From contig NC_134025.1 of assembly GCF_964204645.1 (NCBI RefSeq), forward strand, positions 12,343,001 to 12,407,000: DNA of 64,000 nt, in the 5' to 3' direction. How positions within the stretch are numbered: position 1 is the first letter of the stretch; every line of letters begins with the position of its first letter. Below are positions 1 to 64,000 of this stretch, piece by piece. A model generated the notes under the pieces. The model worked only from the letters and a program-made list of their open reading frames with translations, was not told where the DNA came from and searched no databases. The position numbers and the translations under genes were made by a program. This DNA is from Tubulanus polymorphus. Its lineage: Eukaryota > Nemertea > Palaeonemertea > Tubulaniformes > Tubulanidae.

Positions 1-944
1 AGCGTAATTAATTAATTAGTTCATTTTAGTCCTACGATTCGGTGAATAACCAACCCAAATTTATCTCGGTTTGCTACGAAAAAAACTTAGCAGACATATA
101 TAATTGTAAATTATATAATTCAATGGTATAATTAAGTTATACCATTGAATTCTAGTACATATCCAATCCAAAATCAAGTCTGCCCACAACTGCGATGCAG
201 ACCCCTTAAAATCCCATCCTTTCAATATCGCAGTTATGAGCCTCGTACTAGAAACCCCGCACAGCGATGATGTAAGCAAATGTAACACGGGAACTCGATT
301 ATATTTCCAGGTAGTTTGAAAAATGCTCATGATTTAAATGTTTTCGAGCTTGAACCAAACCGAATAGAATTTCGTCAGTTGAGTATAAACGTACGTACGA
401 TTTATGCGCACATCGTTACACGCGAGAATATAAATATATTCATTGAATACATGATTAATTTTTGTGCCACTGTTAAAATATATTGCTTCTTAATTGGTGT
501 CAGCGTCTTTATTCAGCAATCCATCTTTTCCAGGATGCGCGAAATTGGTGTTATTTTTCAAAAACCGTCCTTTACAGGAAAAACAACACTTCCCCGAATC
601 GCAACACGGGAAATGCGATCTAAATAAATTATTTAATCCGTACGTATTAAGTAATTACGCTTGTCAAAATTATAGTCGTCCATTAATGCAAATTTAAGCC
701 GGTCGTTTGTAAGAATTTTAGTGCACTTTGTGCGTCTGCGATGCGAAGAAAACCGTCTGGCGGGTGAAAGCAATAAATCGTGATTGCGCGCGTCAGGATG
801 GAACTTTTTCCCTACAAATCCGTTACAATAATACTGCGTCTAAAAGCTGACATCGGAACTTAATTTAACAGTCATCGTAAAAGGTATACCGTTTGGGAAC
901 ACCGTCGGATATTTTATTATTTTATTGTATTGTATTGTTTTCAG
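1..944. other. no gene recognised
   Basis: AT-rich sequence. The short open frames here have no protein-like composition, no convincing splice sites and no recognisable domain. The right end, about 910-944, is a T-rich tract that would serve as the polypyrimidine tract of the plus-strand exon candidate beginning at 945. Confidence 0.5.
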
Positions 945-1143
945 TGTCGACTGCGAGTATTCCAGTGATCGGCTTATACGATGTAAGGATGGCGGAAAGG
1001 ATTTAGCAGCTACCGGAAGGACCCGAGAGCAGCGCGTCATGTTCCCCGGCACGAAATCGTTAATGTTTTACTCCGGGGCGGCGACTGTACCCATGATCTT
1101 CGAAATGTTTTACCGTTTGAACGCAGTGGGGGTCCCCCGATAA
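945..1143 (+). CDS. candidate 3'-terminal exon, product uncertain (weak CUB-like end)
   Basis: A T-rich tract ending in TTTTCAG is followed by an open frame in phase 2 that runs 66 codons to a TAA. Base composition is clearly richer in G+C than the flanks, as expected of coding DNA. The peptide has an IRCKDGGKD stretch followed by VMFPGTKSLMF and FEMFYRLN. The pattern loosely recalls the second half of a CUB domain, but I do not recognise the family. Upstream exons would lie left of the window. It would be a plus-strand gene converging with SAP18. It could instead be a degenerate repeat-derived frame. Confidence 0.33.
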
Positions 1144-2695
1144 AATTTTGAATTTCTAAACGTGTTGTGGCGCGACTTTAAGACGAAAATACGTTTCTGT
1201 CACATCTCAGTCAGAAAAGAAATTTAATGACAAATGAGCAGTACTCAAGTTTTGAAAGGGAGGGGTCGTCCGGGACGCCCCTGGTTGTAGTACCAAAATT
1301 GTCAGGCAAATTGTCTCTACTTCAGTGCGAGGGGCAATATGATATCAAGGATCCTTTTTGTGGACATGGAGCGAGAGCTGAAATAGAGGACATATCTTTC
1401 ACCGGGTGCAGAGGAATGATGTCCTGAGTGAGCACACTCAGCAGTCAACATTGGATCATGTTCTACATTGATGAATAATCAGCAATAATTTATGGCCCTA
1501 TGTGCGAGTCAGTTCTTTTTTTCATTGCAGATTGAATTCTTTTGCTTGAGAATTAGGACAATAGGAAGTATCCCTCATTGGATAGGTAGGAGGGGTTTGC
1601 AGTTGAAAATTAGGTAGAGTTGAAATATGTTTTTTTTGGTGGATATCATTTATGAATGGTCCCTAAAACCGTGTGCCCGGACTCAGAGCAGTTGCCCCCC
1701 AGAAATTTTGGAAAAGTACCCTTTTTGCAAATATTATTGTTCAGTAAAACTAGCCTTACTTGGCCGATTCGGACCTTTGACTAACTTGGACAAAAATTGA
1801 ATCATTTTTGTAACTTGCAACTGTATTTCTTATTTTTTACTGTATATCCTAGAAACTGCCCTTTTCGGGTATTTCTGCCACCAAAATTCAAATGCTAGGT
1901 ATAATTAATCAAGAACTGAATTCAGTTCCCTGCCACTGAATGAAAAAAATAATGAAAAAATATTTTCACACATTCGATTCAGTATTTATTCATTAAATCT
2001 TTAAAATCAATGGATTCTAGATTACACATGTACATGTATTCAAAAAGAAATTCCACATACGACACGATACACGTTTCCACTTACAAAAAAAATTAAAACC
2101 CTCTACATCTTTTTAGTGAAAAGAAATTCTTACACAACACTCTTTAAGCAGCTTAAAATTTACTTAAAGGCAAGGGCACACACAAGCATATTTTTTGCCC
2201 ATACGCAGTGAACCTATAAACCGCCCGATTAGATATTACCAGTTCACTCGAAACTTCACCTATCTACCCATACTCGGCATAATCTGTCGAACCAAATGCT
2301 TCGTTGATATCATGTGATTTGTTAAAATAGCTGCGACAATCGGGATCAGTCGGAATAACTCAATATTGATCACCTTCATGCGCCTGTTGGTAATTGGGTT
2401 TATAAATTTTCACTTTCAGGCAAAAAAAAAACACACGTGTGCCCTTGGCAGAAAATCAAAGTACTGAAATTGTAATCAGATATTTTGACTGTAAATGTAT
2501 AGCATTAGAGCTAGACATGCTTAATGCAGATAAGTTTAGTCTCGATATCAAAGTCATTGTTAAAACCTTTTTTCCACAATTATTTAGATTAAATGTAAGC
2601 AGAATATGAATTTTGATCCAGATGAATCAAGAACTGAATTCATTTTCAATCACTGATCCCAAACAATCCAGATTGAGCAGGTGTTTTTACTGCAG
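1144..2695. other. non-coding, no gene recognised
   Basis: AT-rich DNA that could hold a 3' UTR for the upstream exon candidate. An open frame at 1227-1427 has no recognisable domain. I see no structured RNA or complete mobile element. Confidence 0.4.
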
Positions 2696-2814
2696 TATGG
2701 TAACAAAAATTTGATCAAGAAGAGCAGTTTGCTGACTGAATTGCTCACTAAAGAGGGAGGAATCCTCTCTAAAACTGTGGTGACTGCAGTTGCTGAGGAT
2801 GCTTTTGAATGCAG
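2696..2814 (+). CDS. candidate internal exon, product unknown
   Basis: A 119-nt segment lies between a good acceptor (GTGTTTTTACTGCAG) and a donor (CAG|GTATTTG). Only one frame is open, and it encodes about 39 residues with an amphipathic, protein-like pattern (LLTELLTKEGG, VVTAVAEDAFEC). Phase is 0 in and 2 out. No partner exon could be identified on either side and I do not recognise the family. It may be an exon, a pseudo-exon or a transposon remnant. Confidence 0.25.
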
Positions 2815-3577
2815 GTATTTGAATATGGGCTTTGACCTAGTTCTGTGAAATCTGTTGATTTTCAGATGAACTTTACCAATTAGAAACCGTCATCTTTCAC
2901 TCATGTAAGCGTAAGGCCTATAAATGTACCAGTAATATATATCAAATGTTAAATGAATCAACACTCCTCTCACCGTTTCTAGCCATATGATATAACATAT
3001 GATGGGAAATGTATACTTTTTTTCCAAATAGGGGGAGGGGTCATTCATTAATTACGTGCGCATTAGGGAAGGAGAATGCTTCATGTGTATATGAAAAAAT
3101 GTCTGATTTTGCTTACAGGGTGCAAGGTATACGAAAAATTCAAATTTTATGCCTACATCGTAAATGAATGATCCCTTATGACAAAATTTATCAAATATAT
3201 GGATATTTCTGGCTGACAATAGAAAACGACATTGGCCTAACCCCGACAAGGATCCTGCCTACAGAGAGCATCCTCAGGGTTGGAAAAAGTCCCCGGGATC
3301 CAGTTCCACAATAGTGAGTTCGAGTTAACTCTGAGTGAAAATTAGCTCATGACTTATCTTAATTCAGAACTGCGAAACTGGGTTCTGAATTCTACAGTAT
3401 CATAAAACATTTCCAGAAAGTACATTTCATCAATTTAAAATAAACTCAATTATGGTGTAATGAAAAAATCAAATCGCTTTCCAAGAGTTTTAACAGTTTT
3501 GTGAGAAACTGGAGGCCCAGGATGGTAGAAATGCTAAATGAAGGTAGAATTTACAGTTGTTCGCCACCATCATATTT
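2815..3577. other. non-coding flank between convergent candidates
   Basis: Holds a small inverted-repeat element at about 3037-3176 and, at 3285-3345, a stretch resembling 60275-60345 (shared 'ggatccagt..cacaa..gtgag' and 'gagttaactc'), so part of this is dispersed repeat. The SAP18 3' UTR should begin at 3577 and read leftward. I found no clear AATAAA close to the stop. Confidence 0.45.
3037..3176. repeat. short inverted-repeat element (MITE-like)
   Basis: The left end reads GGGGTCATTCATTAATTACG. The right end read in reverse complement is AGGGATCATTCATTTACGA. The two therefore form imperfect terminal inverted repeats about 20 bp long around about 100 bp of non-coding sequence. No transposase is encoded. 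Target duplication is not obvious. Confidence 0.5.
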
Positions 3578-3857
3578 TTAATACGGTCTCATACGCGGCT
3601 TCGGAGGCGGATTCCTGTTCGGGGGTGTGATCGCGATATCGATGTAGTCACCTATCAGAAATCGGCGCGAGGCTAAGGATGCATTGTCATCTGCTGTCCG
3701 CCTGCCGGAGAATACGCGTCCAATGTCTCTCAAACGAAATAACGGTTGACGACTGTCGGCGAACACGATTCCGAAATCGAAACACGTTCCTTTCTTCCGC
3801 GCATCGGGGTTTACTTCCTTCACTAAACTAGCCAACTCTTTCAATGTGGCATCTTTC
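3578..3857 (-). CDS. SAP18: SAP18 coding exon 3 (C-terminal)
   Basis: Acceptor TATTTGCAG precedes the exon, which enters in phase 2 (completing the Trp codon of ELQIYTW) and ends in TAA. It encodes the core of the ubiquitin-like fold: DATLKELASLVKEV, ARKKGTCFDFGIVF, IGDYIDIAITPPN and the proline-rich RMRPY end. This is the most strongly conserved part of the gene. Confidence 0.95.
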
Positions 3858-6800
3858 CTGCAAATAGAACGCATGAACAACGTGTTAAAATAAATACAAA
3901 TTTCTATGGCTCCATACCAATATACTTATACCGCCAACCCACTTAACTTGGATATTTCTAATCTAGATTTCGACCTAATCTGGATATTACTTAGTGTATT
4001 TATACATAAATGTATGATATATGTCAGTATAATGTTTAATTCAGATTTAACTGGATTAATTAGATTGGTCCAAAGTGATGTAGATTAAGAAGGTTCAATC
4101 ATATACTGTAAATAGCTGCGATCACACGAGCATTTTTGGCCCGGAACAACTGTTCACACAGGTGCCAAATGGGCCTGAGCCTGTTTGGCCCGACCAAAAA
4201 TTACAATTTTTGGAACTAAAATTTGTATTTCCGAGTAGTACTTTTGGATTGATCGCCAATGGTTTTTCTATACGACCCGGCCCTGCGGTATTGCATTTAG
4301 CCACCGGCGAAATCCGCCATCTTTTTACGTCATAGCAGACCAAAAAAAACAGCTATGCGGGGCAGGTGGGCGGGATTCCCACCATAGGAAAGGGTGAGTA
4401 CTACTCGGAAATACAAATTTTAGTTCCAAAAATTGTAATATTTCCGTCGAGTACTGTACCCTTTCCTATGGTTTTTGCTAGACTAGCCCAGCACAAGGAT
4501 GGTGGGAAAGGTAGATAGAAAAACCACCGCTCAAACACAAGGTAAGAGGGAACAAGAGCCCCAAGGGGCACAATGGCCAGCCTGTCAGATTTGCTTTTTA
4601 TAAATGATGTAATCTGTGGGTTATATTTATCAATATACACTCCCTGCTCAATATCATTTACATAGTAAAATCGTGTGTTAACACAGACAGCAGGAACGAA
4701 TGTAATATAGAAATACTAAGTTATTGTATTGTTCAACGCCCCTGGTGGCCATATACAAAAACCAATGAGCTTGAAACTCACCAAGATCATAGATCATGTC
4801 ATGAGCTACAACTTTCCAATTGATTGTGGTAGCAAAATATGCATAGGTACGAATGTAATATAGAAATACTAAGTTATTGTATTGTTCAACGCCCCCTGGT
4901 GGCCATAAACAAAAACCAATGAGCTTGAAACTCATCTCGATCATAGAACATGTCATGAGCTACAACTTTCCAATTGATTATAGTAGCAAAATATGCTTAA
5001 GTATCAATTATGATGTGGAAAAACTTTTTTTCCACCTATGAATGAGTACTGATGACCCCAAGATGGCCGCCAAGTGCGTCATAATTGCCTGGTCAAAAAT
5101 ACCCTCTCGGATATAAAAGATCCCTTTCCAAGGAATACCCATTACAAATTGCAATGAAACATGGCACACCATTAGAAAGCTACAGTACTCAGAATTCAGG
5201 CCAAAATTGACATTTTTGGGAACAAAAAAGGTTACAGTACGGCCATCTTGAGTCCGATCGACCCAATTTTTCTCATGCCGATGGGCCCTCGGGGGATACA
5301 AATATATACGAATGATCAAGGTTATTGATAAAAGTGTCTTCAAAATTTCCCTCGAAAACTTCAAAAATGTGTAAAAAGTGCTGATTTTGGCGAACAACAA
5401 TGGCTACCAGTCGGCCATCTTGAATCTGACAGGGCCAGTTTTTGGCCTGAAGATGTGTCTAGGGTAGATACACGTATAAACCAAATATCAAGACATTACC
5501 TTGAAGCGTCTTCAAAACTTTGGAACTCTCACGAACTATCTAGATGGTTATCTCTCGACCTAAATAGCTTCAAGACCCATCTCAAAACAACTTTGTTTCA
5601 TGCAGCATACCATTAACTCTCGGAAAGCGAATTGTATTTAACATTTTTTTGGCAGAATAAAATTTGATTGAATTTGCAATTCAGGCACATGGCTAATTAG
5701 CATATCAAGGTCATACACCCGATTTGGTAAAACCTTTTTTTTCACGAACCTTGCACAATTGTCAAGGATGAATTTTCTGTAGAGCAAATAAAAATTCCTC
5801 CCAAACACCAAATCAACTAAAGCCTAAAAGCCTACGGCTGGCCTAAAAAGAGAGCACTTACCCAAGCACGGAATGGAGCACTGTAGCACAGGGAAGACCG
5901 GTTGGCCACAGTGAGTCCGTCCAGCTCAGGGGCCCCCCAGAATTTTGCGAAATTAATACTTGCAGATATGAGCCCAAACTATGTACAAGGATACACCCCC
6001 TGTGATCCTGATAATGTAACATAAATATTCTACACGAAAGGGTCCGATCGGAAAGAACGGACACCTTGAGCCATGACAACAGGACCAAGTGAAGCTAATG
6101 AGCCTAACTGGCCTGAACATCCCTTATATAAAATGACGTGAATGTCGATGGAGAATTCCAAAAGGCGGCCCGACAGACTTCCTCCAACGGAGCACCCGAA
6201 AAGGCTGCGCAGGAAGTAGCCATAGACCTCACTTGATGAGAAACAACTCCCTCCGAGGAAAGATTCTCCTTCAATAAAATGTCCTTGATCAGTGAAGAGA
6301 CCCATCGGGCCACTGTGTCCCGTGAAATATCACCCTTTAGGTGATCCAGAAGTGGAATAAATAACCGCTCCCGTGAACCCCTCCGTGAAGCAGAGCGATC
6401 TAAATAGAAACACAACGCCCGCACAGGACATAAAGTCCTGTCCGGGATGCCCGGTTCCACTCGATGTTTTAGGGCTTCAATTCGCCATTGACGCCCAACT
6501 GAGCCTGGTCGTTGGTTCTTTGCCAAAAATTCCAAAGCAGGCCGCAGCGAAACAAATTCCTTCACTGGCCCAAAGACAATATGACTTTGTCGGACTGAAA
6601 GCGCATGAATCTCAGAGCGACGGGCCGAGCAAGCCAAGAACAGCAAAAACACAGTCTTTTTTGACAAATTTGCAAATGACGCTGCCGAAAGAGGTTCAAA
6701 TGGAGCCTCCATTAACTTTTTCAAAATTACAGACAGATCCCATGGAACTGTCCTTGGTACCCGAGGCCGGGAAATAGAAAACCCTGCAACCAGCTGGGAT

Positions 6801-9800
6801 ATCCGATGATCCCCTGCTACATTTGGCCATCCAGAAGCACGCAATGTATGAGAAATCGCGGAGCGGTAACCTTTAATAGTTATGACCTGCAAACCTTTTA
6901 CTACAAATAGGTGCAGTAAAAAATCTGCCAATTGAGCTACAGAGGGTGAGCATGGATCAATTTCCCCTGCAGCACACCAATCCGCAAAATGACTCCATTT
7001 GGCATCGTAAATGGTACTTGTTGATGCCCGCTTAGATCCTGCGATAAAGGAGGCAGCCTGTTCTGAAAAGCCTGAAGCTGACAAGGATCGCTGGACAATG
7101 GCCAGGCGAGCAGATTTAACCACTGGCTGTTTGGATGATGCCGAAAGTTCCCCTGAGACAGAAGCAATGGGAAATTCGGAAGAATCCTGGGGTTGTCGCA
7201 CAGTAGGTTGAGAAGTGGTAGGAACCATTTCTGAGCCGGCCAACATGGTGCTACCAGAACTATGTTGCAATTGACTGATCTCTCTATATGATCCAGTAAG
7301 CGCGGCAGGACTGGTGTGGGCGGGAACGCATACGCATGCATCCCCGACCAGTCCAGAAAGAAGGCATCGACCCCCCACGCTTCCGCGTCTAGAAACGGGG
7401 ACACAAACAGAGGACACCTCCGATTGAACCGGGTGGCAAACAGATCCAGCAGCGGATTGCCGAACATGCCCCGAACCCGATCGGCTACTTCTTGGTGGAG
7501 AACCCATTCTGTCGCAATAGCCTGACCTCGACGAGACAGAGCATCGGCCATCACGTTCCTTTTCCCTGCTAAATGTGCCACAGTCAGGGACACGCCCTTT
7601 GTCTGGCACCAAAGAAGAATTTTGGCCGACAGACCTGTGAGGGTTTCTGAGTGAGTGCCCCCTTGGTTCTGAAGGTAAGCCCTCACTGTTGAATTGTCTG
7701 TGGCTAACCAAACGTGGTGGCCCTCCACTCTCCTGTGAAAGAACTTCAGGGCCTTCCACACGGCCAGCATTTCTAGGAAATTTATGTGGTTGGTGGCCTC
7801 GTAGCGAGACCATCTCCCGGCTTTGACTCGGTTCTCCAGATGTCCCCTCCATCCTTGGTGACTGGCATCCGTGAATACACGAACTGGAGCCTCTAACGGG
7901 GCAAGTGACCCCCCGAGCCGAAGATTTGTAGTTGCCGCCCACCACTGAAGATCCGGACTTAGATCGGTTGGAGGTACGGGAATCAAGGCCTTCCAGTTGC
8001 CCTTCGACTGAGACCAGAAGACCTTCCAATATTGTTGCAAGCGCCTGCTTCTGAGGCGGCCTAAGGGCACCACCAGACCCATGGAGCTGATGGAGCCTAG
8101 AAGCCGTGGCCAGTAACGAGCTGTTCTCGGGGTTGTGGACACTCCCGCTACAGCTTCTTGAAGTTTGGCTACTCGAGCCATAGACGGAAATACTTTGCCG
8201 ATTCGAAGATCGAAGTCCATGCCGAGATAAGTGAACTGTTGGGCCGGCGTCAACTGAGATTTTTCCCTGTTTACGCGGAACCCTAGCTGATGGACTAAGT
8301 CCAAGACTGAGGTCATTGCCTCCCGACATTCCTGAGCTGAATTCGCGACTATTAACCAGTCGTCGAGGTAAACGAACAGTCGAACACCCCTTGACTGAAG
8401 TACCTTCTGAACTGACTTGACCAACTTGGTGAAAACCCACGGGGCCGTACTGAGGCCAAATGGAAGAGACCTGAATTGGAACTGGCGGCCTTTCCACTTT
8501 ATCCTGAGAAATCGCCGAGATTTTGGGTGAATTGGAACCTGAAAGTAAGCATCTTTCAGGTCCAACGAAGCCGCCCATTGACCCGGATAGAGCCCTTGAA
8601 TCACGTCCTTGGGCTTGGTCATCCGGAACCTTGGAATGTCTAGGTGCCGATTGAGGGATGACAGATCTATCACTGTCCGTTGACCCCCTGTGGCCTTTGG
8701 TACCATGAATATTCGGGAAAACCAGCCGGGAGACGTTTCGTTGCAAACTGGTTCTATTGCTCCCTTCTCGGCCAATTCCTTGAGAGCCGGAGAGATTATG
8801 GTCTCCTGACCTGGTTTTGGCCCCATGTCGGGAGGTGACCTCATCAGGCGCGGTCGCCTTAGGAAACGGAGACGGTAGCCACAAGAGACGACCCGGGAGT
8901 GCCAACCGTCTCCGAAAAGGTCGGACCAGTGGGTTGCTGCCTGCTGCAGACAACCTCCCACTGGTCCCAAGAATTCATTTTGAGTTTTTCCGAAAGGAAG
9001 AGCCCCTTTTTGGAGCTTTCCCCTTGCCTCGATACGAACCGGAACTGGTACGACCGGACGAGGCTTGACACGATTGTTGTAGTTGCGCACTAGTTCTCCA
9101 ACCGGCATCCGAAGCCGCCTGAGAAAGCGCTGAAGTTTGAGATGGTCCTGTTTGCGTCCGTGCCGAACCTTGCGCCGCCGGCGTCAGACCAGAACGCTTT
9201 TTCCACGGAGTTCGGGGGTTGGACTTGGCCTGAACCTCCCGTATCTTCCTCAGCTCTGCGGAAACCGGAGCGCACCAACCGGAGAAGAGACGTGAAGACG
9301 TCCCCAATGAGGCTCTCAGCAAAGCATTGGACACCATATCCGGTAGACGAGTTTTGGAACTGGAGTCCATCACTGACTGACGGGAGGCTAACACAAGATT
9401 AGCCTGACCCCGAACCGACAACGGAATTACATGCGAAACAGACCGAGCCAAAGATTGGATAATCCGGTCCATTCCCTCCAGTTTTAGGGCAACTGACTCT
9501 GGGTCGGAGCCCGCATGAACGGCGGCGTGAGTCTCGCGAAGCTCACCCGTCAACACCTTAAGTGCCATATCTTGAAACGAACCAACCCTGGTAAGATTGT
9601 CCAGGATTGACGTCATGGCCACCAAACCGGACTTAGGCAAACGAATACCCGACTGTGCTGTAACAGTATCCGGGCTGATCAAAGTATAATCAGCATCCAG
9701 GCAGTTATGACTGTGATCCACAGCACCTGGAGTTGCGTAATACGCCGAGCGAAATGCGCCTATAGGTGGATCGGTTGAACTAAAATATTTCCCAGATTTC

Positions 9801-12800
9801 ATTCCCCGTTCTGGAGGGGGAAATGAAAATGTTCCAGGCCGACATTCACCCCATAATTGCGTATCCAATCGAGCCCATTCTCTCGAAACCGCTGACGATT
9901 CCCGTAAAACGTTAAGATCGGAGTCCGGAGGGCGATAAGCTTCCATTGACTCACCGACCGGAGGAGCTGCTGTGGGCTTAGCGCGAGTTGCCCCGTGCTT
10001 GACAAAGAACTCACTTATCATCGCTCTAAATGGCATGTCCCCCGCTGGTTCGGATAAAACTGGACGGGACGGAGATACATTGCGAGCCAGGGAAGCCCCC
10101 ATCGTCTGGGGCAACCCACAATTGCTCGCGACAGGAACGACCCCAGAAGGAATTGCCGCTTCTGGGACCGGATCCTCATTGAAATCAGACCCTACCGCAG
10201 CATCCAGGAATTCAGAGTCAGAATTCCGAAGAACTGAGTGGGCTGGCGAACTTCTAACCGGACAATCAGGAATAGGCTTACCTGTTGTAGAGGTTGCAGC
10301 GACTTGTTGCGACGAAGATAACAAGTTTAAAATTTTCTCTTCAAATACATGGAAATCCTTCTGAGTCAGGTATTTTCCAGTATCCCGACGATCATGCCGA
10401 CTTCGGTGACGGTCCCTCGAACGGGATCGAGACCTACTAGAAGAATCGCTTTCACCGCTAACCGCTGTCGACGAACGATGAGAAGACCGATGGCGAAACT
10501 TCCGACATTAACGATCGTAGTCCCTCTCGCGATCAAACCTTGATCTGCGAGAAGGAGATCTTGCTCGTTTATTACGCTCACGGCGTCTAAATCTAGTGGG
10601 AGAGCGAGCTCTATCCCCGGAGCGACGATCAGAAGCAGATGATGAACGTACCGGATGTTTTGAACCGGACGACGTCTGGACTGGACCGGTGCCCGAACCG
10701 GACCGATGCCCGACCAGGACCGGTACCGACCGAACCGGTGCGGGCCGTTCCCGACTACCACGGCGTGCGCTCGGTTCCGAACATGTAGTCTGAACCGGCC
10801 GAACCGGTGAACGACCAGAGACCGGTGAATGACCAGAGACCGGTGCCGGTGAACCAGCGTTCCTCCCCGGTGAACGGAGTTGGGAAGCCGATCGTACCTG
10901 AACGACCGGCGACCGCTTTACGATAAGAAACAGGATTAGAAACGTCGGTTGGCACGTCGGCAGAAACCAACGAATCCCTGCTAACTCGACGACGATCTCT
11001 TAGTTTAAGAGCCTTATCGGCCCGAAAGCCAAAGGTCCTCGGACCACACCTCGCAAATCTTGCAAGGATTGCTCCTGCACATATTTGACCGGATTTGCGC
11101 CGAATCGTGGTTGTCCCAGGCGCCAAACAAATGCCCGCATCCCTCCCTGCCACGATGTTGACCCTTAGGAGGGGGTGGCATAATTATCCTGTTTCAAATC
11201 AAAACAATTCAATTCAATCAAATTATATTTGTAAATAAAATTCTTACGGAAAAATAGAAACCAGGGATAACCCCCAAACCGAACGGACTCACCGTTATGA
11301 GAGTGAAAACTCCCTAATATATTAATTCCCAGATTTTTACGGCGAAAAAACCCAACACGTTCTACTGCGAGAACGCCAAGAAAATAGATGGCCGATTTCG
11401 CCGGTAGCTAGATGCAATACCGCAGGGCCGGGTCGTATAGAAAAACCATTGGCGATCAATCCAAATTTAGAAAATATTGGCCAAAAACCATAGGAAAGGG
11501 TACAGTACTCGACGGAAATACCTCGAACCAGGCCCGAGCCTAATTTTAGCACCAGACAAATGATTGCGTTTGAATTGCAACTGGCACCGGAAATGAACCT
11601 TTTCGCTTTGAGCATTGTTGAGTATTGAGTGAATGGTTTGCGTGTGAACGCGTTTTCTAATTAGGCACGGGCCAAATCTTCTCCGTGTGATCGCAGCTAA
11701 TGTGAATGTACAGATTAGATGGACCAAAATTGTAATAATCAGGACTTATCATTTACCAGTTCTCAGGGTTTCCAGAGGTAAGGCCAGGGTAAAAAGAAGT
11801 ACTAAGAAGGACTTTTTCACTAATTTTAGGCCCAAAAGGAGGGACTTTTTGACTCGGAAAGATATACTTTTCAGTAAAATGAGGGCCCATAAGGGAGCAT
11901 CATCGCAATGCCTTAAATTGCCCGAATACTAGTCATGTAGACTGGTCATATATTTCAGGGTAATTCCATAACACTTGCCCGTAGATTTCATCTCACTGAT
12001 AATTGAATAATGAGGCCTGATTAATGAAATACTTGAACAACAGTCGAATTCGCGACAAAATTGCGCGCAAAAATACACAAAATTCAAATTTGGGAGGACT
12101 TTTTTATCTGAAGGACTTTAAGTCAAAAAGAAGGACAAAGATGATGTTTGTCCAAACTTTTTCCAAAAGGACTTGGAAGGACCGTTCGAAACCCCGAGTT
12201 CTGTACAGTAGACTAAAATCCAGATTGGATAGAGCCAAATCAGTTTATTGATCTAATCCGAATATCATTTACGGTATATAGATGTGCCGGTATGGAAAAC
12301 ATTATGATTAATTGCAATTCTTAATAAACCAAAAGAATTCTATTGGTCCCAGATGAAAGCCGGTTGGTGTATGTATTGACTATATTTTCTAGACAATAGT
12401 CATTTTTTTCCGAGGTAAGTAGGGGGATAATCTAGGTTCAAGTATGGATATGAGTAAAACTGAAAGGATACATTCCACCCTTTTTGGCAAAATCCCAAAA
12501 TTGTCAACTTCTCCATCTTCAGGTATGGACATTTTAGGTGGCTCTTCAGATGTTTGTTAGATAAAAAACAAGCTTTTGAAATACTTTGAGACAGATTCGT
12601 TTCGGGAAAAAATCTAAGAAATTGTTTCAAATGTATATAGGCTCTAATTGATGAGAGGGAAGAGGAAATATTTTTCATGATGTTGACATTTTCCAGAAAA
12701 ATCTCGGCAGCACTGCGCAAACAATAACCACCGGTAGAATGAATATAACATTGAATTAAAGATCTAATTTTGTGCAAATCATTCGATCAAAAATCAAGAT

Positions 12801-15800
12801 AGAAATATTAAGAAATATGAAAAAACACAACAGAGGATAAAAAAGATTCAAAATCATTTTTTCTAAATAAGACATTTTTTTGCAAATTCAGGGAGCAGGA
12901 TTTGGACACATCAAGTAAAAAAGAGAGCATTAAGAAACAAACCAAGTGTAGATCTGTAGTTCATTTTTCGGTGTATTGCCTTTTCTGTACTCTCTCAGGT
13001 CATTGTGGTGGCCTGTATTGCAGAAAACTCGCAACAGCAGAGGACACGTCTGAATGGAAGAATAAAATAGATTATGGTAAAAGTACAATGTCTAATCTTG
13101 CCATAGATTAATGACCAAACCATGAGTTTGAAGTAATTGTTTCACAGGTACCTCGAAGATCCACGGTGCATGGGTAAAGGGGGAAGTGCAACGTTAACTA
13201 TCACACCATATGGCATGAGTAGCACTCAAACTTATGACGAGCACTCAGTATTTTCATTGAGGTAAACAGAAATAATGCTACTGGAAAAAAGCCACATTCA
13301 CAGAATTTTGCATCATAGGAAACTATAGGTCCAGGGATGCGATGCCCACTTGGGAAGTGGTTTCAAATGCTCAACAATCTCAACAATTTCAATATTCAAC
13401 ACCCCCTGGTGACCAAATACAAAAACCAATGACCTTGGAACTCACCACAATCATAGAACATGTCAGGAGCTACGATTTTGTAATTAATTGTGATGACAAA
13501 ATATGCCTCATAACCAATTTAATATGGGAATACTAAATTATTCTACTAATCAACACCCCCTGGTGACCATATGCAAAACCCAATGGCCTCGAAACTCACT
13601 ACAATCAAAGAACATGTCATGAGCTACAACTTTGTTATTGATCATGGTAACAAAATATGCCTAGGTACATATATAATAAGGAAATACTAAGTTATTATTA
13701 GGGTTTTCTGTTATTTCACAGAAAACCCTATTGATATCCGCGTGATTATTAGGGTTTTCTGTTTCTTCACAGAAAACCCTATTGAAATTCGCGTGATTAT
13801 TATTATTTTTTTTTCCCTTTTCCACATAGTTTTTGTTAAAAGTGTAAAGGCTTCCTTACCTTACCGCTGTCGCCGATACAATCCGTATGATGTCCTTCAG
13901 CTCACTTCAATCTCCAGATACTGCATGGGAATTTTGATAAATCCACGTTATAAAGGCACTGTCGAGCCGTAAACATCGGAAATTTGGCTCCGTTCAATTA
14001 GTAGCCATGTTGTGTTTTCTTACCGATATTTCTCTCTTCTTTTCGAGGAAGAGCTATCGAATAATTCTCTCTCTTCTCCACAATCAATTTCAAAGTCAAT
14101 TTTATGAATTTATTGCTCAGCGGGTCCGAGTCCAAGAGTTTACGAGTCTGGCGTTCGCGTGTCTGACAGGTTTACGGGCATTTGTTTGTTACCTCTTTAA
14201 TATTTTTGATTTCTTGTTATTCCGGTTATTTTATTTAAGTATATTGCTGATCAGTTCATGTAACCAAAAGCGTCAATAAACACACTTTGAATTGATCAAG
14301 TTTAAATCAAGGTCGTTGAGTCGCGGAAGGCTACTAGAATTACGTTCGTCTTCGTCTCAGAGAGAGAAAACGAAAGACAGAAAAGTATCAGGTGATTATC
14401 GATAGCCTACAACGGTACACACAGCTGACAAACAGTGTTAGGCCTGTGCCGGTTGGTGCGTACTGGGACTAAATATACTGGTTGGTCAGTTGGTTCGGTT
14501 GTGAAGTGTGGAAGCTAAGATTATAAGAAAGCCTACCGGTATTTATTTGTCTATAGGCCTATTATATAGAAGCCAATACCATTTTAAGTACGAAATTGTA
14601 ACGCGTACGTGACTGTACGGTGATATCCACAGGTTAACCGTACGTGAGTTCCCTTAACACGCTGTACGTGAGTTCCTATAATCTGCAAACGCGCATGCGT
14701 AAAAGAATAGAGTTTGGGTTAGGTGAGGCTAGGCTATTTGTAAATCAAATTTCATCCACCCACCAGTTACGTTCTGTGGCACAGTGGGTAAATCACTGGA
14801 CTACTACTGGATTTTTTTTTTCGTTTGGTTTCGAATCCCAATATTGCAAGTCTGAGCGTCAACGTACTCACATATGGCTAACCTGTAGAAATCCCCGTAC
14901 AGTCACGTACAGGTAACAACAGCGTTTTAAGTATTAAGTGAGTACGACAAGCCTACCATGCCTATGTACTACAAACACAACTTTTTCCCTCTCATCGGCC
15001 CTACAGTGATGTTACTATAACTGGTGCCATTATAATATGGATAGGATTTGGTCAGGACTAGCCTAAAGTCTAATTCAGTCTATGTACTAATTCACTCGAT
15101 AGGCCTATTTTTAAAACAATACAGTGAAATATTCACACGCAGAAAGGCTAATTGATTTGAGCCATGTGATTAAGTTTGGCCAGGCCTTCTCTGACCTGCT
15201 GACATTAATAGTCAAACCAAAACATGCATGTGGTCACGGCTTGTATTACCAGAAATCATTGTAGGCCTGTACATTTTGCTGTTCGTAGGTTTGGTATACC
15301 GATTTCTCCATTCTTGACTGATAAGTGTACGGTACAGCTGTACACATTATATAATTGTTCCAATGGGAATAGGGCCTATTGATTGGGCTTATTATTTCCT
15401 GCTTTTTTCCTAGTACTGAAATAAACCTAATGTTCATTCAAATATCCGACATCGGTGAAAGTTTGATTAATACTGTATACATGTACTGTAGGTTTTCATG
15501 TTGTATGAATATTTTGCAGTTCAAATGGGTATGATGCTGATTCCAATGTCAAACGCATGAAGTTAGATGGTCAAGGACAGTCAACACCATATATCTCTCT
15601 TCGACCGATGTTGTACCATAGAAGATCTGATTCTTTCAACTCAAGGAAAGTGATTCAACACGATCGACATAACACTGGAATAGGTTTGCAGTAACTAACC
15701 GTTCATTTCATTTAGTCCTACGTACTTTTTAGCCAATTTGGATTTGATTGTAATTGAAACTCTGGAACTGTTAACAAAAGACAAGTTGAAAAAACACAAG

Positions 15801-18800
15801 TTATGCTTGATTCTCATGTTCAAATTTAATTCAAATTTATTTTATTACATCATATTTACAAAGCATATCATTGGTTCATACAGTAATAAAAATTAGGGCA
15901 GAACAAATATTATAACAGAAACTCCAAAAAGGCAATGAATTTCTATGACTAAATGAACATTATTTTTAGCCCACTAGGGACTTTAGTCCCAGCGGGCTAT
16001 TGCGTTCACTTTTCGTCTGTCGTCCGTCCGTCCGTAGACGGAAATCAGTTATTTTAGGAAGTTTTGAAGACGCTTCAATGTAATGTCTTGATATTTGGGT
16101 TTCACATGTATCTACCCTAGACACATCTTCAGCTCAAAAACTGGCCCTGTCAGAATTAAGATGGCCGACTGGCAGCCATTGTTGTTCGCCAAAATCAACA
16201 CTTTTTACACATTTTTGAACTTTTTGAGGGAAATTTTGAAGATGCTTTGATCAATTACCTTGATCTTTCGGATATATGTGAATGCCCCCTGGGCCCATTA
16301 GCATAACAAAAATTGGGATACGGACTCAAGATGGCCGTCCTATGACCTTTTTTAGTGCCCAAAAATGTCAATTTTGGCCCGAATTCTGAGTTTGCCATTT
16401 CTCATTGCAATTTGTGATGGGTATTCTTTGAAAAGGGATGTTTTATACCTTTGATACCTGAATTGTTAGATTGTTGAGCATTTGGAACCACTTCTCAAGT
16501 GGGCATGGTGGCCCTGGACCCCTAGTTCTAATAACTCAGATCAAGAGTGACTCTCCCGTTTATTAGGAAACACACGCAACTGTAGAATTTGTAATCCATA
16601 AAAGCCAAAATCAACATCAGCCGGAAACCCAGACCAAATTAATTCATAATTTATTGATTGAATCTACATTAAAATATATGTATTTATTCAAATATTTCAA
16701 TAAAAACATTAACTTCTTAAATCTATTCTAAATCATAATACGTTCTTATCTGTGAATTCACTCAATCTATCGGCTCAGCAGGTGCTTAAGATGAGTTCTT
16801 AATAGGACAGATCCATTTTTAAGGATGGTGATAATACAGTATCATGATGTTTGAATGCCAAGATAAGTGCCTGGTCAAATATATCAATATTTGTGATTGT
16901 ACGTCCACGTATGTTCGGTTTCAAAGCTGAATCATATTTGACGTTTACACAGTGGTTGCATATTAGGTTCGAATCTGTCAATGCATTTAATTCTATGTAT
17001 CGATATTTCAATTTACTACAATTCCCATCATTCTGAATGGCTTTACAGAAAACGCGTCATCGCTGCTTTGCAGCTATATTTATTATTATTATTTTCTTCC
17101 ACACTATTTTTACCAAAAGGACATAGGCTTTGTTACCTTACCGCTGTTTCATATACAATCCATATAATATCGTTCAGCTCACTGAGATCTACAAATAGCC
17201 CGCGTGTTTTTTCACGAATCATCGTTACAAAAGCGCTGTCGGGCCGTAAACATAAAAAATTTAGCCCCATTCAATGGGGCGACATGTTTTTCGAGTCGTC
17301 ATCCCGAAATCAACCCGCAGGCCGACTGTCACTTCGATTATCAATTCAAGTATAAATGAACTAATTTATTGCCGCAGACTTCAAATTCTGTCGCGGTCTT
17401 CAAACAGTGATTTTAACAATAGCCCATTTTCCTCATCAAATCATATTACCGATACACTGGAAATTTACTACTTTAGATTTTAAAAGCACTGTCCAGCCGT
17501 AAACATCGACGAATCGACGTGTGTTACTACATCGTCGTTCCGGGGATCAGCTGCGAGTTTCTCCTCATCATGAGAATCAAATCGAGTACAAATTAATTTA
17601 TTACTACCAGTGATTTGGCTGCGGGTTTCAAGGAGTTAGTATAACAATACCTATTTTTCTTTACCGAATTAACCGTGTATTTACTAAGATAAATCTTTAG
17701 TGTACCGGGGAATCGTAGGCCTAAACTAAACACGCCGAAGAGATATAGCGGAGAAAAGCTGTTATGTCGACGAGGTATCAAAATAAAAGAATATATCACT
17801 TTATTCGGCCGCAGGCTTCAACCTCTATATCAATACCATCAATACTCTATATTTCCTACAGTACATACTGATCATTGTCAAATGCACAAGGTATTTACTA
17901 AATACAAGTATATAACACACTCCTATCCGTATGCTGGACTCACACTTGACATTCGGAGTAAGCGTTCGCTGTGGGGGAAAGGAATCGTTCGCTGTGTCGC
18001 TTGAAGTGTTTATCGAGTTTGACGCGGCTTTAGGCCTACCGGTACTGAGCTTTACTGTATCAAACAAACACAGTACAATTGTTGCGTTTATTAACGGACT
18101 CATTGGATTGAACTTCAAAACAAAATTTACGATATTTAGGTGGGTTGTTAAATTCAATAGGCCTACGACCAATCTGTCCGGATGTTAGGCCTACGCATAT
18201 ACATAGGCCTACATAGGCTAGTAGCCTCTACTAGGTTAAGCGTTCGCTGGGGGAAAGGAGATCGTTCGCTGTGTCGCTTGAAGTGTTTATCGAGTTTTAC
18301 GTACGCGACCTTAAGGCTTTAGTATGGTGGCTGATAAGGGCCATGCGTAAAAAAAACACGTATATGCAAATGAGGGCGACATTATGACAAAACGACAAAA
18401 CTAAAATAACGCGACAAAACAATAATTTTGGTTTTGTCGCCCGCGACAATTCATTATTTTGGTTTTATCGCCCGCGACAATTCATTAATTTGGTTTTGTC
18501 ACCCGCGACAATTCAAGATTTTGGTTTTTCTGCCGCGACAATTCATTTTTTGGATTTGTCGCCCGCGACAATTCAATATTTTGGTTTTATCGCCAGCGAC
18601 AATTCATTATTTTGGTTTTATCGCCCGCGACAATTCATTATTTTGGTTTTATCGCCCGCGACAATTCATTAATTTGGTTTAGTCACCCGCGACAAAACAA
18701 TATTTTGGTTTTGTCGCCCACGACAATTCAATATTTTGGTTTTATCGCCCGCGACAATTCATTATTTTGGTTTTATCGCCCGCGACAATTCATTATTTTG

Positions 18801-21800
18801 GTTTTATCGCCCGCGACAATTTTTTTCTTTTCTTTTTGTCGCGGTTTTATCGCCTGCGACACTTCAATATTTTGGTTTTATCACCTGCGACAATTCATTA
18901 GTTTGGTTTTGTCGCCCGCGACAATTGAATATTTTGGTTTTGTCGCCCGCGACAATTCATGATTTTGGTTTTATCACCCGCGACAATTCATTTTTTGGTT
19001 TTATCGCCTACGACAATTTATTATTTTGGTTTTATCGCCCGCGACAATTCATTAGTTTGGTTCTGTTGCCCGCGACAATTGAATATTTTGGTTTTGTCGC
19101 CCGCGACAATTCATTATTTTGGTTTTATCACCCGCGACAATTCATTTTTTTGGTTTTGTTGCCCGCGACAATTCATTTTTTTGGTTTTGTTGCCCGCGAC
19201 AATTCATTTTTTTGGTTTTGTCGCCCGCGACAATTCATTTTGGTTTTATCGCCAGCGACAATTGATTATTTTGGTTTTATCGCCCGCGACAATTGATTAT
19301 TTTGATTTTATTGCCCGCGACAATTAATTTTTTTGGTTTTGTCGCCCACATTATTATCTTTTGAATAATTAGGCCAATTAATAACGTAATAAAGACTTAT
19401 GCTTTCGCCTATTTTGAAGTCGATTAATCTGATATAGTACGGAAGCGATATAGGGCCTCGAGTTGTCGCGTTCAAACGCGACAAGTCGCCATATTTATGT
19501 CGATATATCGCGATATATCGTTTCAAGTCCACATGAATATGTCTACATATCGTGACGTTTTCACGACAAATATCGCTATTTGCTCATTTCCCACGGGACA
19601 AGCCGTCATTTGAAGACATATCTAAATGTAAGATGAGGACGCCAGTAATATGACGACTGAGTTTCAAGTCGTCATGAATATGTCGACTTGTCGCGAGGAA
19701 AATGGTTGAGAAAACGAAATATGTCGTCAAAACGTCACGATATATCGACATATTCATGTCGACTTGACGCGATATATCGTGGTATGTCGACAATAATATG
19801 GCGACTTGTCGAGTTGGAACGCGTTATCTCGAGGCCCCTTATCGCTTCCGTAGATATAGTGTCGAATATTAAGGTCATTTTGGCAGATTCTTTTTTTTTA
19901 AAAGTGATATTAAAGCGATCATTCAAGTGATCCTACTTAATGAAAGATCTACGGAAGCGATAAAGGGCCTCGAGTTGTTGCGTTCCAACTCGACAAGTCG
20001 CCATATTTATGTCGATATATCGCATATATTCGACATGAATATGTCGACATATCGTGACGTTTTGACGACTTGAAACGCAGTCGTCATATCACAGGCGTCC
20101 TCATCTTTCAGCAACGCCAGTCACATGGAGTCGTACGTGTTCTACTTTCTGCGACGCGACACGACTGTTTATTAAATATTTTCAGTGTGAATGTGGTGTG
20201 AAAGAGAGAGAAAATTTATTTCGTTCGAACCAATAATATTCTATACAATTGAACCAATTTGAAAAAATCGTTAGAACAAAGTTGAACAAACTTTTTTTTG
20301 TCCAAACGAAAGGTTTTTCGTTCGAACAATCATTCAATTGAACAGAATCGTTTTAATCTGGCAGAAACTAGTCGCACACAATCGTATTGCATGCGACTTG
20401 CATCGAAACTTGCGATGCAACGCGAGGATCGCATCGTGTTACAAGAACAACCTACGTCTGGCTTTAAGTTACTGCGGAGCACCAGAAATATCTTTTTTTT
20501 TGTTCATAAGACCTTTCGCTTGAAAATTCTTTCGTCGGAACAAAATTTATTTCGTTCAAACCAATAATATTCTATACAATTGAACCAATTTGAAAAAATC
20601 GTTAGAACAAAGTTGAACAAACTTTTTTTTGTCCAAACGAAAGGTTTTTCGTTCGAACAATCATTCAAATGAACAGAATCGTTTTAATTTGAACAGAATT
20701 TTCTTGTCAGAACATTAAGTTTTTCGTTCGAACAAGTATATTGAAAAAAGTTTTTTCTCCGAACCGAAAGTATTAAGTATTTCGTTCAATCGAACAGAAT
20801 TGTTTTCATTCAAACATTCGTTCGAAAAAAATTGTTTTCGCTCAACCAAATTTTTTTTCATTTCAACAATAACATAGCTTTTTATTCGAACACATTTTTT
20901 GTCAGAATGAAGAAAATTTTTGGTTCAAGCAAAAAGCGTATTGTTCGATCAAACAGAATTATTTTCATTCGAACAAGATTTTCTTGTTGGAACATTAAGT
21001 TTTTTGGTCAGGACAATAAACAGAAGACAACTTAGGATACTACCTTGCGTGACTCCACTAGTTTGACCGACTTATTCCAAGATGAGGCGTTCCGTTGATT
21101 TCAGCTACAAGTTTTCGTTCAGAGATAACTGCTGAGCCATTTGGGCGACCTATCATTGACACTGTTTCCTAATAGCCTGTTTATTAGTAATGGCTGATGT
21201 TGTGCCTTATCAAATGCTTCGTCAAAATCCACCGTTGATCAGGATTCTAAGACTGTGCAGAAAACCCGTTATCGCTGCTTTGCAGCTATATTTATTATTT
21301 TATTTTTCCATTTTGAATTATAATAATCGTACAAAGTAATACAAATACAAAAATTCAAGATGGAGGGAAACATGAAGAAACCTGTTAAGGTTTATATGAT
21401 ATTCATGCCACCCTCGTACACCCAATCACACTCTCTTTCACACCACATTCACACTGAAAATATTTAAGTGCCAGATGGCAGAGACTGGCAAGGTTATCGA
21501 AACATTAATTGAGAAGATACTGTTTGAGAGCACGTTTAAAAACTGGAGGGGATACTGATCCAATGATCTTCAGTGAGTTAGGTAAGTTATTCCAAGTAAA
21601 AGGGGCTGATACTTTTAATGAAAATTTCTTTCGATTGGTTTTAAATTGTTCTACTTTGAATGCATGACGGTTTCGAGTATGATGATGGTGAAAGTCGGAA
21701 TTTAATGAAAAATAATCTGAAAACGAGTTAGGCAGTAGTGAATTCTTATATTTAAATATGAAAAAGCACAATTGGAATTTCGTCATTGCTCGAAAAGCAA

Positions 21801-24800
21801 GGATACCTAAGTTTTTGAAGATGGGGGCTGTATGGTCAAAGAAGGTAACCTTCGATATTACCCTGATCGCACGCTTTTGAAGTAGGATTATTGGCCTGAT
21901 TCTCGATTCGTAATTATTGCCCCAGATAAAATTGCAGTATTGGAGATACGGGTAAACAAAACTATAGTATAAGGTTTTCATCACTAAAACTGGCAATCGT
22001 CTTTTAACTCTATTCAAAACACCAATACTACGCGAGATCTTTTTACAGACAAATGATATGTGGTCAGACCACGTCAGTTTACTATCAATATATAAACCAA
22101 GAAATTTTGTGGAATGAACTTGCTTTATTGGTACATTTCCAATTTTTATGGCACAAGGGGTACCCTTGAAATTTCCGAAAATCATAAAATAACATTTTTC
22201 AAGGTTAAGAGACAATTTATTAACTTGAAACCACATTCGAAGTTTGGTGAGTTCATTGTTTATCAGTTGGAATATCTTCTTATGATCTTTTGAATAAGCG
22301 AAGCATGTTGTGTCATCTGCAAAAAGGGTGAAGTCAAGAATTTTTGAAGCATTGACACAATCATTTATGAATAATAGATATAAAAGAGGACCGAGAATAG
22401 AACCTTGGGGAACTCCGATAGTTATACCCCTTCTTGACGAGTTAATACCATTAAAACAAACAATTTGACCCGATCAGACAGGTAACTTTCGAACCATTTG
22501 AGAGGTAAACCCCGAATACCATAGTGATCTAATTTACCGAGCAGAATTGTGTGGTTGACCGTGTCGAATGCCTTCTTTAGGTCTAAGAAAATGCCTATGG
22601 CTGAATATTTTTTATCAAGGTATGATGTTAGGGTGTCTGTTACTTTGGCAAGAGCAAGTGCAGTGGAATGATTTGATCGAAAACCGAATTGATTTGAAGA
22701 AATAACGTTATGTTTATTGAGAAAGGAGGATAATCTGTTAAAGACCAGCTTTTCTAAAATCTTTGAAAATACCGGAAGAATAGAGATTGGACGATAATTA
22801 TTGAAATTTTCCGAATCTCCTGATTTAAATAACGGGTAAACTTTGGCTTGTTTCATGTCAAACGGAACAATACCATTATAGAAGCTACAATTAAATATAT
22901 GCGATAAAGGAGCATTTATTAGATCTATTGTGTCTTTAAGTAAAGATGTACTAATACCATCCAACCCTGCACTTTTTTTCGGATAAAAATTTCTAACTAT
23001 ATTCTACTATTCAACGCCCCTGGTGACCATATAGAATAACTAACGTCCTTAAAACTCACCACAATCAAGGAAAATGTCACGTGCTACAAGTTTGCAATTG
23101 ATAATGGTAACAAAATATGCATAGGTAAAAATAATATAGAAATACTAAGTTATTGTATTATTCAACGCCCCCTGGTTGCCATATACAAAAAACAACGACC
23201 TTGAAAATCACCAATCTCATAGAACACGCTATGAGCTACAACTTTCAAATTGATTGTGCTAACAAAATATGCTTAGTTGTCAATATAATGTTGAAAAACT
23301 TTTTTCCGTCTACGAATGAGTACTGATGACACCAAGATGGCCGCCAATTGCGTCATAATTGGCTGATCAAAAATACCTGTCTCAGGTATAAAAGATCCCT
23401 TCTTCAAAGAATCACCCATTACAAATTGCAATGAGAAAGGGCAAACCAGTAGGAAGCTACAGGACTCTGAATTCGGACCAAAATTGAAATTTTTGGGCTC
23501 AAAAAAAGGTCATAAGACAGTTATCTTGAGTCCGATCGACCCAATTTTTCTTGTGCTGATGGACTCTTGGGGGTTTCAAATATATAGATAAAGATCCAGA
23601 TAATTGATCAACGTGTCTTCAAAATTTCCCTCAAAAAGTTCAAAAATGTGTATGAAGAGCTGATTTTGGCAAAACAACAATGGCTGCCAGTCAGCCATCT
23701 TGATTCTGACAGGGCCAGTTTTTGGGCTGAAGATGTGTCTAGGGTAGATAGATACATGCGTAACCCAAATATCAAGACATTACATTAAAGTGCCTTAAAA
23801 AATTCCCAAAATAACTGGATTCCGTCTACGGGTGGACGGACGAAAAGTGAACGCGATATATATAGCACTGGGACTTAAGTCCCAAGTGGGCTACAAATTG
23901 CCCCCAGTAAAAATTCATTTCAATATATAAATAAATTCAGTTTCAACTACAATAATCATCGAATATCTTACCATCTAATCGTAAACTTGTATGCACTATT
24001 ATAAGATTATTCCAATATTACCATTAGTTTGTATCACATCTAACTTAATCAACTTTTACATTCAAATGGGGTACCCGCAAAACCAGCTATCCCACCAGGT
24101 GGCGTGACGAGTAGTAGGTTGTTTGTAGTCAAAACATGAGTTCATTTTCAATAAACTTTGAACAGGATTTTTAGACTCCTGAATCCATTATTCCAGGACT
24201 AACCAAATATGAAATAATTTCATTCTTCTTAACAGATTTGGATATAGTTTTCATAGAATATTGATTCATTTAAGAGAAAAGTTCATTCAGATTTAATTGA
24301 AATGTAGAAGGAAATTGAAAGCAGACGACCAACTATCTACTAGCGAACCTGGCGGATCCTCGCTTGCCATACGTCGAATCCCCAATTGCCACAGTAACAC
24401 TGCGGGTAAACTGTTATCTGATACAAAAATAAATCTTTGGCTGTGCCTGTGATGAGAAGTCCAACACTTTGATTTCATCTATTATAGCCGATAGAGGTCC
24501 ACATAATCGTGTTGACTGGAATACAAGTATTGATTAATGATGCCAGGGCCAGGGATCAGCAAAATATCAATTTCTAATTTTATCAGTTTTCCGTGGCGTG
24601 GTGTACAACCTAACCAATAAACCATCATAGTCTACCTTCTGCAAAAGTGACCTAAACTGCAGTTACTAGATTGGATGCTTATTGTGATTGAATAAACTAG
24701 AACAATGACTAACTCAATATTGCAAAGATACACCGTACAGTGCTGCCACCTAGATATATAAAAATTGCCGCTATTAATGATTACTTCTCATCAGTGAATA

Positions 24801-24954
24801 GATCCAAAACAAATATCAAGCATTTAGCAAAGGGACAATGTGATCATCTTTCTATAGCTTTTAAAACTACCGCGGAAAAACATACCTTTTCGCGGTCTAC
24901 AGTTTTTTCAGGATCACGATCACCGCCAATATTATTATCGATGTGGGCCGCCAT
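3578..24954 (-). CDS. SAP18: SAP18 (Sin3-associated polypeptide 18), complete gene, three coding exons
   Basis: Joining 24954-24886, 13049-12943 and 3857-3578 on the minus strand gives one open frame of about 151 aa, the usual length for SAP18 (about 150 aa). Junction phases are 0 and 2 and all introns are GT-AG. Diagnostic segments are DPEKTVDREK near the N-terminus, CPLLLRVFC, ELQIYTW across the second junction, DATLKEL, IGDYIDIAITPPN and a C-terminal RMRPY. The SAP18 family has a ubiquitin-like fold, is a nuclear subunit of the SIN3-HDAC corepressor and, with RNPS1 and Acinus, of the ASAP complex bound to the exon junction complex. The introns (11.8 and 9.1 kb) are packed with transposons, including a whole DIRS element in the second. 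The N-terminal extension before the conserved core is short and weakly conserved, as is normal for the family. Confidence 0.95.
4385..4475. repeat. DIRS copy 1 internal complementary region
   Basis: One half (ACTACTCGGAAATACAAATT and onward to AATTGTAA) is the reverse complement of the element's left tip at 4201-4243. The other half (TATTTCCGTCGAGTACTG) is the reverse complement of its right tip at 11500-11520. This is the arrangement described for DIRS-1, where the region guides circular-junction formation during replication. Confidence 0.8.
4701..5520 (+). repeat. dispersed non-autonomous repeat family ('GCCCACTTGGGA' family), partial copy
   Basis: Contains two tandem units with a period of about 153 bp (starting near 4701 and 4854), each with the 'ccctggtggcc' motif. 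These are followed by the family's long common body ('gatggccgcc', 'ccgatcgacccaattttt', 'agatgtgtctagggtagata'). The same body is found at 15968-16530 (reverse), 22990-23895 and elsewhere. No protein is encoded. Confidence 0.7.
4887..4907 (-). promoter_or_regulatory. near-consensus CTCF motif in a tandem unit
   Basis: Same sequence as at 63890-63910. The neighbouring unit (4734-4750) has one G fewer in the G run. It lies inside the insertion within DIRS copy 1, in SAP18 intron 2. Confidence 0.5.
5521..5616 (+). pseudogene. C-terminal end of a CR1/L2-like LINE reverse transcriptase
   Basis: An open frame of 31 codons ending in TAA reads from WNSHELSRW to FKTHLKTTLFHAAYH. This is the typical 'WN.L....S...FK..LK..LF..AY' end of CR1/L2-type LINE ORF2 proteins. 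It is followed by an AT-rich tail with AATAAAATTTGATTGAATT. The element is severely 5'-truncated. Confidence 0.55.
6104..8953 (-). CDS. DIRS copy 1 tyrosine recombinase ORF (949 codons, overlaps the RT)
   Basis: The C-terminal third (about residues 620-949) is a tyrosine recombinase of the phage-integrase fold. It has the box I arginine in ACSARRSEIHAL, HQVR (H-x-x-R), a Trp in AAFWNSPS and the nucleophile Tyr in FTSFYIRD. DIRS elements use this enzyme in place of an integrase to insert circular DNA. The frame stays open through about 1.9 kb of overlap with the RT ORF. That upstream part is rich in Ser, Gly and Arg and may only be a shadow of the RT codons. Compared with copies 2 and 3, a one-base loss just after YIRDV replaces the last 30 or so residues with QAS and a stop, leaving all catalytic residues. 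Confidence 0.8.
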   Translation of the reverse strand: MSAAGSNPLVRPFRRRLALPGRLLWLPSPFPKATAPDEVTSRHGAKTRSGDHNLSGSQGIGREGSNRTSLQRNVSRLVFPNIHGTKGHRGSTDSDRSVIPQSAPRHSKVPDDQAQGRDSRALSGSMGGFVGPERCLLSGSNSPKISAISQDKVERPPVPIQVSSIWPQYGPVGFHQVGQVSSEGTSVKGCSTVRLPRRLVNSREFSSGMSGGNDLSLGLSPSARVPRKQGKISVDAGPTVHLSRHGLRSSNRQSISVYGSSSQTSRSCSGSVHNPENSSLLATASRLHQLHGSGGALRPPQKQALATILEGLLVSVEGQLEGLDSRTSNRSKSGSSVVGGNYKSSARGVTCPVRGSSSCIHGCQSPRMEGTSGEPSQSREMVSLRGHQPHKFPRNAGRVEGPEVLSQESGGPPRLVSHRQFNSEGLPSEPRGHSLRNPHRSVGQNSSLVPDKGRVPDCGTFSREKERDGRCSVSSRSGYCDRMGSPPRSSRSGSGHVRQSAAGSVCHPVQSEVSSVCVPVSRRGSVGGRCLLSGLVGDACVCVPAHTSPAALTGSYREISQLQHSSGSTMLAGSEMVPTTSQPTVRQPQDSSEFPIASVSGELSASSKQPVVKSARLAIVQRSLSASGFSEQAASFIAGSKRASTSTIYDAKWSHFADWCAAGEIDPCSPSVAQLADFLLHLFVVKGLQVITIKGYRSAISHTLRASGWPNVAGDHRISQLVAGFSISRPRVPRTVPWDLSVILKKLMEAPFEPLSAASFANLSKKTVFLLFLACSARRSEIHALSVRQSHIVFGPVKEFVSLRPALEFLAKNQRPGSVGRQWRIEALKHRVEPGIPDRTLCPVRALCFYLDRSASRRGSRERLFIPLLDHLKGDISRDTVARWVSSLIKDILLKENLSSEGVVSHQVRSMATSCAAFSGAPLEEVCRAAFWNSPSTFTSFYIRDVQAS
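6937..9108 (-). CDS. DIRS copy 1 reverse transcriptase-RNase H ORF (723 codons)
   Basis: Domains in order are: N-terminal linker; reverse transcriptase with SLDLKDAYFQVPI, LPFGLSTAPWVF and the catalytic YLDDW (about residues 247-250); RNase H with VFTDASHQGW, the acidic Glu in INFLEMLAVWKAL, and ATDNSTVRAYL (about residue 472); then the post-RNase H region (ADALSR onward, DLFATRFNRRCPLFVS, YAFPP). In DIRS elements that last region has been described as DAM-methyltransferase-like. This is the only one of the three copies in which the RNase H DNST motif is in frame. It overlaps the end of ORF1 by 134 nt and the recombinase ORF by most of its length. Confidence 0.9.
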   Translation of the reverse strand: MPVGELVRNYNNRVKPRPVVPVPVRIEARGKLQKGALPFGKTQNEFLGPVGGCLQQAATHWSDLFGDGWHSRVVSCGYRLRFLRRPRLMRSPPDMGPKPGQETIISPALKELAEKGAIEPVCNETSPGWFSRIFMVPKATGGQRTVIDLSSLNRHLDIPRFRMTKPKDVIQGLYPGQWAASLDLKDAYFQVPIHPKSRRFLRIKWKGRQFQFRSLPFGLSTAPWVFTKLVKSVQKVLQSRGVRLFVYLDDWLIVANSAQECREAMTSVLDLVHQLGFRVNREKSQLTPAQQFTYLGMDFDLRIGKVFPSMARVAKLQEAVAGVSTTPRTARYWPRLLGSISSMGLVVPLGRLRSRRLQQYWKVFWSQSKGNWKALIPVPPTDLSPDLQWWAATTNLRLGGSLAPLEAPVRVFTDASHQGWRGHLENRVKAGRWSRYEATNHINFLEMLAVWKALKFFHRRVEGHHVWLATDNSTVRAYLQNQGGTHSETLTGLSAKILLWCQTKGVSLTVAHLAGKRNVMADALSRRGQAIATEWVLHQEVADRVRGMFGNPLLDLFATRFNRRCPLFVSPFLDAEAWGVDAFFLDWSGMHAYAFPPTPVLPRLLDHIERSVNCNIVLVAPCWPAQKWFLPLLNLLCDNPRILPNFPLLLSQGNFRHHPNSQWLNLLAWPLSSDPCQLQAFQNRLPPLSQDLSGHQQVPFTMPNGVILRIGVLQGKLIHAHPL
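8975..11180 (-). pseudogene. DIRS copy 1 ORF1 (Gag-like), decayed
   Basis: The C-terminal 449 codons (10324-8975) are open and match copy 3 ORF1, ending in a basic Gly/Lys/Arg tail. Upstream, small deletions break the frame. One removes bases that in copies 2 and 3 encode part of the Cys-rich motif (CASCRRKSGQ), so the predicted zinc-binding region is lost. The remnants of the Arg/Ser-rich segment lie at about 10366-10761 in another frame. Confidence 0.75.
11521..11698. repeat. right half of the MITE split by DIRS copy 1
   Basis: Matches 46225-46430 of the intact relative (shared 'attgagtgaatggtttgcgt', 'aactggcaccggaaatgaacc'-like segments in opposite orientation) and ends with the inverted-repeat tip GTGATCGCAGCT followed by AAT. 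Confidence 0.7.
12943..13049 (-). CDS. SAP18: SAP18 coding exon 2
   Basis: Acceptor CATTCAG and donor TTG|GTTTGT bound 107 nt in phase 0 to 2. The frame reads TCPLLLRVFCNTGHHNDL and then the ELQIYTW segment, matching the first beta strands of the SAP18 fold. The canonical GRHH of vertebrate SAP18 appears here as GHH. Confidence 0.95.
13331..13690 (+). repeat. 'GCCCACTTGGGA' family, left-end fragment with tandem units
   Basis: Starts with the family's left end (GGTCCAGGGATGC...GCCCACTTGGGAAGTGG) and runs into two tandem units with 'acaccccctggtgacc' at 13396 and 13550. The right body is missing. The hairpin repeats follow directly at 13695. Confidence 0.65.
13695..13797. repeat. two tandem hairpin units (period about 52 bp)
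   Basis: Each unit contains a perfect 12-bp stem, AGGGTTTTCTGT / ACAGAAAACCCT, with a 6-nt loop (13700-13729) or a near-identical version (13751-13780), followed by 'attg..at.cgcgtgattatt'. Related 'cagaaaac.cg..atcgctgctttgcagctatatttattatt' sequences lie at 17047-17095 and 21258-21305. Confidence 0.7.
13840..14010 (+). repeat. dispersed repeat shared with 17090-17290 and 17490-17520
   Basis: The two longer copies share 'ttaccttaccgctgt', 'atacaatcc.tat', 'cttcagctcact' and 'ctgtcg.gccgtaaacat'. They are imperfect copies of one non-coding element in the same orientation. No open frame is conserved between them. Confidence 0.6.
14771..14850 (+). repeat. tRNA-derived SINE head
   Basis: A box A match TGGCACAGTGG (14777-14787) and a box B match GTTTCGAATCC (14828-14838, one mismatch from GGTTCGAATCC) are spaced as in a tRNA promoter. 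The ends do not pair into an acceptor stem and a 10-T run lies between the boxes. The match is therefore to a degenerate tRNA-derived SINE promoter and not to a functional tRNA gene. Body and tail length cannot be fixed from one copy. Confidence 0.55.
14950..15830. other. no feature recognised; possible LINE 3' tail at about 15815-15850
   Basis: AT-rich with no coding signal. The stretch 'ttcaaatttaattcaaatttattttatt' read on the minus strand resembles the short-repeat tail of CR1/L2 LINEs, but no coding part is attached. Confidence 0.35.
15968..16530 (-). repeat. 'GCCCACTTGGGA' family, reverse-oriented copy with both ends
   Basis: Begins TAGCCCACTAGGGACTTTAG with a GTCC-rich stretch (cgtccgtccgtccg) and ends CAAGTGGGCATGGTGGCCCT..ACCCCTAGTT. 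The body matches 4990-5520 and 23270-23890 in reverse. The tandem 154-bp units are absent, so this is an internally deleted copy showing the two termini, which share GCCCACTTGGGA-like inverted ends. Confidence 0.7.
17047..17290 (+). repeat. second copy of the repeat at 13840-14010, with hairpin-type head
   Basis: Starts 'acagaaaacgcgtcatcgctgctttgc', which matches 21258-21285, then continues with the 'ccttaccgctgt' body shared with 13840-14010. It is therefore a longer copy that links the head and body modules seen separately elsewhere. Confidence 0.6.
17957..18302 (+). repeat. direct repeat pair (17957-18025 and 18238-18302)
   Basis: Both segments read 'taagcgttcgctg.gggaaagga.atcgttcgctgtgtcgcttgaagtgtttatcgagttt.acg'. 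They are almost identical over 65 bp and separated by about 280 bp. The orientation is direct and no element ends are evident. Confidence 0.65.
18416..19350. repeat. 31-bp minisatellite, about 30 copies
   Basis: The unit is TTTTGGTTTTATCGCCCGCG followed by ACAATTCATTA, repeated head to tail with scattered changes (TTATCGCC / TTGTCGCC, ATTCATTA / ATTGAATA). Because 31 is not a multiple of 3 and the unit lacks stops in all frames, three plus-strand frames stay open for long distances. These frames are artefacts of the repeat. Each unit holds a short GC-rich core TCGCCCGCGACAA in an otherwise AT-rich context. Confidence 0.9.
19438..19852. mobile_element. inverted-repeat transposon (MITE), 415 bp, 7-bp target duplication
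   Basis: The left end TACGGAAGCGATATAGGG and right end (reverse complement) TACGGAAGCGATAAGGGG begin long imperfect terminal inverted repeats of about 100 bp. GATATAG flanks it on both sides (19431-19437 and 19853-19859). Inside the repeats are multiple self-complementary words (TCGCGATATATCG, GTCGAC, CGCGTT). No transposase is encoded. Confidence 0.85.
19950..20105 (+). repeat. single terminal repeat of the 19438-19852 MITE family
   Basis: Reads TACGGAAGCGATAAAGGGCC and follows the MITE left arm for about 150 bp, including 'gacaagtcgccatatttatg'. The second arm is missing, so this is a solo or truncated copy. Confidence 0.7.
20172..20208 (+). repeat. fragment of the LINE 3' UTR in inverted orientation
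   Basis: The segment 'attaaatattttcagtgtga' and onward to 'tgaaagagag' on the plus strand is the reverse complement of 21431-21467, which lies in the 3' UTR of the LINE at 21.3-23.0 kb. The two therefore form an inverted pair about 1.25 kb apart. Confidence 0.7.
20211..20700 (+). repeat. AT-rich direct duplication, two copies 331 bp apart
   Basis: 20211-20362 and 20542-20693 are nearly identical ('tttcgttcgaaccaataata', 'gttagaacaaagttgaacaa'). The whole region to about 21010 is filled with variants of TTCGTTCGAAC and its complement. No gene is supported. Confidence 0.7.
21010..21245 (-). pseudogene. non-LTR retrotransposon RT fragment
   Basis: Minus-strand translation in shifting frames gives DFDEAFDKAQHQPLL, SPKWLSSYLSERK, VAEINGTPH and GVTQGSIL. 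These are RT motifs (D..KAFD, W..SYL..R, G.PQGS.L) of a LINE. It is not the same family as the neighbouring element at 21.5-23.0 kb and is broken by at least one frameshift and a stop. Confidence 0.65.
21505..22236 (-). pseudogene. LINE ORF2 C-terminal part
   Basis: 243 codons from just after FADDT: NKLSLNLEKCYFMIF, TKFLGLYIDSKLTW (RT domain 6-7 and the 'FLG..ID..L.W..H' signature), YPYLQYCNFIWG, then the conserved LINE tail FTWNNLPNSLKI and FKRALKQYLL. Typical of Jockey/CR1-type LINE ORF2 ends. Confidence 0.8.
22422..22964 (-). pseudogene. LINE ORF2 RT core (N-terminal part lost)
   Basis: 180 codons with AKVYPLFKSGD, NYRPISILPVFSKILEK, QFGFR, IFLDLKKAFDTVNH and GLPLKWFESYLSDR. The frame breaks after the last motif, and the GVPQGS and FADD motifs follow in another frame. 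The endonuclease and 5' RT are missing. Confidence 0.85.
22990..23895 (+). repeat. 'GCCCACTTGGGA' family copy with tandem units and right end
   Basis: Two tandem units (motif at 23011 and 23165) are followed by the common body and the right terminus 'gtgaacgcgatatatatagc' then CACTGGGACTTAAGTCCCAA and GTGGGCTAC. The left tip is missing, cut near the 5' end of the LINE at 22985. Confidence 0.7.
24290..24410. repeat. repeat shared with 26215-26330
   Basis: Both copies read 'gaaatgtaga.gaaattga..gc..a.gacc.a..ta.cta.cgaa.ctgg.cg..cctcgct.gc'. They are diverged direct copies about 1.9 kb apart flanking SAP18 exon 1. The open frame over the first copy has no recognisable domain. Confidence 0.5.
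24886..24954 (-). CDS. SAP18: SAP18 coding exon 1 (start codon)
   Basis: ATG at 24954-24952 in a strong context (ACAAGATGGCGG) begins 23 codons ending DPEKTVDREK, followed by donor AAG|GTATGT in phase 0. The DREK segment precedes CPLLLRVF in SAP18 proteins, and joining to exon 2 restores exactly that order. Confidence 0.93.
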
Positions 24955-25110
24955 CTTGTTATTCGAGTAGGCTATTAATCGCCAAAAACCGTTCACGCCG
25001 ATGCTTTCGCGCGGGACAACGGCGGCCGGGGGCGCGGAGCGTCCTTGCGTACGAAAGATTTTAAAGTGCATCAAAATACGATGCATGCACTTCCCTTTCT
25101 GATAGGAAAA
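24944..25110 (-). promoter_or_regulatory. SAP18: SAP18 promoter/5' UTR region with YY1-type motif at the start codon
   Basis: A short GC- and CpG-rich patch (25000-25060, cgcgcggg, ggcggccgggggcgcgg) lies just upstream of the ATG in otherwise AT-rich DNA, as for a CpG-type promoter. The start codon lies within AAGATGGCGGCC (about 24946-24957), the consensus bound by YY1 and often placed at the 5' end of housekeeping transcripts. No TATA box is evident. The transcription start is not determined. Confidence 0.5.
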
Positions 25111-27069
25111 ATAACTACAACTCCGGCCAGGGAAAAAACTGTGGCATTTGAAATGCAATAAGGGCACAATATTCAGTTGTCAATCAATTCAGAAAAAAAA
25201 AAAAACAAGAAAGGCCACTTTTAGTCGCTCTATCAATCCCAAAGGTTGAGAAAGGGCACATTTTTAAAAGACAAGGTGGATGATTTTAACCAAAAAGGCA
25301 CGCCGTTCTTCATAGTCTAGGCTATCAGGATTTCATCTTTATTGCTGCATCTCAGTGCAGTAAATTTCCTGTTCCTAGATTGCAATTTGCATCAGGACTT
25401 CATTTATTGCTTGGATATTGCACTAAAAAGCAACACATTTTCAAAATTTTCTTTGGGGGACACCCCCAGACCCCTCGTTTTTTCGTGGATCACGCCTTTT
25501 TTTATAAGTTGTGCTAAAGTAGCCCCTGCTCCGCCCCTGTTTATGGTCCAGATTGCAGGAAATTGATTTAAAAACAGGAAAAATATCAACAATTTCTCAC
25601 CCCTTTGCTTCGTGCCTGCGGCGATCGCACATTCCGGCCACCGCGCTACCACCATCTATGGGTGCCTTTTTTGGTGACATTGCCCTTTTTCCCCAAGTAG
25701 AACCCAGCCCTCGAATAAAAAAGTGTGAAAATGCGTGAATCTCTTGAAATCGATGCTCAAATTTTCAATGAGCGGGTTCGTTTAACCCCCCTAAATGCGG
25801 GCCTGAAAATGTAAATTCTACCATTCACTGGGCATCGTTCACCCGGAATAGGATTTTCGGAAGCGTTCTTATTAACACAGGGACTTTTGCAAATTTGGAG
25901 TTGCGAAAGTATTAATTGCGACTAAAGCCTTCTCCCACTGTTGTTCAGAAAATCGATGTAACCACCTCTCGATAACAGCGCCCGTTTGCGCTCTTACTAA
26001 CCGTGCTAGCTAACAGTGATTTCCTGCGCCTATTTAGACGCCTAACCCCAATTTAACTAACCATGGTTAGCGCATACAGGGCTTCCTATGCCCGCCCAAT
26101 TTTCGCCTAGCCATCGATATATCACAGTATCCACCAACATTATTTCCATTTTTTCTAATCAGTGATTGGTAGGATCATCAATTGAGAACAATCGATTCGA
26201 TTTATACCGAAATGTAGAGGAAATTGAATGCGAAAGACCGAGTAACTACGAGCGAATCTGGGCGTTCCTCGCTAGCTTGTCATAAGTAAATCCTCGATTG
26301 CCACAATAGCGTGGTCAGTCGAGTGACTAATACATGGCCAGCCATGTGTGTATCGCCCTTCAATCCTTCTGGCAAAACTGGTGACGCGAGTTACGGCGAT
26401 AAGTAGTAAGAATTAGAAATACCTTTTTATACAAAAGATTCTTTTTTATTCAGAAGAAATAATCCAAAACAAAACGTATGTCCAATGCATCATGGCTTAA
26501 TTTCTAGGTAAAAGAAATTTGTGAATATCAAACATGCATGTACATTTTAGTTAAGTAATCGATTACATTTTGTGATCAAAAATAATACTTCAGCATGATT
26601 GCATTTTAAGAGGATATCTCAGTAACCATGATAGTCTTAAGTAAATCAAGATGATACATTGTATATAATCAAAAATACACAAAATACATAGTACATAAAT
26701 TCTGTATGTATTTTTGATATAATGTACATGTATATGTCAATTTGCGGAATGTATATATATATATATATAGCATAAACACAAAATCTTAACACGAAAAACA
26801 AATAGATAATTGCATCATTTACCATAAACAATTGAGTACAAATAATACTTCAGGACAGTTTTTAAAGACCAGTCTTGAATCGAGCTGGTTTAGACCAGAT
26901 TCTTAACGGACGTACATTATTCGCTGTAAACCAATTATTTGTCGTTTTTAAAGTACTGTATTGTGACATGGAGAATCTTTTATCATATTTGACTAAGAAT
27001 TGGCTTTAAGTTAATACTAAATGTACAATGAAGTCAGAAACACTGCACCTTGGTTTAAAATGTTTTTTT

Positions 27070-27480
27070 TTGCCCACTCGGGACTATTGTTCTCCCCACC
27101 AGGGAGTTACTAATTGAATCATATACAATCATCCATATTTATCAGTACCTAGACATATCCGTTATCACAATCAATCGCAAATCTGCTCATGCTCTTTGAT
27201 TATGGCAAGTTTCAAGGTCATTGATATCTGTATATGTTCCAGGGAACATTGAATAGCCGAATGACATGGTATTCCCATACATATTTTTACCTAAGCGCAT
27301 CAAAACCACAATCAATTGCATAATTGTAGCTCATGACATGCTCTATCTATGATTACATTGAGTTTCAAGCTCAATGATAACAGTTTCTGTTCATATATCA
27401 CCGGGGAGTGTTGAATTTTGAAATTTTCAGATTTAAAAAGCATTTTACCAAGTGGGCATGGTGTCTTTGGACTCCTAGTT
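27070..27480 (-). repeat. 'GCCCACTTGGGA' family, diverged reverse copy
   Basis: Begins 'tgcccactcgggactattgt' and ends 'accaagtgggcatggtgtctttggactcctagt', the two family termini in reverse orientation. Two degenerate tandem units lie between them. The ccctggtgg motif is degraded here. Confidence 0.6.
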
Positions 27481-28400
27481 TATCGTAAATATACTCTCTC
27501 TTAACTTACGAGACAACAAACATTATTAACAAACAGCAAATATTACTTGTATTTTATGATGGAAATAACCGGTATCGCATGCAGTACGAGTAGCCATCAG
27601 ATATGTATCATTCTAAGAATATAATATTTAATGCACAACGTTCAATGTAAAATTCACCGTATAAAACTAATTCATCCTTCAACAAGATATACAAAATGTT
27701 ACGTTTGGCTTCTTACAAAACTACATTGTATCACCACCAAACCGTCTAAAGCCAACAACAATAGTAAATTTGTGTACATTTTCATATACGTGACAATGCT
27801 GATAATGTATATACTGCTTCTAAATGCATCAACAAGATGGATATTCCAAGACAAAACATCATTTCAAAGTAACTGAATCTCCTCTGTTACCGGTACACAT
27901 GTAGATCTGTAAAACCCGCATAAATTTCACCCAATACAGTTCACGTGTTCCAAAAAAAAGTGCTCGATTGAAGCGCATACATACTGGAACCGCAGAAAAA
28001 TACCATTCCAGCACATGTATGACCATTAACAAATGAAATAAAAAACAATCACTATATACGATTATATAATCAACAGAAACTTAAGAAATTTTAAAAATAT
28101 TGATACATCATTGAATATATAATATTCCAATCGAAACAATGAAAATATAATTTGTGATCTAAATTGACTTGTTACCGAATGGACAATGCCAATGATAATC
28201 GAATGCATTAGCAAGAGACAGATCCAAGAACTACAAATGAAGATCAAAAACGAAGCGAACGGTTTGAAATTCAGAAAAACAGATTTATCAAATCTTCTCA
28301 ATTGAGCAATTTATATATTACTGTAGGTAACGCTCAGTACCTTACAAGTCAACGCCTACGAAAGGTTCACCTTTCACCTACTGACTGTAACTTTTAACAT

Positions 28401-28406
28401 TTTAAT
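28401..28406 (-). terminator. possible poly(A) signal of CACHD1 terminal exon C
   Basis: ATTAAA on the minus strand, 84 nt after the TGA-type stop of exon C. It is a common variant of the AATAAA hexamer. No downstream GU-rich element was clearly seen. Confidence 0.3.
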
Positions 28407-28489
28407 CATTCTATATGCTCCCAATGCCTCGTTGGATAAGGCAGAACATCCACTGCACATTTGACACATAACTTGTGGTTTCACACATG

Positions 28490-28974
28490 TCAAGTTTTAC
28501 TACCAAATACGTCATCATAAGACGGTGGTGGATTAGTGTCGTGAAGGGAATAAGGAGGGGTTTCGATGTACACTTGATTGACATGACTTTCAGAAGTCGG
28601 TGATGGTAAGGTGGAAGCATTAGCCATAAAACCAGTAGGATTTGAACATCCTTCCAGATTGACATGGTCAAGATTACATGACTGCCAGAGGTCGATTCCA
28701 AATACCGGATTGACGTGACCGCTCATTGGCAGCGTCGAACCAGACAAAAGCTGAATTCTTGGCGCAGAATTGCTCGATCTCGTACTGGCAGTTAGTCGTG
28801 ATATTCCCGGCTGGCTTGGTGTGCGAATTTCGCTTGTTTCGTTGCTCAGTGGGTCGGCTATTCGCATCTGTTGACGCTGTCGTTGTAATTTGTATGATTT
28901 GTAACAGCGTCCCATGATCGTACATGTAAACACGAATGAAAACAGGATTCCAAAAATGATCGGCATCCACGTAC
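28490..28974 (-). CDS. CACHD1: CACHD1 alternative terminal exon C (TM helix + two-PY tail)
   Basis: Acceptor TTCTTTTCAG enters in phase 1, matching the donor at 35154. It encodes about 160 residues. A hydrophobic helix starts almost at once (WMPIIFGILFSFVFTCTIMG) and is followed by a basic stop-transfer segment (RCYKSYKLQRQRQQ). The Ser/Pro-rich cytoplasmic tail contains NPVF and ends ETPPYSLHDT then NPPPSYDDVFG. PPxY motifs bind WW domains, for example those of NEDD4-family ubiquitin ligases. It is the most distal of the three candidates. Confidence 0.8.
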
Positions 28975-31816
28975 CTGAAAAGAAGGATAACATTCAAATT
29001 ACTATTGATTTCATATGCTTTTTCGTAGAAAATGAAAATCGTACTATCTATTTCAAATACATTCAAACAATTACAAATTCATTTCAGCTATTCACAATGT
29101 GATCTCTTTTTGATTTATTTGGAAATCAATTTGCATATTTACCACGATAGTCCCAGTAGCAAAATCCAGAGAGTTACATACAGTTTATACGTTGTAACAA
29201 TGAAACCCCAAAACTACTATATATTCAAAATTTCGGTACCACAACAGTAAATTTTTATTACTTAATGACAAATATCACATATGCATAGCCTATACTACCC
29301 AGTTAAATACCGGTACTGTCATGTGTATACAAATATATGAATCACACTTTAATTTATAATCTCAATAGAAAAAACATATATACATATATAACATATACAA
29401 TCTAAACAAAAAATCAACATCAACCAATTGAAGAATTCATTACTACAGAATCTTAATGGTAACACACATTTTTATCTGGACGGACTGACAATTATAAAAA
29501 AGGCATATAAATCATGGACATGTAACTTCACAAGGACAGCAATGAGTTGAGGGCTTTATAACATTTGCCTTGAACCCAACAATTTAATTCGAGTGGCAAT
29601 CGTTTCAAAATATTCAACCCATTCATCATACTATATATCCAGGGCTGCAAACCTCAGAAAACCTCAGAAAAGTACTATTGGTAACAAATTAAATTTTTCT
29701 TCAGTAACATTTCATTGATATATGAAAGAAAATGTTCAATTAATCAGTAGACATTAACAGCAAGTAACATCTTACATATTACTGTACATATCGAACAAAT
29801 TAAATCAGTATTTCTCGTTATAAAATAGTAACAAATACTCTAAATCAGGAACTCTGAACAAGCAAATTATTGTAACCCTATTGATAAATTTGTGAAAATC
29901 ATGACGCAGTATCAAATATGAAGATTTGAATCCTCATTGATAAAATACACGTAGATAACAAGATTTTGAATTAAAAATTGGTACAAAATATTTGTTCAAC
30001 CTCTTTTCACTATATCTCTACACAAAGCAAAGACCGCATAGTTTAGTGACAATTCACCTGCAGACTACATTTACTAACTATAGCAATATCCGTAATAGAG
30101 CCCAATCACAACTAATCTAGATGTTATTTTATGATAAACTCAATGATTGACTATGAATTACAACGCATCCAATTATATCATTGATCGAAATTAACAGTTA
30201 TAGAAAAGAAAATGAGACAAATTTCTTTTACCCACCGACGTTATCAAGTGCCTTCAGTTATTTTAGTAGTCTTTCAGATTATTTTTTCAATCATGAATCA
30301 TAGATCATAATTCTCCACAATGAAACGTGCTACAGGCAAATTTGCTTAATCCAGTCTAGAAACTTCTACATGTAGATTTCTGAGTAGAATATGATTTTTC
30401 ATCTGGTTTTCTGCATAATCTGAATTAATTTTACTGATCTCAAATAATCCCTGATTATTACCATAAAACCACATAATGCAGGTATCAAGCTGCCCAGTAC
30501 ACACTCCTCAGACATTCAGCTTTGTCTATCGTGATTAAACGACTTATATGGTCTGGTGAATTAAGTTATTCGTTTATTTTCGATCAAAATTGTCCGAGTT
30601 GATGTCCCGAACGCTGGACCATCTAAAAATTGCAGGAATGGTGATGATTAAATATCACATGTCTGAGGGGTGAATCCTTGCTGCAGATTATTACCTGCAT
30701 TATTCCAGTTGTTAACCTACATTATCTTTAATTATTATCTTAAGTTGTTAGATGTAAAAATATTATGTTCGAACCTTAGGTGGTACCAGTTAAACCTGAT
30801 TTCATTGGCGCAAAATGATCCAGAAGAAACAGGACATACTCACCAGCTGGTTTTACGTATTAGAAACAAGTGTAATTAGATATGAGACAATTAGTATTTC
30901 ATATGTGTGTCACATTGATTATATTGATTTAGATTAGATCGATTAAATAAATTGTCAGTGGATACATTAGATTATATTTTCATTTCTTGGATAATATGCA
31001 AGGCTTTCTTTATAAGTGATTTAAATAGAGAGTAAAAAGATTGTCAAGATGTCAATTCTGAACCCTGTGTTTTCCTATCTATGTATTTGTCGCTACTAAG
31101 TAGGCCACCGATATCGGAATAATTATTAAACTCAAAAAAATATCTGCTGATCTGGTATTTCTCGGTTAGCTTTTTCTATTTTTTGACAGGAAAAATACTT
31201 AATCGTTTAACCAAATTGAAAAATTTTTGGAGTAAAGAATTTTGGGTATAAAGTTAAGAGCAAATTGACGTAGTAGTAGCAGGCAGGTCTGGTTTGATGA
31301 AAAGCTCAAGAAACGCGTAAAAAATTGTAAATAAATAAATGCAATTAGTGCTTATTTTTACAGACATTTTTCTAAGAAATTCTTATGTACTACTACTAAA
31401 AGTGATAAAGTACCTAATAAAGATTTCATCGTATGAAAATATTCTGAATTTCTAAAATTTCAGAGTAAGTGGGTTATTAACTTGATTGATAGCGAGAGGT
31501 GTCTACTGTATTAGAAGGTGGCTATCTACTTTTCTGTTCTGTCTATAAAATACATGCTGCTATCAACGGGCCAGTTCCACAGTCGAGACATTAGATAATA
31601 AGACTTTAGATCATTTTCACCCATACTAATTAACCAATCAAACAATTATGACCATTATTAAGTTCAAGTCAGGGTAAATCATCGTGTAAACCCTAGTTTA
31701 AGGCCATTATTGGAACTTAAGCCAGTAGCCAGAAATGGGTTCATCAAATATCTTATTTGTTGTTTAGAAGCCATATATCAACATCCAGTCACTGAATTGA
31801 ACTATAGATGATTAAG

Positions 31817-31852
<36 letters not shown>

Positions 31853-34800
31853 ATTTTCACTCAAAGTATTTTATTCCAGTTTTGAGTGATAAATACTTTG
31901 AACCGTGGAGCTAAGCTAAGGTGATTTGGTCAGATCATCGTACGTAGGAGGCAAACTGTCATCATTGGGAGACGGTGATGACATGACAAGCGAATAAGAT
32001 GGCGGGAGCGATATATCCAACTCATCGGTCATATGCAATGAATGATCTGAGATCGGAGAATCAGTATTCGTAAATGACGGATTCCAACTACCGCCGACTG
32101 ATGAATAAGTAGACACCTCCGATGCTGGTGAGATTAACATAGGCATCGGCACGTGGCGAGGCGTTTCGTATAACGATGCCAAATTAGAAGATTGATACGG
32201 GTTAGGTGTTAGCATACGACCTGGGTCGTGTGAGTTGTTGATGTGGTTATTATTGAACCGGTGACAACAAACTCTAGATAAAAAGCAAAGAAACGTGGTT
32301 AAGAGTATAGCACCCATAAATGTACTGATTCCGACCCAAATTGGGAGGGAGGACGGACAGCCAATACAAAGACCACCTGAAAGCCAAGCAAGAGAAGCGT
32401 TAATACTAAGCATACGCGATAAATTCAAAACAATATGCCATCTGAGATTCAAAGCGTGGGATTCTCGAAAAACGTTTGCAGTACTTGAAAACCTTTTATG
32501 GAATTTTTATATTAGATTAATAATATAGATATTGAAAATGTGAAAGAGTCAACCGTGATCGTGCTAGTTAATCCGAATTGAAATGTGGAGAACTCAAAAA
32601 TACTGATAGCTACAGCGCACAGCTAGTCTGAGGTGGACACACTTCAAGTTGATCCGTGTTCAACAGACCGGGGAGGTTTCGCACCTGCCTGTACAGACTC
32701 AGCTTTGATCATTTTCTTCACATTTCAAAATAGGCCTCAGACCTGACTCAGTTAATGCACCTAAGTAGGATCTGTAACAGCAAGTAATTTTACCTGATGC
32801 TGCGCCTGACATAATGAGAACATTTTCCATAACTCTAATCTAGAGGTATTTCACCTTCTACATTCAAGCGTTAGGAAAAATAATGCATACATGAACTCAG
32901 ATGGATCTTTTGGGTTCCATTCAATTTGAGACAAATTAGCCATTGATCACCCGCATCAAGCAGAATACTTGACAATCCCAATTTCATTACACAGTAACCG
33001 ATTAGAGTTATATGTAGCTAATTGATATGGGTTCAGCCGATCAAAAGGAGTTAAGAATTGTTTTCATTTCCATAAAAGTTAAACTCGCGAAATCTGGTGC
33101 CAGAAATCAAAACTTGGAATCATCAGGTAGATCAACATTGTTAGTCTTATCACTGATATCACTTAGATAGAATGCGCGATTGTCATGTGCATTATTATTC
33201 CACGACGCGGCTGAGTAACTAGGAGCCACCGCGACTCGCATATCTTCGAGAGCCTCTTCGTACGACGGAGGCTGATCGACAAATACGGGATTCGTCGCAT
33301 AAGCCGGGAAATGTACATTCGTATCAGAGGGAAGCATGAACCCCGAGGAGTTTGAGACGGCAATTTCCGCCGCTGCCACTGAACCATCGGTGACGTGCGA
33401 CGCACCGATACTGTTCGGATCAAAAGACGAAGTGTTTCGATGCGTGTAAATTCCTTTGCGACACGACGGACAAAACAAGCCGTTGCGTAATTTTACAATT
33501 AGAACGACAACGATGACGATAACAAAAATTCCACCCAATACGGGAAATACGATTGTCAATATATTGACATCGACGAGTCCATTTACACCTGGTGAAACTG
33601 AAAGAGAAATTATGGCGCATGCAGAATAAGGTAATGATAAAATACAATGAAACACGCTTAATCCCGATTCATCAATTTAATGTGAATATATCATCATTCA
33701 TTTCATGGTCTTCCTTTAGACAAATGCATGTAAAATATGATGTTTAATCTGGATTCCTCATATGCCAAATTAATTTCATCGTTTCCAAATGATTCAGATT
33801 AAGCGGGTTCTACTGTAATACGCTTTCATACAGCCATCCATTTATCACGTAACCACATACTCGAGGAACGAGAGATGTCGTAATGCTCAAATCCTTAACA
33901 TTAGTGTGTGTTATGTGGTAAAAAGCCTTCACATATATGCACGCACTGTTTTAGTAAATCTACATCGCCTTATCCGCTGACAAGCGGTGCAACTGGAATA
34001 TGGCATGACCGTTCCGTTGCGCTCATGTGCTGCCATCTAAACCCCCAGGTTCTCTTTGAGAATGTATACACTTTGGGGATAAATGTCAATACAGTATGGT
34101 GCAAAAGCATTTTGATCTCAGTATGCATACATGTATGATTGACCAGTGTACATCAATTAAAATGTGTACAGGGCTTGAAAATAGGACAGTATTTTGCATA
34201 CATGATAAATGGATGACCTCTATAGCCATAGAAAAAATTCCATGCAGAGGACTTCTGTTTCTTAAGGTTAATTCAAGACCATGAAAATGTGTAGAAAAAT
34301 TGAGTAAGCTTAAGTGGAACCTTGTTAATACGAGGTGGTCTTTTACAAAACTTGGCGTATAACAATGATTTTCGTGTCCCAGCCAAATGTAGTTAAAAAA
34401 TCAGTGTAATACGAACACGATACAAAAAATTGAAACAATGAAAATGAAATAAAACAATGAAAATTTTCAGTCGCCATGTCTCATTTCCCTAGTAAATACT
34501 TGTGGTTAATATCAAAGCTGATCGAGTGGATCACCTGTATCCTATATAGGCCTAATACATGTGTGTAACAATAACATGATATCGTGCCGAGAGTTTTATC
34601 GATCAACAAATGAATAAATTTTGAAAAAGATATCTTATATTTCGTTTTATCATATTTATTATTATTCAGAATTGTGTACATATAGGCCTACAACAAAAGG
34701 AGAAACGATCTCAGTGTACATGTGAGCGTGCTGTGAATCGATTGGCGGTAAATTTATGTTGGATTGTATGTTATGAATTCTCGTTAATACGAATAATTTT

Positions 34801-37800
34801 CATTGCCCCTGGTACTCGTATCAACAAGGTTCCACTGAAATAAGCTCTAGCTTAGGAACCTATAGGAGGGAAATACTAAGAGTCATGGCAAATAAAACTA
34901 ATAGAGACCAACTTAACCAGAAGAAACAAAGTACGAACTAAGGAAGAATCTAAGAATCCAGTCTATCGGTTAATATTTGTTATGCATGACAATGAAAAGA
35001 TGTGTACTAGCACAACAACCGAAGAGAAATAGAATTTTTAGACAAATGAAGATGCAATTGTACATAAAAGAGAACTTAACTTTAAACAAAGGGGTGAAGA
35101 ATGCAGCCAAGAGAAAGAGCCAAGTAGAGCTAAGATAAGTTTACCACACTTACTGGGTGCTGTTGTAGTAGTGTAACCATTGGAGTCTGGTGCAACCTGA
35201 ATCCCAAATGGACATTCATTCTGACTCGAACAATATGGTTTCTGCAGACGAAATGAGTTCTTATCGCGTTTACACCAACTGCAGCCAAGCGTGTTAGCAC
35301 AAGACCTTAAAGGAATTGATAAAATTTCATAAATGCTAGAAAAACGATGAGAAATATTTATCATGTAGACCAGTTGTTGTAAGGCCAGCTCTTGCCAGCA
35401 GAGCCTATACAGTAGCAAGTCTAGAAACAGTAATCCAAAAGAACAGTGGCAAAAAAAGTTTTGGAGCCCTCCCCAAAAATAAGTATTCCAGGTGCACTTT
35501 TGGCCAACATGAAGTCACACCAACACAGAACTCTATGACTGTGAACTATGGCACTGGAGGAGAGACACCATTCAAGTTCTCCTCATTTTCATGTTCATGA
35601 GGATTAGGTAATTGTTAGTTTGACGTGATTGGGTTTGCATGCTGTTGCAATGTACACATACTCACCTTTCATCAAGGGATGATGTGCAATCACCTTGAAA
35701 GCATTTCAAAAGTAATTTCGCAGCAGCCACCTCAGACTGTACCGCCGTTGTTGGATTTATTTTTGGTGCAGCCGGAATGCATGGTGGATAAGGATTCCTG
35801 AAACAAAGGACATCACATTTGAAGCCACTAATTATGTCGAGAGATTTGTAAAGATGTATGGCACTAAAATAGAATATATGAGTTTGAAAAGGCTAAATTA
35901 TTGAATGAAAAAAAAACTTGACTTACTCTCCAGGAATGTAATGATCTTGACAGTACTGATACATTGCAGCGGAATAACAAGGGCATTCACAATACGACAA
36001 CCTCTTTGGTTGTAAGCACTTGTATTCTTTGAGCTGAAATTCAAAAGTGATATTGAAATTCATATGAGTTTTCAGAAGTTACCTTTAATGTAGTGAATAT
36101 GTATTGCATTGCTATGTACGCAAAATAACATTAACAATTTCTATATATGTAGGCATATATGAATTTCGATTCTTAAACCAGATTAGATCAGTTTAGTACG
36201 AGATTGGTGATAATGCCAAGACCTTGGGAAGTTATTTTATAGTTGGCTAGAATTCGACAACATAATTTGTCATAACGTGATTAGTTATGTCTGGGAAAAA
36301 AATTCAAGCCATTCTTGGGGATTATACTAATTATTCAAAATCATTGAAATTAAATTCACTTAGAAGCATCTTCAAAAATGGTTTTGAAAGAAAACTGGAG
36401 TAGAGTCTGATTTTCTCTGCATACTTCATACGGGAAATCATACAGCGCCAAGAAATCTGTGACATACTGTAGGCTAAATGATTTGGTAAATAATTTGGTA
36501 TATTCTACATGAAAAAAATTAGGCGGATGCAATGAACTTAACTGACCTTTGGAGCACATTCACAAGAATGATACTGCGGTGAGACATTTGCAACAACTAT
36601 AAATACATTGCTGGTTGGCACTGTATGAATTTGAAACAGCGGCACGCCAGTTGAAATGTAATACTCTTCCTTTGTAATTGATACCTTCAAAAACAATATA
36701 TATGCACTAGATCAGGGGCCAGATTTTTCAAAGGAGTTTCAAAAGTCACACATCTAAACATTGTTTAGCATTGGACATTGATTAGCATTATCACCTCCTT
36801 TCCCCAGCAGCACTATTCTCGGTCGAGCAATTAGACTACTTCCCATTGTTGCGGCATCATTCATTTTTCCATTAAAAACCCAAATTTTTGTGATGCACAG
36901 AAACTTACACTTGGTGCCCTGTTATGAGAGCTGTGTTATTAAAAAATTACAATTTTTGGAACTAAAATTTGTATTTCCGAGTAGTACTTACCCTTTCCTA
37001 TGGTTTTTGCCAATATTTTCTAAATTTGGATTGATCGCCAATGGTTTTTCTATACGACCCGGCCCTGCGGTATTGCATTTAGCCACCGGCGAAATCCGCC
37101 ATCTTTTTACGTCATAGCAGACCAAAAAAAAACAGCTATGCGGGGCAGGTGGGCGGGATTCCCACCATAGGAAAGGGTAAGTACTACTCGGAAATACAAA
37201 TTTTAGTTCCAAAAATTGTAATATTTCCGTCGAGTACTGTACCCTTTCCTATGGTTTTTGCTAGACTAGCCTAGCACAAGGATGGTGGGAAAGGTAGATA
37301 GAAAAACCACTGCTCTAACGCAAGGTAAGAGGGAAAAAGAGAGCACTTACCCAAGCACGGAATGGAGCACTGTAGTACAGGGAAGACCGGTTGGCCACAG
37401 TGAGTCCGTCCAGCTCAGGGGCCCCCCCAGAATTTTTGCGAAATTAATACTTGCAGATATGAGCCCAAATTATGTACAAGGATACACCCCCTGTGATCCT
37501 GATAATGCAACATAAATATTCTACACTAAAGGGTCCGATCGGAAAGAACGGACACCTTGAGCCATGACAACAGGACCAAGTGAAGCTAATGAGCCTAACT
37601 GGCCTGAAACATCCCGTAAATAAAATGACGTGAATGTCGATGGAGAATTCCAAAAGGCAGCCCGACAGACTTCCTCCAACGGAGCACCCGAAAAGGCTGC
37701 GCAGGAAGTAGCCATAGACCTCACTTGATGAGAAACCACTCCCTCCGAGGAAAGATTCTCCTTCAATAAAATGTCCTTGATCAGTGAAGAGATCCATCGG

Positions 37801-40800
37801 GCCACTGTGTCCCGCGAAATATCACCCTTTAGGTGATCCAGCAGCGGAATAAATAACCGCTCCCGTGAACCCCTCCGTGAAGCAGAGCGATCTAAATAGA
37901 AACACAAAGCCCGCACAGGACATAAAGTCCTGTCCGGGATGCCCGGTTCCACTCGATGTTTTAGGGCTTCAATTCGCCATTGATGCCCAATCGAGCCTGG
38001 TCGTTGGTTCTTTGCCAAAAATTCCAAAGCAGGCCGCAGCGAAACAAATTCCTTCGCTGGCCCAAAGACAATATGACCTTGTCGGACTGAAAGCGCATGA
38101 ATCTCAGAGCGACGGGCCGAGCAAGCCAAGAACTGCAAAAATACAGTCTTTTTTGACAAATTTGCAAATGACGCTGCCGAAAGATGTTCAAATGGAGCCT
38201 CCATTAACTTCTTCAAAATTACAGACAGATCCCATGGCGGAACTGTCCTTGGTAACCGAGGCCGGGAAATAGAAAACCCTGCAACCAGCTGGGATATCCG
38301 ATGATCCCCTGCTACATTTGGCCATCCAGAAGCACGCAATGTATGAGAAATCGCGGAGCGGTAACCTTTAATAGTTATGACCTGCAAACCTTTTACTACA
38401 AATAGGTGCAGTAAAAAATCTGCCAATTGAGCTACAGAGGGTGAGCATGGATCAATTTCCCCTGCTGTGTCCATTTGGCATCGTAAATGGTACTTGTTGA
38501 TGCCCGCTTAGATCCCGCCATAAAGGAGGCAGCCTGTTCTGAAAAGCCTGAAGCTGACAAGGATTGCTGGACAATGGCCAGGCGAGCAGATTTAACCACT
38601 GGCTGTTTGGATGATGCCGAAAGTTCCCCTGAGACAGAAGCAATGGGAAATTCGGAAGAATCCTGGGGTTGTCGCACAGTAGGTTGAGAAGTGGTAGGAA
38701 CCATTTCTGAGCCGGCCAACATGGTGCTACCAGAACTATGTTGCAATTGACTGATCTCTCTATATGATCCAGTAAGCGCGGCAGGACTGGTGTGGGCGGG
38801 AACGCATACGCATGCATCCCCGACCAGTCCAGAGAGAAGGCATCGACCCCCCACGCTTCCGCGTCTAGAAACGGGGACACAAACAGAGGACACCTCCGAT
38901 TGAACCGGGTGGCAAACAGATCCAGCAGCGGATTGCCGAACATGCCCCGAACCCGATCGGCTACTTCTTGGTGGAGAACCCATTCTGTCCCAATAGCCTG
39001 ACCTCGACGAGACAGAGCATCGGCCATCACGTTCCTTTTCCCTGCTAAATGTGCCACAGTCAGGGACACGCCCTTTGTCTGGCACCAAAGAAGAATTTGG
39101 CCGACAGACCTGTGAGGGTTTCTGAGTGAGTGCCCCCTTGGTTCTGAAGGTAAGCCCTCACTGTTGATTGTCTGTGGCTAACCAAACGTGGTGGCCCTCC
39201 ACTCTCCTGTGAAAGAACTTCAGGGCCTTCCACACGGCCAGCATTTCTAGGAAATTTATGTGGTTGGTGGCCTCGTAGCGAGACCATCTCCCGGCTTTGA
39301 CTCGGTTCTCCAGATGTGCCCCCCATCCTTGGTGACTGGCATCCGTGAATACACGAACTGGAGCCTCTAACGGGGCAAGTGACACCCCGAGCCGAAGATT
39401 CGTAGTTGCCGCCCACCACTGAAGATCCGGACTTAGATCGGTTGGAGGTACGGGAATCAAGGCCTTCCAGTTGCCCTTCGACTGAGACCAGAAGACCTTC
39501 CAATATTGTTGCAAGCGCCTGCTTCTGAGGCGGCCTAAGGGCACCACCAGACCCATGGAGCTGATGGAGCCTAGAAGCCGTGACCAGTAACGAGCTGTTC
39601 TCGGGGTTGTGGACACTCCCGCTACAGCTTCTTGAAGTTTGGCTACTCGAGCCATAGACGGAAATACTTTGCCGATTCGGAGATCGAAGTCCATGCCGAG
39701 ATAAGTGAACTGTTGGGCCGGCGTCAACTGAGATTTTTCCCCGTTTACGCGGAACCCTAGCTGATGGACTAAGTCCAAGACTGAGGTCATTGCCTCCCGA
39801 CATTCCTGAGCCGAATTCGCGACTATTAACCAGTCGTCGAGGTAAACGAACAGTCGAACACCCCTTGACTGAAGTACCTTCTGAACTGACTTGACCAACT
39901 TGGTGAAAACCCACGGGGCCGTACTGAGGCCAAATGGAAGAGACCTGAATTGGAACTGGCGGCCTTTCCACTCCATCCTGAGAAATCGCCAAGATTTTGG
40001 GTGAATTGGAACCTGAAAGTAAGCATCTTTCAGGCCCATTGACCCGGACGGAGCCCTTGAATCACGTCCTTGGGCTTGGTCATCCGGAACCTTGGAATGT
40101 CTAGGTGCCGATTGAGGGATGACAGATCTATTACTGTCCGTTGACCCCCTGTGGCCTTTGGTACCATGAATATTCAAGAAAACCAGCCGGGAGAAGTTTC
40201 GTTGCAAACTGGTTCTATCGCTCCCTTCTCGGCCAATTCCTTGAGAGCTTAAGGTCTCCTGACCTGGTTTTGGCCGCATGTCGGGAGGTGACCTCATCAG
40301 GCGCGGTCGCCTTAGGAAACGGAGACGGTAGCCCCGAGAGACGACCCGGGAGGGCCAACCGTCTCCAAAAAGGTCGGACCAGTGGGTTGCTCCCTGCTGC
40401 AGACAACCTCCCACTGGTCCCAAGAATTCATTTGAGCCCCTTTTTTGAGCCTTCCCCTTGCCTCGATACGAACTGGAACTGTTACGACCGGACGAGGCTT
40501 GACACGATTGTTGAAGTTGCGCGCTAGTTCTCCAACCGGCATCCGAAGCCGCCTGAGAAAGCGCTGAAGTTTGAGATGGTCCTGTTTGCATCCGTGCCAA
40601 ACCTTGCGCCGCCGGCGTCGGACCAGAACACTTTTTCCACGGAGTTCGGGGATTGGACTTGGCCTGAACCTCCCGAATCTTTCTCAGCTCTGCGGAAACC
40701 GGAGCGCACCAACCGGAGAAGAGATGTGAAGACGTCCCCAATGGGGCTCTCAGCAAAGCATTGGACACCATATCCGGTAGACGAGTTTTGGAACTGGAGT

Positions 40801-43800
40801 CTATCACTGACTGACGGGAGGCTAACACAAGATTAGCCTGACCCCGAACCGACAACGGAATTACATGCGAAACAGACCGAGCCAAAGATTGGATAATCCG
40901 GTCCATTCCCTCCAGTTTTAGGGCAACTGACTCTGGGTCGAAGCCCGCATGAACGGCGGTGTGAGTCTCGCGAAGCTCACCCGTCAACACCTTAAGTGCC
41001 ATATCTTGAAACGAACCAACCCTGGTAAGATTGTCCAGGATTGACGTTATGACCACCAAACCGGACTTAGGCAAACGAATACCCGACTGTGCTGTAACAG
41101 TATCCGGGCTGATCAAAGTATAATCAGCATCCAGGCAGTTATGACTGTGCGCCTATAGTTGGATCGGTTGAACTAAAATATTTCCCAGATTTCATTCCCC
41201 GTTCTGGAGGGGGAAATGAAAATGTTCTAGGCCGACATTCACCCCATAATTGCGTATCCAATCGAGCCCATTCTCTCGAAACCGCTGACGATTTTCGTAA
41301 AACGTTAAGATCGGTGTCCGGAGGGCGATAAGCTTCCATTGACTCACCGACCAGAGGAGCTGCTGTGGGCTTAGCGCGAGTTGCCCCGTGCTTGACAAAG
41401 AACTCACTTATCATCGCTCTAAATGGCATGTCCCCCGCTGGTTCGGATAAAACTGGACGGGACGGAGATACATTGCGAGCCAGGGAAGCCCCCATCGTCT
41501 GGGGCAACCCACAATTGCTCGCGACAGGAACGACCCCAGAAGGAATTGCCGCTTCTGGGACCGGATCCTCATTGAAATCAGACCCTACCGCAGCATCCAG
41601 GAATTCAGAGTCAGAATTCCGAAGAACTGAGTGGGCTGGCGAACTTCTAACCGGACAATCAGGAATAGGCTTACCTGTTGTAGAGGTTGCAGCGACTTGT
41701 TGCGACGAAGATAACAAGTTTAAAATTTTCTCTTCAAATACATGGAAATCCTTCTGAGTCAGGTATTTTCCAGTATCCCGACGATCATGCCGACTTCGGT
41801 GACGGTCCCTCGAACGGGATCGAGACCTACTAGAAGAATCGCTTTCATCGCTAACCGCCGTCGACGAACGATGAGAAGACCGACGGCGAAACTTCCGACA
41901 ATAACGATCGTAGTCCCTCTCGCGATCAAACCTTGATCTGCGAGAAGGAGATCTTGCTCGTTTATTACGCTCACGGCGTCTAAATCTAGTGGGAGAGCGA
42001 GCTCTATCCCCGGAGCGACGATCAGAATCAGACGATGAACGTACCGGATGTTTTGAACCGGACGACGTCTGGACCGAACCGGTGCCCGAACCGGACCGGT
42101 GCCCGAACCGAACTGATGCCCGACCCGGACCGGTACCGACCGAACCGGTGCGGGCCGTTCGCGACTACCGCGGCGCGCGCTTTGTTCCGAACATGTAGTC
42201 TGAACCGGCCGAACCGGCCGAACGACCAGAGACCGGTGAATGACCGGAGACCGGTGCCGGTGAACCAGCGTTCCTCCCCGGTGAACGGAGTTGGGAAGCC
42301 GATCGTACCTGAACGACTGGCGACCGCTCCGCTTTACGATAAGAAACAGGATTAGAAACGTCGGTTGGCACATCGGCCGAAACCGACGAATCCCTGCTAT
42401 TTCGACGACGATCTCTTAGTTTAAGAGCCTTATCGGCCCGAAGCCAAAGGTCCTCGGACCACACCTCGCAAATCTTGCAAGGATTGCTCCTTGCACATAT
42501 TTGACCGGATTTGCGCCTGCACGACGCACACGAATCGTGGTTGTCCCAGGCGCCAAACAAATGCCCGCATCCCTCCCTGCCACGATGTTGACCCTTAGGA
42601 GGGGGTGGCATAATTATCCTATTACAAATCAAAACAATTCAATTCAATCAAATTATATTTGTAAATAAAATTCTTATGGAAAAATAGAAACCAGGGATAA
42701 CCCCCAAACCGAACGGACTCACCGTTATGAGAGTGAAAACTCCCTAATATCCTAATTCCCAGATTTTTACGGCGAAAAAATCCAACGCGTTCTACTGCGA
42801 GAACGCCAAGAAAAAAGATGGCGGATTTCGCCGGTGGCTAAATGCAATACCGCAGGGCCGGGTCGTATAGAAAAACCATTGGCGATCAATCCAAATTTAG
42901 AAAATATTGGCAAAAACCATAGGAAAGGGTACAGTACTCGACGGAAATAAATTAGTGTCCGTTATATGAATCAAATCTTGAAGCTGAAAATTCTCAATAC
43001 CATGTTATTATCGTTAGCATATTCATGATACGAATAAACGCTACTAGAAATGCAGTTGTTTTTGCCAGACAACAATGGCTTCAAGTCGGCCATCTCAATT
43101 CTGATTGGGCAGTTTTACCAAGGGCAGATATATGAATAAACCAAATATCGTCTTGTGTCTGATTGACCCAATTTTTGTCAAAGCGTTTTCAAAACTTCCC
43201 ATGTAAACTTTAAAAATGCACAAAAGTGTTGATTTTGTGTGAAATGGCCAAAAGTGGGCCACCTTGATTCCCATCGGACCAAGTTTTGGGCCACACAAAC
43301 CTAATATCAATATATAGACCATACATCAAAGTATATTGAAAACTAGATTCTGTCTACAGATGGAAGAACAGACAGCAGAAAAGTGAACGCATTAGACTTA
43401 CGTAAGTACCAAGTAGGCTAAAAACCCACTACAGTGGAACTTCATCATAATGTATTCTGATATGACGATTTATCAGTAAAAAATAACTGTGACCAAAATG
43501 AGAAAATTTGTGAATTTTTGGAAATTCATATTCATTTACCTTCCAGCTGTGTTTAACAGCAACGTCACTTATATTTAAACAGCTTGAGCGAGTCATGATT
43601 CCAGCAAGGATCAACGTGGTTGCAATAGATGGTTCCTATGATGAAAATCAAACAACAAATTGTTAAGAACCACAAAGCAACCATTTTTTTTGGCCTGCTT
43701 GGGATTGATTAATCTAATATTTCTAAAGTCCCATTCACAGAACTAGTTTAGACCAGTCTAAATGGTTTGCACCAGGTCCGGTCCAAATTTGGACTGGACC

Positions 43801-46800
43801 GAATCTGAGTGTGCGTTCACACACGCTAAATTGGCAACAAATTGTTATGACTGGGCCCTCAAGATGTCGACATAAGTATTTTACCCTGAAATTTATATCT
43901 AGTCCCTGGCAGTTTTTTATTTGAACAATTCTGATCATTACAGTTTATCATATATCTGGACACATCAATCAATGATAGATTCTAGGTAATTTTCGGAACA
44001 GTTAAAACAGATATAAACATGTACTCTTCGAGCAACACATGCTGAGATTTTAAGATATGTAATACATGTAATCCGTTAGCATTTACATCAATTTTATGAA
44101 ATCTAAAAACTATATGAAATCAGCTTGATGAGGAATTGGTGACATGTTTGATACGATTAAATTTATATCCCAGAGTATGATTTAGACTGGATCTGGTACC
44201 AGTTTCTGTCCACAGACACAGTCCGTTTTAGTCTGTTCAAAAATTTGGACTGGACCTGGTTCGCTCTTTTCGGTGGGTAGAAATTAGACCAGTCTAAAAT
44301 GGACCAGATCAATTTGGAACAGAAGTTTTTGCTCATGTGAACACTTGGTACGGTCTTGACTGGAATGGACCAAATTTAGACCAGTCTAAATAACGGCGTG
44401 ATAATGCGTCTTAAGAGTTATGCAACTATTTTGTGTGGCAATGTGTGTAAATTCATGAAACTTATAAAGGGTTCGTAATGAAATTGGTTAAGTTACATGT
44501 ATTTATATATGTCATACTTTTTATAGATCTAAAATAATTTTGTATTATAATGTGGTACAGTCATTGTTTGGTCAACTTCCATGTTGTTAAATTAAGTTGG
44601 TCTGTCATTCATTCTGTCGCTGCAGTGTTTTCATTATGAGTGGAATTTTGCTCCAGCTGCAGCTGGACGTACCACCTACCAAGAAGAATTCTGCAGGAAC
44701 CCAACGAACCACAATTGATCGGAAAACTCTTCTCTGAATATTGGGAATTCATGCGGTCACATGTGCATATTATGATACAAAGTATACATATAGGTTCAAC
44801 TTCAATTTTCCTCTCCCCTGTTAGGGATAAGGAAACAATATACTGGTAATATATTTTGCCAAGTGAAGATTTGTCATTTTGAGTTACAGCATATGCTTGA
44901 AGCGTATTCAACTGAGCAATCTGATTGGACAGAAATGCTACATTGGTGTAACGGTATACTACCCCCAGTAGTTATTTGAACATCAGCATGCAGTAACAAA
45001 ATAATCTTCATCCAATAGTGTAATTGTCATCAACAAATACTAAAGATTTTACGAATACAATGTACAAGTTTTACCTTGGAAGTGATATGTACGTCTTCTA
45101 CAATGGGTAGATTTGTTGTTCTAGCTTCGATATAATCGGGATGTATAACAATAAAGCCACTGTCATCAATGACAAAACAACTGAAAACAAATACCGCTAA
45201 CATTAGGTAAAAATAGGAATAAATCAAATATCGGGGAGATGTAGGGTGGGCAGTTCAGGATGGTTGAATTCTGCAACAAAATAATCAAAATCGTTTCTTA
45301 ATAATTTGGATTTGTTTAATCAAAGGATAACGGAACTCAAAGGATAAGACTTTTCTGTAAAAAAAATGTATACAGGGTACAGTTTCCCGAAGCTAACAAG
45401 AAAAATACCTAGTATCCTCCATCGCTATGGCTAATATAAAAAGGATACCAGGGTTTATTGTGTTAATTCAGTGACCATATGTGCAGACTAATGCCTTTGG
45501 AGTATGGATTTTACCAGCGAAAAATGTAAGGGCAAATTTTTACGATCACAGACGTTTTATAATGAAGGGAACTTAGATTTCTTCATTTTTGAGTATTTTC
45601 CACATTAAATCTTGGAAGGACTACGGAAAAGAGTGAAAACTGCAGTGGATTGCATTCAAATGATGGGAATGATTAGATCGAAAATTAAGATGGAAATGTG
45701 AAGAAATTATAGACAGGTTATCAAGAAAAAATTGTTTTAAATAATTATGATAAAAACAAGACTTTTTTCAACAATGATGTTTATGGCGGAATTTCTGAGG
45801 GAAAACCGTGATCCAAGTACAATGTTATGAAAAGCATGCATCCCCTAGAACCAAGAAATTCTTATGAAAATCTGTCAATTTTCAATCCATCAATCACCTC
45901 CACGATGCACTCTACTGTATAAACATGTAGCAATCACACACAGCTGCATGATTGATCATGAATATATGTAGTAGTGGGTTTTCCCCAATGACTCGAATAG
46001 ACACCTGCCTTACAACATAGGCCTACCAGGATTGAAAGAAATCAACATGATTTATATACCGTCCATTGTGTGAACTCGGAAGCTGAACGATCAATTACAT
46101 AGATTCACTGCCCCTCTCCCAATTTCATTGCCTTTTTCAAAAATTCACAGCTATCCATGGACGTGAATTGATTTTTTTCAGTTCACTGCTATTCACTGCT
46201 CGCAAAAATGAAGTGAGACTATAGCCGCGATAACACAGAGACCATTTGGCCAGGGCCAAATTGCAAGGATCAGGCTCGAGCCAAATTTGGCCCATGCCTA
46301 ATTAGAGAGCGCGTTCACACGCAAACCATTCACTCGATGCTAAACAATGCTCAAAGCGAAGTGGGTCATTTCCGGTACCAGTTGCAATTTAGATGCAATC
46401 GTTTGTCTCGTGCTAAAATTTGGCTCGGGCCTGGTCCAACGTTTTTGGTTGGGCCAAATTTGGCCATGGCCAAACAGGCTCGGGCCCATTTGTCACCCCT
46501 GAGAACAGTTTTTCCGGGCCAAAAATGCTTGTGTGATCGCGGCTTATATGCAACGTCTTCAGAATATTCAGTTGGCTTGATGAAAGGGCAGAAATAGTTT
46601 ATGTTCAACTCCAGAATGATATGATGAAAGCAGTACTATCATGGGGGGTTTATTCTTAGGCCAGTCAGGCATGTTGAAAGGTAGAACCTCCAAATCAATA
46701 GGATTCTTCCCTACATGGTCTCACAACATGCCATAAAATCACAAATGATTCTATCTGTTGGTGTAGCCTGTATCCTGCTCACAAGCATGTTCGCCAAACA

Positions 46801-49800
46801 CAGATGGCCACCAGTCAGCCATCTTGAGAGGTGGTACTTCCGTAATCAATAAGGTAATTCCCTACATGGTTTGACATCATGTCATTAAGTCTCACAAGAT
46901 TCTATCTGCTGGTTCAGCCTGCATCCTATTCACAATGATGTTTGACAAACAAAGATAGCCGCCAATCTGCCATCTAGAAAGGTGGAACTTCCAAAATCAA
47001 TAGGGTTCTTCCCTACATGGTTTGACATCATGACATGAAATATATACATGTCAAATATGTACATGATGCTTAAAATTACAATTTTTGGAACTAAAATTTG
47101 TATTTCCGAGTAGTACTTACCCTTTCCTATGGTTTTTGCCAATATTTTCTAAATTTGGATTTATCGCCAATGGTTTTTCTATACGACCCGGCCCTGCGGT
47201 ATTGCATTTAGCCACCGGCGAAATCCGCCATCTTTTTTCGTCATAGCAGACCAATAAAAAAAAACCAGCTATGCGGGGCAGGTGGGCGGGATTCCCACCA
47301 TAGGAAAGGGTAAGTACTACTCGGAAATACAAATTTTAGTTCCAAAAATTGTAATATTTCCGTCGAGTACTGTACCCTTTCCTATGGTTTTTGCTAGACT
47401 AGCCTAGCACAAGGATGGTGGGAAAGGTAGATAGAAAAACCACCGCTCAAACGCAAGGTAAGAGGGAAAAAGAGAGCACTTACCCAAGCACGGAATGGAG
47501 CACTGTAGCACAGGGAAGACCGGTTGGCCACAGTGAGTCCGTCCAGCTCAGGGCCCCCCCCCAGAATTTTGCGAAATTAATACTTGCAGATATGAGCCCA
47601 AACTATGTACAAGGATACACCCCCTGTGATCCTGATAATGCTACATAAATATTCTACACTAAAGGGTCCGATCGGAAAGAACGGACACCTTGAGCCATGA
47701 CAACAGGACCAAGTGAAGCTAATGAGCCTAACTGGCCTGAAACATCCCGTAAATAAAATGACGTGAATGTCGACGGTGAATTCCAAAAGGCGGCCCGACA
47801 GACTTCCTCCAACGGAGCACCCGAAAAGGCTGCGCAGGAAGTAGCCATAGACCTCACTTGATGAGAAACGACTCCCTCCGAGGAAAGATTCTCCTTCAAT
47901 AAAATGTCCTTGATCATTGAAGAGACCCATCGGGCTACTGTGTCCCGCGAAATATCACCCTTTAGGTGATCCAGCAGCGGAATAAATAACCGCTCCCATG
48001 AACCCCTCCGTGAAGCAGAGCGATCTAAATAGAAACACAACGCCCGCACAGGACATAAAGTCCTGTCCGGGATGCCCGGTTCCACTCGATGTTTTAGGGC
48101 TTCAATTCGCCATTGACGCCCAACCGAGCCTGGTCGTTGGTTCTTTGCCAAAAATTCCAAAGCAGGCCGCAGCGAAACAAATTCATTCGCTGGCCCAAAG
48201 ACAATGTGACCTTGTCGGACTGAAAGCGCATGAATCTCAGAGCGACGGGCCGAGCAAGCCAAGAACAGCGAAAATACAGTCTTTTTTGACAAATTTGCAA
48301 AAGACGCTGCCGAAAGAGGTTCAAATGGAGCCTCCATTAACTTCTTCAAAATTACAGACAGATCCCATGGTGGAACTGTCCTTGTTACCCGAGGCCGGGA
48401 AATAGAAAACCCAGCAACCAGCTGGGATATCCGATGATCCCCTGCTACATTTGGCCATCCAGAAGCACGCAATGTATGAGAAATCGCGGAGCGGTAACCT
48501 TTAATAGTTATGACCTGTAAACCTTTTGCTACAAATAGGTGCAGTAAAAAATCTGCCAATTGAGCTACAGAGGGTGAGCATGGATCAATTTCCCCTGCAG
48601 CACACCAATCCGCAAAATGACTCCATTTGGCATCGTAAATGGTACTTGTCGATGGCCGCTTAGATCCTGCGATAAAGGAGGCAGCCTGTTCTGAAAAGCC
48701 TGAAGCTGACAAGGATCGCTGGACAATGGCCAGGCGAGCAGATTTAACCACTGGCTGTTTGGATGATGCCGAAAGATCCCCTGAGACAGAAGCGATGGGA
48801 AATTCGGAAGAATCCTGGGGTTGTCGCACAGTAGGTTGAGAAGTGGTAGGAACCATTTCTGAGCCGGCCAACATGGTGCTACCAGAACTATGTTGCAATT
48901 GACTGATCTCTCTATTTGATCCAGTAAGCGCGGCAGGACTGGTGTGGGCGGGAACGCATACGCATGCATCCCCGACCAGTCCAGAGAGAAGGCATCGACC
49001 CCCCACGCTTCCGCGTCTGGAAACGGGGACACAAACAGAGGACACCTCCGATTGAACCGGGTGGCAAACAGATCCAGCAGCGGATTGCCAAAAATGCCCC
49101 GAACCCGATCGGCTACTTCTTGGTGGAGAACCCATTCTGTCGCAATAGCCTGACCTCGACGAGACAGAGCATCGGCCATCACGTTCCTTTTCCCTGCTAA
49201 ATGTGCCACAGTCAGGGACACGCCCTTTGTCTGGCACCAAAGAAGAATTTTGGCCGACAGACCTGTGAGGGTTTCTGAGTGAGTGCCCCCTTGGTTCTGA
49301 AGGTAAGCCCTCACTGTTGATTGTCTGTGGCTAACCAAACGTGGTGGCCCTCCACTCTCCTGTGAAAGAACTTCAGGGCCTTCCACACGGCCAGCATTTC
49401 TAGGAAATTTATGTGGTTGGTGGCCTCGTAGCGAGACCATTTCCCGGCTTTGACTCGGTTCTCCAGATGTGCCCCCCAACCTTGGTGACTTGCATCCATG
49501 AATACACGAACTGGAGCCTCTAACGGGGCTAGTGACACCCCGAGCCGAAGATTCGTAGTGGCCGCCCACCACTGAAGATCCGGACTTAGATCGGTTGGAG
49601 GTACGGGAATCAAGGCCTCCCAGTTGCCCTTCGACTGAGACCAGAAGACCTTCCAATATTGTTGCAAGCGCCTGCTTCTGAGGCGGCCTAAGGGCACCAC
49701 CAGACCCATGGAGCTGATGGAGCCTAGAAGCCGTGACCAGTAACGAGCTGTTCTCGGGGTTGTGGACACTCCCGCTACAGCTTCTTGAAGTTTGGCCACT

Positions 49801-52800
49801 CGAACCATAGACGGAAAGACTTTGCCGATTCGGAGATCGAAGTCCATGCCGAGATAAGTGAACTGTTGGGCCGGCGTCAACTGAGATTTTTCCCTGTTTA
49901 CGCGGAACCCTAGCTGATGGACTAAGTCCAAGACTGAGGTCATTGCCTCCCGACATTCCTGAGCCGAATTCGCGACTATTAACCAGTCGTCGAGGTAAAC
50001 GAACAGTCGAACACCCCTTGACTGAAGTACCTTCTGAACTGACTTGACCAACTTGGTGAAAACCCACGGGGCCGTACTGAGGCCAAATGGAAGAGACCTG
50101 AATTGGAACTGGCGGCCTTTCCACTTTATCCTGAGAAATCGCCGAGATTTTAGGTGAATTGGAACCTGAAAGTAAGCATCTTTCAGGTCCAATGAAGCCG
50201 CCCATTGACCCGGACGGAGCCCTTGAATCACGTCCTTGGGCTTGGTCATCCTGAACCTTGGAATGTCTAGGTGCCGATTGAGGGATGACAGATCTATCAC
50301 TGTCCGTTGACCCCCTGTGGCCTTTGGTACCATGAATATTCGAGAAAACCAGCCGGGAGAAGTTTCGTTGCAAACTGGTTCTATCGCTCCCTTCTCTGCC
50401 AGTTCCTTGAGAGCCGGAGAGATTAAGGCCTCCTGACCTGGTTTTGGCCGCATGTCGGGAGGTGACCTCATCAGGCGCGGTCGCCTTAGGAAACGGAGAC
50501 GGTAGCCCCGAGAGACGACCCGGGAGGGCCAACCGTCTCCAAAGAGGTCGGACCAGTGGGTTGCTGCCTGCTGCAGACAACCTCCCACTGGTCCCAAGAA
50601 TTCATTTCGAGTTTTTCCGAAAGGAAGAGCCCCTTTTTGGAGCCTTCCCCTTGCCTCGATACGAACCGGAACTGTTACGACCGGACGAGGCTTGACACGA
50701 TTGTTGAAGTTGCGCGCTAGTTCTCCAATCGGCATCCGAAGCCGCCTGAGAAAGCGCTGAAGTTTGAGATGGTCCTGTTTGCGTCCGTGCCGAACCTTGC
50801 GCCGCCGGCGTCGGACCAGAACGCTTTTTCCACGGAGTTCGGGGGTTGGACTTGGCCTGAACCTCCCGAATCTTCCTCAGCTCTGCGGAAACCGGAGCGC
50901 ACCAACCGGAGAAGAGACGTGAAGACGTCCCCAATGGGGCTCTCAGCAAAGCATTGGACACCATATCCGGTAGACAAGTTTTGGCACTGGAGTCCATCAC
51001 TGACTGACGGGAGGCTAACACCAGATTAGCCTGACCCCGAACCGACAACGGAATTACATGCGAAACAGACCGAGCCAAAGATTGGATAATCCGGTCCATT
51101 CCCTCCAGTTTTAGGGCAACTGACTCTGGGTCGGAGCCCGCATGAACGGCGGCGTGAGTCTCGCGAAGCTCACCCGTCAACACCTTAAGCGCCATATCTT
51201 GAAACGAACCAACCCTGGTAAGATTGTCCAGGATTGACGTCATGGCCACCAAACCGGACTTAGGCAAACGAATACCCGACTGTGCTGTAACAGTATCCGG
51301 GTTGATCAAAGTATAATCAGCATCCAGGCAGTTATGACTGTGATCCACAGCACCTGGAGTTGCGTAATACGCCGAGCGAAATGCGCCTATAGGTGGATCG
51401 GTTGAACTAAAATATTTCCCAGATTTCATACCCCGTTCTGGAGGGGGAAATGAAAAAGTTCCAGGCCGACATTCACCCCATAATTGCGTATCCAATCGAG
51501 CCCATTCTCTCGAAACCGCTGACGATTCCCGTAAAACGTTAAGATCGGAGTCCGGAGGGCGATAAGCTTCCATTGACTCACCGACCAGAGGAGCTGCTGT
51601 GGGCTTAGCGCGAGTTGCCCCGTGCTTGACAAAGAACTCACTTATCATCGCTCTAAATGGCATGTCCCCCGCTGGTTCGGATAAAACTGAACGGGACGGA
51701 GATACATTGCGAGCCAGGGAAGCCCCCATCGTCTGGGGCAACCCACAATTGCTTGCGACAGGAACGACCCCAGAAGGAATTGCTGCCTCTGGGACCGGAT
51801 CCTCATTGAAATCAGACCCTACCGCAGCATCCAGGAATTCAGAGTCAGAATTCCGAAAAACTGAGTGGGCTGGCGAACTTCTAACCGGACAATCAGGAAT
51901 AGGCTTACCTGTTGTAGAAGTTGCAGCGACTTGTTGCGACGAAGATAACAAGTTTAAAATTTTCTCCTCAAATACATGGAAATCCTTCTGAGTCAGGTAT
52001 TTTCCAGTATCCCGACGATCATGCCGACTTCGGTGACGGTCCCTCGAACGGGATCGCGACCTACTAGAAGAATCGCTTTCATCGCTAACCGACGTCGACA
52101 AACGATGAGAAGACCGACGGCGAAACTTCCGACAATAACGATCGTAGTCCCTCTCGCGATCAAACCTTGATCTGCGAGAAGGAGATCTTGCTCGTTTATT
52201 ACGCTCACGGCGTCTAAATCTAGTGGGAGAGCGAGCTCTATCCCCGGAGCGACGATCAGAATCAGACGATGAACGTACCGGATGTTTTGAACCGGACGAC
52301 GTCTGGACCGGACCGGTGGCCGAACCGGACCGAACCGGACCGATGCCCGACCCGGACCGGACCGGTACCGACCGAACCGGTGCGGGCCGTTCGCGACTAC
52401 CGCGGCGCGCGCTCGGTTCCGAACATGTAGTCTGAACCGGCCGAACCGGCCGAACCGGTGAACGACCAGAGACCGGTGAATGACCGGAGACCGGTGCCGG
52501 TGAACCAGCGTTCCTCCCCGGTGAACGGAGTTGGGAAGTCGATCGTACCTGAACGACCGGCGACCGCTCCGCTTTACGATAAGAAACAGGATTAGAAACG
52601 TCGGTTGGCACATCGGCCGAAACCGACGAATCCCTGCTAACTCGACAACGATCTCTTAGTTTAAGAGCCTTATCGGCCCGAAGCCAAAGGTCCTCGGACC
52701 ACACGACGCAAATATTGCAAGGATTGCTCCTTGCACATATTTGACCGGATTTGCGCCTGCACGACGCACATGAATCGTGGTTGTCCCAGGCGCCAAACAA

Positions 52801-55800
52801 ATGCCCGCATCCCTCCCCGCCACGATGCTGACCCTTAGGAGGGGGTGGCATAATTATCCTGTTACAAATCAAAACAATTCAATTCAATTCAATCAAATTA
52901 TATTTGTAAATAAAATTCTTACGGAAAAAAAGAAATCAGGGATAACCCCCAAACCGAACGGACTCACCGTTACGAGAGTGAAAACTCCCTAATATCCTAA
53001 TTCCCAGATTTTTACGGCGAAAAAATCCAACGCGTTCTACTGCGAGAACGCCAAGAAAAAAGATGGCGGATTTCGCCGGTGGCTAAATGCAATACCGCAG
53101 GGCCGGGTCGTATAGAAAAACCATTGGCGATAAATCCAAATTTAGAAAATATTGGCAAAAACCATAGGAAAGGGTACAGTACTCGACGGAAATATTACGT
53201 ACATACTGGTTATAGAGGACAGTTGAATAAAATCCAGAAGTTACAGAAAATTGAACTTACAATTTGTTTGATTCTGAGCACACAGGATATTGCTTGCTTA
53301 GCAAGTTATAGAAATAAGGCAGCGTAAAATCAGCACCTAATACGCCGATTACAGGATCAGCAGATTGATGATCTCTGGTTTGGCTGGAAATTTAAACAAA
53401 AATAAGATACAAGTTAAGAAATAATTAGCGCATTGCAACAGAAATCTGGTAGTAGGTCTGCTTTATGCTCTTATCATCCTGCCTTATAAGTTGAAGAAAA
53501 CATACGAAAAAACAGAATATGTTAACTTACTTCGCCATGAAAATCGTATGACTTAACGTGATGACGAAACCTGCTCCAAAAGGATCTAATCGGGGGCCTG
53601 TTAGAGTATTCTTGCCAGGGTTAGCTCTTGCATTTCTGTACCTGGAATGTTAAGGATGTTAGCTGACTAGACATCATACAAATATTTGATACCAAGAAGT
53701 TACAACTGATTTCTATTCACACTATTGATTTTTGAAATGACGTGTTCACTTGCCATTTTTGTTGAGTTGGATCATAGATCTTTGGCAAGACAACACCAGG
53801 AATGATTCTGAACACACCATCACTGCTACCATAGTAACGCCAAACAGTGTTTTGAATGAGACCCGTGTGACCTATTAGCCAAACTTCATTTAAATATGAT
53901 GTCATGGTAACTGTGTTTTGGATTCCATGCTGTAAACAAATGAATCTAAGTATAAACAACTTTGCTGTAAGGCAATACCTGAAAAATATTTGAATCTGTT
54001 AGACCTTTCAGCATTTAAAGCTTGAGAACAATTTTGGTAACCGGCTTTCAGAAGTGTGATAATAATTGCAATGTTTTCTTAGTTTTCTTAACAAGTAACA
54101 CTGGGACATATTTCTGTTTAGAGCTAAGCTCAGGTCGACTTACAACCCGATCAGATCATTGGATCGGAAGTAGACGAATCTGCAATTTTCTAATCGAGAA
54201 CCTATTCGATATGAGTGTAATTACGACCACAAAGGATTGATCGCAGACTGATCTAAGCCGAATCGTAGGGATAGAACAAGTACCATACCATCTTCTACAA
54301 CCCGATCAGATTGCTGTATCCAATCAGCGATGAGTATTGCATCGAATGATTTTTAGACTCGGCGATGATCGAGTCATAGTTGCCCAAAGTGCTCTTATGA
54401 TCGTAAAGCAATCGGCAATCAGCAGTCACGTGTCCTACTGCTGTTCTTATGATGATCTAGTTTGAATGGTCGTAAGTTGACCTGAGTTTGGCTTAACATC
54501 AATCTAATCAGTGCATGCACTCATTATTGATACACCCTCTACTTCTAATATTCCACTAGTTATCCACTAACAAAGACCCAGTGGAAACCACAGGTGTTTT
54601 TTTTAGTCCAGGAACCACAAACATTTCGATTCAATATGTTTTCAGGGTTCATTGAAAGTCACAACTTTTTTTCAACTAACTACTTAGAAGTTGCGCCAGT
54701 TCACGCATCAAGATACACACAGTTCCAACTGATTTAGATTTGTCTTGTTACCGCTATCAATAAATTGGATTGATTGAATTTGTTCTACTTGACTTTTTTC
54801 GATTAAATTGCGAAACCACACAGCGCCAGTAATCCTGGGAATATTATGCATAGTCATAGTATGCATTTCGTGATTTTTATTAAGCAAAGGTCAAATACTT
54901 CCCGCATGCCTTAGGATCTTGGGAACTTGGTAACCCTGGCCCATGGAGACAGGGAGAATGAGTCGAATACCAGATCAATATGTACTTATCTACTGTAAGA
55001 GACATGTGCTCAACTAAATGGACCACACTGCGACTACAGCATACCAGTATACTAGGCTACGATGTTATAGATTTTATTACTCCAGAACTAATAAGGCCAA
55101 TGAATTGCACACTTCAAATAGATTCCAAATAATATTAAGGGAATTATTCCTTTTTCAAAAGAACCTTCCTCACATGTTTTCAGTATTCAAAAGATATGTA
55201 AATACTGGGGCGATAGCCTACTGGGACTTAAGTTCCAAGATGGCTAAAAATTCACAAAAAGTGCTGACTTTGGCAAAAAAAAAGCTGCCGATCGACTTTC
55301 TTGATTTTGATTGGGAAAATTTTGAAGTTGCAGATATGTCTAGGGTAGACATAATTGTGTGTGTAAACCAAACAAAACCTTGGCTAAATAAGGAAATAGC
55401 TTTCTGACAAATTAGGTGCTACTTCTCTTTGCAAAAATAAATAAACCAAAATACCTTAAAATTAAGATCATAAGCATCAGTTTTGCCAGTTATATACTGC
55501 TCAATTCGGTCAACTGAAGAAGGAGTTTCCAGCATATTCATGTATTCATATGGCTGTTCGAAGCATTCAGGTGCAAATTTTATCACAGACATAGCTGAAA
55601 TTGGTTAAAAATGTACAATTAGTAAAAAATATCACAAGTAGCGTTAAGTAATGTGTACAACTAAAAATTCATACAATAATATAAATTTGAAATGATGCTG
55701 ATATCCAAGCTACAAGGTCATAATTTGTACTGAATCTATGCTTTGGGAATGACTGGCCATTTTATTTCCACTTGACCTAATTTTCTTGTTTCCAATGAAA

Positions 55801-58800
55801 AACTTCAAAAATGTACAAAAAGTGCTGATTTTGCCTTAATTATTAAAACTGTAGGACTCGGAGAGTGACTGACATTCTTAACATTGACTGACAGTCTTAA
55901 AATTCAGAATATACATGTTGTATAACGAAAGTATGACGCTCCATGTTAGAATTACTGATTTCAATTGCATATTCCTGCTGAGGGACTATCTAATTCGTAA
56001 TGTTACAATACTGCCTAGTAGTAACTTAACTAATAATGCATCTGCCATTTGTCACAGGTCATTGCATTTTTGTTTTCAATTACACGTTACAGTAAAGGCT
56101 GGCTTATGTCGACAAGCACGCAACTTGGTTTATCGCCGATTAGCGGCGACTAGCGGCCTACGAGAGGCCGCCAGTTGCTGCTCTATCGGTTCGACAACCC
56201 GACGCCTACCGGCTCGTCGCAAGCCGTATCCGGCTAGTTGCCAATGTTCTACTCCGGCCTACGGTAGGCAGACAGTTGCTTTCGATCGCAACTGACATAA
56301 GCCCATCTGCGACGCGACGGAACTGAGCACAAGGGTTCCAGCCAATAAGAGACCGCATATACATAGTACAAATTATGACTGCTAGTTAGCGTCGTTCGTA
56401 ATTAGTCATTAACTTTCAAATTCAAGTATTTCGAAACGTAAACCAAACCTACAGCACGGCAGATGACTGGACCGAAGATCTAGAAGCGAAATTGGTAGAA
56501 TTATTATGGTGTGAGCGGCCATCTTTATATGATGGCACTAGCACATTGAATTCAAAACAGAATCAGAAAGATAAAGATCTTAAAGAAATAGCTTTTCTAA
56601 TAGAAATATATTTCCCAATAATTCAAAATAGATCAAATTTATTCTAAAAATGCTTATCACGTGACCATCTGAGCCGTTGCAGTTGCCAGTAATCGGAACC
56701 GACATAAGCAGGGAAGCAACTGAGAGGATCTCGTATACCGCTAGTCGGCCTCAGTTGCTGCGAATCGGAGCGCAGTTGACATAAGCTGGGCTGCGATCGC
56801 GGTTGCTCTCAGTTGCGTCGGTAGGCGTCGCGTTGCTTGTCAACATAAGCCAGCCTTAACACGTTTCAAACTGGCTACTACTACGGTTCGACAGGTTTTC
56901 AAAAACCATACATGTGTATTAATAACAGCTTCCTTCTATTCAAGTGCACCTTACATTATTTTGATGTAGCAGTATACATGAAATGCTTAATGACGCATCA
57001 TAGCAGTGACTATGTGAGAAATTTCGAAACATATCCTAAATGTGTGTCGAACACATTTGCAACTGAAGGAAAATGAACTACAGAATACATTTTGAACTAC
57101 AACCAAACGCAAATGAACACTAAAGTTTAATTACTTCTAGGCTCTACCATAGCTCTTAATTACCTTTAGTTGAAACATGGTCAAAGTGACTGCATTTATG
57201 CGGGGGTGGCTTTATGTCTATACGATGGTAGATAAATGCAGATGACTGTGGTTGCAAGGATTGTAGTAGAGGCTCCACTTGACCATCAAATACAACCACG
57301 CATAATCGGAAATCTGTACCATTGACCTGGAGATAGGGAACTCTATGTCAGCAAATACTCTACAATACAGGGCTATATATAACTTAACAAATATCTGTTA
57401 ATACAATTCTATCGAGATGAAGGAAAATGCTTAAATAAACCAGTAATTGAGGACATCTCAAGGTAAAACTCAAAGAGGGTCGATGAAATGTATATATCTC
57501 AAAGGCAATTAGAGTATCAAAATATGAAAAATCAGTGCAAATACTTAAGTAACAAAGTACAAGTAACAAAGATGACTCACAGTTTTCCAGTAGTAATGGG
57601 ATAGAACTGGTATACTGCTTGTTCCTAGTTTGAACACATCGACAGGCTGAGTCAAGAAACTTTTTTGTCCAGAATGTCCACTGCAAATAAAATATTTCGA
57701 AGAAAACCTGAATATGCAACTAGGGATCTAGGGACACCATGCCCACTTGCAAAGTGGTTTAAAATGTGCAACAATCTGACAAGCTCAATACTCAATGACC
57801 CCTGTTGAACACATACACGTAACCTCGGAACTGACTAAAGGAAAATTGTTCAAATTCCATAGTTTCCCCTATTTTTCTAATTCTGAGGTTTTAGGTTCTC
57901 CAGGATAGTGGCCACCCAGCTGAAGAGCTTCGCTAATCAAGAGATTAAAAGAACATAAATGATGTGACACAGTACCTCAACATGTCAGAAATAACACCTT
58001 CGGCTTGAGCAGTTGGTTCCAACATTCTAATATCAACGATGATCGGCATTGAAGAATAATCGGTTGGTTGTGGAAGTAATGGATGGAAAAGCGTTCGAGC
58101 TGAGGAATCGATTACGAAACTATAGTGACGATTATAGGAAACTGACTGCATCAAATCTGACATTTGTATATCAATACCGGCCACGCCCACAAGCGTTCCG
58201 GCGTGATAGACAGGCGTGGCTGCCGTCATAATCAGTCCAAGACCCAGTGCGTCGTAATACGGTACAGTTAATACAGGCGGTGTATTCAAAGTTGATGGTT
58301 TGCTGAAGAAGTCGTAATATGAGCCCATTTCTGTTCGCAGCTGATCAGGACTTAAAATATGCCTAAAAACACCGGCCTAAAAAAACAAAATACCAATACT
58401 ACCGGTACATAATTATGAGCAGCTAATAGATTCCTAAGACAAAAAATGTCCTCGAGTCAGATGAAATATTGAATGTAGGTTGGTCAAATTTACCTTGGCT
58501 GGGCCATAAGAAATATCAGCAAAAGGCTGTTGAGCCATCACATCCAAAATAGTTTGAGCATTTGCACTTAAAACTGAAAACAACAGTGGCTGGTTTTATA
58601 GAAAAAGTTATAAATTTTTCCATAGGGGTAAACTCAATTGACCATGATTTGAGTTAAAACGAAGGGACCAGTTACAGCCATGGCTTAGATTCAGGACCAG
58701 TTCAAGACCATCTCGGTTCTATAGTCAATACTATGGTAGTCAATCTAGCAACTTAATACGAGTTTGGAGATTTGAGACCACTAATTTATGGCAAGTCACG

Positions 58801-61800
58801 ACTGCGAAACTGCACAAAGGGCTGAGTTGCAGAGCAGTGAACTAACTAAAAAGCAGTCTTAAATCACAAGACTCATCTTGAGTTACTACAGTCAACCTTG
58901 CTTCATTCGTCGTCGGTTAATTCGTATAACTACCTAATTCGTAAAAAATGAAAGGTCCTGATTTTTTCCTTTGTTATTCCCATTAATTTCTATCAGATAA
59001 TTCTAACTTCGTAAATCGTAGCCGTATCCACGGTCTTTTTTCTTAAAAACAATAAGAAATGCGACACATAATTCGTATCCCATTGTTCCCCCAGCTGACA
59101 ATGAATGGCAAGCTTATCAATTACTTGACAGTCATTGGCACTAAGCGTGCTGCGGCCATGCGACATATTTTTCCACCAGTTTAGTCTAACAATGAATGGC
59201 TATGGCACACAGCATATGTTCCAATGCCAATGAAAATGATTTTTAGCAGGTTTTTAATCGTAGTTTATATGAATTAATAGATAAATCGTTAATTCTACAA
59301 ATCATACATAATTCATAGAAAACACGAATTACGTATAATCTGTATAATGTCTATTTCGTAGAAAAAACCATGGTCCCAAGAGATACGAATGAAGCGAGGT
59401 TGACTGTAGGTGACCTTGGATGGTCTTAAATGTAAGCTTAGTTGGTATTGGTTACTTTTTAAGCGATGTTGACTGTAGATGGCCTTGGATGGTCTTGAAC
59501 GTAAGCTTAGTTGGTATTGGCTACTTTTTGTTTTGATATAAGCAAAAGGATTTTAATTAAGGATTTTATGAAATAGAACCTAGAACTAGACAATGAGCTT
59601 ACATTCCCCGATGCCATATGTCAATAAAACGACTTTATTGCTAAATCTAGAATTTTCGATTCTAAGTCGAGTTTCAATGTCTTGCTTTTGTTCGAACGGT
59701 TCACCATCCGTCAAAAAAAGGATAACCTTATCTGAAAAATGTACAACACATATTTAAAATAGTAAAGAAATGAATATGTACATAATCAAAATGCCAAAGT
59801 CTACTTTCAAAACAATTACCTCGAGTCCGGTTGTTGCTCAAAGCTTTGCCATTCGATTTTGAAAGCATGTAAAATGCTTTACTTAGCGCTGCCACATAGC
59901 TAGTTCCACCTTGTAGCGTGTGTAAACTCCTGATGTAAGATTTCAGGTATTCAATATTCTGCGGTGTCGCCGCAGCCATTTCCTTTGAGAAACAGGAGGA
60001 TAATTCAGAACTACCGGGCGGAACATGACCATACGATGAAAATGAAACTACTGTCACCTGAAATTCAACATTAATCAAATAAGTTAGTCTTCAAATGAAT
60101 TAGTTTTACTAGGGATTCAGGGATATAATGCCTACTTCATGAAATGTTTGACAATCCGAATATTTCATTATTCAACCTTTGGCTGTCAGTACAGGTAAGT
60201 ATTTTTAGGGAATACAATTCTTCAATAGAAAAATGAAATATTTCCGTCAAAAAATGTTCCCTGTACTGACTAATAGCCAGGATCCAGTCCCACAGTTGTG
60301 AGTAAGAGTTAAAATTAGTTCATTTTCAATGAGTTAACTCAGGGTCAAATTTTAACTCCGAAGGACAGCTAGGAATCTCAAAGTTGCTGACCAAGGTCTA
60401 AATTCGCTTAAAACGATTAATTAACGAATAAAATACAGAAAGACACTCATCCTTCATGACAGTGCGTGACAGAGAAAACCTCAAATCTAAATGCATATAC
60501 AAGCATATCCATACCGGTATATACACCCATACCTATATACATATACACCCACATGTAGAATTGTATCGTATAACCACACAAACCTACAGCTACATGTGCG
60601 TGTGGCCCGACCCCAAATCAGGTGAAATCGAGCCCAAGACACTGTTCGAACCTAAACGAACAAACACCTGAGAACCGAAGCGAGCTAGAACCGGGACTGA
60701 GAACGAAACCATATAGGTTCCGTAATGGAAAAAACTAAACCTGCGATTAGGTTCAAAACAAACCTACAGCTGTGTCTCAATCCCCAGGACCAGGCTAAAA
60801 GAAACTCTGAGGACTGTATAATCCAACGGTTGCGGGGTTATCTCAGCCCTTGTGCTAAAAACCCCCGGAACAACCGCCGAGAGACTAACCAACTGACCCG
60901 AGACGTCCTTCAGATACAAGGAGAATATGGGCGAACCTGAACTGAATGCTGCTTGCATACTTGATCTAAAGCGTCTCCGGCAAACACGGCCCAGGCTAAA
61001 CTATCGTACTTGGTACGAAGCCAGGTTTACACCAGGTTCTCGTGCTTTCACACCTCGTTAATCACTAATAACTGACGTAATCCAAGCCACTGAGCCTCCA
61101 AATGCCCTCAAGAGTGATCCCCCACTACTGGGAAAGACTAACTCTCACTGGATTCCCAAATTAGTTCAGTCTTCTCGAAAAACCTCTTCAGGGAGCACAC
61201 CACACAAACTCTAATCAGGTAAGTCCTCTGCGACGCTGAGCCGCGGACTCTACCTTCCAAGACCCAGCTACTGCCGGCGAGGATTACTCTTTCTTCGTGA
61301 AATGACATATACATAAAAAAGCAGACTGGTTCCCTTAAATTGTAACCACTAAACAGTTTCTGGTTAAACAGAAAATGAAAGTGGTCCGATAGCTTCGCTA
61401 CCAAGGGATGGAGAGGATCCACCGTCTCCCAGGGCGACAAAAATTACATCTTTATATACTATACTGTCCCTGTTGAGTCTCTTGATGCTAGAATTCCCTG
61501 CGATAACCCTGACAGAAAAATCAGAAAAAATCAGTTTATCGACCAGGTTTAAATCCACACCTGAGCTGTCCAGTATCATGCCACAAGGACCAATTCGCAG
61601 TTTTGCACATCCTCAACCCTCTCGAACACCCAGTCTATCCGGGAATAGGGGAAAGCGTAATTAATGAGGACGTTTTCATCCTAGAGGGTGCCTCCATGGC
61701 CAAAGCCCTGCAAAATTGGCAGACGAACCCTGGGCACCTGGTGGCCAACAGATACAGATTGGGCCAACCTACCAGTGATCTGACTCGATACACGACTGGC

Positions 61801-62842
61801 TGAGACAAGGTCCACCTATGGGAATGGGCTTTTCCTGTTGAAGAAAATGACAGGCCACCTGACTAAGTGGAATACTGACAGCGAGATCCCCAGCGCCTGG
61901 ACCCACAGAAGGATCTCTGAGATGAACAGTGACGTCCGAGATCTTGTTCCTCCCCGATTCAAGATATAGACCCGGACTGCCGAATTGTCTGTGTGGGCCC
62001 CAATCCGCAACGGCTGGGGTCCGTGAATGGGCGAATCGGCACCTGGGTGAGGCTACGGATGTGTCCCTTAGGAGATTGACATCCAGAGCCCACCACGTGA
62101 AGCCCGCCACTAGGGCCAGGGAAGGAACTAGAATTCAATCTATCACCACCCTAGTGGGGAGAACAACCTTGAGTCAGGCTATCCCCAATTCCATAATAGG
62201 GCATAATAATAGGGCCGCCAATTGCTTACAAATAGTCCAAACAGGTCACAGAATAACCATGATGGGCCCTAGGGGATACTGTCCAATCAACCCGATTTTT
62301 ATTAAGATGATAGGAGGGCCCTAGGGGGATAGATATGAGTCTTCAAAATGTCCCATGAAAAGCTATAAAAAACTGATATTTCACAAACTTTTAAGCTTAC
62401 CATATCATCAGGAGTGAGTGTATCAAGAACTGTTACAGCAGCTGACTTGGCAATTGAAATGAGTGTCTGTTCATTGTATTTAGCTTCCATTGATATTGAC
62501 ATATCTATCGCAAGAACAATTTCTCTAGGCTGAGCAGTCGCCGCTTCTACATACCACGGTCTACGTACAGAAGAAACATTGTTAATTGGCTCGATATCAT
62601 CAGTCATTATTTACACGTGTTCTAACTAACCTAAAACGTGGATCGTAAGATGTACAACTGGGAACAGATGCAGCCGGAAACATAGTCATAACACCTTCTT
62701 CACTACCGAAATACTGCCATTTTAAAGTCGAATCAGCGGCTAGGTTATTCTTCATCGTATCCAGAATGTCCTTCGACAGTTGTTTTGGCAACGCCGACGC
62801 AGCAACTGCCGACTGGCGATAACACATGCTATTTAACTTCAC
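28490..62842 (-). CDS. CACHD1: CACHD1-like VWA and Cache domain membrane protein (5' end outside window)
   Basis: Eighteen shared exons in this window join in phase into about 921 codons: 62842-62631, 62560-62401, 60057-59820, 59731-59603, 58573-58494, 58376-57976, 57680-57581, 57326-57164, 55594-55455, 53929-53754, 53641-53531, 53383-53261, 45180-45075, 43635-43540, 36684-36547, 36033-35927, 35797-35666, 35305-35154. They are followed by one of three terminal exons. Domains in order are: VWA_N; VWA with a complete MIDAS (DMSIS, GGTS, LTDGEP); first Cache region (VPYYDALGLG to GVAGIDIQMSD); second Cache region (VIGVLGADFTL, FVIDDSGFIVIHPD); Cys-rich membrane-proximal part. The architecture is that of CACHD1 and calcium-channel alpha2delta proteins. 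CACHD1 modulates Cav3 currents and has been linked to Wnt receptors. The two-Cache layout and the absence of an evident GPI end favour CACHD1. Signal peptide and first exons lie beyond 64000. Confidence 0.92.
31819..31850. repeat. (AT)n microsatellite
   Basis: About 16 perfect AT dinucleotides, just beyond the poly(A) signal of terminal exon B. Confidence 0.95.
31870..31875 (-). terminator. CACHD1: poly(A) signal of CACHD1 terminal exon B
   Basis: AATAAA on the minus strand, about 41 nt after the stop codon at 31918-31916, supporting exon B as a genuine 3'-terminal exon. Confidence 0.6.
31916..32376 (-). CDS. CACHD1: CACHD1 alternative terminal exon B (TM helix + two-PY tail)
   Basis: Acceptor GGCTTTCAG enters in phase 1. 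It encodes about 152 residues. GLCIGCPSS leads into the helix LPIWVGISTFMGAILLTTFL, then a Cys/His/Arg stop-transfer (SRVCCHRF). The tail contains NPSF, LPPSYSLVMS and SLPPTYDDLTKSP just before the stop. The two PY motifs have the same order and spacing style as in exon C (PPYSL then PPSYDDV), pointing to descent by exon duplication. Confidence 0.8.
32377..33106. other. non-coding between terminal exons B and A
   Basis: Would be the 3' UTR of exon A on the minus strand. I found no canonical AATAAA in the first few hundred bases below 33107, so the cleavage site of exon A is unclear. No other element was recognised. Confidence 0.5.
33107..33597 (-). CDS. CACHD1: CACHD1 alternative terminal exon A (TM helix + PY tail)
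   Basis: Two acceptors nine nucleotides apart (TCTCTTTCAG|TTTCACCAG|GTG) both give phase 1. The exon encodes about 160 residues. After a short linker comes a strongly hydrophobic helix (ILTIVFPVLGGIFVIVIVVV and onward), then KLRNGLFCPSCRKG with a CxxC pair, a Ser-rich tail, NPVFVDQPPSYEEALED and a second, imperfect APSY motif. It lies closest to the shared exons. Without splicing data it is also possible that one of the three is a decaying copy, but all three frames are intact. Confidence 0.8.
33598..35153 (-). other. CACHD1: CACHD1 intron before terminal exon A
   Basis: Donor CCA|GTAAGT. It contains an inverted-repeat element at about 34313-34837. No additional exon was found. Confidence 0.8.
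34313..34837. mobile_element. inverted-repeat MITE, pogo/Tigger-like ends
   Basis: The left end AGTGGAACCTTGTTAATACG and right end (reverse complement) CAGTGGAACCTTGTTGATAC form terminal inverted repeats of about 22 bp. The interior is AT-rich and non-coding. The ends resemble those of pogo/Tigger-type elements. The expected TA duplication is not clear. Confidence 0.55.
35154..35305 (-). CDS. CACHD1: CACHD1 last shared exon (PSI-like Cys-rich)
   Basis: Phase 2 in, phase 1 out (A|GTAAGT). Encodes CANTLGCSWC and CSSQNECPFG, a plexin-semaphorin-integrin-like cysteine pattern, then a Thr-rich membrane-proximal linker. The phase-1 donor is the branching point for the three terminal exons. Confidence 0.9.
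35666..35797 (-). CDS. CACHD1: CACHD1 shared exon
   Basis: Acceptor TTGTTTCAG, donor AAG|GTGAGT, phase 2 to 2. It encodes a Pro-rich segment (NPYPPCIPAAP) and an Ala-rich helix with two cysteines. Confidence 0.9.
35927..36033 (-). CDS. CACHD1: CACHD1 shared exon, Cys-rich
   Basis: Acceptor GAATTTCAG, donor GA|GTAAGT, phase 0 to 2. It encodes LKEYKCLQPKR and CECPCYSAAMY, a cysteine-dense extracellular segment. Confidence 0.9.
36547..36684 (-). CDS. CACHD1: CACHD1 shared exon, end of second Cache region
   Basis: Phase 0 to 0, donor AAG|GTCAGT. Encodes YYISTGVPLFQIHTVPTSNV and FIVVANV, the beta strands that close the second Cache-like domain, then CECAPK. Confidence 0.9.
37163..37258. repeat. 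DIRS copy 2 internal complementary region
   Basis: Contains the reverse complements of both element tips fused at AATTGTAA/TATTTCCGTCG, i.e. the sequence expected of the head-to-tail circle junction, as in DIRS-1. Confidence 0.8.
37521..38474 (-). pseudogene. DIRS copy 2 tyrosine recombinase, N-terminally truncated
   Basis: 317 open codons retain the catalytic set (SARRSEIHAL, HQVRSM, AAFWNSPS, FYLRDV) and the intact C-terminal extension missing from copy 1. A deletion at about 38465 removes the link to the N-terminal core-binding segment (compare SHFADWCAAG in copies 1 and 3). Confidence 0.85.
38452..39069 (-). pseudogene. DIRS copy 2 post-RNase H region
   Basis: Open frame from VAHLAGKRNV and ADALSR through DLFATRFNRRCP and YAFPP, out of frame with the upstream RT because of the RNase H one-base deletion. 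Confidence 0.8.
39158..41116 (-). pseudogene. DIRS copy 2 ORF1-RT frame fusion (652 codons)
   Basis: A deletion at about 40435 removes the ORF1 stop, so the ORF1 tail reads straight into the RT N-terminus. Two further deletions (about 40247 and 40030) shift the frame out and back in. The segment corresponding to the first RT motifs is therefore read in the wrong frame, while SLDLKDAYF-type sequence, YLDDW and RNase H follow correctly up to ATDNQQ and a stop. It is not a functional enzyme. Confidence 0.8.
41139..42632 (-). pseudogene. DIRS copy 2 ORF1 (Gag-like), frameshifted
   Basis: The N-terminal part with MPPPPKGQHRG, the Cys motif CASCRRKSGQIC and SEDLWLRADK is open (42632-42165). The Arg/Ser-rich middle lies in another frame (42373-41759), and a C-terminal piece (41717-41139) ends at the 41-bp deletion. 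Confidence 0.8.
43050..43425 (+). repeat. 'GCCCACTTGGGA' family, diverged fragment
   Basis: Shares 'acaacaatggct', 'tcggccatct', 'gaccaagttttgggcc' and the end 'aaagtgaacgcattag...taagtaccaagtaggcta' with the family body and right terminus. Confidence 0.55.
43540..43635 (-). CDS. CACHD1: CACHD1 shared exon
   Basis: Phase 0 to 0, 32 codons, acceptor TCATCATAG and donor AAG|GTAAAT. It encodes EPSIATTLILAGIM and CLNISDVAVKHSW, continuing the second Cache region between the IDDSGF and VPLFQI segments. Confidence 0.9.
43636..45074 (-). other. CACHD1: CACHD1 intron
   Basis: Contains an inverted-repeat element bounded by TTTAGACCAGTCTAAA at 43747-43762 and 44375-44390. The rest is AT-rich without a gene. 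Confidence 0.75.
43747..44390. repeat. repeat with palindromic ends (TTTAGACCAGTCTAAA)
   Basis: Both ends carry the same 16-bp near-palindrome. Beside them 'ggtccggtccaaatttggactggacc' and its relatives (about 43778-43802, 44248-44262) add further self-complementary words. It resembles a non-autonomous element of about 640 bp. A related GACCAG..CTGGTTTAGACCAG cluster lies at 26868-26900. Confidence 0.5.
45075..45180 (-). CDS. CACHD1: CACHD1 shared exon, Cache core
   Basis: Acceptor TTGTTTTCAG, donor AAG|GTAAAA, phase 2 to 0. Encodes FVIDDSGFIVIHPDY, the hallmark 'I.D..G.I..HP' strand-turn of Cache domains. Confidence 0.92.
46223..46544. mobile_element. small inverted-repeat transposon (MITE), intact relative of 4114-11698
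   Basis: Ends AGCCGCGATAACAC and (reverse complement) AGCCGCGATCACAC, flanked by TAT on both sides (46220-46222, 46545-46547). The GGCC/AAATTTGGCC-rich interior matches both halves of the split copy, so it serves as a paralogous empty site for DIRS copy 1. Confidence 0.75.
46677..47075 (+). repeat. tandem array, about 152-bp unit, 2.4 copies
   Basis: Units start at about 46677, 46828 and 46979 with 'aggtggaacttcc..aatcaatagg' and contain 'ttccctacatggtttgacatcatg' and 'agccatct'. The third unit is cut off after about 90 bp where DIRS copy 3 begins. Confidence 0.75.
47299..47394. repeat. DIRS copy 3 internal complementary region
   Basis: Matches that of copies 1 and 2. The left-tip complement and right-tip complement are joined at AATTGTAATATTTCCGTCG. 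Confidence 0.8.
47654..49240 (-). CDS. DIRS copy 3 tyrosine recombinase ORF (528 codons, intact domain)
   Basis: The recombinase domain spans about the last 350 residues: core-binding part (SHFADWCAAG, FLLHLFVAKG, KGYRSAISHTLR) and catalytic part with ACSARRSEIHAL, HQVRSMATSC, AAFWNSPS and FYLRDV, then a C-terminal extension ending RSDPLV. All expected catalytic residues (R, H-x-x-R, W in place of the second His, Y) are present. The enzyme would integrate the circular DNA form without target duplication. It overlaps the post-RNase H region of the RT ORF in a different frame. Confidence 0.88.
   Translation of the reverse strand: MVPDKGRVPDCGTFSREKERDGRCSVSSRSGYCDRMGSPPRSSRSGSGHFWQSAAGSVCHPVQSEVSSVCVPVSRRGSVGGRCLLSGLVGDACVCVPAHTSPAALTGSNREISQLQHSSGSTMLAGSEMVPTTSQPTVRQPQDSSEFPIASVSGDLSASSKQPVVKSARLAIVQRSLSASGFSEQAASFIAGSKRPSTSTIYDAKWSHFADWCAAGEIDPCSPSVAQLADFLLHLFVAKGLQVITIKGYRSAISHTLRASGWPNVAGDHRISQLVAGFSISRPRVTRTVPPWDLSVILKKLMEAPFEPLSAASFANLSKKTVFSLFLACSARRSEIHALSVRQGHIVFGPANEFVSLRPALEFLAKNQRPGSVGRQWRIEALKHRVEPGIPDRTLCPVRALCFYLDRSASRRGSWERLFIPLLDHLKGDISRDTVARWVSSMIKDILLKENLSSEGVVSHQVRSMATSCAAFSGAPLEEVCRAAFWNSPSTFTSFYLRDVSGQLGSLASLGPVVMAQGVRSFRSDPLV
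48565..49325 (-). pseudogene. DIRS copy 3 RNase H end and post-RNase H region, shifted frame
   Basis: After the one-base deletion at about 49319, the remainder of RNase H (STVRAYLQNQGG, ADALSR) and the following region (DLFATRFNRRCP, YAFPP) continue in a frame that is open upstream only as the antisense-free overlap frame. It cannot be translated with the RT without a frameshift. Confidence 0.75.
49311..50735 (-). CDS. DIRS copy 3 reverse transcriptase-RNase H ORF (474 codons, truncated by frameshift)
   Basis: RT motifs are complete (WFSRIFMVPK, SLDLKDAYFQVPI, FGLSTAPWVF, YLDDW). RNase H begins (FMDASHQGWGAHL, INFLEMLAVWKAL) but the frame ends at ATDNQQ because one base is missing from the DNST motif relative to copy 1. 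In this copy the first RNase H motif reads VFMDAS where copies 1 and 2 read VFTDAS. It overlaps ORF1 by 134 nt. Confidence 0.88.
   Translation of the reverse strand: MPIGELARNFNNRVKPRPVVTVPVRIEARGRLQKGALPFGKTRNEFLGPVGGCLQQAATHWSDLFGDGWPSRVVSRGYRLRFLRRPRLMRSPPDMRPKPGQEALISPALKELAEKGAIEPVCNETSPGWFSRIFMVPKATGGQRTVIDLSSLNRHLDIPRFRMTKPKDVIQGLRPGQWAASLDLKDAYFQVPIHLKSRRFLRIKWKGRQFQFRSLPFGLSTAPWVFTKLVKSVQKVLQSRGVRLFVYLDDWLIVANSAQECREAMTSVLDLVHQLGFRVNREKSQLTPAQQFTYLGMDFDLRIGKVFPSMVRVAKLQEAVAGVSTTPRTARYWSRLLGSISSMGLVVPLGRLRSRRLQQYWKVFWSQSKGNWEALIPVPPTDLSPDLQWWAATTNLRLGVSLAPLEAPVRVFMDASHQGWGAHLENRVKAGKWSRYEATNHINFLEMLAVWKALKFFHRRVEGHHVWLATDNQQ
50602..52872 (-). CDS. DIRS copy 3 ORF1, Gag-like protein with Cys motif and SR-rich domain (756 codons)
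   Basis: The start could be at 52872 or the in-frame MPPPPKGQHRG Met about seven codons later, which has better conservation among copies. Order: Cys-rich motif CASCRRKSGQIC...CNIC near residues 35-55; basic Pro/Val/Arg-rich segment of variable length; a long Arg/Ser segment (residues about 190-300, with SSSRSRSRSRDRHRSRHD) like SR splicing factors; a helical middle region; a Gly/Lys-rich tail. It presumably packages element RNA, as other Gag-like ORF1 proteins do. The SR-like segment is notable for a retroelement. Confidence 0.82.
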   Translation of the reverse strand: MICNRIIMPPPPKGQHRGGEGCGHLFGAWDNHDSCASCRRKSGQICARSNPCNICVVWSEDLWLRADKALKLRDRCRVSRDSSVSADVPTDVSNPVSYRKAERSPVVQVRSTSQLRSPGRNAGSPAPVSGHSPVSGRSPVRPVRPVQTTCSEPSARRGSRERPAPVRSVPVRSGSGIGPVRSGSATGPVQTSSGSKHPVRSSSDSDRRSGDRARSPTRFRRRERNKRARSPSRRSRFDRERDYDRYCRKFRRRSSHRLSTSVSDESDSSSRSRSRSRDRHRSRHDRRDTGKYLTQKDFHVFEEKILNLLSSSQQVAATSTTGKPIPDCPVRSSPAHSVFRNSDSEFLDAAVGSDFNEDPVPEAAIPSGVVPVASNCGLPQTMGASLARNVSPSRSVLSEPAGDMPFRAMISEFFVKHGATRAKPTAAPLVGESMEAYRPPDSDLNVLRESSAVSREWARLDTQLWGECRPGTFSFPPPERGMKSGKYFSSTDPPIGAFRSAYYATPGAVDHSHNCLDADYTLINPDTVTAQSGIRLPKSGLVAMTSILDNLTRVGSFQDMALKVLTGELRETHAAVHAGSDPESVALKLEGMDRIIQSLARSVSHVIPLSVRGQANLVLASRQSVMDSSAKTCLPDMVSNALLRAPLGTSSRLFSGWCAPVSAELRKIREVQAKSNPRTPWKKRSGPTPAAQGSARTQTGPSQTSALSQAASDADWRTSAQLQQSCQASSGRNSSGSYRGKGKAPKRGSSFRKNSK
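53261..53383 (-). CDS. CACHD1: CACHD1 shared exon, second Cache region
   Basis: Acceptor AATTTCCAG, donor TT|GTAAGT, phase 2 to 2. Encodes SADPVIGVLGADFTLPYF, the 'GV.G.D' Cache signature. Confidence 0.92.
53531..53641 (-). CDS. CACHD1: CACHD1 shared exon
   Basis: Acceptor CATTCCAG, donor AA|GTAAGT, phase 2 to 2. Completes KWYRNARANPG after the GC-AG intron and encodes GAGFVITLSHTIFM. Confidence 0.92.
53642..53753 (-). other. CACHD1: CACHD1 112-bp GC-AG intron
   Basis: The upstream exon ends AAATG and the intron begins GCAAGT. Only this donor keeps the frame and restores the conserved W-Y pair (YDPTQQKW|Y). The nearby GT (CAA|GTGAAC) would run into a stop. Confidence 0.8.
53754..53929 (-). 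CDS. CACHD1: CACHD1 shared exon, second VWA_N-like/Cache lead
   Basis: Acceptor GTTTACAG, phase 0 to 2. Encodes NTVWRYYGSSDGVFRIIPG and IYDPTQQKW, paralogous in layout to the first unit's LKWQYFGSEEGVMTMFPA and YDPRFRPWY. Confidence 0.92.
53930..55454 (-). other. CACHD1: CACHD1 intron
   Basis: AT-rich. It contains a degraded fragment of the 'GCCCACTTGGGA' family at about 55195-55375 (shared 'actgggacttaagt', 'agatatgtctagggtagaca'). A plus-strand open frame there is a by-product of the repeat. Confidence 0.75.
55455..55594 (-). CDS. CACHD1: CACHD1 shared exon
   Basis: Acceptor CCAATTTCAG, donor AAG|GTATTT, phase 1 to 0. Encodes CFEQPYEYMNMLETPSSVDR and YITGKTDAYDLNFK. Confidence 0.9.
55595..57163 (-). 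other. CACHD1: CACHD1 intron with a MITE
   Basis: Contains a short fragment of the dispersed family (about 55700-55840) and the inverted-repeat element at 56096-56856. No other gene. Confidence 0.75.
56096..56856. mobile_element. inverted-repeat transposon, 761 bp, TAA target duplication
   Basis: Ends AGGCTGGCTTATGTCGACAA and (reverse complement) AGGCTGGCTTATGTTGACAA, flanked by TAA at 56093-56095 and 56857-56859. The three-base TWA-type duplication suits the PIF/Harbinger superfamily. The interior has GC-rich, internally repetitive arms ('cagttgc', 'cgacataag') and no transposase. Confidence 0.8.
57164..57326 (-). CDS. CACHD1: CACHD1 shared exon
   Basis: Acceptor TATCTCCAG, donor AAAG|GTAATT, phase 0 to 1. 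Encodes GTDFRLCVVVFDGQVEPLL, the closing strands of the first Cache unit. Confidence 0.9.
57581..57680 (-). CDS. CACHD1: CACHD1 shared exon
   Basis: Acceptor TTTATTTGCAG, donor ACT|GTGAGT, phase 2 to 0. Encodes GHSGQKSFLTQPVDVF and VLSHYYWKT. Confidence 0.9.
57723..57860 (+). repeat. 'GCCCACTTGGGA' family, left-end fragment
   Basis: Reads 'gggatctagggacaccatgc' then GCCCACTTGCAAAGTGG and a short piece of a tandem unit ('ctcaatgacccctgttga'). Confidence 0.55.
57976..58376 (-). CDS. CACHD1: CACHD1 shared exon, first Cache domain
   Basis: Acceptor TTTTTTTAG, donor TTGAG|GTACTG, phase 0 to 2. The largest shared exon. It encodes TVPYYDALGLGLIMTAATPV and VGVAGIDIQMSDLM, typical dCache strands, then HYSFVIDSSARTLFHPLLP. 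Confidence 0.93.
58494..58573 (-). CDS. CACHD1: CACHD1 shared exon
   Basis: Acceptor TTGTTTTCAG, donor AAG|GTAAAT, phase 1 to 0. Encodes SANAQTILDVMAQQPFADIS, the linker between VWA and Cache. Confidence 0.9.
58889..59406. mobile_element. pogo/Tigger-like MITE, 518 bp, TA target duplication
   Basis: Ends CAGTCAACCTTGCTTCATTC and (reverse complement) CAGTCAACCTCGCTTCATTC, flanked by TA on both sides. The AT-rich interior has no open frame. It is immediately followed by a tandem duplication of about 67 bp (59396-59531, 'ttgactgta..tg.ccttggatggtctt'). Confidence 0.8.
59603..59731 (-). CDS. CACHD1: CACHD1 shared exon, end of VWA (MIDAS Asp)
   Basis: Acceptor CATTTTTCAG, donor GAAT|GTAAGC, phase 1 to 1. 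Encodes KVILFLTDGEPFEQKQD, supplying the TDG part of the metal site, and VVLLTYGIG. Confidence 0.93.
59820..60057 (-). CDS. CACHD1: CACHD1 shared exon, VWA middle
   Basis: Acceptor GAATTTCAG, donor CGAG|GTAATT, phase 0 to 1. Encodes VTVVSFSS and LQGGTSYVAALSKAF, with the Thr of the MIDAS. Confidence 0.93.
60058..62400 (-). other. CACHD1: CACHD1 intron with a decayed second DIRS lineage
   Basis: 2.3 kb intron (donor ATG|GTAAGC). A fragment of the dispersed family is at 60110-60180, the DIRS remnant at about 60680-62260, and a short diverged repeat at about 62260-62400. Confidence 0.8.
60680..62260 (-). mobile_element. remnant of a different DIRS-like element
   Basis: Minus-strand frames give RNase H TDNSAVRVY..RGGTRSR (about 61860-61990), a recombinase N-terminal motif DPLHPLVAKLSDHFHFLF (about 61360-61415) and a recombinase C-terminus AAFSSGSPIFSLYLKDVSGQ (about 60890-60955). 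The order matches the intact family but sequence identity is low and frames are broken, so it is an older or separate lineage. Ends were not identified. Confidence 0.75.
62401..62560 (-). CDS. CACHD1: CACHD1 shared exon, VWA start with MIDAS
   Basis: Acceptor GTACGTAG, donor ATG|GTAAGC, phase 2 to 0. Encodes RPWYVEAATAQPREIVLAID then MSISM: the DxSxS metal-binding motif is complete. Confidence 0.94.
62631..62842 (-). CDS. CACHD1: CACHD1 shared exon, VWA_N region (first in window)
   Basis: Acceptor TTTACTTATAG, donor TTTAG|GTTAGT, phase 0 to 2. Encodes KQLSKDILDTMKNN, LKWQYFGSEEGVMTMFPA and YDPRFR, continuing directly into RPWYVE of the next exon across a 70-bp intron. Confidence 0.93.
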
Positions 62843-63392
62843 CTATAAGTAAAAACTGATTGTACAGGGCGTTCGGATTTAACAAAGAATATCATGTTAA
62901 AAGAAGAATCATTCAACTTAACCTATAAATTAGGGTCAATTGATTTCAAATAATGGTACAAGAGGTGGGTCGATGTTACAAAGAATTCAAAGTCTGAGGC
63001 AGGCCTCGAATTAAATGGTAGCAGCGGCAGCATCTTCCTCTCGTAATAAAACTATTGCTGCAGGTTTGTCTCAATACTGACGGCAGTGTGAACTGCTGGC
63101 TTGCACACTGTTATATTTGTTTATGGCTAGTTGTTTTGATCATGATCTGACACTCATTTGTAAAATTGTATCGAAACAGAAGTGAATAAATAAATTGAAT
63201 ATATCGGACCTTAAAGATTGTATCTACTAGCGCTCCAAGTCAAAAGGTGAGGAATTTTTATCTTTTGTGAAGAATTGGGGGTTTTTACCAATGCCGATGT
63301 TACCAAGGGGATTTTTACCGCTAACCATTATAGTCACCTCACCCGCAGTAAGTATATCTTTTTAATACCTCAGGGGTGGGTTTTACAAACTA

Positions 63393-64000
63393 GGGGTCCA
63401 GGGACACCATGCCCACTTGGGAAGTGGTTTCAAATGCTCAACAATCTAACAATGAAACCAATGAACTTGAAACCCACCACAATCATAGAACATGTCAGCA
63501 GCTACGATTTTGTAATTGATTGTGATAACAAAATATGCCTCGTTACCTATTTAATATGGAAATACTAAGTTACTCTACTATTCGACGCCCTCTGGTGACC
63601 ATACGCAAAACCCAATGACGTTAAAACTCACCACAATCATAGTACATGTCATCAACTACAACTTCGCAATTGATCATGGTAACAAAATATGCCTAGGTAC
63701 CAATCTAATAAGGAAATACTAGTTATTCTACCATTCAACCCCCCTGGTGACCATACAAAATAACTAATGTCCTTAAAACTCACCAAAATGATAGGAAAAT
63801 GTCCTGAGCTACAACTTTGCAATTGATTGGGGTTACAAAATATGCATACGTACAAATATAATATAGAAATACTACGTTATTGTATTATTCAACGCCCCCT
63901 GGTGGCCATATACAAAAACCAATGACCTTGAAACTCACGAAAATCATAGAACACGTTATGAGCTACAACTTTCCAATTGATTATAGTGACACAATATGCC
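63393..64000 (+). repeat. 'GCCCACTTGGGA' family: left end and tandem 154-bp units
   Basis: Left terminus CTAGGGGTCCAGGGACACCA then GCCCACTTGGGAAGTGG, followed by four units (a partial one from about 63445, then motif positions about 63584, 63736 and 63890; periods 152 and 154 bp). It continues past the window edge. The last unit carries the best-preserved ccccctggtggcc motif. Confidence 0.75.
63890..63910 (-). promoter_or_regulatory. near-consensus CTCF motif in a tandem unit
   Basis: The minus strand reads TATGGCCACCAGGGGGCG then TTG. The CTCF core consensus is TGGCCACCAGGGGGCGCTA, so all core positions match. An identical copy is at 4887-4907. Binding is inferred from motif identity only. 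Confidence 0.5.

Follow-up and report, generated by a model that had tools for sequence, protein, structure and literature searches.

Does a single receptor gene of the nemertean Tubulanus polymorphus end in three alternative exons, each with its own membrane anchor and inner tail? We addressed this question in a window of 64,000 nt (the whole stretch of DNA analysed), in which a CACHD1-like gene lies on the minus strand (Table 1). The shared exons were joined into a model with phase agreement at 17/17 junctions and one GC-AG intron (donor after 53754). The protein encoded in the window is 100% identical over 862 residues to residues 125-986 of RefSeq protein P0001, whose first 124 residues are encoded by exons that lie outside the window and reach contig position 12410631. 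An earlier sequence-only reading had claimed a VWA-Cache ectodomain. This claim was borne out by four Pfam domains of P0001 above cut-offs (VWA_N, VWA_2, MCP-like_PDC_1 and dCache_1) and by a match of the shared model to the solved CACHD1 structure 8s7c (E 3.4e-118, residues 22-907). These matches support a predicted single-pass CACHD1-like receptor with such an ectodomain. The exon coordinates given earlier all agreed on recheck.

Table 1. Features of the CACHD1-like gene in the window (positions within the window)
Feature	Position	Strand	Basis or reading
18 shared exons, CACHD1-like ectodomain	35154..62842	-	in-frame exon model
Exon 17 shortened by 28 nt at alternative donor (35694)	35694..35797	-	RefSeq isoform X2
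Last shared exon, phase-1 donor A/GTAAGT at 35154	35305-35154	-	
Exon A: TM, tail with PPSY, stop	33107..33597	-	in-frame join; acceptor used by RefSeq X2
Exon B: TM, CC, tail with PPSY and PPTY, stop	31916..32376	-	in-frame join
AATAAA, 41 nt beyond stop of B	31870..31875	-	probably the poly(A) signal of B and perhaps that of A
Exon C: TM, basic flank, tail with PPSY, stop	28490..28974	-	in-frame join
ATTAAA, 84 nt beyond stop of C	28401..28406	-	likely poly(A) signal

The gene has the anatomy of three terminal exons. When the shared exons are joined to A, B or C, the frame stays open to each exon's own stop, with 163, 153 and 161 residues from junction to stop, respectively. A second acceptor of exon A, at 33588, gives a product three residues shorter. 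The TM helices score 3.15 (A), 2.04 (B) and 1.78 (C) on the Kyte-Doolittle scale over 21 residues, and the 15 residues inside the membrane carry net charges of +4, +2 and +5. Beyond the helix the tails are 120-139 residues long. The in-frame joins, the acceptors and the positive inner flanks thus confirm the claim of three phase-1 terminal exons, each with its own TM helix, PPxY tail and stop. PPxY is present in all three tails, as had been described; there is one in A, two in B and one in C, where the further element TPPYSL is not a PPxY. No Pfam family was above cut-off in the three tails, and an Rfam search of positions 24000-36000 gave no match. In a genome search each tail was unique, except for weak matches containing stops (E 0.32, 0.72 and 0.024).

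The sequence-only reading had proposed that the cassette arose by duplication of one exon. This is unproven: the best blastn match between any of the three exons was 14 nt long (E 0.41), and the protein similarity is weak. Eight two-copy families of direct repeats (22-31 nt) occur in positions 28000-35400, none of them linking two exons. Whole-tail protein scores were equalled by few shuffles for A-C (2/500) and by more for B-C (14/500) and A-B (45/500), and the similarity among the tails is carried largely by the PPxY block.

We assessed how often such exons arise by chance. The criteria were an acceptor, a phase-1 open reading frame of at least 100 codons and a TM segment (19 residues, score of at least 2.0). 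The 6,664-nt cassette contains three such combinations, and neither strand of the window has another. The 190 kb of control strand (paralogue loci and the gene's own flanks, not random DNA) contained one, which had no PPxY. Among Markov-1 surrogates of the cassette, 2/1500 had one match and 0/1500 had two. With all three phases allowed, there was one further match in the window (plus strand) and four in the controls, one of these with a PPxY.

We think it probable, if well short of certain, that these are three alternative terminal coding exons served by one donor at the 3' end of a CACHD1-like receptor. The phase-1 donor at 35154 would be spliced to any one of the three acceptors, and every exon would supply a separate membrane helix and stop-transfer segment, a disordered tail containing PPxY, and a stop. 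Because each exon carries both anchor and tail, one ectodomain would be set on three inner tails. Tissue or stage control of the choice is conceivable, and the PPxY tails may bind WW-domain ligases (NEDD4-type) or adaptors. Exon C would be served by a separate poly(A) site, and the one after B may serve both A and B, since AATAAA, ATTAAA and AGTAAA are all absent between A and B. If it does serve both, the two acceptors would compete and the A message would carry B as 3' UTR. The mutually exclusive choice proposed earlier is therefore likely for the reading frame, whereas A and B may not differ in their poly(A) site.

On a closely related account, the gene has two terminal exons, C and a long one (A/B) that spans A and B, has two acceptors in competition and ends at a single poly(A) site. 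We regard this as a serious possibility, though one that falls short of even chances. It accords with the 730 nt beyond the stop of A, which lack the three tested hexamers and any GTRAG donor, and with the AATAAA directly after B. Against it, variant hexamers are present after A, for example AATGAA 39 nt past the stop, and AATATA and TATAAA at 32513 and 32511. The protein outcome of this account is identical to that of three separate terminal exons.

Protein evidence bears on which of the exons are used. Splicing from donor 35694 through the last shared exon to 33597 gives an exact match to the C-terminal 125 residues of P0001. RefSeq isoform X2 thus uses the A splice, but in a shifted frame and without a TM helix, and as modelled it is a fourth, TM-less end of the protein. 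Donor 35694 would act as a second switch, its frameshift giving a TM-less ectodomain whichever exon comes next, and this form might be released. The RefSeq protein search (best 7997 candidates by shared words) returned no B or C tail. It returned one cluster for this gene with two member sequences, one of which was examined; because database entries were clustered at 90%, isoforms may be concealed within a cluster. Targeted protein searches (1745 and 8000 candidates) found neither tail B or C nor an intact A. Independent support so far covers one of the three endings, the A splice of the RefSeq model, and from sequence features we infer that B and C are probably used as well.

These results would also fit a gene in which only A is used in practice and B and C are intact yet silent, or relics at noise level: the sole splice in a RefSeq model is that of A, and no protein with tail B or C was found in the database searches. 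The exons themselves make this unlikely. The acceptors of B and C are better than that of A (10.4 and 12.3 vs 6.5 bits), and among 3,218 AG sites of the strand B ranks in the top 0.44% and C in the top 0.16%, compared with 3.5% for A and 11.6% for the second acceptor of A. In-frame codon scoring with a training set of one gene places all three exons (0.077 for A, 0.042 for B and 0.060 for C) above 96/96 overlapping intron windows (max 0.004). B and C have open frames, TM helices with positive-inside flanks, PPxY motifs and poly(A) hexamers. With stop triplets at a frequency of 0.058, a run of 150 open codons has a chance probability of about 1e-4. There is no detectable DNA similarity among A, B and C, so freely drifting old copies should by now have broken frames.

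That B and C instead terminate separate genes, each with upstream exons of its own, is very improbable. Both are uniquely distinct in sequence and C lies 2.9 kb beyond B, but between B and C there is no other minus-strand open reading frame of at least 70 codons except a shifted frame overlapping C, no second ectodomain copy was found beside the terminal exons, no small protein with the tails was found among 1745 candidates, and no signal-peptide-like phase-1 first exon was seen in three intervals (a comparison of little power, as a 5-kb control also had none).

The gene is not CACHD1 itself, as the ortholog of vertebrate CACHD1 sits on another Tubulanus contig (C2). In a 34-row tree, the C2 gene, not the receptor gene studied here, groups with vertebrate CACHD1, and the four CACHD1 rows split from the 30 others with support 100/100; the root is a midpoint used for drawing, and our claim is limited to this 4-vs-30 split. 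The gene groups with Lineus a and b (support 100/99), and its sequence places it in a separate, widespread CACHD1-like clade. PPxY is common but not universal in these relatives. It occurs in 31/69 analysable family tails, compared with a shuffled mean of 6.3 and maximum of 13 (300 shuffles), where 35/104 proteins had been dropped beforehand and related proteins, including several Mytilus and coral rows, were counted as independent. The motif is therefore expected of true tails.

Judged by motif only, P0001 appears to have the amino-acid-binding form of dCache_1, with R-x-W-Y before and Y...D after the VWA insert (YDPRFRPWY at 190, PYYDALG at 436 and GVAGID at 461). In the pattern used, Y and R are separated by four residues; section 8 of PMC9901441, in the portion available, prints three. 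The second dCache of the protein is without the Arg (YDPTQQKWY). It is possible, though on balance doubtful, that splicing gives an amino-acid sensor, from a clade retaining a motif that CACHD1 lost, any of three anchors with PPxY tails or else a TM-less form, and so couples ligand sensing to differing partners (ubiquitin ligases or adaptors) or leaves it with no partner. The clade, widespread in animals with the amino-acid motif kept, has received little attention in the portions of the literature found on it.

Vertebrate CACHD1 is likewise a type I membrane protein with a VWA inserted in a double-Cache ectodomain, but the tree places our gene outside the CACHD1 group, and two fish CACHD1 tails have no PPxY, unlike tails A, B and C. 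Excerpts of the CACHD1 literature contained no report of alternative tails, and a search on alternative last exons in receptors found nothing on this family. The alpha2delta calcium-channel subunits share the VWA and double-Cache ectodomain (best chain E 2.8e-26). They are GPI-anchored according to the accessible parts of PMC6231325 and PMC9901441, whereas this gene has predicted helices followed by long tails. Drosophila Dscam also places alternative TM-encoding exons under one ectodomain, and the choice of exon 17.1 or 17.2 changes placement between dendrites and axons (PMC2566808, in part). The Dscam exons are internal; here the exon is terminal and carries the entire tail and 3' end. In ErbB4, splicing of CYT-1/CYT-2 sets the presence of a PPxY for the WW-domain E3 ligase Itch (PMC4303208, in part) through a 16-residue cassette that is in or out, whereas here all three tails have PPxY in differing settings. 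Choosing anchor and tail together by terminal exon would be a compact rewiring of a receptor with the ligand-binding part untouched. Should all three be in use, they would provide a natural experiment on the function of CACHD1-family tails, about which almost nothing is known. In a study of CACHD1 in Wnt signalling, as far as its available text goes, the ectodomain alone lowered the WNT3A response and the TM and inner part did not (PMC7615972). Two Oscarella proteins with unlike tails (P0034 and P0043, isoforms X3 and X2) were considered as splice forms; their ectodomains are only 88% identical, and we therefore took them as paralogues.

Among database proteins, the top match of the window gene was P0001, a Tubulanus polymorphus protein named 'VWFA and cache domain-containing protein 1-like isoform X2' (100% identity over 862 residues). 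The window lies at C1:12343001-12407000 in an assembly of 267.8 Mb. Donors of the 18 shared exons are GT in 17 and GC in one (after 53754), giving a GC-AG intron. Over the 921 shared residues, the match to the solved CACHD1 structure 8s7c had E 3.4e-118; for the highest-scoring alpha2delta chain, E was 2.8e-26. In a 34-row tree, a gene on contig C2 grouped with three CACHD1 proteins, two from fish and one from a crab (4 versus 30 rows, support 100/100), and the window gene clustered with two Lineus proteins (100/99). Summed bits on the C2 gene were 937 for the fish CACHD1 P0075 and 300 for the window protein. This grouping and these scores mark the window gene as a CACHD1-like paralogue. The CACHD1-like label of the sequence-only reading therefore stands, and the gene is not CACHD1 itself: it is the C2 gene that groups with the fish and crab proteins. 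Relatives among the matches listed came from sponges, cnidarians, annelids, molluscs, brachiopods, hemichordates, tunicates and amphioxus. Further VWA-Cache loci were seen in the assembly; the one on C11, a single uninterrupted frame of 1114 codons with 22% identity to P0001, is an intronless gene, perhaps a retrocopy.

Coordinates of features (bare numbers are window positions)
Feature	Position	Strand	Remark
Window gene	to C1:12410631	minus	first exons outside window
18 shared exons	62842 to 35154	minus	phases consistent at all junctions; 35154, phase-1 donor
Exon A	33597-33107	minus	
Exon B	32376-31916	minus	
Exon C	28974-28490	minus	
TA repeat	31812-31843		shortly past B's likely poly(A) signal
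Retroelement-like stretch	6104-10059	minus	related to next two
Retroelement-like stretch	37521-42638	minus	
Retroelement-like stretch	47654-52878	minus	reverse transcriptase and RNase H matches at 49311-50876
LINE-like frames	21505-22819	minus	
CACHD1 ortholog	C2:22783825-22790509		ends approximate, from tblastn and exon scan
Second VWA-Cache gene	C2:22768128-22773107	same as ortholog	~11 kb before ortholog
VWA-Cache gene	C4:803579-808058	minus	
VWA-Cache relative	C11:2295445-2297478		

Three phase-compatible terminal exons with a membrane helix and a PPxY tail (A, B and C) had been proposed, and this held: all join in frame to the shared exons and are open to the stop, with zero internal stops. 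The helix opens each exon and is followed by a basic flank; the tail then spans 128 (A), 120 (B) or 139 (C) residues. When each cytoplasmic part was shuffled, the chance of at least one PPxY was 0.023 (A) or 0.035 (C), and that of two in B was 0.003. Scored with codon statistics learned from the shared exons, A (0.077), B (0.042) and C (0.060) exceeded all 96 intron windows (maximum 0.004) and their own shifted frames. Acceptor strengths were 6.5, 10.4 and 12.3 bits, respectively; the gene's own 18 acceptors span -0.3 to 10.3 bits. GTRAG donors are absent from all three exons and from the 730 nt past A, and two lie downstream of B. Poly(A) hexamers follow B (AATAAA, 41 nt) and C (ATTAAA, 84 nt); AATAAA, ATTAAA and AGTAAA were not found between A and B.

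We scanned for sites combining an acceptor, an ORF in phase 1 of 100 codons or more and a TM value of at least 2.0. The 6,664-nt 3' cassette gave three matches, the rest of the window, on both strands, none, and the control loci (95 kb of paralogue loci and gene flanks, both strands) one, which lacks PPxY. In any phase, the window gave one additional match, on the plus strand, and the control loci four; of these, one carries PPxY and lies on C11 in the frame of a multi-pass protein. Among 1500 Markov-1 surrogates of the cassette, two had one match and none had two. From the sequence, A, B and C probably all serve as alternative terminal exons.

Joining donor 35694 to the last shared exon, and that exon to A's acceptor, exactly rebuilt the C-terminus of P0001, which supports use of the 35154-33597 junction to the extent that a RefSeq model can show it. 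Donor 35694 sits 28 nt upstream of the usual donor; the resulting frame shift reaches a stop five codons into A's sequence, giving a product without TM, and would miss the normal frame of B and C too. The protein database searched (clustered at 90%) yielded no intact A form.

A membrane helix and tail could be analysed in 69 of the 104 family matches; 35 were left out as partial or with an absent or weak helix, among them P0034, an Oscarella lobularis protein excluded for its weak helix that yet carries PPSY. PPxY occurred in 31 of the 69 tails, related proteins being counted as independent, against a mean of 6.3 and a maximum of 13 over 300 shuffles, which makes PPxY an old feature of tails in this family; its presence in A, B and C is the pattern expected from a set of true tails. 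P0034 and its paralogue P0043 have ectodomains 88% alike and dissimilar TM segments and tails, with PPxY in both, so that tails in this family seem to have been exchanged faster than ectodomains.

The duplicated-exon origin proposed earlier was not demonstrated. Direct-repeat and blastn comparisons found no DNA similarity among A, B and C. Local protein scores, ranked against 500 shuffles, were reached by 2 (A-C), 14 (B-C) and 45 (A-B) for whole tails, and by 5, 5 and 40 for cytoplasmic parts alone. These scores are compatible with an old duplication; capture of separate tails is equally possible.

We infer what the three tails may do from two precedents: in ErbB4, PPxY splicing can switch ligase binding (PMC4303208), and in Dscam, a switched TM exon can redirect the receptor (PMC2566808). 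A zebrafish study reports that the CACHD1 ectodomain by itself lowered WNT3A responses (PMC7615972), so the TM-less product might have effects at a distance. The portions available of literature on CACHD1, CACHD1 splicing, nemertean CACHD1 and receptor alternative last exons gave no account of a comparable terminal-exon cassette.

The first double Cache of P0001 retains YDPRFRPWY and Y...D. This motif is described as essential for amino-acid binding (PMC9901441). The strict pattern Y....R.WY is present somewhere in 81 of 104 proteins; it is absent from all CACHD1 rows checked (two fish, one crab) and from part of the CACHD1-like rows, both Lingula proteins among them. By motif alone, the window protein is a candidate amino-acid binder.

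Two of the three long retroelement-like stretches lie inside introns of the window gene. The stretches may be of a DIRS-like type, with a tyrosine-recombinase-like frame at 37521-38507; a Pfam search of this frame returned zero families. The frames listed as LINE-like resemble LINE-type reverse transcriptase, as judged by eye.
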